Below, piece by piece: positions 1 to 29,868 of a stretch of DNA of 29,868 nt (its first letter is position 1; each line of letters begins with the position of its first letter). The position numbers and the translations under genes were made by a program. Under the pieces are notes generated by a model. That model saw only the letters and a list, made by a program, of their open reading frames with translations, was not told the origin of the DNA and did no database searches. The stretch is taken from the IMG/VR virus record IMGVR_UViG_3300034092_000600, positions 1 to 29,868 of that record; one strand, given 5' to 3'. The stretch is from a virus.

Positions 1-13
1 GAACAAGAAGTAG
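1..13 (+). CDS. 3' end of an upstream gene (partial)
   Basis: The first bases read AAC AAG AAG TAG in one frame, which would be the last three codons and stop of a gene entering from the left edge, just before the next start codon at 21. Tight packing of the following genes makes this plausible, but four codons cannot prove it and nothing can be said about the product. Confidence 0.25.
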
Positions 14-20
14 GTGAACC

Positions 21-278
21 ATGGGTTGGGCAGACGTACTCAAAGCGGTAATCCCGATCATCGTGGCGGCGCTGGCTTGGGTGTTGGGGCAAGTGTCGTC
101 TGCCAATGAGCGGCTGGTTAAGGTTGAAGCGGCTATGCCCGCCCTAATCACCAAGGAAGGCACCCCCACAGACTCCCCGCTATCGGCTGAACGTCGGGCT
201 GCTATGAAAGAAGAATTGAAGCGCGAAATCAGCGATTTGCACGTTCGCGTTATGCTGCTCGAACAACTGAAGAAGTAA
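21..278 (+). CDS. small membrane-anchored coiled-coil protein
   Basis: This 85-residue protein has one hydrophobic segment at about residues 8-25 ([15 protein letters not shown] is its core), followed by a charged helical stretch rich in Glu, Lys and Arg (about 55-85) that looks like a coiled coil. The likely topology is a membrane anchor at the N-terminus with a soluble helix. AGGTG lies 4 nt before the ATG. It is separated by 4 nt from the structural gene downstream and probably shares its transcript. Small one-helix proteins beside phage virion genes can be holins, spanin-like proteins or virion-associated membrane proteins. No motif decides between these, so a lysis role is only one possibility. 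The gene itself is well supported by packing and composition. Confidence 0.75.
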
Positions 279-282
279 ACTC

Positions 283-2415
283 ATGGCCCTTATCAAACTC
301 CAGTTCAAACCCGGTATTAACCGGGACCAGACTGACTACTCCGGTGAGGGTGGTTGGTATGAGAGCGAGAAGATACGCTTCCGCTCGGGCTATCCGCAGA
401 AGCTTGGTGGCTGGGTCAAGGCTACTACCAACTCTTTCGTCGGCGTAAGCCGCCAGATGTGGAACTGGATCACTACTTACTCGGATGATCTACTTTCTCT
501 AGGGACTGAGAAGAAGGTCTATATTGAAGCTGGCGGTGCTTTCTTTGACATCACCCCACTGCGTACGACTACTCCTACGCTGTCTAATCCTGACACAAAT
601 AATAGCGTGGCTACAGTGTCTGGGTCTTTCAAAGTAATTATCAATCTAGGTGTCGCGCACGGTGCGGATACAGGGTCTTACGTAACCATTGCTGGAGTTA
701 CCGGCACCGTTGGCGGTGTGCCCGACTCTGAGATTAACGCTAACCACGAGATCGTAGTTACCTCCTCAACCGCGTTTTATTTCCCAGTTACTACGGCTGC
801 TTCTTCCACTGTAGCTGCGGGTGGCGGAACGGGTATCACTGTCAGTTTTGAAATCGCCCCCGGTAACGCGGTAGTCACAGCCGGTTATGGTTGGGGCGCG
901 GGTGCTTGGAGTCGTGACGCTTGGGGTCTGGGTTCTACCACTGGCGCGGTGTTTCTGCCGCAACAGGATTGGTGGTTTAACAATATCGACAACGACCTTG
1001 TCATGAACATCCGCGACGGTGCGCCCTACTACTGGGCTCGCGGTACCAATACGGACCCGTCCACGGCGCTGGCTACCCGGGCTATTACCTTGCAGGCTGT
1101 TGCTACGGCTGATGGTTTTGACCCCAACGCTGTCCCAGTCAAAGTTATGCAGACCCTCGTGTCTCAGCAGGACAAGCACGTTCTTGCTTTTGGTGCGGTG
1201 CCTTACGGCAGCACTGACCCCGACGACTTTGACCCACTTCTTATCCGGTGGGCTAGCCAAGACGAACCCGGTCAGTGGACTCCTGCGGTTACAAACTCGG
1301 CTGGCTTCCTGCGTATATCTCGTGGTTCCCGTATTACCGTTGCTCTGCCAACACGGCAGGAAATCTTGGTTTGGACAGACACCCACCTCTATACCTTGCA
1401 GTTTACCGGTACCACGGACGTGTTCAGTTTGCAGGAATACGCAGACAACATCTCTATTATCTCACCCCGCGCTACCATAAGCGCCGCGAGTGTCACGTAC
1501 TGGATGGGCCAAGATAAGTTCTATGCGTATTCGGGTCGTATCGAGACGCTGCCCTGCACCCTGCGTAACCACGTATTCGAGGACCTGAACTACAACCAAA
1601 CCGCGCAGATTGTCTGCGGCACGAATGAGCAGTGGAACGAAGTCTGGTGGATGTACCCCAGCGCGAGTTCCAACTGGAACGATAAGTACATAATCTATAA
1701 CTACTTAGACAAGATTTGGTACTACGGAACAATCCAGCGTACCGCTTGGTTGGACACACCGCTTCGGCTCTTTCCGCAGGCACTGAACACAGCTGAAGAC
1801 CCCGTCACGGCGGCGATCACTGGGTCCATTACTACCACCACGCTAACTGTCACAGCTGTGACTGGGACAATACAGGTCGGCATGATCCTTACCGGGGACG
1901 GCGTGAGTGCTGATACCTACGTCGTTGGGCAGAAGACTGGCACCACGGGCAGCACTGGTACCTACGAGATCAGCCCGTCTCAGACGGTTATCACTACTGC
2001 AATCACAGGGTCTATCGGTGCTTCCGGTTACCTGTATAACCACGAGAACGGCGTTAACGACGACGATGTAGCGATGGAAAGTTACATCCAGTCCAACGAC
2101 TTTGACATCGAAGACGGGGAGCAGTTCATGCTCACCAGACGTATTATACCTGACATCGACTTCGCGGGTTCCACGGCGGCTGCGCCAGCGGCTATACTTA
2201 CTATACGCCCCCGTAGTTTCCCGGGTTCGGCGTTCTCTGGCAATGCGTCGGACTCCCAGTCAGTGATTGAGACTTCGGTTGATGTGTATACGGGACAGGT
2301 CTTTATCCGTGCCCGGGGTCGTCAGATGGCTCTGAAGGTCAGTTCGACTGCTCTGGGGGTCCAGTGGCAACTTGGTGTTCCGCGCCTTGAAGTCCGCCCC
2401 GATGGTAAGCGTTAA
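283..2415 (+). CDS. phage structural protein, probably tail/stabilisation protein
   Basis: The protein has 710 residues, mostly predicted beta structure with many aromatic residues. Its N-terminus ([19 protein letters not shown], residues 8-26) is of a type I recognise from uncultured marine podovirus-like phages, where it is usually called a structural or tail protein. The middle alternates WxxG/YxG loops, as in head-to-tail connector or stabilisation proteins. A separate Thr/Gly-rich module at about residues 510-575 ([39 protein letters not shown]) looks inserted; similar modules occur in unrelated marine phage virion proteins. The stop overlaps the next start as TAATG, which implies translational coupling. 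Assignment to the virion is fairly sure; the exact position, such as tail nozzle or packaged-DNA stabilisation, is inference. Confidence 0.8.
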
Positions 2416-2792
2416 TGGCTCTGGTTGGCTTCAAGCACTCCCCCCTGCCGAACCCGACGCAGGACTATGATGCCCAGAATATGCGGCAACTTATCCGGGT
2501 GATTGAGCTGTACTTTAGCCAGCTGGACTCCCAGACGCCCAACCAAGCCCAGTCCTACACGGCGTCTGCGTTTATCGGGGGGACTATTACCCTTGGGAAT
2601 TACACCAACGCAGAGAAGCTACTCCTTACCCCGGCTACCGGGATGATGGTGTTTGATACGACCCTGAACCAGATTAGCGTGTACTACAGTGGTGGTTGGC
2701 GGGTCATAAGCACGGTCCCCAGTACAACGGTAGTTCCTACGGCAGTCTCGGCCACCGGGTCTATAGGTACAGTTACAGTTTCCACCCCGTAG
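2415..2792 (+). CDS. small tail/collar-like structural protein
   Basis: This 125-residue protein begins with a helical region (QNMRQLIRVIELYFSQLDSQ, about residues 21-40) and ends in a Thr/Ser/Val-rich beta region. The stretch GMMVFDTTLNQISVYYSGG (about 76-94) matches the pattern seen in the collar or short-fibre parts of many phage proteins, where a trimeric beta module carries 'GMMVYDTTLN...Y.NG.W'. The last residues (AVSATGSIGTVTVSTP) are another Gly/Thr/Val beta repeat frequent in aquatic phages. Its start overlaps the stop of the preceding structural gene (TAATG), so the two are probably made together. A role as a tail accessory or short fibre protein is inferred from this composition and from position. 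Confidence 0.65.
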   Translation: MALVGFKHSPLPNPTQDYDAQNMRQLIRVIELYFSQLDSQTPNQAQSYTASAFIGGTITLGNYTNAEKLLLTPATGMMVFDTTLNQISVYYSGGWRVISTVPSTTVVPTAVSATGSIGTVTVSTP

Positions 2793-2870
2793 GGGGTTCG
2801 TTTCTAGGCTTTAGTTTTAGCGTAGTTGGTAATATAACCCTAAGTACTCCTTGAGTTTAAGGACTTCCCG

Positions 2871-5276
2871 ATGAACCCCTTCTCACAGCAGATGCAAGCC
2901 CAAGGCCGGGGTAATGACTCGGTTCTGGTGCATATGACGCCCCGGGAAGTCGGAGGTTTGCAGGCTCTTGCCCAGTCTTATGGTGGTACGCTGACCCGTA
3001 ACCCTACCACGGGCCTACCAGAAGCTGGGTTCTTGGACTCTATCCTGCCTATGCTTGCCGGTGCGGTGGGCGGTGCTCTAAATATAGACCCGTATCTGGT
3101 AGCGGCTGGGGCTGGGTTGGCCCAAGGTGCAATTACTGGCAACCTTGAGAAGGGTCTGACGGCTGGCCTTAGTGCTTATGGTGGTGCGTCATTGGGTCGC
3201 ACTCTGAACCCGGAAGGTACTATTGGCGGGTTTGGTTTCAACACCCCCGCAGCCCCCGCAGCCCCCGCTACACTAGCCACCACCCCACTGCCCCCCAGTG
3301 ATATAGCGGGTGCTACTCCCTCACCAGACCCTATCTACCAGAGTGCTAATTCTGCGTCCGGTGTTGCACCCACTATCCCACTAACGCCCCCCACTCCCCC
3401 GGCACCGCAGGGTATGTTTGATAAGTTTGGTACGGCTGCTAGCGCGGGTATTACTAACCCCACCCTGCAAAACTTAGCCCCCTACGCGGCTGGACTTGGT
3501 CTGGCGATGCCGTTCCTTGGCTCTAGCAGTTCTGGTCTTGGGGCGATTAAGCCCACGGAACCTAAGAAACTTCCCCCGCCTAGGATGTACAACCGTAGGC
3601 CCACTTACCCCGTTAACCGGGACCCTAGGGACTCTTCGGAGTTTATGTTCTTCCCCCCGGAGGTTCCATACTACCCGGCATACGCCGATGGCGGCGACGT
3701 ACAGGCAAAGCCCCGTAATGCTCCCACTGTTGCCCTACCTCCCGGGTACACCGCACAAGCCCCTGCCCGGTCTTACGTCGAACAGCTCTATAATTTCCCC
3801 CGGGCTACCAATGTACCGAAGTTGGTCAAGCCCACTGCAAAAAACGCTGCGCTTCAGACACAGTACCCTACGGCTACTAAGGCTCAGCTAAGTGAGTACG
3901 AACGCGCAATAGAAGGCGGCGGCGACCCTAGGGCAACCCGGTCCTTAATGCAGGCATACGGCCCCACGTCCGGTATTACAACACTCCAGCCGGGGTCCCC
4001 AGACTATAAGGGCGACAGATACCGCGACTCCCGCCCCGTAGATGCTTTTGGTAACCCGATTGGTTGGACCCCGACTGCGGAAGAGCAAGCTAGCGCCGAT
4101 AACGCGATGGGCCGCGCTAGGATGTCTATGGAAGGCATTACTGAGCCAGACTCCGACTTCCTCGCGGGTTTCCGGGGCATGGTTAGCCCGATGTTTGGAG
4201 ATTACGGCGACCCCTCTTGGGGCACGAACGTGCAAACGCTCCCCGGCGCACCCCCTATGCTTAAAGACCCTATGTTTAACCGTGCCACTGGGTACACGGG
4301 TTCGGGTTCTGACGGGCAGAATTACGCTAATACTTACGGTACATACCAAGCAAATAAGAATGTAGAGTCCCAGCGTCAGGCTGCTATGGCCCAAAACGCT
4401 GCGGATAACACAGCAGAGAACTACGCCCTCTATGGTGGTCCAGACGCTCCTGAAGATACAGGCAGGTATATCTCCCCGGTGCCGTCTTCTCCCCCCGCGT
4501 CCTCCGGTAGCTCCACGTTCTTGGGCGCTTTGAACAGCATTATACCTAGTCTGTCTGGGTCCAGTGCTGCTCCTCGCGCTGCTCCCCGTGCTGCGCCTTC
4601 GGGGCCGGGTTTGTCAGACCTTTACAGCGGTAATCGCACTCTTGGTAGTTTTACTGGCTTTTCCTCTCAGCCCGACCCTAACGCACCAGAAGTTGGTCTT
4701 GGTCTTGGGCAGGTGCTAAATGCCGCCACTGGGTATGCAGGGTTACCCGGTACCTTCATAGACTTTCTTAGGAATACATACGGTGGTGGTTTGGCTTCTG
4801 CCCCCGGCACTAATACTTTAGGGATTGTGGGTAATACTGCTACTAGCCCCGGCATAGGGGCCCAGCTAGGTGCTAAGTTTAACCGTTTGCTCGGTGGCAC
4901 CAACAAGAACGCAGCTGGCGGCGTAAACCTTGAAGACGGGTCCTTTGTGGTCGATGCCCGCACGGTGGCTGAGCTGGGTAACGGGTCGTCTGGCGCTGGT
5001 CAGGAAGTCCTAGCCCGCCTTGGTGGTCGTCCTATCCACGGTCCCGGCGATGGCGTAAGTGACTCTATCCGTGCTAATATCGGTGGTACGCAGGAAGCCC
5101 GGGTCGCCCGTGACGAGGTTAAGTTCAGCCCCGAAGCGGTTAAACGTTTGGGTCGCGGTAACCCCAAGAAGGGTGCCGACAGGCTCTACGACATGATGAA
5201 AAAAGCTGAGAAGGCCAGAAAGTCGGCTTCTCGTGGTAAAGACACGGGGCTGCGTGCCCTTGCAGGAGCAAGATAA
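2871..5276 (+). CDS. large Gly/Ala/Pro-rich virion protein, putative internal (ejection) protein
   Basis: The 801-residue product has an N-terminal part (GRGNDSVLVHMTPREVGGLQ, residues 12-31) of a family I know only from uncultured aquatic phages. A hydrophobic Gly/Ala segment follows at about residues 55-115, with glycine-zipper character (GAVGGAL, GAGLAQG, GLSAYGGASLG). The middle is low-complexity Pro/Ala/Ser/Tyr. The C-terminal 120 residues (from NAAGGVNLEDGSFVVDA) are ordered-looking and end in a Lys/Arg-rich helix. AAGGA lies 7 nt before the ATG. The stop overlaps the next start (TAATG). Gly/Ala hydrophobic stretches in large phage proteins next to further helical giants suggest membrane-interacting ejection proteins; this is inference and no catalytic motif was seen. 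Confidence 0.7.
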   Translation: MNPFSQQMQAQGRGNDSVLVHMTPREVGGLQALAQSYGGTLTRNPTTGLPEAGFLDSILPMLAGAVGGALNIDPYLVAAGAGLAQGAITGNLEKGLTAGLSAYGGASLGRTLNPEGTIGGFGFNTPAAPAAPATLATTPLPPSDIAGATPSPDPIYQSANSASGVAPTIPLTPPTPPAPQGMFDKFGTAASAGITNPTLQNLAPYAAGLGLAMPFLGSSSSGLGAIKPTEPKKLPPPRMYNRRPTYPVNRDPRDSSEFMFFPPEVPYYPAYADGGDVQAKPRNAPTVALPPGYTAQAPARSYVEQLYNFPRATNVPKLVKPTAKNAALQTQYPTATKAQLSEYERAIEGGGDPRATRSLMQAYGPTSGITTLQPGSPDYKGDRYRDSRPVDAFGNPIGWTPTAEEQASADNAMGRARMSMEGITEPDSDFLAGFRGMVSPMFGDYGDPSWGTNVQTLPGAPPMLKDPMFNRATGYTGSGSDGQNYANTYGTYQANKNVESQRQAAMAQNAADNTAENYALYGGPDAPEDTGRYISPVPSSPPASSGSSTFLGALNSIIPSLSGSSAAPRAAPRAAPSGPGLSDLYSGNRTLGSFTGFSSQPDPNAPEVGLGLGQVLNAATGYAGLPGTFIDFLRNTYGGGLASAPGTNTLGIVGNTATSPGIGAQLGAKFNRLLGGTNKNAAGGVNLEDGSFVVDARTVAELGNGSSGAGQEVLARLGGRPIHGPGDGVSDSIRANIGGTQEARVARDEVKFSPEAVKRLGRGNPKKGADRLYDMMKKAEKARKSASRGKDTGLRALAGAR

Positions 5277-6388
5277 TGGCTAATATGCCCGTCCAAAACC
5301 AAACGATTACAAGCACTAACCTACCCACGTATGCAGAGCCATATGTTACGGAGATGCTGGATCGCGCACGCGATGTTTCTTACCAGCCTTATATTCCTTA
5401 CGATGGGGAGCGCATCGCTGGTTTCACCCCCGGTCAGACCTATGCCCAGCAGCAGGCTTATGACTTGCAGAGGCCGGATCAGTTTGGTCAGGCTACCGAT
5501 CTAGCGGGCGCTGCGGGTCTTGGTTCTTTGGCTGCGGGCCAGTACACCCCGGCTTCCTTTACTGCCCAGAACGTCACTGCTCCCCAGCTTCAGCAGTACC
5601 AGATGGCTACGCCGGATCAGTTCGGTCAGGCCCAAGCCCAGCAGTATATGTCGCCGTACTTCCAGAATGTGCTGGATGTGCAGAAGCGCGAAGCCGTTAC
5701 GGATGCCCAGAAGAGCCAGTTGATGACCAACCTTGGCGCGGCGCGTCAGGGTACTTACGGTGGTGCAAGGCAGTTGCTAGCTGGCACGGAGCGCGAGCGC
5801 AATCTTGGTATGCAGATGGGGGATATCCAAGCTAAGGGTCTCCAGTCCGCGTATGAGAACGCGCAGCAGCAGTTTGAACGGGATCGTGCAGCCCAGATGG
5901 GTGTTGGCCGCACTAACCTTGAAGCCATGCTCAACACACAGCAGCTTGGTTCGGGTCAGCAGATGGAGGCCCAGAGGGCTAACCAGCAGTACGATATGGA
6001 TGCCCAGAAGGCTTCTGAAGCTTCACGTCAATTTGGTACTTCTAGTGGTCTTCAGGGTCTTGCTCAGGCTCTCCAAAGCGCCCAGACCCTTGGTACTCTC
6101 GGCCAGACGCAGCAGCAGACGGACCTTGCTCGTATTCAGGCTCAGGCAGCGGCGGGTTCGGAACAGCAGGCTTTGGATCAGCGGTACTTGGATACGCGGT
6201 ACGCTGACTTCCTGCGCCAGCGCGACTACCCGATGGAACAGCTTAGCTACTATAACAGCCTGATCCGTGGTCTACCGATGACCATGGGCTCCACGGCGAC
6301 TACGTACGCACCCCCGCCGTCTATGTTTAGCCAAGCTACCGGTCTGGGTCTTGGTGCGCTTGGCCTGTCTAAACTGTATAATTCCTAA
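5276..6388 (+). CDS. Gln/Ala-rich helical virion protein
   Basis: The protein has 370 residues and is strongly enriched in Gln and Ala. Residues 100-300 look almost entirely alpha-helical. The segment around MSPYFQNVLDVQKREAV (about 123-139) and the following GAARQGTYGGAR is a signature I have seen in structural proteins of uncultured aquatic podoviruses. A short Pro/Gly-rich tail ends in a hydrophobic helix (TGLGLGALGLSKLY). It starts inside the stop of the preceding gene (TAATG) with AGGAG 7 nt upstream, and is followed after 9 nt by the next large gene. Long Gln/Ala helices suit an internal core or ejection protein; the biochemical role is unknown. Confidence 0.7.
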   Translation: MANMPVQNQTITSTNLPTYAEPYVTEMLDRARDVSYQPYIPYDGERIAGFTPGQTYAQQQAYDLQRPDQFGQATDLAGAAGLGSLAAGQYTPASFTAQNVTAPQLQQYQMATPDQFGQAQAQQYMSPYFQNVLDVQKREAVTDAQKSQLMTNLGAARQGTYGGARQLLAGTERERNLGMQMGDIQAKGLQSAYENAQQQFERDRAAQMGVGRTNLEAMLNTQQLGSGQQMEAQRANQQYDMDAQKASEASRQFGTSSGLQGLAQALQSAQTLGTLGQTQQQTDLARIQAQAAAGSEQQALDQRYLDTRYADFLRQRDYPMEQLSYYNSLIRGLPMTMGSTATTYAPPPSMFSQATGLGLGALGLSKLYNS

Positions 6389-6397
6389 GGAACGACG

Positions 6398-8548
6398 ATG
6401 GCTCAAGCTAATTCCAATACCCTTAGTATGCAGTCCCCTGAACGTGTTGCCGAAACGTACGGTGGCAACAAGCAGAAAATTGCTCGGGCCATTCAGATGG
6501 GCGTCATTGATCCTACGACGGGTCTTATGGCTGGTATGTTTATTGACCGGATGCGTTCCGCACAGGCACAGGAGCAGGCACCCAACCAGACTGTAGCCCA
6601 GCGGGTCCTTGGACCGCAGGCTCCTCCCGCTCCCCCGGGTGGTCCTCAGGGTGGTCCTCAGGGTGGTCCTCCTCCCGGTGCGCCGCCGATGCAGATGGCT
6701 AGTGCTCCTCCTCCTCCCCAGATGGTCCCCCCTGCCCCGCAGGGTCCCGTTCGCATGGCTGGCGGTGGTCTAACGACGCTCCCTATTCCTGACGATATGT
6801 ATGACGAGCAGTCCTTCGCTGGCGGCGGTATCGTGGCTTTTGCTGACGCGGGCGATGTGCGGACTAAACGCCGTAAGGCTCTGATGAATATTATACGGAC
6901 GGCGGAAACTTCCGACCAGCGCATGGCTGCGCGTATGGAACTGAATGCTATGGATGGTATGGGTCCCGGAAGGACCCCCGGCCCCGGGCTTGCTGACGCT
7001 TTGGCTGACCTAGACGCTGCCACTGGAGCCCCAGTGGGTGGCACTCGTCTCGACCCTGCGGAGTTTAATAGGAACCCGTCGCCTTCCAACTTGTTCCGTA
7101 ACGCAGAAGCTGCTCAGCGTGGTCCGCAGATGCCCAACTTCTCTGGGTTTGGTGACGCTATTATGGCTGCTAACCTTAGAGAAACGGACGCTGCTCGTGG
7201 GACTGATGCTTCTGGTGGTATGAGCCTGAGGAGTCCTGAGTTGGCTGCTATTGACGCTAGGTCCAGAGCTAGGAACGAAGCCGCAGGGCAGGTTCCTTTC
7301 CGTGGTCCCGGCATTATGGACTTACTGAACCAGCTAGATGAAGCCACTGGAGCCCCAGTGGGCGGCACCCGTATGGACCCTTCAGGTTATAAAGAACCGC
7401 CAGCTAATCTGTTCCGTAACGCAGAAGCTGCTCAGCGTGGCCCTTTCCGTGGGTTTGGTGACACTGCTGATCGTATGGCTGCTATCCTTGGTGACGCTGA
7501 GATTAACACATACGGTAATAGAGAAGCTGCTCAGCGTGGTCCCCGCGCTATGGGTTCCATAGACAACTTGGGTGAACTTACTAGAACTATTGCATCGCAG
7601 TTTTCGCCTCCGCCCAGTGACCCCACAGGACTTAACGCACTTATAGCGTCAAATAACCCCAATGTGCGCCCTGCGTCTTCCGCTGTGCCTACCTCCAAAA
7701 AAGTTCCTTCCGCCCCCGTCCGTACCCCCGCTCCCCGTGGTGAACGCGGTGTTGTTGGTGCACCCCGTGCAACCCGTGCGCCTGCTACCACTGAAAAAGA
7801 AACCACTCCCGCTGCCGGTACTGATACTCCTAACGCTATGACGTTGCGAGAAATTCAAGCTAGGATTGATGAAGCCGGAAAACTTCCTGAGTTTCAGAGA
7901 ACTTCTGCTGAAGAACTAGCTGCAAGAAAGAACGAGGATTTGTACTCTATTCTGGCCCAGATCGGGTTCGGTATGGCTGCGGGCGAGAGCCCCAACGCTC
8001 TTACTAACATAGGTAAAGCTGCCGCTGCGGCGATGCCCGCTATGCAGGCTGCGGCTAAGGAACGTCGTGCTGACACTAAAGAGGAACGTAACCGCGAATT
8101 TGACTACTTAGCTAAGGCGGCAGGTATCAGGGGCGATAACTTTAAGTCTGCGTATACTATCTTTAGCAGTATGGAAGACCGGGAACAGCGGGCTTACCTT
8201 GAAAAACTGCGTATCAAAGCGCAGGAAAAAGAGAACAGACTTAACCGTGAAGTTCAACGGGAAGGGCAGGCTATTACGGCTGCGGGTCAGAGAATTACTG
8301 CGGACCACTACAATAATATGTCAAATAAGGAACGGCAAATTTTTGACTTCAAGGCTAAAGTAATTGCGGACGCAGAGGGTATATCTATGGTGAAAGCCCG
8401 CAATAAACTTCTGCAAATGGAGCTCGCGCGTCGTACGGGTAGCACCAATAATGCCGAAGATACCGCAGAGCGGGTGAAGAAGTTAGGGGGCAACGGCGAT
8501 AGTTTTCCGGGCTTTAAACATCTCGGTACGGAGCCGGAAGGGGACTAG
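6398..8548 (+). CDS. internal virion-like protein with Pro-rich linker and duplicated module
   Basis: The 716-residue product starts with a helical domain (SPERVAETYGGNKQKIARA, residues 13-31, then VIDPTTGLMAGMFIDRM). A Pro/Gly-rich linker follows at about 70-110, then a Gly-rich motif (FAGGGIVAFADAGDV, about 139-153). Residues about 200-385 hold a duplicated unit: ATGAPVGGTR occurs twice and NAEAAQRGP twice, with a third shorter REAAQRGP. Another disordered Pro/Ala/Thr stretch leads to a long charged helical C-terminus (about 485-700). A GGAA ribosome site lies in the 9-nt gap after the preceding stop. Position among large virion proteins suggests an internal or ejected component; no enzyme domain is visible. 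It could also act as a scaffold. Confidence 0.7.
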   Translation: MAQANSNTLSMQSPERVAETYGGNKQKIARAIQMGVIDPTTGLMAGMFIDRMRSAQAQEQAPNQTVAQRVLGPQAPPAPPGGPQGGPQGGPPPGAPPMQMASAPPPPQMVPPAPQGPVRMAGGGLTTLPIPDDMYDEQSFAGGGIVAFADAGDVRTKRRKALMNIIRTAETSDQRMAARMELNAMDGMGPGRTPGPGLADALADLDAATGAPVGGTRLDPAEFNRNPSPSNLFRNAEAAQRGPQMPNFSGFGDAIMAANLRETDAARGTDASGGMSLRSPELAAIDARSRARNEAAGQVPFRGPGIMDLLNQLDEATGAPVGGTRMDPSGYKEPPANLFRNAEAAQRGPFRGFGDTADRMAAILGDAEINTYGNREAAQRGPRAMGSIDNLGELTRTIASQFSPPPSDPTGLNALIASNNPNVRPASSAVPTSKKVPSAPVRTPAPRGERGVVGAPRATRAPATTEKETTPAAGTDTPNAMTLREIQARIDEAGKLPEFQRTSAEELAARKNEDLYSILAQIGFGMAAGESPNALTNIGKAAAAAMPAMQAAAKERRADTKEERNREFDYLAKAAGIRGDNFKSAYTIFSSMEDREQRAYLEKLRIKAQEKENRLNREVQREGQAITAAGQRITADHYNNMSNKERQIFDFKAKVIADAEGISMVKARNKLLQMELARRTGSTNNAEDTAERVKKLGGNGDSFPGFKHLGTEPEGD
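7006..7543 (+). repeat. degenerate in-gene repeat units
   Basis: Within the 716-residue protein gene, a segment around 7006-7041 recurs at 7330-7365 (encoding ATGAPVGGTR). A second element, CCGTAACGCAGAAGCTGCTC at 7095-7114, recurs at 7412-7431. A third partial copy, AGAAGCTGCTCAGCGTGGTC, lies at 7522-7541. The spacing between the two elements is about 50 nt in both full units, so a whole unit was probably duplicated and then diverged. Confidence 0.75.
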
Positions 8549-8553
8549 AGAGT

Positions 8554-11500
8554 ATGCCTATCCACCGGATTCAGGGGCCTGATGGGAATATTCATCGTAT
8601 CGAAGCCCCAGATGATGCCAGACCCGAAGATGTGATTGCGTTCCTTTCGTCTCAGTTAGGGGCAGAAGACAAACCCGGTAGTGCGTTTGGGCGTGGCCTA
8701 AGTCGTAGCGTTGACATTACCCAGCAAGGTCTTGGTTCTGCGCTAGAGGGTATTGGCCGCTCTACGGGCTTTGGTGGTCTGGAACAGTACGGCGCGGACG
8801 TAGCCGCCAGAAACACCAAGGAACTGGAAGAAGCCGAACAATATGCCACCCGCCGCCAAGATGTCGAAGGCGTAGGTACCGGGCTTAGCTATGCCGGTGA
8901 AACCTTGGCTGAATCCGCCGTGCCTATGGGTATCGGTATTGGTGCTGGTATAGGTGCCGGTGCATTAGCAGGATCAGTTGTTCCCGGAATTGGTACTGTA
9001 GCGGGGGCGGCTATAGGCGCGGCGGGCGCGGCCTTATCCCAGATACCATTGTTCTATGGTTGGAACCGCGAACGCCAGAAGGAAGCTGTACAGCAAGGTA
9101 TCATCCCGGAAGTATCTGAGTCTGCTGCTTTCTTAACGGCTATTCCGCAAGCGGCGCTCGAAGGTATTGCCGATAGACTGCTGATAGGTACCGGTAGGCT
9201 TCTGGTTAAGCCCGGGAGCGGATTGTTCACTGGGTTGGCTAAAGGCGCTGGTGCTGGTGTTGTAACTGAGGTACCCACGGAGATCGGCCAGCAGGTTTTG
9301 GAGCGGGCTCAGGCGGGGTTGCCGCTTGATGACGACGAAGCCATGCAGGAGTATACGGATGCTGCTGTGGGCGCGGGCCTTATCGGCGGTGGTATCGGTG
9401 GTGTTAGCGGCGGTATAAGCGGACGCCGTGGGGCGGCGAAACAAAAGACTGGAGAGGAAGAGGGCGAGACCCAACAGACCACTAGTACGGAGTCAACTAC
9501 TCTTCCGGGGTTTGGGCGTGAAGAAGTTGAACAGCGCCTGCGCACGGCAGCGGGTGAAGATACCCCGAAGGGTCAGGGGCAGGCTCTAGCCGTCTCTAGA
9601 AAACTTAACAACGATATCGCGCTTGGTACCCCAGAAAAACTGGCGGAGAGCGCTGCCTACATTAAAAGTCTTCAGGACCAGATCGAAGCTGGACAAATAC
9701 CGGAAGTGGAGATTGAGCCGCTTCGGCGTACGTTGGCCGAAGCAAGTACGATCCTTAACGAATTTCAAGGAGTTGCTACCACCGCTACCCCTAAAACCAC
9801 GACGGAGACACCAAGTGGACCTGAACAAGATATCCTTGGGGAAACTAGGAAACCTAGAGTTAGAGGACGTAAGCGTGGCGTTCCTCCTGCTGGCGGGGAA
9901 AGTGTCGATGCAGGAGTTACCGACCCAGCTACAGGAACTGCGGGAGCAGGACTGGGAGTTCTTGGTGAATCTGCTGAGCAGGTTGGAAGTGGAAAAGATG
10001 GTAAGCCGGGTACACTAAAGGGCGGCACTACTTCTACTGGGCTTTCGTTTGCACCAGAACCGGTGCCGTACGGAACAAGTACGTGGGACCCCGCGACTAA
10101 CCAAGCTGTGCGGTCTACAGGCGAAAACAGCGTTGTAGATTATTCGGGTCGTAAAATGACGATCCTTAATATCGGCGGTGTCAGAGTGCCGTTTTACTTA
10201 AGCACGGGGCTTGGCGGCAAGAAGGGCGTAGCGGCAGGTAAATGGTATCCTTTCTTCGGTGTCGGTGCGGATGGTTGGATAAACAAAACCAACGACGCAG
10301 AGATAAACAACTACTATGGTAGCCAAGAGCTGCGTGAAGCTGCTGAGCACCTTGACAGCACCGTTGGGGATATCCGCCAAGACAACACTACCCCCCGTGT
10401 AGGTGCTACAGGTCCCCACTGGGATGCCCTTAATGCTGGGTTGACGCCTACAGAAAACGGTGTACCCAACGCCCCAACTGCATTGCGCAGCAACATTGAC
10501 AATGTTCTTGCTCGTCTAAACGCGGCCCGGACTACGGCTAAGACTGTAGCGGAACAACCTAGCGCTGCCGGGGAAGCCTTGGCGCGTGAGTTTCCGAAAG
10601 TACCCCCCGCTGCGCCCGCCGCCATTCCCGAAAACTACCCACTGACAGAGCTTCTCAAGGGCATGGACCCCGCGCTGTTTGATGCGTTCCACGCTGGTGC
10701 GTTGGCTGGGGTAGACTCCACAGACATAAAACCCACGGTGCCTGCTGAACTTTCTGCGGCGGAGAAGAAAGCCTACACCAAGGGGTTTACTGGTGGGTTA
10801 ACCATAGCAACCAGTAAGGTAGACGCCCTTAAGGGGTTTACCGACACCGCCGAGCCTGTAACCGACCCCGTTGCGCCCGCAGTATCTGTTATGGACTTCT
10901 CTCCGCGCTACCGCCCTGCCTTCCAGCGTGGAATGTTGGAAGCCTCTGCGGGTAAAGAACTTTCTGACCAAGCCGAAATAAACAAGAAGCAGCCGGGGTG
11001 GCAGGCCGCGTACAAAGCTGGTTATCAGTTTGGAAAAGATCAGCGTAAGGCTGAAGACACTAATACCGCGCCCACAGCGGCTGCTCCTGAAGTAGTAACC
11101 AAAGCCGCTGCTCCTGAAGTAGTAGCCGAAGCCACCTCACCGGTAGAAGAAGCCATCCAGCCGCCAGCAGCACCGCCCCCGCCCCCACCACCCGGCTCCA
11201 CCGCAGCAGCAGCCGCGCCCCCGCCCCCGCCCCCGCCCCCACCACCCGGCTCCACCGCAGCAGCACCAGCCGCGCCAGCCATAGAAATGGCTATACCCAA
11301 GCTGAACACGATCAAGGGGCTAGTTAATCTATTCACGCGGAACTTTAATAACCGGTTCGCTACTGCTACGGAGATCAGTAACTTCCTTAAGAAGTTTATG
11401 GGCGTTGATGTTCTCCCGGAAAATATGAACCTTGATCGGGCGTTTGAACTTTTTCAAACTAAAAAGAACGCGGCTCAACGTATGTTGGAGCGTAAGTTCT

Positions 11501-14046
11501 TTGACCCTATTGCTGCCGCGCTAAAGCGTGATCGTGTAGACCTTGGAGATTTTGGTCTGTATCTTTTGGCCCGCGCTGCGCCAGACCGCAACCGTATGGT
11601 GCGCGAAGTAAACGCTGCCTTCCCTGAAGGGGGATCGGGTATGGACGACGCTGAAGCCGCTTCCTATATGGCGGACTTCAAAGCCCGGGGTCTCCTGCCA
11701 AAACTGGAACGTGCAGCCAAGATGCACGATGCCTTGGTGGATTTCATGGGCGAAATGCGCGTGCGTTCCGGCATTCTATCCCGTAAAGCGCAGGATGCGC
11801 TACGTAAAGAACAGCCGTTCTACACACCCTTTAAAGGGTTCGCCGTTGCGGGAGATATGCTTACTTCGGACCTACAAGAAGACCCCCACGCAGAAGAAAG
11901 CCGTCAGAAACTTCTGCGCGATAAACGCGGTCTTGGGATGCGAGAGTTTATTAAAGCGAAGGGACGTGACTCTTTGCCGTTCCATCCGCTCTACAACTTA
12001 TTTTACGACGCCGAAACGCTAGTGCGGCGCACGGCTATGAACGATGTTTACACTACTTTTCTTCGTATGGTGGAAGCAAACCCCGAAGGGATGAAAGGTT
12101 TTATACAAGGTATCTACACGGATACGCAGCCTAAAAAGACCACGATAGTAGACAAAGATAACCCTGCGGGCCGTACAATCAACGTTAATATGGCGGAAGA
12201 AGTAATGCGGGATCGCAACCGCTACCATGTGGTTAAGGACAAAGGTGTTACCAAGTATATAGAGTTTAGCGATAGCGAAGCAGGGTTGGCGGCGCAGCGT
12301 CTGTTTACTAACTTGCAGCCAGAGCAGGTGGGGCAGGTGTTGGGGGCTATTACCGGCATTAACAATGTGCTCAAGGCTATGCTCACCTACCGTAACCCGA
12401 TCTATCTCTCTATTGTGGCTCCGCTGCGCGATACGCTTGATGCTGTGGCAACGGCTATGCTGAACAGGAACATTAAAGGTTCTCCAGCGTACAAGAAAAA
12501 ACTGGTCCGCAAAGTAGTGGCGTATTCTACGCAGGTCGCTACGTGGCGTACTGTTACTCGCTATCTGTTAAATCGTGAACCCGTGCCCGGGCAAGAAAAC
12601 CTTACTGTCATGCTGGAACAAATGCTGACAGACGGCGGCGCACCTATGGGTATTGCGTTCCGTACCGCACAAGATCGCGCTTCCGCTGCTATAAAGGACC
12701 TTGATTGGTTCCGTAGACGGCAAGAAGGTAACTCGTTAGCGGTTGCCCGCGAAGGCGCGAAGAAGTTAGGGCGCTTCTTTGACCATTGGGCTGAGATCAA
12801 CGATCTGGTGCCGCGCTTCGCAACTTATCGCGCTGCTATAGAGGAAGGGCTTACCGGGCCCCAAGCGGCGTCACTCGCCTTGGACTCGTCGTTAAATCTT
12901 ACACGGCGCGGTGAGATGTCTATGCTGATGGATAACATATTCCCGTTCTTTAGCGCCAGCGTTGAAGGTAGCCGCAAGGTGAAGCGTATTGTTACGAACC
13001 CTAAAACCATGGTGCAGGTTGTGGGGGGTATGATCGCAATCGGTATGATGGAATCCCTTGCAAACGCCACCATGGGGGGCGACGAAGACGACGACGGTAC
13101 CCCTGACTATCTTGATATTAACCCGGGTAAGAAAATGACTCACCTTACCCTTTATTACGGTGGCGGCGGCGACGATTACGTGAGCATCCCGATAGGGCAG
13201 ATGCTGGGGTACTTTAAGTATGTCGGCAGCAAAATCACCGATACATGGCTGGGAACGCAGTCAGGGGAAGAGGCTGGCGCTGCTATTCTATCGGCGGGCG
13301 CTGACGTAGTTGGGGGGCTTGTTGGGTTGCTTTCTCCTGCGCGTGTTATGGGGGGAGACCTTGAACGGACCCTTGTTTCGTTAACCCCGCTCTGGGGTAG
13401 GCCGATTACTGACCTTGCAATAAACCAGAACTATTTTGGTGTACCCATATATCAACCAGAGCGTGATGATACTGGCCCCGCAGCCGAACTAGGCCGCGCC
13501 ACAACCGGCGAAATGTGGAAGTCTATTGCGCGTGGTATCAACCAGATGACAGGTGGATCACCTGCTACAGGCGGCTACGTTAACTTCCAACCTGAAGTGT
13601 ATAAATACATCTTGCAGACCTACCTTGGCGGCTGGTCGCGGTTGGGCAAACAGGTTCTAGATTTTTCAGAAGAACCGTCAGCGGGCAAAGTGCCTATCGT
13701 GCGTGGCTTCCTTGGGGACGGTTTTGATTACATACCGCAGAACAAGTACCAGAAGAACACCGCTGCACTGGAAAAGATTGTCTCCCGTATAGACAAACTT
13801 AGTGATGCCCAGCTTCAGTTGGAAGTAAGACGCAACCCTGTTGCGCTCGACCCCCGTGTGATCTCCGCTTACGAAGATACGAACAGGACGATTCAACAGC
13901 TCTATAAGCAACGTCGGGAAGACTTGCGCACTGAAAACTTAAGCGCCGACGACAAGAAAGCCCTGCTTGAATACTACCGCGCTGAAATGAACAAACTGCA
14001 AAGCGCCTTCAATTACGTTTACGACGCCGTGGAAGAAGGGCGATAA
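8554..14046 (+). CDS. giant multidomain virion (ejection-type) protein with LPD38-like region
   Basis: This 1830-residue protein is the largest in the window. Residues 1-35 carry a small domain with the pattern IHRIQGPDGNIHRIEAPDDA. Gly/Ala hydrophobic segments lie at about 121-165 and 271-290. A compact unknown domain sits at about 494-608 (VPFYLSTGLGGKKGV, then WYPFFGVG). Four A-[FY]-x-x-G-type units occur near residues 710, 740, 787 and 819. A Pro/Ala linker at about 869-910 separates the helical C-terminal half. There, residues about 1280-1480 (NPIYLSIVAPLRD ... LTRRGEMSMLMDNIFPFFSA) resemble the Large Polyvalent Protein associated domain LPD38, and a hydrophobic helix follows at about 1484-1500. 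Such proteins are thought to be packaged and ejected with the DNA. No transglycosylase, polymerase or protease motif was recognised. It is the last gene of the + strand block. Confidence 0.75.
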   Translation: MPIHRIQGPDGNIHRIEAPDDARPEDVIAFLSSQLGAEDKPGSAFGRGLSRSVDITQQGLGSALEGIGRSTGFGGLEQYGADVAARNTKELEEAEQYATRRQDVEGVGTGLSYAGETLAESAVPMGIGIGAGIGAGALAGSVVPGIGTVAGAAIGAAGAALSQIPLFYGWNRERQKEAVQQGIIPEVSESAAFLTAIPQAALEGIADRLLIGTGRLLVKPGSGLFTGLAKGAGAGVVTEVPTEIGQQVLERAQAGLPLDDDEAMQEYTDAAVGAGLIGGGIGGVSGGISGRRGAAKQKTGEEEGETQQTTSTESTTLPGFGREEVEQRLRTAAGEDTPKGQGQALAVSRKLNNDIALGTPEKLAESAAYIKSLQDQIEAGQIPEVEIEPLRRTLAEASTILNEFQGVATTATPKTTTETPSGPEQDILGETRKPRVRGRKRGVPPAGGESVDAGVTDPATGTAGAGLGVLGESAEQVGSGKDGKPGTLKGGTTSTGLSFAPEPVPYGTSTWDPATNQAVRSTGENSVVDYSGRKMTILNIGGVRVPFYLSTGLGGKKGVAAGKWYPFFGVGADGWINKTNDAEINNYYGSQELREAAEHLDSTVGDIRQDNTTPRVGATGPHWDALNAGLTPTENGVPNAPTALRSNIDNVLARLNAARTTAKTVAEQPSAAGEALAREFPKVPPAAPAAIPENYPLTELLKGMDPALFDAFHAGALAGVDSTDIKPTVPAELSAAEKKAYTKGFTGGLTIATSKVDALKGFTDTAEPVTDPVAPAVSVMDFSPRYRPAFQRGMLEASAGKELSDQAEINKKQPGWQAAYKAGYQFGKDQRKAEDTNTAPTAAAPEVVTKAAAPEVVAEATSPVEEAIQPPAAPPPPPPPGSTAAAAAPPPPPPPPPPGSTAAAPAAPAIEMAIPKLNTIKGLVNLFTRNFNNRFATATEISNFLKKFMGVDVLPENMNLDRAFELFQTKKNAAQRMLERKFFDPIAAALKRDRVDLGDFGLYLLARAAPDRNRMVREVNAAFPEGGSGMDDAEAASYMADFKARGLLPKLERAAKMHDALVDFMGEMRVRSGILSRKAQDALRKEQPFYTPFKGFAVAGDMLTSDLQEDPHAEESRQKLLRDKRGLGMREFIKAKGRDSLPFHPLYNLFYDAETLVRRTAMNDVYTTFLRMVEANPEGMKGFIQGIYTDTQPKKTTIVDKDNPAGRTINVNMAEEVMRDRNRYHVVKDKGVTKYIEFSDSEAGLAAQRLFTNLQPEQVGQVLGAITGINNVLKAMLTYRNPIYLSIVAPLRDTLDAVATAMLNRNIKGSPAYKKKLVRKVVAYSTQVATWRTVTRYLLNREPVPGQENLTVMLEQMLTDGGAPMGIAFRTAQDRASAAIKDLDWFRRRQEGNSLAVAREGAKKLGRFFDHWAEINDLVPRFATYRAAIEEGLTGPQAASLALDSSLNLTRRGEMSMLMDNIFPFFSASVEGSRKVKRIVTNPKTMVQVVGGMIAIGMMESLANATMGGDEDDDGTPDYLDINPGKKMTHLTLYYGGGGDDYVSIPIGQMLGYFKYVGSKITDTWLGTQSGEEAGAAILSAGADVVGGLVGLLSPARVMGGDLERTLVSLTPLWGRPITDLAINQNYFGVPIYQPERDDTGPAAELGRATTGEMWKSIARGINQMTGGSPATGGYVNFQPEVYKYILQTYLGGWSRLGKQVLDFSEEPSAGKVPIVRGFLGDGFDYIPQNKYQKNTAALEKIVSRIDKLSDAQLQLEVRRNPVALDPRVISAYEDTNRTIQQLYKQRREDLRTENLSADDKKALLEYYRAEMNKLQSAFNYVYDAVEEGR
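11173..11265 (+). repeat. two perfect 39-nt direct repeats in a proline linker
   Basis: The 39-nt sequence at 11173-11211 is repeated exactly at 11227-11265, an offset of 54 nt (18 codons), so the reading frame is kept. It encodes a run of prolines followed by GSTAAA. The units are rich in CCG/CCC codons, and the linker is expected to be extended and flexible. A shorter repeat just upstream (encoding AAPEVV, near 11079-11124) belongs to the same low-complexity zone. Confidence 0.9.
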
Positions 14047-14075
14047 AAAGACCCCCGCCAGTTTCCCGACGAGGG
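14043..14075 (-). terminator. intrinsic terminator for the right-hand (- strand) genes
   Basis: Read on the - strand, the arms CCCUCGUC (14075-14068) and GGCGGGGG (14059-14052) form an 8-bp stem with an 8-nt loop, followed by UCUUUUUAU. Two of the pairs are G-U. On the + strand the same positions become A-C mismatches, so the structure works only for - strand transcripts. It lies about 230 nt beyond the primase-helicase stop and abuts the end of the giant virion gene, so it separates the two opposing blocks. Confidence 0.7.
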
Positions 14076-14098
14076 CCAGTTTGACCAACAACAACCAA

Positions 14099-14116
14099 CG
14101 AGAGGAGCAACTCTCG
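14099..14116. terminator. short perfect hairpin in the convergent intergenic region
   Basis: CGAGAG (14099-14104) and CTCTCG (14111-14116) form a perfect 6-bp stem around the loop GAGCAA. There is no U-tract on either strand, so it is a weak candidate for ending the + strand virion transcript or for protecting an RNA 3' end. The rest of 14047-14304 shows no tRNA or clear signal apart from the terminator at 14043-14075 and one doubtful small reading frame. Confidence 0.3.
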
Positions 14117-14129
14117 CGGTAAAACTACC

Positions 14130-14324
14130 TTACATGCGCCAGACGCGCAAGCCCCTTATACCTTCTACGATAACCACTTTGGTAAGAACCTTTATTCGTA
14201 GGCGGTTCGTAGTGCAAAGTAGTTCCCGTTTGGCTCGCACTGGGTCCAAGCACGGTAGGAAAAAAGACCAACCCCGCTTAAATGTCTTCCAGTTAATGTC
14301 GTAGTTAACCTTCTCCAGCTGCAT
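14130..14324 (-). CDS. possible small basic protein (doubtful)
   Basis: A 64-residue frame starts inside the last codons of the primase-helicase gene and runs through most of the convergent intergenic region. Its product is basic and ends in a beta-like stretch, KVVIVEGIRGLRVWRM. The overlapping start resembles the coupling seen elsewhere in this operon, and the terminator lies beyond its stop. There is no good ribosome site and no family is recognised, so it may be chance. Confidence 0.3.
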   Translation of the reverse strand: MQLEKVNYDINWKTFKRGWSFFLPCLDPVRAKRELLCTTNRLRIKVLTKVVIVEGIRGLRVWRM

Positions 14325-17145
14325 TTTCAGCTTCCGTAAAAGGGGGCCTAGACAAGAACTCTGGGTGCAGCATATCCAACGTCATGCAATACACAGAAGG
14401 TGTAACAATCTGCATGCCCTTGGACAGCCGCTTGTTTTCCATTTTGAGCATAATGCCCTTGGCCTTAAGTTCCTTGATCGTTTCTTTGTAGTTGATCTGG
14501 TACTTCACGCAGTCTTCTTTGAACGGCTTGATAGAGATAAACATCTTATTGGTATCAGGTTCCTGCCGGATCATAAGCTCGCCCTTGGGCTCCAACGTGG
14601 GCAGCGGTTCAAACCCAGTCCTTCCATCTAGCTCGCTTTTCACAACGACATAGTTCTGCATATGTCGGTTCAAGAACTCTGCAATAACCGCAGACACGTT
14701 GCTTATAGGCGGCGCTACGTCATCTCGCATATCTGTAAGCATGTTGGTGGCCCACAGGTAGATAGCCTTCATATCCCAGTCGATCAGACCAAGGCGCTTG
14801 GCGATCCTGCCCCCTGTAATGTTAGCGGCCAAGGCAGCAGACCAGATACGTTCGCGCTGTGTCAGCTTAAGTTCCCGGTCAATCTTGGCTTGGGTAGCCA
14901 GCAGGATGCCCTTGGCTTCCTCTAGGTTCTTCACCAACCAGTCTACGTAGATAAGACCAGCGTGGCCGTAGTTCTCCATAAGCTGGTGGTCGAACATCTG
15001 CTTGGCTATCGCCGGGTCAACCGCATCGCTGTAATCAACCTTGTACTCTATAAGGCGCATCATCTCGCCGTCTGGGTTGCGCTTACCTAACGACATCTTT
15101 TCGTAGAACGACGCATTAGAACTGCACGGCGATATGCAAGCCCACGAAGTCAGGTTGAGGCGCATTTCGTTCGTAGACTGCTTGAGCCGGTCCTTACCGC
15201 GCCCTTGGGACATGCAGTAGGCCAGTTCAGAGAAGTCTGCGGCGCTCATGTTGGTTAGTTCGTCCACGGCAAATGGTAGGTTATTCATAAGACCCAGACG
15301 CAGGATCTTGGCGTTCAAAGTATCCGCCTTGACCGCGCACAGTAGTCTGGGGTGGCCGTAGACGCTGTTACTCATGTGTAGGGCAGTAGTCTTGCCCGTA
15401 CCCGAACGGGAGTTAATCAAGTTGATGATAACACCGCTCTGCCCCAAGAACTTAAGCAGCGGAGAACCGAAGGCAGACAGGGCGGCGAAGGCGTTGGGTT
15501 CCAGACCCGGCCTACCGTACAGGTTGAAGACTTCCTTCCACTTATCTAAGCTGCCCGTAGGTACCATCCATTCGGCTAGCTTCTTGGTAACAGACGACGG
15601 TGGGCTATGGTACGTCCCGTCCGCGCTGATTTCTCTGTCTCCGATGATGAACTTGCTGTCGTTGTCAGCCCAACCAAATTGAAGTCTCATTTGTTCTGCC
15701 TTTCCTCTGTTTTGCATACTGTTAATTGACGCTATTACGTAGTCTATAACCATGGTGAACTGCTTAGACGGGCACACCACACCCCGTGCGGCCAGTACGC
15801 CGCCTAGTTCGTCTCTCTTCATTACGATCTTATTTGAGACTGTAAATTCTCTTATCCCGTCGCAGGGCGTGTGCAGTCGCATGACCACTACGTCGCCTTC
15901 TTGTGGGTCCACCATACGCTTCACGACATACAGGTCGTTGTGGTAGACAAGGATAGGCTCGGCTTCCTCGTCTTTCTTAACAAGATAAATGCCGCCCTTT
16001 ACCCCACGTGCATACGGCTTGGGATACTTGGGTATACTGTAGGTCTTACCTTGCGTACCGTCCTCGGTCTCCTCGACAACGGTGTTATCGGCGTCTGTGG
16101 CCTCTGCCAGTTCCTTACCCAGCATGATCGGGCCGGTAATCTTGCCCTTGAACTGACAGCCCTTGCAGCCACCCGCGTTATTCTTCTCAAACTCCTTGCA
16201 CCCTTGCGGGCCACCGATGTGCTGTATCTTCCGCTCAGTCTTATCTGGGGCGTAGTCGGGGTAACCCTCAGACAACGTATGTATAGCGGTGTCTTTGTCA
16301 GTGCAGAACTTGGCTACGGACAGGGCGTTGAACCAGCGCGATTCTGGCAGCGTGGCGCGGTTCTCGTAGCAGTCCCATAGCTGCTGGCAACCTTCGCCCT
16401 TGGCGCTACGGCGCATAATCTTGGTAAAACTTTTGTTAATGTTCTCCTGCGAAGCCTTAGCGAACTCACTAATCTCGCGTTCTGGTGGGGTGACCAGTGA
16501 CCGTTCTTTGTCCTTTATACCTAGGAGAGCCTTGAACTTCCCGAACTCTACGGGGGCACCTTCGCTCAACACCGTTACTTCTGCCGGTGGGTTGTCCTTG
16601 AAGTTCAACGTGCCGGGTATACGCAGCACGCGAGCCACTTCGAAGACTGCTGGGTCAACGTAGAGTTCATGGGTATTGCAAAGCTCACGTAGCCGGTCAG
16701 CCACAGGCTCCCATTGTTCCCGGGTGATCTCCTCAGTAAGCGGCCAGTATACGTGTACCCCTCGGCCCGAATTGACGAGAATAGGCTTGGGCAAACCGAC
16801 CAGCTTACAGAACCGCTTTAGTTCCTCTAGTGCTGTAGGTTGGTCGATGTACCCATCTGGTTTGCCAGTCTTCTCGTCAACTCGGGCCTTGGTCTCCCCA
16901 CAATCTATGTCCAGCCAGAAGGCTTTAAGCGCCTTGACGTTGTCCTTCTTGCGGCTACCAGCTTCAGTATACTTGGCAACACCGAAGAATACGTTACGCT
17001 CCTGCGCCATAAACTCGGCAGCTATTGCGTCTACTTCTTCCCTATCCTGCGTAAACTTCTGAACTACAGCCTTATCCTTGATCCCTATAACAGCAAACCA
17101 CCCCTCGGGGGGCTGCACGGCAGTAAGGAGATCAAATTCGGACAT
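14305..17145 (-). CDS. primase-helicase: AEP-like primase plus DUF927-type ATPase
   Basis: The protein combines an archaeo-eukaryotic-type primase with a helicase-like ATPase, so it probably unwinds and primes phage DNA. Using the ATG at 17145 (946 residues), the primase motifs are FWLDID (D79 and D81), SGRGVHVYW (about 126-134, H131) and VDPAVFEVARVLRIPGT (about 163-179). A Cys-rich stretch containing C..C (CKEFEKNNAGGCKGCQFKGK) links to the ATPase domain. This has a Walker A SGTGKTT (Lys near 585) and Walker B PFAVDE (near 623-629), as in DUF927 proteins. A GTG at 17169 would add eight residues, but a 7-bp hairpin spans it; the ATG is preferred. It is the last confident gene of its transcript, downstream of the HTH and SSB-like genes. 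Confidence 0.88.
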   Translation of the reverse strand: MSEFDLLTAVQPPEGWFAVIGIKDKAVVQKFTQDREEVDAIAAEFMAQERNVFFGVAKYTEAGSRKKDNVKALKAFWLDIDCGETKARVDEKTGKPDGYIDQPTALEELKRFCKLVGLPKPILVNSGRGVHVYWPLTEEITREQWEPVADRLRELCNTHELYVDPAVFEVARVLRIPGTLNFKDNPPAEVTVLSEGAPVEFGKFKALLGIKDKERSLVTPPEREISEFAKASQENINKSFTKIMRRSAKGEGCQQLWDCYENRATLPESRWFNALSVAKFCTDKDTAIHTLSEGYPDYAPDKTERKIQHIGGPQGCKEFEKNNAGGCKGCQFKGKITGPIMLGKELAEATDADNTVVEETEDGTQGKTYSIPKYPKPYARGVKGGIYLVKKDEEAEPILVYHNDLYVVKRMVDPQEGDVVVMRLHTPCDGIREFTVSNKIVMKRDELGGVLAARGVVCPSKQFTMVIDYVIASINSMQNRGKAEQMRLQFGWADNDSKFIIGDREISADGTYHSPPSSVTKKLAEWMVPTGSLDKWKEVFNLYGRPGLEPNAFAALSAFGSPLLKFLGQSGVIINLINSRSGTGKTTALHMSNSVYGHPRLLCAVKADTLNAKILRLGLMNNLPFAVDELTNMSAADFSELAYCMSQGRGKDRLKQSTNEMRLNLTSWACISPCSSNASFYEKMSLGKRNPDGEMMRLIEYKVDYSDAVDPAIAKQMFDHQLMENYGHAGLIYVDWLVKNLEEAKGILLATQAKIDRELKLTQRERIWSAALAANITGGRIAKRLGLIDWDMKAIYLWATNMLTDMRDDVAPPISNVSAVIAEFLNRHMQNYVVVKSELDGRTGFEPLPTLEPKGELMIRQEPDTNKMFISIKPFKEDCVKYQINYKETIKELKAKGIMLKMENKRLSKGMQIVTPSVYCMTLDMLHPEFLSRPPFTEAENAAGEG

Positions 17146-17156
17146 GGGTGCTCGTT

Positions 17157-17174
17157 CGGAAGTTTGCACTTCCG
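17157..17174 (-). other. hairpin with GCAA loop in the leader of the primase-helicase gene
   Basis: On the - strand CGGAAGU and ACUUCCG pair perfectly (7 bp) around the GNRA-type loop GCAA. It lies 11 nt before the ATG at 17145 and covers the alternative GTG at 17169. Its 5' arm contains the GGAAG that could otherwise act as a ribosome site, so it may control translation or process the RNA. Confidence 0.55.
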
Positions 17175-17200
17175 GCCACTAAGGGGTTTGTTAGGCGTTG

Positions 17201-17440
17201 TTATTTGGGGGCAGTGATATTGTTATAGTAGGCCGTAACTTGTCGGCTTACCGCAGGCTTGGGACTATGCGTCCCGCAAAACCAGTTGTAAACCGTCTGT
17301 CTACTGACGCTCAGCTTGGCGGCGACTAGGGACACAGGAATATTGTTTTTCATACAAACCCTCCCCAGTCGTACGCCAAGCATCCGTGCGTCTGCCTTCT
17401 TATTCAACCCTATCAGCCGCGCACTATAGCCATAAATCAT
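17201..17440 (-). CDS. small helix-turn-helix DNA-binding protein
   Basis: A 79-residue protein begins at the ATG at 17440, three nt after the stop of the SSB-like gene; an upstream TTG at 17461 is less likely. Residues about 23-70 contain an Xre-like HTH: LGRVCMKNNIPVSLVAAKL is the first part and SVSRQTVYNWF the recognition helix, followed by a short GTHSPKPA loop. The N-terminal MIYGYSARLIG is of a type seen in other aquatic phages. Location between the SSB-like and primase-helicase genes suggests a transcription regulator of the replication genes or an origin-binding factor. The two dyad sites at 18814 and 27932 are possible targets, but this link is inference. Confidence 0.75.
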   Translation of the reverse strand: MIYGYSARLIGLNKKADARMLGVRLGRVCMKNNIPVSLVAAKLSVSRQTVYNWFCGTHSPKPAVSRQVTAYYNNITAPK

Positions 17441-17442
17441 GG

Positions 17443-18351
17443 TTAATCGTCTTCGCCCCAAGCACTTACCGCGTCAGCAATGCTCTTCTTGGGTGTTGGT
17501 GTAGCTTCCTGCTTCTTGCTAGCACGCTTCGTGGGTTCAATCGGAGCGTCCAGTTCGGTTTCGTCTTCAAGTTCCACAACGCGTGTAGCCTTGGCCTTAG
17601 CTTCCACAGCAGGGGGCTGCTTACTTACACCATCCGCCTGCGCCACCGTTAGCATGATGTACGCCTTGGTTTCCGGGCGCTTCTGCGCTTCTCGGACCAT
17701 ATGGTACTCGGCGTCGGTAGTAAGCCGGTGGGGTGAGAACTGAAGTTCCATAGTATTAGCATTGATATTAAAGCTAATAGTGGTAACCACGTTATCCAGA
17801 AGCGCGTTGTTGGCGTCGAGATACTTCTTGTACCCTACAAACCCATGCGTGTTACCAGACCCCACACCAAACAGCGACTTAGCCGGGATGTTAAACTGGT
17901 AGACTTCGCCAGACGGGTCGTCGGCCAGCAGGACTGCAATGCGGCGCTGGAACCGGCAAGCCTTACCACCGTTATCGCCAGAACCCTTAACGTTCTGGGG
18001 GCAGGTCATACAGCTTGTACCCTGCTTGTTCTTAGCAGCGGTTTCGGGTGCGTCACCCAGATTGGACCAGCAGTCAGGTAGGGTCGCTTCCTTGTTGGGG
18101 TCGTACTTTTCCTTGTAGAAAGTACGGGAAATCCCGTTCAGCCACGCGATGATGATGACCTTGATCTCACCGCGCACGGCGTTACCAACCTGCTCACCGT
18201 TGACGATGCGCTTGAAGGTGCCGTTGGTGTTGGTCTGAATGCGCCGGTAGTTGTTGCTACCCATGGTGGCCTTAGCAAATTCGCTAAGCTCGCGCTCTAC
18301 TACCGAAACGCTAGTTTGGTCTTTGAAGATTGCTAGATTAGTCGTGGTCAT
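17443..18351 (-). CDS. putative phage single-stranded DNA-binding protein
   Basis: The 302-residue protein lacks a clear motif of a named SSB family, but its layout fits: a beta-rich core of about 230 residues, a disordered Lys/Ala/Thr-rich linker, and an acidic C-terminus ending SAWGEDD. Such tails recruit partner proteins in T7 gp2.5 and bacterial SSBs. Four cysteines occur as DCW...SCMTC...ACRF (about residues 93-135), a possible zinc site. Similar proteins in uncultured phages lie, as here, between recombination and replication genes. AGGAA lies 7 nt before the ATG. Neighbours are a coiled-coil protein upstream and an HTH protein plus primase-helicase downstream. A recombination annealing role is an alternative. 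Confidence 0.65.
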   Translation of the reverse strand: MTTTNLAIFKDQTSVSVVERELSEFAKATMGSNNYRRIQTNTNGTFKRIVNGEQVGNAVRGEIKVIIIAWLNGISRTFYKEKYDPNKEATLPDCWSNLGDAPETAAKNKQGTSCMTCPQNVKGSGDNGGKACRFQRRIAVLLADDPSGEVYQFNIPAKSLFGVGSGNTHGFVGYKKYLDANNALLDNVVTTISFNINANTMELQFSPHRLTTDAEYHMVREAQKRPETKAYIMLTVAQADGVSKQPPAVEAKAKATRVVELEDETELDAPIEPTKRASKKQEATPTPKKSIADAVSAWGEDD

Positions 18352-18360
18352 AGTAGTTCC

Positions 18361-18777
18361 TTACTTAGCCGTAGGTTTGCGGACTCTGATTGTGTACCGA
18401 CTGTCTGCCTGAAGTCCAATAGGCAGTGTGTCAGGGTTCTCTTCTAGGAACTGCTTCATGTTCCCATTGTGGATACGGCGCTCTAACAGCTGCGGGGCGT
18501 CATGGTCCTTGATGAAGGAGTACATCTGTTCCCAGTCACTGGCCCAGTAGCGGGTAGAGACAGTACGGGAGACAGTGCCCGCCGGGGTCTTGATGCTATC
18601 CAAGTTCTGTTCGTTGCAGATACCCAGCAGGTGCTGGCTGACGATGTCGTATTCTTCCTTGATCTTTTCGAGCTCCGACTTGTGGCGCTCCTCAGTCTCT
18701 TCGATCCGGTTACGGATTTTGATGTAGATATCAACCATCTCTTCGATGGTCTGGGGTTTCTCAATGGTGTCTGTCAT
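18361..18777 (-). CDS. coiled-coil protein of the replication/recombination operon
   Basis: This 138-residue protein has a long charged N-terminal helix (about residues 10-50, EETEERHKSELEKIKEEYD) of coiled-coil type. A compact domain follows: SIKTPAGTVSRTVSTRYW, a DWEQMYSFI helix, and ERRIHNGNMKQFLEE. This layout recurs in phage proteins beside SSB or exonuclease genes and resembles in outline Gam-like nuclease inhibitors and Gp157-type proteins, though no firm match can be claimed. It has a strong AAGGAG site 5 nt before the ATG. It is the first gene after the candidate promoter at 18799-18826 and 9 nt before the SSB-like gene, so a helper role in DNA-end protection or recombination is likely. 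Confidence 0.65.
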   Translation of the reverse strand: MTDTIEKPQTIEEMVDIYIKIRNRIEETEERHKSELEKIKEEYDIVSQHLLGICNEQNLDSIKTPAGTVSRTVSTRYWASDWEQMYSFIKDHDAPQLLERRIHNGNMKQFLEENPDTLPIGLQADSRYTIRVRKPTAK

Positions 18778-18798
18778 GGTTGCTCCTTGTGGCCCGAC

Positions 18799-18826
18799 AA
18801 TCTACGCCTGTATTTGACAAAGTCAA
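18799..18826 (-). promoter_or_regulatory. candidate promoter with overlapping TTGAC-AAA-GTCAA dyad
   Basis: On the - strand TTGACT (18826-18821), a 16-nt spacer and TAGATT (18804-18799) form a sigma70-like promoter placed just before the coiled-coil protein gene. The -35 hexamer lies in a perfect dyad, TTGAC-AAA-GTCAA on the + strand at 18814-18826, which also overlaps the stop of the SNF2-type gene. The same 11-nt core, TTGACTTTGTC, occurs at the other candidate promoter near 27940. Confidence 0.55.
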
Positions 18827-20205
18827 GCGGTACCGGAGAGTTCTTGGTGGTACAAGTCAATTATCTTTTCATGGTTGTTGATGTTGGCCCGGAGCATCCG
18901 GTACAGCTTGTCTTCTATCTCACTACCCTTGATGTGCACAATAGTCATTGGGTTGTGTTGGCCCGGACGGTTGATGCGGGCGTTTGCCTGCAAGTAAGTC
19001 TCAACGGAAGTCACCGGGGCATACCAGATGATGGTGTTCGCTGCCGTTAACGTCAATCCGTGGGATGCAGCCTGTGGCTGGATGATGAGCACGTAGGGGT
19101 CTGGGTTGTTCTGGAACCGCGTAACTATATCACTACGCTTGTTTACCGAGACCTTGCCGTTGATAATGTCGTTGCTGATACCGTGCTTGTCGAGCGTAGC
19201 CTTGAGCAGCTCTATAGTGTGTGTGAAGGGTACGAACACCAACACCTTGTGGCTGGACTCCTCGATCACTTCAAGAACAGCATTCAGGCGGTTGCTAACG
19301 TCGAACTCAACGACTTCGCCAGTATCCGTATAGACCGCACCCCCGCTGATCTGGAGTAGTTTGTTAATGTTAGTGGCTGCGTTAACAGCGGTAATGGACT
19401 CTCCACCCGCCTGCATAGTCATCTTCTCCTTAAGCAGGCTGTAGTACTTGACTTGCTGCGGGGTAAGCGGCGCTTCGCGCTCTACGTGGGTGACGGGCGG
19501 CAGGTCTAGGCACTGACTGCGTTCGAACCGGATAGCGGGCTGGAGTACCTGATGCACCGTATCTTGTGATCCCGGCTTGGCTACCCACTTGAACTGGGTG
19601 ACCTTGTACATAACTTGGTCGCGGAAAGCGCCGTAGTACTTGGGCGTATTGTCTGGGTTAACCAGTTTGGCTAGGCCGTAGGCATCCAGTGGAGACTGCG
19701 CTGCTGGCGTACCAGTAAGCATCCATAACCCCTTAGCTGCGGCGGCTACGTCGCGCAGCACCTTCCAGCGGGTGGTCATAGGGTTCTTGTAGGCGTTGGC
19801 TTCGTCCACCACGATCAGGTCGAAACCACCCTTGATGATCTCGTCCTTGACCACGGCAAGCCCGTCGAAGTTAATGACGACGAACTCAGAGCCAGCTGCG
19901 ATGATCTTCTTGCGCTGCTTGGCATCCCCGTGGGCTACCGAACAACTGCGGTGCATGGCGAACTTGAACAGGTCCTGCTGCCACGCCGACTTCATGATGG
20001 ACAGGGGGCAGATCACCAGCACACGGTTCACCTTGCCCTGTTTCATCAGATGGTCAGCGGCCCAGATAACGGACGCAGTCTTACCCGTACCCTGCTCGTT
20101 GAAGCAAAACGCCTTGCGGCGGCGGGTCAAGAAGTCAGCAGTTTCCTTCTGGTGGGCAAACGGTCTGAACTTACCCGGCCAGTCGTAGTCAGTTAGGATG
20201 GTCAT
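18823..20205 (-). CDS. SNF2-type superfamily 2 helicase/ATPase
   Basis: The 460-residue protein has a complete set of SF2/SNF2 motifs: an N-terminal Q-like HQKETADFL, motif I EQGTGKT (residues 37-43), Ia CPLSI (66-70), motif II as DEAN (134-137), motif III LTGTP (about 160), and C-terminal lobe motifs ASHGLTLTAAN and QANARINRPGQ. It should use ATP to translocate on double-stranded DNA. Phage members of this size are thought to help replication, fork restart or recombination. Its ATG overlaps the stop of the 56-residue gene (ATGA), and its stop lies in the dyad of the next promoter. The last letter of motif II is Asn where His is more usual, which is tolerated in this superfamily. Confidence 0.92.
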   Translation of the reverse strand: MTILTDYDWPGKFRPFAHQKETADFLTRRRKAFCFNEQGTGKTASVIWAADHLMKQGKVNRVLVICPLSIMKSAWQQDLFKFAMHRSCSVAHGDAKQRKKIIAAGSEFVVINFDGLAVVKDEIIKGGFDLIVVDEANAYKNPMTTRWKVLRDVAAAAKGLWMLTGTPAAQSPLDAYGLAKLVNPDNTPKYYGAFRDQVMYKVTQFKWVAKPGSQDTVHQVLQPAIRFERSQCLDLPPVTHVEREAPLTPQQVKYYSLLKEKMTMQAGGESITAVNAATNINKLLQISGGAVYTDTGEVVEFDVSNRLNAVLEVIEESSHKVLVFVPFTHTIELLKATLDKHGISNDIINGKVSVNKRSDIVTRFQNNPDPYVLIIQPQAASHGLTLTAANTIIWYAPVTSVETYLQANARINRPGQHNPMTIVHIKGSEIEDKLYRMLRANINNHEKIIDLYHQELSGTA

Positions 20206-20372
20206 TTGAGCGGGAACGACTTTTCGTATTCGTTGGTTAGCACGCCAATCCAGTCTTTAAGTAGGTCAGCCCGTAGAAGCGAAGACCAATTTTCCCAATC
20301 TTTAGGAAACCTAACATCGCCCTCGCCTGTTTCGAGACTTGCTACTAGTCTTGGTATTCCAACCGAGTTCAT
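20202..20372 (-). CDS. small acidic/Trp-rich protein (56 residues)
   Basis: This short gene fills the gap between the HNH and SNF2-type genes. It starts at an ATG overlapping the HNH stop (TAATG) and ends in an ATGA overlap with the helicase start. The product begins MNSVGIPRLVASLETGEGD and continues with FPKDWENWSSLLRADLLKDW, a Trp-rich helical part. The double coupling makes a real gene very likely. The function is unknown; position suggests a partner of the helicase or nuclease. Confidence 0.75.
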   Translation of the reverse strand: MNSVGIPRLVASLETGEGDVRFPKDWENWSSLLRADLLKDWIGVLTNEYEKSFPLK

Positions 20373-20662
20373 TACTTCTTCCTCTTAGGCTTATTAGTCT
20401 TCACAGTGTGGTCTGAGTTGCGGCTGAACGAACGGTTGGCGCTGGCGCTCTTGACCCGCAGGTTACTGGTCGCGTTGGTGCCGCCCTTGGACAGCGGCTT
20501 GGCGTGGTCAATGTCCTTACCGTCACCTTTGTGCACTTTGCCCTTCTTCATCATCTCACGGCGGGCGGCGTTACGGACAGCCCGTTTTTTCTTAACTTTT
20601 TCGGTGCCGTCGTACTGTTCGTATTCTTTCTTGTACGGACGGGGTTTGTTTACGTATGGCAT
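20372..20662 (-). CDS. HNH-type endonuclease
   Basis: The 96-residue protein is very basic. After a Lys/Arg-rich N-terminus, residues 45-80 show an HNH-like layout: KGDGKDIDHAKPL with D52-H53, SKGGTN, SNLRV and SANRSF. This matches the Asp-His, Asn and final Asn-Arg positions of small phage HNH nucleases; the two Cys pairs found in some members are absent. The ATG at 20662 overlaps the upstream stop as TGATG and has AGGAG 6 nt before it; a TTG one codon earlier is less likely. It sits between an exonuclease and a helicase. It may nick DNA in replication or packaging, or be a free-standing mobile nuclease; the first fits the tight coupling better. Confidence 0.8.
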   Translation of the reverse strand: MPYVNKPRPYKKEYEQYDGTEKVKKKRAVRNAARREMMKKGKVHKGDGKDIDHAKPLSKGGTNATSNLRVKSASANRSFSRNSDHTVKTNKPKRKK

Positions 20663-21330
20663 CAACGTCTCCTATTATAATGTTCACAACTAGTTACGGG
20701 GCACCAGCCGCATAACGGCCCGGTCTTGGCGTTCCAAACCCCCGACTCATGGGCACCAGCTAGGCGCTCCAGTTCATCGCTAAAGACTTCAATATAAGCA
20801 TCGCGCTTCGCGGCATCGTGGGTCTTCTTGGGAAACGCTTCGCAGACTACATACGCCAGCGCCGACTTAATACGCTTAAGCTGCGGGAAGTGCAGGAACG
20901 CAGCGCCCGCTAGCAAGTCCAACTGCATAGTGTCTGCGTACTTGGCGCTCTTGCTGGTCTTGTAGTCCACCAGCCACCCTCTACCACGGTCTACGATAAG
21001 CAGGTCGGCAATGCCGCGCCACCACACGTCCTTGTCGAAGAACCCGCAGGGCTCGTAGCCAGCGTCTGTCTTCTTGATACCCAACCTAATCTCCGTGTGC
21101 TTTTCGCCGGGGATGTTGTTAAGGGAAGCTACAGTAGGTTCAATGAACTTGAACTTGGCAGGGATCGGCGTACCAAACTTGATATAGTCTTCAGCGGCCT
21201 TATGTACTTCCTGTCCGTAGACCGTGGCATCGCTGCCCGAGTCCTTAACGTCCTTGGCTACCTTAAGGTGGTAGTACTTCTTCGGGCACTGGTCGAAGGT
21301 CTTGATGCTACTGTAGGACCACGTAATCAT
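20662..21330 (-). CDS. Cas4/RecB-like PD-(D/E)XK exonuclease with Fe-S cysteines
   Basis: With the ATG at 21330 (222 residues), the nuclease core is visible: H43 in GQEVHKAAEDY, D109 in WWRGIADL, and D122-x-K124 in LVDYKTSK, where Asp takes the place of the more common Glu. One N-terminal cysteine (C15, in DQCPKKYYH) and three C-terminal ones (C207, C210, C215 in CGWCPVTSC) give the 1+3 pattern that binds a 4Fe-4S cluster in Cas4 and AddB-type nucleases. It probably resects DNA ends for recombination-dependent replication, together with the SNF2 helicase and SSB-like protein. A TTG at 21345 would add five residues but breaks the ATGA overlap with the preceding small gene. Confidence 0.88.
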   Translation of the reverse strand: MITWSYSSIKTFDQCPKKYYHLKVAKDVKDSGSDATVYGQEVHKAAEDYIKFGTPIPAKFKFIEPTVASLNNIPGEKHTEIRLGIKKTDAGYEPCGFFDKDVWWRGIADLLIVDRGRGWLVDYKTSKSAKYADTMQLDLLAGAAFLHFPQLKRIKSALAYVVCEAFPKKTHDAAKRDAYIEVFSDELERLAGAHESGVWNAKTGPLCGWCPVTSCEHYNRRR

Positions 21331-21461
21331 GTGTCTAACAACCAATTCCCAACAATAATAATCGCGGCCCAGAAGCCGGAACCGAATAATATCAATATCA
21401 AGCAGCCACTAATACCTAGCGGTTGCCCAAGCTCGTCACGCTGTCTTGGGTTTTTGTTCAT
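21327..21461 (-). CDS. small single-helix membrane protein (44 residues)
   Basis: A 44-codon gene starts at 21461 inside the end of the 88-residue gene (26-nt overlap) and ends in an ATGA overlap with the exonuclease start. The product has a polar N-terminus (MNKNPRQRDELGQPLGIS) and then about 20 hydrophobic residues (LILILFGSGFWAAIIIVGNW), a clear membrane segment, ending LLDT. The N-terminal part is probably cytoplasmic because it is positively charged. Its place in the early operon argues for a host-takeover or membrane-anchoring role more than for a holin. No strong ribosome site is seen, so translation may be coupled. Confidence 0.7.
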   Translation of the reverse strand: MNKNPRQRDELGQPLGISGCLILILFGSGFWAAIIIVGNWLLDT

Positions 21462-21702
21462 CTTGTCTGTACCCTAAAACAGCATCCACGAGCCGGGTTC
21501 CCCATATACGGACCATAGAAGACCGGGACATCCCACGCTGTGCGCTGTACTGCATGAGTTCAATGCTGTCCTTATGGTGTGCTATATAGCGCTCTTCGTC
21601 TAGGCGGCGAGCCCAGTCCTGCATGGACTGCGTATCCTTTACGTCACGATCTCTGCTCGCCTTTTTGTATCTCCGCTCTCTCAGGTCTTTCAAGTAGTTC
21701 AT
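21436..21702 (-). CDS. hypothetical basic helical protein
   Basis: The 88-residue product is highly charged and predicted helical, starting MNYLKDLRERRYKKASRDRD and with a second part around SSMVRIWGTRLVDAVLGY. It is linked by an ATGA overlap to the preceding gene and by a longer overlap to the 44-residue membrane protein. The family is not recognised. Its charge would suit binding to nucleic acid or an acidic partner, which is only a guess. Confidence 0.6.
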   Translation of the reverse strand: MNYLKDLRERRYKKASRDRDVKDTQSMQDWARRLDEERYIAHHKDSIELMQYSAQRGMSRSSMVRIWGTRLVDAVLGYRQDEQKPKTA

Positions 21703-21887
21703 GGGCGTATTGCTCTTACTTTGCTTGGTGTTTCAATTCGTTCCCCGGCGGGGTGGTAAGGCCAACCGTGAGATGCTTTAGGTGAGGGATCAGGATACCG
21801 CAGAGCCCATACGTTTTCCACATATTGTGTATCCGAACCCGCCATACTCCGCAGGTTGCTTAGTACGTCCCTAGCTGTTTCTAACAT
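21699..21887 (-). CDS. hypothetical small protein
   Basis: The 62-residue product starts MLETARDVLSNLRSMAG and contains a Pro/Trp/His-rich middle (RYPDPSPKASHGWPYHPAGE). The ATG at 21887 is chosen because AGGAGG lies 6 nt before it; the GTG one codon earlier is too close to that site. It overlaps the DUF6378-like gene by 17 nt and the next gene by an ATGA. No family or function was recognised. Confidence 0.6.
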   Translation of the reverse strand: MLETARDVLSNLRSMAGSDTQYVENVWALRYPDPSPKASHGWPYHPAGERIETPSKVRAIRP

Positions 21888-22152
21888 CACTATCCTCCTG
21901 ACATTCGCGTATCACCGCAGCGTAGCCCGCGATATCAACTGCTGAATCCTCGTGACCCGGTGTTTGAACAAGTCTAGCCAGTTTAACGGCTACCATACAG
22001 CACGCAACCTGTACCGGGGTGATAGGCATCCCGAGACAAACGGCCCAAAGGGCCGCAATCCTGTCCATGTTCTGGCTCATGGGGCCATACGTCAGCCCCC
22101 GTTCCTTGATGACTTGGCTAGCTTTGAGCAGCATGTCCGATCCGATTGTCAT
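21871..22152 (-). CDS. DUF6378-like phage protein
   Basis: The 93-residue protein has the pattern LLKASQVIKERGLTYG, then a helix around NMDRIAALWAVCLG, AVKLARLVQT, and the end motif GHEDSAVDIAGYAAVI. This fits the phage family DUF6378 as I recall it. The conserved Lys, Arg, His and Asp residues in an all-helical setting recall MazG-like nucleotide pyrophosphohydrolases in outline, but its own activity is not known. It is coupled to GcrA upstream by an ATGA overlap, so the two are probably made in linked amounts. Confidence 0.7.
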   Translation of the reverse strand: MTIGSDMLLKASQVIKERGLTYGPMSQNMDRIAALWAVCLGMPITPVQVACCMVAVKLARLVQTPGHEDSAVDIAGYAAVIRECQEDSDVRNS

Positions 22153-22637
22153 TTCACCTTCCCCCGGTACTTTAGCGAACCAGCCTCGTTGTACGCCATA
22201 CGGCAGTGCTCTTCGCAGTACGGGTACTTCTCTGTTTTCTTCTTGTCACAGTACATAAACCTATCCGTGTAGGGATCACCCAAAGGCCATCGGCAGTCGT
22301 TAGCCTTAAGCGCCATAGTGGCGGTGCACACATCACCCATAGGGACAGTCTCGTGCACAATAGGTCTAGGCGGCACTGGCTTAGACCTCGTCGTGGTTTT
22401 GCGTGAACCCTTTAGCTTCGGTTCCGCAGCAGGTCGAACAGCCTTAACCTTTTGTATCTTCTGCTTAACCGGTGCCCGCGCTGGTTCCCCCCGGGGCGTT
22501 AGCTTCAGCCTGTGGGCCTTACCAATAACTGCGTTCCTAGTCGCTCCAAGCTTGTCGCCAATACGCTGCGCGGTTCGCCCTTCGGCCCAATACCGTTCAA
22601 GCAGGGCGATCTTCGCCGGGGTCCAGAACGGGGTCAT
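22149..22637 (-). CDS. gcrA: GcrA-family cell-cycle regulator homologue
   Basis: The 162-residue protein carries both ends of the GcrA family: an N-terminal DNA-binding domain (about residues 5-46: WTPAKIALLERYWAEGRTA, then GATRNAVIGKAHRL), a basic Pro/Lys-rich linker, and a C-terminal domain (about 105-157: CRWPLGDP, FMYCDKK, YPYCEEHCRMAY). In alphaproteobacteria GcrA binds the sigma70 holoenzyme and activates promoters carrying CcrM-methylated GANTC sites. A full-length phage copy suggests control of host or phage transcription in step with the host cell cycle. It lies between the DUF6378-like and glycosyltransferase genes with ATGA overlaps on both sides. Target promoters cannot be named from this window. 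Confidence 0.88.
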   Translation of the reverse strand: MTPFWTPAKIALLERYWAEGRTAQRIGDKLGATRNAVIGKAHRLKLTPRGEPARAPVKQKIQKVKAVRPAAEPKLKGSRKTTTRSKPVPPRPIVHETVPMGDVCTATMALKANDCRWPLGDPYTDRFMYCDKKKTEKYPYCEEHCRMAYNEAGSLKYRGKVK

Positions 22638-23416
22638 TTCAGGTTGCCTCCCGACTTCACGATGTCCCCGCCGTACACGTACGTACCCACGTGCTGCAAC
22701 CGGAGGAACGGGTTGGCGTAAATCTTGCCGCCGTGCTTCCTGAACAGTTCGCAGAAGTGGTAGTCCTCAGACAGCAGAGCGCCGCCAGCGTCGATACTGG
22801 TAGCGAAGTACTCATGGATCAGCGGCTTGGCGTACTCACCGTTCTCGTCCTTGAAGGATGCTACGCGGTACGTAGGCACGTGGGGCTTCAGGTGTTCGAA
22901 TACCCCCCGCTTGATTAGCATGAAGCCAGTACCGGCGTGGCGCACTTCGATCATGCCTTCAGGGTCAGTCTCTGCGTGGCCTGTGCCGATCATGTTGAAC
23001 ACGAAAGACCCAGCGTAGTCGTGCAAGCCTTCTTTGCCATCCTTCGCGGCCTTTTCTATCCGCGCCCAGTCCACTTCCTTCTTGGGGTAGATACCGCAGG
23101 CAACGTCCCTGTCAGCGGCAAGTAGAGTAAGTACAGCCTCGGCGGTAAAACCAACGTCTGCGTCGATAAACATAAGGTAGTCGTGGCCGCGCTCCAGAAA
23201 CGCATTGGTCAGGTCGTTACGCGCCCGGGTAATCAGGCTTTCGTTCATCAGCTGCGCCCAGAACACCTGCACACCCATGTCACGCAGCTTGGACACGGCG
23301 GCGAGTAGGCCGCTTACGTAGTGCCCAGTACACATACCGCCGTACATCGGCGTGGCGATCATAATGCTAGGCTTCTTCTCGGGGTCTTTGACGGCTACTT
23401 TGATTTCGTCGGTCAT
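22634..23416 (-). CDS. GT-A fold glycosyltransferase
   Basis: The 260-residue protein has the order of a GT-A (family 2-like) glycosyltransferase: PSIMIATPMYGG near the N-terminus, then FIDADVGF with the metal-binding DxD at D85 and D87, a GTGFMLIKRGVF acceptor-side motif (about 165-175), and LSEDYHFCELFRKHG (about 218-232) carrying the likely catalytic acid. No signal peptide or membrane helix is seen, so it acts in the cytoplasm. Possible targets are phage DNA bases, a phage protein or a host surface precursor. No base hydroxymethylase is visible here, so DNA glucosylation is not specially supported. It is coupled to its neighbours by ATGA and TAATG overlaps. Confidence 0.82.
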   Translation of the reverse strand: MTDEIKVAVKDPEKKPSIMIATPMYGGMCTGHYVSGLLAAVSKLRDMGVQVFWAQLMNESLITRARNDLTNAFLERGHDYLMFIDADVGFTAEAVLTLLAADRDVACGIYPKKEVDWARIEKAAKDGKEGLHDYAGSFVFNMIGTGHAETDPEGMIEVRHAGTGFMLIKRGVFEHLKPHVPTYRVASFKDENGEYAKPLIHEYFATSIDAGGALLSEDYHFCELFRKHGGKIYANPFLRLQHVGTYVYGGDIVKSGGNLK

Positions 23417-23850
23417 TATATTTTTTCCACGTTTTCAAATTTATCTACGTTTATTAAAACTACAGTCTCTACGTCTTTCGGATCACCGCGATCATACCTG
23501 CCGCCCGTAGACACCGTGTGTTCAACAGGCAGGGTCACGCACCCTAGAAAATCCGACCACTGAACTAGCAGGATGGGAGTAAAGCCTTTACCGGCCCACT
23601 CACCCAGCGAAGTATATTTATCCAGACTGAGCATGTAGGTGCTGTACGCTTTACGTTTGTTATTGCGCGTCTTTACGCGGACAATCGCCCTACCCCGCTT
23701 ATTACGCGCCAACATGAAGTCCGCATGAGCGTCGAGAGGAAGCCTAACTGCTTCGCACTTAATATGTTTGCACAGCTTGTCCACCGCTACCTGCGCGTTG
23801 AGTATGTCTTGTCCGGTTTGGTAGAAAGGACGAGGGCTCGTTGTGGTCAC
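23416..23850 (-). CDS. PD-(D/E)XK nuclease-like protein, possibly altered active site
   Basis: The 144-residue protein starts with GTG (GTGA overlap with the methyltransferase stop). The core AHADFMLARNKRGRAIVRVK (residues 41-60) followed by TRNN has the spacing of small phage PD-(D/E)XK nucleases, with D44 and K60. The residue two before the lysine is Arg58 where Glu or Gln is expected. A Tyr-rich helix, YSTYMLSLDKY, follows. It may therefore be a DNA-binding protein that has lost cleavage, or it may use another acidic residue. It is joined to the glycosyltransferase by TAATG. The fold assignment is by eye. Confidence 0.55.
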   Translation of the reverse strand: MTTTSPRPFYQTGQDILNAQVAVDKLCKHIKCEAVRLPLDAHADFMLARNKRGRAIVRVKTRNNKRKAYSTYMLSLDKYTSLGEWAGKGFTPILLVQWSDFLGCVTLPVEHTVSTGGRYDRGDPKDVETVVLINVDKFENVEKI

Positions 23851-24437
23851 TTTTCTTTCCTTACTATGTACTGGTAACCCATGTGCACGGGCTTCAGTTG
23901 CTCCGCGAATATGTTGGTAAAGGCATCAACAGCCAGCTTGGGTCTGTGCAGCACGTCGCGGTTGTCGCCCCACAGGTAGTCATCGAATACCATGACGCCG
24001 TTGTCCTTGAGCATCGGCCAAGCTACGCAAGCATCGGTAAGCACGTCAGGCGCGGTATGCGAAGCATCTACATAGATGAAGTCAAACTGCGGCCCACCGG
24101 CCAGCTTGGTAATCGCTTCGTAGGAAGTCATCTTGAACTTGAGCACCGCCCGTTCAGGGTACTGCTCACCTAACAGGCGCAGGTTGTGGTCGTAGTTATC
24201 TTCGGCGTCTGACATCGCCAGTCCCATTATAAGGTGCTCCTCTGCACCTCCCCACGTATCAACAGAGATAAGTGTGCCGTCGTCTTCGAGCATGTTCTCC
24301 ACGATCCATGCAGTGCTACGCCCTTCGAACGCGCCCAGTTCCAATAAGCGTTTACGTCCCGGTAGAGAAGGGACCAGTTGTTCCCATATAGCGGGTGACC
24401 AGTGGAACCAGTCTTGGGTGAACTTGAAGTCGGTCAT
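23847..24437 (-). CDS. class I SAM-dependent methyltransferase
   Basis: The 196-residue protein has a Rossmann methyltransferase core: motif I LLELGAFEGRSTAW (31-44), an acidic residue at the end of strand 2 (ISVD, D60), and FDFIYVDASHTAPDV with LKDNGVMVFDDY further on. This places it near the Methyltransf_24 and cephalosporin-hydroxylase-like group, whose members act on small molecules or sugars. No DPPY/NPPY motif of DNA adenine methylases or PC motif of cytosine-5 enzymes is seen, so it is unlikely to be a CcrM-like enzyme. Its position two genes from the glycosyltransferase suggests they may modify the same glycan; this is inference. Confidence 0.85.
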   Translation of the reverse strand: MTDFKFTQDWFHWSPAIWEQLVPSLPGRKRLLELGAFEGRSTAWIVENMLEDDGTLISVDTWGGAEEHLIMGLAMSDAEDNYDHNLRLLGEQYPERAVLKFKMTSYEAITKLAGGPQFDFIYVDASHTAPDVLTDACVAWPMLKDNGVMVFDDYLWGDNRDVLHRPKLAVDAFTNIFAEQLKPVHMGYQYIVRKEK

Positions 24438-24700
24438 GGTTTAGGGGCTTTCTGGTTCGTCATTCCTGTAAACAAATCCGTCTGCTCTGGATTAAGTAGG
24501 TGCTTCATTATCTGTTTGTGTATCCCATCGAGTGTTATATTACGGCGGGTGGTCTTTAGCGCGGTAAGTTCCTCCTCGTTCGCATGGGCTATACAATTCT
24601 TCTCCTCCATGTCCCATTCACCCCTGATAAACTCCTCAGGGTTGCTCTGCATACGGGCGATAAGTAGTTCGATAGCGGGGTGTAGTTCTTCAGTGTTCAT
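24434..24700 (-). CDS. hypothetical protein with N-terminal HPAIELLIARMQSNPEEF motif
   Basis: The 88-residue product has an N-terminal helix (HPAIELLIARMQSNPEEF, residues 7-24) of a kind common in phage proteins, then a charged helical region. The C-terminus is Pro/Lys-rich. It starts with an ATG 7 nt after an AGGA site in the 12-nt gap that follows the 209-residue gene, and ends in an ATGA overlap with the methyltransferase. Function unknown. Confidence 0.65.
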   Translation of the reverse strand: MNTEELHPAIELLIARMQSNPEEFIRGEWDMEEKNCIAHANEEELTALKTTRRNITLDGIHKQIMKHLLNPEQTDLFTGMTNQKAPKP

Positions 24701-24712
24701 GTGTTGGTTCCT

Positions 24713-25342
24713 TTAATAATGATACGCATCGCTGTCCCCGTATGTCTTTGCATCGGTTTCATTTTCCACCGCAAAGAACTGGGTCGAGCATTTAAAATCA
24801 GGCACCAGTAACGTCTTGGGTGATAGCGATGTGTCTATGATCCGCAGCCTATTGTTCGGGTAGGCGCAGTATTGCCCATTCTCCAGTTCAACGATGTTAT
24901 TGCTTTTGTGTTCGCTGGGCGTCTCGCTGGTCGAGTAGTCAATGGTATCCGGCGCGGGGTGGTAGTTGTCCAGTGTGCAGACGTAGGTGCCGCGCATAGA
25001 CCCGCCAGACTTCAGCCTAGCCTCGTATGACATCGAGGCGGTAAACTGTTTGATTACAGACACTACCCCATAATCCATGCAGTTCCAGAATTGCAGGTCG
25101 GTCAGCGGCAAATCTGGGTCAGGCGTTTTCGGTTCTGCCACGAAGGCAGACAGCGGCAGCTTGTCGAACATAGCTCCGTAATGCGGCAGGTACGTCTCAA
25201 AATACAAAGCCCGTCCGGGTATGCTCTTGGCGCAGACCCAAACCCCTTTGACAAACTCGCCATGCCCGTCCTCTAGGTCGCGCAGGTATTCTTTGCGGAC
25301 CCAAACGTGCTGGGCGGGTAGGTTGGTTATTAGGTAGCTCAT
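24713..25342 (-). CDS. conserved phage protein of unknown function (209 residues)
   Basis: The N-terminus (NLPAQHVWVRKEYLRDLEDG, residues 7-26, then HGEFVKGVWV) and the following SIPGRALYFETYLPHYG and DLQFWNCMDYGVV are patterns I recognise from proteins of uncultured aquatic phages with no assigned role. The protein is soluble, aromatic-rich and looks beta-rich in its C-terminal half (GTYVCTLDNYHPAP, ENGQYCAYPNNRLRI). No enzyme motif was found. It is coupled to the 83-residue gene by ATGA and to nothing downstream, where a 12-nt gap carries the ribosome site of the next gene. Confidence 0.7.
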   Translation of the reverse strand: MSYLITNLPAQHVWVRKEYLRDLEDGHGEFVKGVWVCAKSIPGRALYFETYLPHYGAMFDKLPLSAFVAEPKTPDPDLPLTDLQFWNCMDYGVVSVIKQFTASMSYEARLKSGGSMRGTYVCTLDNYHPAPDTIDYSTSETPSEHKSNNIVELENGQYCAYPNNRLRIIDTSLSPKTLLVPDFKCSTQFFAVENETDAKTYGDSDAYHY

Positions 25343-25590
25343 TCATCCTCCAGCGCGGCGTCGATCATGGTCTTCCACAGTTCGTCGTATGATGTGCATA
25401 TGCCGTCCCGCAGGTCTGCTGCTGTTAACATCTCCCCACTAGGCTCCCGCATGGCGGCAATGGCGGCGCGGGCTATAGGTGTGTAGGTCTTCCAACGGTT
25501 TTCATCAGTCGCGCCTTCGGGCGGCACCAATGCCCAACCACGCCTATCCGCATCAATAGCCTTCGCTACCCGTTCGATCATGTCGGTCAT
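25339..25590 (-). CDS. hypothetical small helical protein
   Basis: The 83-residue protein begins MTDMIERVAKAIDADRRGW and contains YTPIARAAIAAMREPS, a pattern frequent in phage and prophage small proteins (a helix, a Trp loop, then an ARAAIAAM helix). The start at 25590 is chosen because it forms an ATGA overlap with the stop of the membrane protein gene; a longer version in the same frame would run across that whole gene. Its function is unknown. Confidence 0.72.
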   Translation of the reverse strand: MTDMIERVAKAIDADRRGWALVPPEGATDENRWKTYTPIARAAIAAMREPSGEMLTAADLRDGICTSYDELWKTMIDAALEDE

Positions 25591-25766
25591 ACCAAAGCCC
25601 CGAGCAAAAATATAAGCACCGAGAGAACAATAACCCCCGCCGCCATAGCCCCCACGAAACCTGCGAGCAGAATGCCCAACTGGACCACCGCCCAACCCAC
25701 AAGAAACACGGCGGCCACTCCCCCCCACATAGTAGCTAGAAACTTCAGTCCGCTTTTAATGTTCAT
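25587..25766 (-). CDS. small two-helix membrane protein (59 residues), holin-like size
   Basis: This short gene starts inside the DNA polymerase stop (TGATG) and ends inside the next start (ATGA), so both ends are coupled. The product has a short basic N-terminus (MNIKSGLKF) and then about 45 hydrophobic residues that fit two membrane helices, GVAAVFLVGWAVVQLGILLA and FVGAMAAGVIVLSVLIFLLG, with almost no loop. Size and topology resemble small holins, but it sits in the replication operon, not with lysis genes. A role as a membrane anchor for replication or in superinfection exclusion is equally possible. Confidence 0.75.
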   Translation of the reverse strand: MNIKSGLKFLATMWGGVAAVFLVGWAVVQLGILLAGFVGAMAAGVIVLSVLIFLLGALV

Positions 25767-27583
25767 CAGCAGTCTCCGTAGCTCTTACCCGCACCTGCTT
25801 CGCAGTTAAGCGGTAACTCCAGCGCCCAGTCGGGGCGCACGCGCATGAACATCTGGATATTCTCCAGTGCAACATCAACATCACTTTCGGGAACTACGCA
25901 CCCGATAGCATCGTGCACCGTCATGACCACCTTGTACTTCTTGGCTATCAGCAGCATCTGTTCGCCAATGATGATGCGGGCTAGAGCTTGGCAGACGTTT
26001 TCGATAACCTTGCCGCCGTAGATACGGTTAGGCACAGTCGTCTTGCCCTTCTTGGTATCGTAGACGTACTCGGACTTACCGTCGTCGTTGTTCTGCTTAC
26101 GCAGGTTTGGGTAACGCAGGTACAGCCCGTTAGGCAGACGTATACCTTTCTCACCTTCAACTACCAGTACACCGTACTGCCCTAATGGGGTCGTCTTGTC
26201 ACCTAGAACCGCATCCAACGCGACACCAGCTTCGCGCCACAGCTTAGTAATAGCCGGGTAAGACTTACGGTACACGTCGATAATAATACGCGCGTCGTCT
26301 TCGCTGATCTCAACGCCAAAGGTCTTCAGCTGCTTCTTGAACTTGGCAGCGCCCATACCGTAGCCGCACCCAAGGATCGTGGTCTTGCCGACGAACCGTT
26401 CGTCCTTTGTAACGTCCTCTTCCTTCTTGTCGTAAATTGCAGCCGCCATGATCTTGTACACGTCCATGCCCTTATCAAAGGCTTCGACCAAGTCATTCTG
26501 CCCTGCTAGCCACGCCAAAGTACGTGCTTCGATCTGGCTGCTGTCGCTGTCGATCATAACGTGACCCTTAGGGGCTAGCATTGCGAACTTAAGCGCTGAC
26601 GCACGCGGCAGGTTCTGCATGTTCACCTTGTCGTCGCCTCCCCACCGTCCGGTGTGCGCTGCGTAGTAACGCAGGGGGATGGGCAGCTTGCCCCGCTTGG
26701 CTATGCCTATAAACCGCTCGGTCCTTGTCTCCTCCAGCGTAGACTTAATACCCAGACGCGCCGCCACCAGCGTTTGCACCCGTACATCTTCGTGCTCCAG
26801 CAGTGCCTTGAAGTCCTCGTCGGTCTTACCAAAGGCCCAAGTCTCCTTGCCCGTGGTTGGGCTGATCTTCACGGGCGGCTCAACGTTCATATTCTGCAAC
26901 GCCAAAGCAAACTTTGGGTTAGACATAAGGACTTCTTGGTTAGCGGCGACGGAAAGAAGTAACTGCCCCTTACGTTGCTGAACGCTGAATAGATGGCCCT
27001 CCAGCTTCGCCGCATCTAGTTCTAGGGTTGGCTCCGTAAACATCCGTATGGTCAGGTCAATAAGCTTGAACTCGGACACAGGGAAGTCAGGGCCAAGGGT
27101 CTGGAACAGCTTGTAGGTAAGCTCGGTGTCGTTCTTGCAGTACGCACCGTACCTACGCAGGGATGCTTCGTCGAAGTCCAGCCGCCCTTTGCCTAGCGCG
27201 TTGATAACCTCGTCGCCCTTCTCGCCAAGCTTGTACTGCTTGACTAGGTTAGCAAGGCTGACACTACCCGCACCTAGCGCACGTGCCATGGACAGCGTAT
27301 CCGCAATGCGCTTGGGCCTGATGTCGTACACCCAGTTAAGTATAGCCATGTCGAACACAGCGTTGTGGGCTACCGCTATCGCATTGTCCCAGTCGAACCG
27401 GTTAAGGAAGTTCTTGGTATCGGCCCATGACCCGCTGAACCAAACGGCAGGTGCGTCGTCCACCTTTACGGATACCCCTATCGTCTCGAACTCAGGCGAA
27501 CGGACGTACTCCTCCGTCGTTATCTTGGATAACGAGAAGCTCTGGGAGTAGTAGGTTTCGAAGTCTAGGGTGATAATATTCAT
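25766..27583 (-). CDS. polA: family A DNA polymerase with 3'-5' exonuclease
   Basis: This 605-residue replicative polymerase has both domains of the T7 type. Exonuclease motifs are LDFET (D7, E9), AHNAVFD (D78) and YCKND (D152). Polymerase motif A is DSSQIEAR (D347, E352), motif B is R396-x3-K400-x3-L404-x3-Y408-G, and motif C is VHDAI (D558). All catalytic residues are present, so it should be active with proofreading. There is no 5'-3' exonuclease domain. Leu404 matches E. coli Phe762, a site that varies among phages (Phe, Tyr or Leu) and affects nucleotide selection. Its start overlaps the VRR-NUC stop (TAATG) and its stop the membrane protein start (TGATG). It is shorter than T7 polymerase (704 residues). 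Confidence 0.95.
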   Translation of the reverse strand: MNIITLDFETYYSQSFSLSKITTEEYVRSPEFETIGVSVKVDDAPAVWFSGSWADTKNFLNRFDWDNAIAVAHNAVFDMAILNWVYDIRPKRIADTLSMARALGAGSVSLANLVKQYKLGEKGDEVINALGKGRLDFDEASLRRYGAYCKNDTELTYKLFQTLGPDFPVSEFKLIDLTIRMFTEPTLELDAAKLEGHLFSVQQRKGQLLLSVAANQEVLMSNPKFALALQNMNVEPPVKISPTTGKETWAFGKTDEDFKALLEHEDVRVQTLVAARLGIKSTLEETRTERFIGIAKRGKLPIPLRYYAAHTGRWGGDDKVNMQNLPRASALKFAMLAPKGHVMIDSDSSQIEARTLAWLAGQNDLVEAFDKGMDVYKIMAAAIYDKKEEDVTKDERFVGKTTILGCGYGMGAAKFKKQLKTFGVEISEDDARIIIDVYRKSYPAITKLWREAGVALDAVLGDKTTPLGQYGVLVVEGEKGIRLPNGLYLRYPNLRKQNNDDGKSEYVYDTKKGKTTVPNRIYGGKVIENVCQALARIIIGEQMLLIAKKYKVVMTVHDAIGCVVPESDVDVALENIQMFMRVRPDWALELPLNCEAGAGKSYGDC

Positions 27584-27891
27584 TATGACCGTTCCATCTT
27601 CCGCAGCACGTTCAGCAGCACCGCCACCTCGCCCACGTTCTTCTCGTTGACTACCAGCTGAACACCGCCCGCAGCCTTGATGGCCGCAAGCTCGCGCTCC
27701 TGTAGCGCCGTGGTCTTACCCGCGCCCGCCTTGCACTCAATGGCTAGGAACTTACCGTGGTAACAGCAGATGATATCAGGGACGCCGCTGCGCCCCATGC
27801 CGTAGGTAGCAGGGAAGAAGTAATAGACGCCGTGCGACTTAAGTATCTCGACTACCTTATTTTTTACCTTCTTCTCGGGTGTAGCGGCCAT
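27583..27891 (-). CDS. VRR-NUC domain nuclease
   Basis: The protein (102 residues from the ATG at 27891) is a minimal VRR-NUC nuclease: E6-K-K-V at the start, SGVPDII with D39, and LAIECKAG with E52-x-K54, then a helix with TTALQEREL and the end strand GVQLVV. Stand-alone phage VRR-NUC proteins act on branched or structured DNA and are thought to resolve replication or recombination intermediates before packaging. The ATG at 27921 would add ten residues, but it lies in the likely -10 box, while GAGAG stands before 27891. It is the first gene after a terminator and promoter, and is coupled to the polymerase gene. Confidence 0.88.
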   Translation of the reverse strand: MAATPEKKVKNKVVEILKSHGVYYFFPATYGMGRSGVPDIICCYHGKFLAIECKAGAGKTTALQERELAAIKAAGGVQLVVNEKNVGEVAVLLNVLRKMERS

Positions 27892-27916
27892 GTGCTCTCT
27901 CGTTTGTTGGTTTACC

Positions 27917-27944
27917 ACCATACACTACGTCTAGACAAAGTCAA
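27917..27944 (-). promoter_or_regulatory. candidate promoter with near-perfect TTGAC-AAA-GTCAA dyad
   Basis: On the - strand TTGACT (27944-27939), a 16-nt spacer and TATGGT (27922-27917) form a sigma70-like promoter directly behind an intrinsic terminator and before the VRR-NUC gene. The + strand reads TAGAC-AAA-GTCAA at 27932-27944, 12 of 13 positions equal to the dyad at 18814-18826. It would drive the long polymerase-to-helicase operon. Confidence 0.58.
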
Positions 27945-27948
27945 AGAC

Positions 27949-27980
27949 AAAAAAAAGGGGTCGCCCGCTAAGGCAACCCC
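27949..27980 (-). terminator. strong intrinsic terminator
   Basis: On the - strand GGGGUUGCC (27980-27972) pairs with GGCGACCCC (27965-27957) in a 9-bp stem with one G-U pair and the loop UUAGCG, followed directly by eight U (27956-27949). It lies 25 nt after the stop of the unrecognised 284-residue gene and separates that transcript from the polymerase operon. Confidence 0.9.
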
Positions 27981-28005
27981 AGAGATTTAGTGACAAGTCA
28001 CAAAA

Positions 28006-28860
28006 CTACTTCACTACAACAAAGAAAGTATCCGTATCTACACGGACACCTACACCTTCAAGCATGGTGCGGGGTTCCATTAGCTTGAGTTTGCCTAACG
28101 CCTCCCGAACAGGTCCGGGCAGCAACGTGTCTTCTATGCTCAGTACTTCTGTACCATTGGGGTCACTCAGCAAGTACCCGTCACCTTCGCGCGTAATGAC
28201 GGACCCTAAGTTCTTATCGAACATGGCTTGCATTACAGTAGACACACTACTCCGTGCGTACAGGTTCTCTACCTGAGAGCACTTCGTCATGTCATAGCCC
28301 CCGGCTTTTGCCGCTGCACGATAAGGTTCAAGGTCTTGCATGATGTAGTCCTTAGCAGCGTAGGCCAAGTTGGTAAGCTGCATACGGAAGTTGGTACTGG
28401 TGTTGTACTGCTCACCTTTTATCCAGACCCCTGTTTCCAGAAGCACAGCAGACACACGCTCCTTCTTGGTCTTGGTACTGAAGTACTTGCACACAAGCTT
28501 GAACGCCTTGTCAGGGTCTTTGGTTACCATGCCGCCTTTTCGGGTACGTGCCTTGTCGATACGGTGGTTCTTTATTTCAAACTTACCGTCGTACATACGA
28601 ACCGTGCCAAGATACTCCGTCCCGTTAAGGATACGAAAGAAGCCGCCATGGTACGGTTGAACGCACTGCCACTTAGGGAACTTGGACAACAGCCGCTCGG
28701 CAAAACTACGTTTTGGCCCGCTAAGCCACCAGTGATGGGCTTTCTCGTCCTTTAGGTAGTTCTCCGATATAAGCCGGGGGTTCTCGGGGTCAGGGGTGTA
28801 CTTGTAGTGGGTGTGGTCGAATACTTTGGTCATGGTTGCTCCTACCAGCGATTTGGTCAT
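28006..28860 (-). CDS. unrecognised protein with duplicated translation start
   Basis: The product has 284 residues from the upstream ATG, or 275 from the second ATG at 28833. A perfect 27-bp tandem repeat has copied the ribosome site, the ATG and the first two codons in frame, so the protein reads MTKSLVGAT and then MTKVFDHTHYKY. The rest is mixed alpha/beta with a Trp/Lys-rich N-terminal part (HHWWLSGPKRSF, FPKWQCVQPYHGGFF), a basic middle (NHRIDKARTRKGG) and a beta-rich end (VGVRVDTDTFFVVVK). No family or enzyme motif was recognised. It follows the DUF3150-like gene on the same transcript and ends before a strong terminator. Confidence 0.75.
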   Translation of the reverse strand: MTKSLVGATMTKVFDHTHYKYTPDPENPRLISENYLKDEKAHHWWLSGPKRSFAERLLSKFPKWQCVQPYHGGFFRILNGTEYLGTVRMYDGKFEIKNHRIDKARTRKGGMVTKDPDKAFKLVCKYFSTKTKKERVSAVLLETGVWIKGEQYNTSTNFRMQLTNLAYAAKDYIMQDLEPYRAAAKAGGYDMTKCSQVENLYARSSVSTVMQAMFDKNLGSVITREGDGYLLSDPNGTEVLSIEDTLLPGPVREALGKLKLMEPRTMLEGVGVRVDTDTFFVVVK

Positions 28861-28878
28861 GGTTGCTCCTACCAGCGA
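28825..28878 (-). repeat. perfect 27-bp tandem duplication over a start codon
   Basis: Positions 28825-28851 and 28852-28878 are identical. Each copy holds, on the - strand, the end of the preceding gene (CGCTGGTAG), an AGGAGC ribosome site (28838-28843 and 28865-28870), the ATG and two further codons (ACC AAA). Because 27 is divisible by three, the two starts are in the same frame. Confidence 0.97.
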
Positions 28879-29723
28879 TACTGTTTCAGGATGTCATCAA
28901 CCTGCTGCTTAACGTCAGCACGGCTGTCGGGGTTCTCACGGATTACTTCGATATCCGCACTGGCGATGACACGCTCCAAGCTACGCCGTGCCTGCTCCAG
29001 CTCGGGGTCACCTGTTATGTTGAGATGTGTAAGAACACCGCACAGCTCCACTGCATTGTCGATCAAGCTGTCGTGGTAGCGCCTCTTGACATCAATGTTG
29101 TCCACATCAGTAAGCTTCTCGCTTATACCCAGCAGCGTCTTGTGCAGTCGATCCCACGGATCCTTCATGGCCTCGGCCAAGCGGTCCTTGAAGCTGTCCT
29201 CATAGCCACGCTTCACCTCGTCCAGCTCCTGCGCTGGCAGGTCCAAGCGGAAGTCACCGCTCTCAGGCACCGGGGCAAATACCATGCGGAACCCGAACTT
29301 GCTATGCACTTCGTTGGCAGATGGGTAGTCAGCCGCATCGAACAAGTCGCCCAAGTAGTTGTGCGAAGTTTGAACAAGTGCAGGGTAGTCCTGAACGAAC
29401 TGGTCAACCATCCTGTGGAAGGCGTCCCGGCGCGTGTTGGCTTCCTGCTTGTAGTCTAGGAACAAGCTGGTCGGGAGCAGACGCGGTCCCTTATCAGCCC
29501 ACGGCAAGGTCTTGATGTTGTGCCACAACCGGCAAGCCGCAGCATGGTCGGCAATCTCCTTTCGCTGGTGAGTACCAGCCATCAGGTTCTTACGGACTTG
29601 CGCTGCGTTCTTCACGGCGTGGGCGTTGTTAGTCACGCTGTCGGTAGCACCTTTGTCCAGCTTGTTAGCAGTCCAGACAGAGATGTTCAGTTCAACCAGC
29701 ATAGAAGATGATGTAATGCTCAT
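28869..29723 (-). CDS. DUF3150-like phage protein
   Basis: The 284-residue protein is mostly helical. Its opening, MLVELNISVWTANKLDKGAT (from residue 8), followed by NIKTLPWADKGPRLLPTSLF and HSKFGFRMVFAPVPESGDFR, matches the pattern of a family I know from uncultured phages, often labelled DUF3150. In other phages this family accompanies a MoxR/CobS-like AAA+ ATPase and a CobT/VWA-like protein; those genes, if present, would lie to the right of the window. AAGGA stands 8 nt before the ATG. The stop lies inside the first copy, in transcription order, of the 27-bp repeat. The function is unknown; an adaptor of an AAA+ remodelling system is the best guess from family context. Confidence 0.68.
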   Translation of the reverse strand: MSITSSSMLVELNISVWTANKLDKGATDSVTNNAHAVKNAAQVRKNLMAGTHQRKEIADHAAACRLWHNIKTLPWADKGPRLLPTSLFLDYKQEANTRRDAFHRMVDQFVQDYPALVQTSHNYLGDLFDAADYPSANEVHSKFGFRMVFAPVPESGDFRLDLPAQELDEVKRGYEDSFKDRLAEAMKDPWDRLHKTLLGISEKLTDVDNIDVKRRYHDSLIDNAVELCGVLTHLNITGDPELEQARRSLERVIASADIEVIRENPDSRADVKQQVDDILKQYRW

Positions 29724-29744
29724 GGTGTTGGTCCTTTTGTTTTG

Positions 29745-29868
29745 TTACTTCGCGGGTTTCCCGGCAGCTTTTGCTACCCGGTAGTGATGGTCTGTGACGA
29801 GCTTGATCTCTGTTATTGATTCAGCCTCCTCTTCATAAACGTGGTATGTGTAGCTGCTTGTCTTGTCG
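29745..29868 (-). CDS. 3' end of a gene (partial), unknown product
   Basis: An open frame enters from the right edge and ends with TAA at 29747-29745, giving the last 40 residues of a protein (DKTSSYTYHVYEEEAES ... DHHYRVAKAAGKPAK). Only 21 nt separate it from the next start, which contains that gene's AAGGA site, so it is likely part of the same transcript. The fragment is too short to identify. Confidence 0.6.
   Translation of the reverse strand, partial: DKTSSYTYHVYEEEAESITEIKLVTDHHYRVAKAAGKPAK

Follow-up and report, generated by a model that had tools for sequence, protein, structure and literature searches.

A full-length GcrA homologue in the replication operon of a GANTC-depleted phage, with a possible role at host promoters

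The window analyzed here, a stretch of 29,868 nucleotides of viral DNA (IMG/VR record IMGVR_UViG_3300034092_000600), encodes a full-length protein of the GcrA family on its minus strand (22149-22637; ATG start, 162 amino acids). GcrA is an alphaproteobacterial protein that turns on methylated cell-cycle promoters. The window protein is a genuine phage member of this family, new in its phage lineage, and we give a probability of about one half to the reading that it is an early-made sigma70 cofactor acting mostly on host promoters. Phage-encoded GcrA as such has already been published (phiCbK-like phages in 2012, Atu_ph08 in 2019); what is new is that the early module of the phage has almost no target site and that single-domain relatives exist, and both shift the focus to host promoters or sigma70 as such.

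The predicted protein matches the Pfam profile PF07750 (GcrA) with an E-value of 8.6e-31 and 107.9 bits (curated cut-off, 26.9 bits), and because the match extends over residues 5-152 and profile positions 3-148 of 155, the protein is full length. Sequence searches of the PDB retrieved Caulobacter GcrA (7ye1, E 7.7e-25), the sigma-interacting domain (5yix, E 1.9e-10), and the DNA-binding domain (5yiu, E 2.2e-7); of the cellular GcrAs found, even the best shares only 42% identity with the window protein. For the AlphaFold2 model, the window protein was aligned with 15 viral relatives (16 sequences in all). In this model, three N-terminal helices form a domain of high confidence (pLDDT about 90), which a disordered linker joins to a C-terminal domain with pLDDT of about 80. 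Residues 1-49 form the DNA-binding domain (22491-22637, minus strand; helices 7-18, 23-30, and 34-43), including the recognition helix T33-R43 (TRNAVIGKAHR; 22509-22541, minus strand); residues 50-108 form the linker, variable and modeled with low confidence (22314-22490, minus strand); residues 109-152 form the sigma-interacting domain with C115, C130, C141, and H144 (22182-22313, minus strand). In Caulobacter GcrA, the corresponding limits are 1-45 for DNA binding and 108-173 for sigma binding (PMC7403470). With Foldseek, the N-terminal domain was superposed on Caulobacter 5yiv_A, solved with methylated DNA (TM(target) 0.91, rmsd 1.7, 47 columns), and the C-terminal domain on Caulobacter 5yix_B, solved with sigma70 domain 2 (TM(target) 0.85, rmsd 0.8, 45 columns).

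Conservation was judged over 52 alignment columns in which 72 cellular GcrAs show at least 85% conservation. The window protein is identical at 35 of these, including the core of the recognition helix and the C-C-C-H pattern (W5, R34, N35, A36-K40, H42, and R43; C115, W117, P118, G120-P122, F127, C130, Y140, C141, and H144), and the CxWPxGDP...C...PYCxxH pattern of the GcrA sigma-interacting domain is present; the other 17 columns differ, among them a one-residue deletion before the recognition helix. The first-pass annotation of this DNA had described a full-length homologue with both domains, which the profile, the PDB matches, the fold, and the retained residues bear out. It had also proposed structure prediction against Caulobacter GcrA, and had named a fold unlike GcrA, or loss of the residues contacting sigma70 or methylated GANTC, as grounds for rejection: the fold matches in both domains, and the recognition-helix and Cys/His residues are kept, contact residues being judged by conservation only.

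The gene overlaps each of its neighbors by 4 nt, as in translational coupling: at its stop with a DUF6378 gene (21871-22152, minus strand), and at its start with an upstream gene with weak Anp1/glycosyltransferase similarity (22634-23416, minus strand). It is flanked on one side by DNA polymerase A (25766-27583, minus strand), which belongs to the same operon, and on the other by exonuclease, SNF2 helicase, and DUF927 genes, the exonuclease downstream of gcrA being of the PD-(D/E)XK/RecB type (20662-21345, minus strand). The overlaps and these neighbors agree with the earlier placement of gcrA inside a replication operon.

The window is a fragment, and no near-identical cultured phage was found by megablast with it. 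A longer viral record, IMGVR_UViG_3300044638_001368 (62,907 bp; hereafter G001), holds the window in reverse complement and matches positions 12152-29868 of it at 99.99%. As the end of G001 repeats its first ~70 bases, it is probably a complete circular map. Genes of G001 were called with a simple script, and those classed as early from their content lie with the replication genes on one strand (26119-48598), the structural genes on the opposite strand. The complete genome has nine copies (0.9 expected) of a 14-bp dyad, AGTGACNNGTCACT, within or close to its early control regions (L065 5970-14914), and the dyad is found in the window at 27989-28002; the relatives L238 and L239 carry a different dyad, CTGATACGTATCAG, at similar places. 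Judged from these sequences, the dyads look like an early operator that varies between relatives. The early region also contains adjacent genes for an AAA ATPase and a VWA-metallopeptidase-like (DUF2201) protein (L065 10507-12905), a pair resembling MoxR/VWA systems.

PF01555, the family searched for a CcrM-like methylase, has no match in the window, nor in its complete relative of 62,907 bp, and for this family the first-pass statement that no such methylase is visible holds for both. A methyltransferase encoded at 23847-24437 is Methyltransf_24/O-methyltransferase-like by Pfam and also matches a PHROG named 'DNA methyltransferase'. Small phage methylases for GANTC that are unrelated to this family also exist, as in phiLM21. 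Methylases of CcrM specificity have been found in replication modules of other phages (PMC5537653); here, a CcrM-type methylase would have to be supplied by the host.

One of the closest known systems is Caulobacter crescentus GcrA (7ye1, 5yix, and 5yiv): it agrees with the window protein in both domains, in the recognition helix, and in the Cys/His pattern, and the model superposes on both of its domain structures. The window protein differs from it in being phage-encoded, one residue shorter before the recognition helix, with another linker, and 42-47% identical in the structurally aligned domains. GcrA of the phiCbK-like phages (gp222; Gill et al. 2012, PMC3556154) is likewise full length and phage-encoded, and the surrounding stretch is GANTC-depleted (0.33); however, identity is ~33%, and these are large siphophages of at least 200 kb, whereas the window phage (62.9 kb) belongs to another lineage. 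GcrA of Agrobacterium phage Atu_ph08 (gp5; PMC6630229, where it was described) also scores above the Pfam cut-off in a GANTC-depleted phage (0.46), but is distant in sequence, and tblastn with the window protein as query did not retrieve it. GcrA-like proteins are further listed in a brucellaphage paper (PMC11836647). The GcrA protein of Brevundimonas phage Bajun (30556-31188) matches the DNA-binding domain a second time within its frame.

GANTC is scarce in the window (33 sites versus 84.3, SD 8.7, in dinucleotide shuffles), and a 7.9-kb stretch around gcrA lacks it entirely (21949-29817); the bordering site, GATTC (29818-29822, plus strand), is coding and lies inside the next upstream early gene. 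For G001, expectations were derived from synonymous-codon shuffles of the genes. Overall, the genes contain 65 GANTC versus 123 expected; the early-left module holding gcrA (26119-40754) contains 2 versus 21.9, the early-right module 6 versus 12.8, and the structural blocks 32 versus 48 and 25 versus 38.5. Under uniform placement, a two-site stretch as long as the early module has a probability of ~5e-5, for a stretch that was picked with the counts already known. Across all genes of the window and G001, CCNGG and TCNGA fall short as well, more weakly by ratio than GANTC; in the early module, the ratio for CCNGG is 0.46. Another restriction or modification pressure is perhaps the cause, and the depletion of GANTC itself may stem from a restriction enzyme that cuts at this site.

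These counts bear on the suggestion that the phage protein activates the phage's own genes, the few remaining GANTC sites being methylation-dependent promoters that tie the phage programme to host CcrM. Only one of the 68 GANTC sites in G001 is clearly intergenic, a GAGTC at 25859 within a 533-bp divergent control region; two other candidates were discarded, as the terminase frame reads through position 24961 and position 40955 lies inside the DUF6378 gene. The location of the GAGTC favors such activation, as do the single GANTC in the control region of the near relative L238 and the 57 sites kept by the structural genes of about 87 expected (some two thirds), among which some phage targets possibly remain. 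Yet the G001 and L238 sites stand in different contexts, relative L239 has no site at the matching place, the segment with the strong early sigma70-type promoter (TTGACA-17-TATACT) has no GANTC, and depletion is genome-wide. The count of GANTC in phage promoters proposed in the first-pass annotation thus yields genome-wide depletion and near absence from the early module, and for the phage's own GANTC promoters, its idea of a redirected polymerase is not supported, given this depletion and the unconserved intergenic site. With GANTC depleted and a single clearly intergenic site, the protein is unlikely to act directly on many phage promoters; host promoters are the better fit, and we regard activation of the phage's own genes as quite improbable. 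That gcrA is a passenger without function in infection appears most improbable. Although part of the wider polymerase family of phages lacks the gene, in near relatives it is intact, of equal length, and 77-84% identical, with dN/dS of 0.23-0.69 (mostly 0.25-0.5), indicating purifying selection, and it is translationally coupled in the early operon. Nor was recent capture from a host seen: the window lineage lies on a long branch among phage sequences, at the low cellular identity given above, with weak deep support.

A further alternative is that the phage protein activates nothing and competes: bound to sigma70 region 2 or to methylated host sites, it would block or divert host GcrA and so aid takeover. 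Single halves are what would be expected of competitors, and both occur. Rhizobium phage RHph_TM3_14A (L070), whose DNA polymerase (36%) and exonuclease (32%) are related to those of the window phage, encodes a 71-amino-acid protein (36568-36783; annotated as hypothetical) that, unlike the window GcrA, has no DNA-binding domain and consists of the sigma-interacting domain only; it scores 23.3 bits against PF07750, below the cut-off, its gene adjoins the exonuclease homologue, and the 50 kb read contain no GANTC. Conversely, short proteins with only the DNA-binding half are encoded in the viral contigs L043, L044, and L045 and in others; L043-L045 have 0-1 GANTC in their genes and 0-2 sites per 16-20 kb. 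The window protein, however, is built like an activator, with both halves retained and joined by a linker of comparable length, and we consider competition rather unlikely for it. The sigma-binding half standing alone in RHph_TM3_14A, a phage with no GANTC in the 50 kb read, suggests that sigma binding may be a separate function. An extension of this, which we hold to be unlikely, is that phages took GcrA apart (whole protein, sigma70-binding half, DNA-binding half), that the lone sigma half would be a methylation-independent modulator of host sigma70, and that the full-length copy would mainly use the same function. A single-sequence scan of viral contigs revealed no sigma-domain-only proteins. 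Two other arrangements were seen: in Agrobacterium phage 7-7-1, the sigma-interacting domain is fused to a diverged helix-turn-helix-like N-terminus, and in L037 (10600-12078) a domain of this type lies at the C-terminus of a 493-amino-acid frame with DUF7227/GP88 domains.

GANTC depletion was compared among relatives chosen by DNA polymerase and among isolates, the latter measured over stretches of 10-50 kb and not over whole genomes. Within the polymerase family, rows with full-length gcrA are depleted without exception and most other rows are not; six rows without full-length gcrA are also depleted, besides one contig too short to tell. This pattern is a hint at the host. All six isolates with full-length gcrA are depleted (observed/expected: phiCbK, 0.33; Ssp-JY42, 0.49; Atu_ph08, 0.46; Bajun, 0.66; DMCA, 0.31; Manatee Spring podovirus, 0.47). 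Depletion was, however, also found in phages free of gcrA: Cd1 (0 versus 30 expected in 20 kb), RDJL Phi 1 (0 versus 44 in 20 kb), Lo5R7ANS (5 versus 39; 0.13), Atu_ph02 (13 versus 45; 0.29), SIO1 (0.43), PBC5 (0.44), and 16-3 (0.64). Since the first four of these are depleted without PF07750, gcrA is not the cause of depletion. After correction for the tree, the association between gcrA and depletion comprises only 3-4 independent changes and is not significant, and L070, entered as gcrA-positive, has the sigma-interacting domain only; the Fisher p-value for these rows is for that reason given no weight. Nor is depletion a sure host marker, because CcrColossus (0.94), HTVC027P (0.93), DSS3phi2 (1.22), and phiM12 (0.81), all free of gcrA, are not or barely depleted; Pseudomonas phage KPP25 is not depleted either (0.93). 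Many but not all alphaproteobacterial phages are thus depleted, independently of gcrA, and as some are not, depletion points only indirectly to a CcrM host. It was earlier reported for about half of the pelagiphages (PMC9516812). Binding sites of the GcrA type, surveyed in phages of alphaproteobacteria, showed no positional asymmetry (PMC9437464). Ssp-JY42 (L318), with full-length GcrA and 68% GC, is recorded from Synechococcus; its true host may be an alphaproteobacterium.

For the phage of the window, we infer an alphaproteobacterial host with CcrM, together with sigma binding, methyl-GANTC binding, early timing, and an effect on the host. As an early sigma70 cofactor, the protein would be made together with the replication genes; of its two domains, the C-terminal one is predicted to contact region 2 of host sigma70 and the N-terminal one to bind GANTC methylated by host CcrM. 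Its targets would mostly be host promoters rather than phage promoters, and probably so because the early module of the phage is almost devoid of GANTC. Active host GcrA promoters, which in Caulobacter include those of gyrase, topoisomerase, and polymerase genes (PMC3556154), would then keep the infected cell competent for replication. Such a host-directed role, with the host kept DNA-replicating, is the part of the first-pass proposal that is left; it is a plausible hypothesis, and for phiCbK it had already been put forward by Gill et al. 2012 (PMC3556154), who suggested that phage GcrA raises host replication functions. The single-domain relatives are natural separation-of-function proteins for direct tests, and the idea from 2012 that a phage GcrA alters the replicative state of the host is narrowed by the GANTC maps, which point to host promoters or to sigma70.
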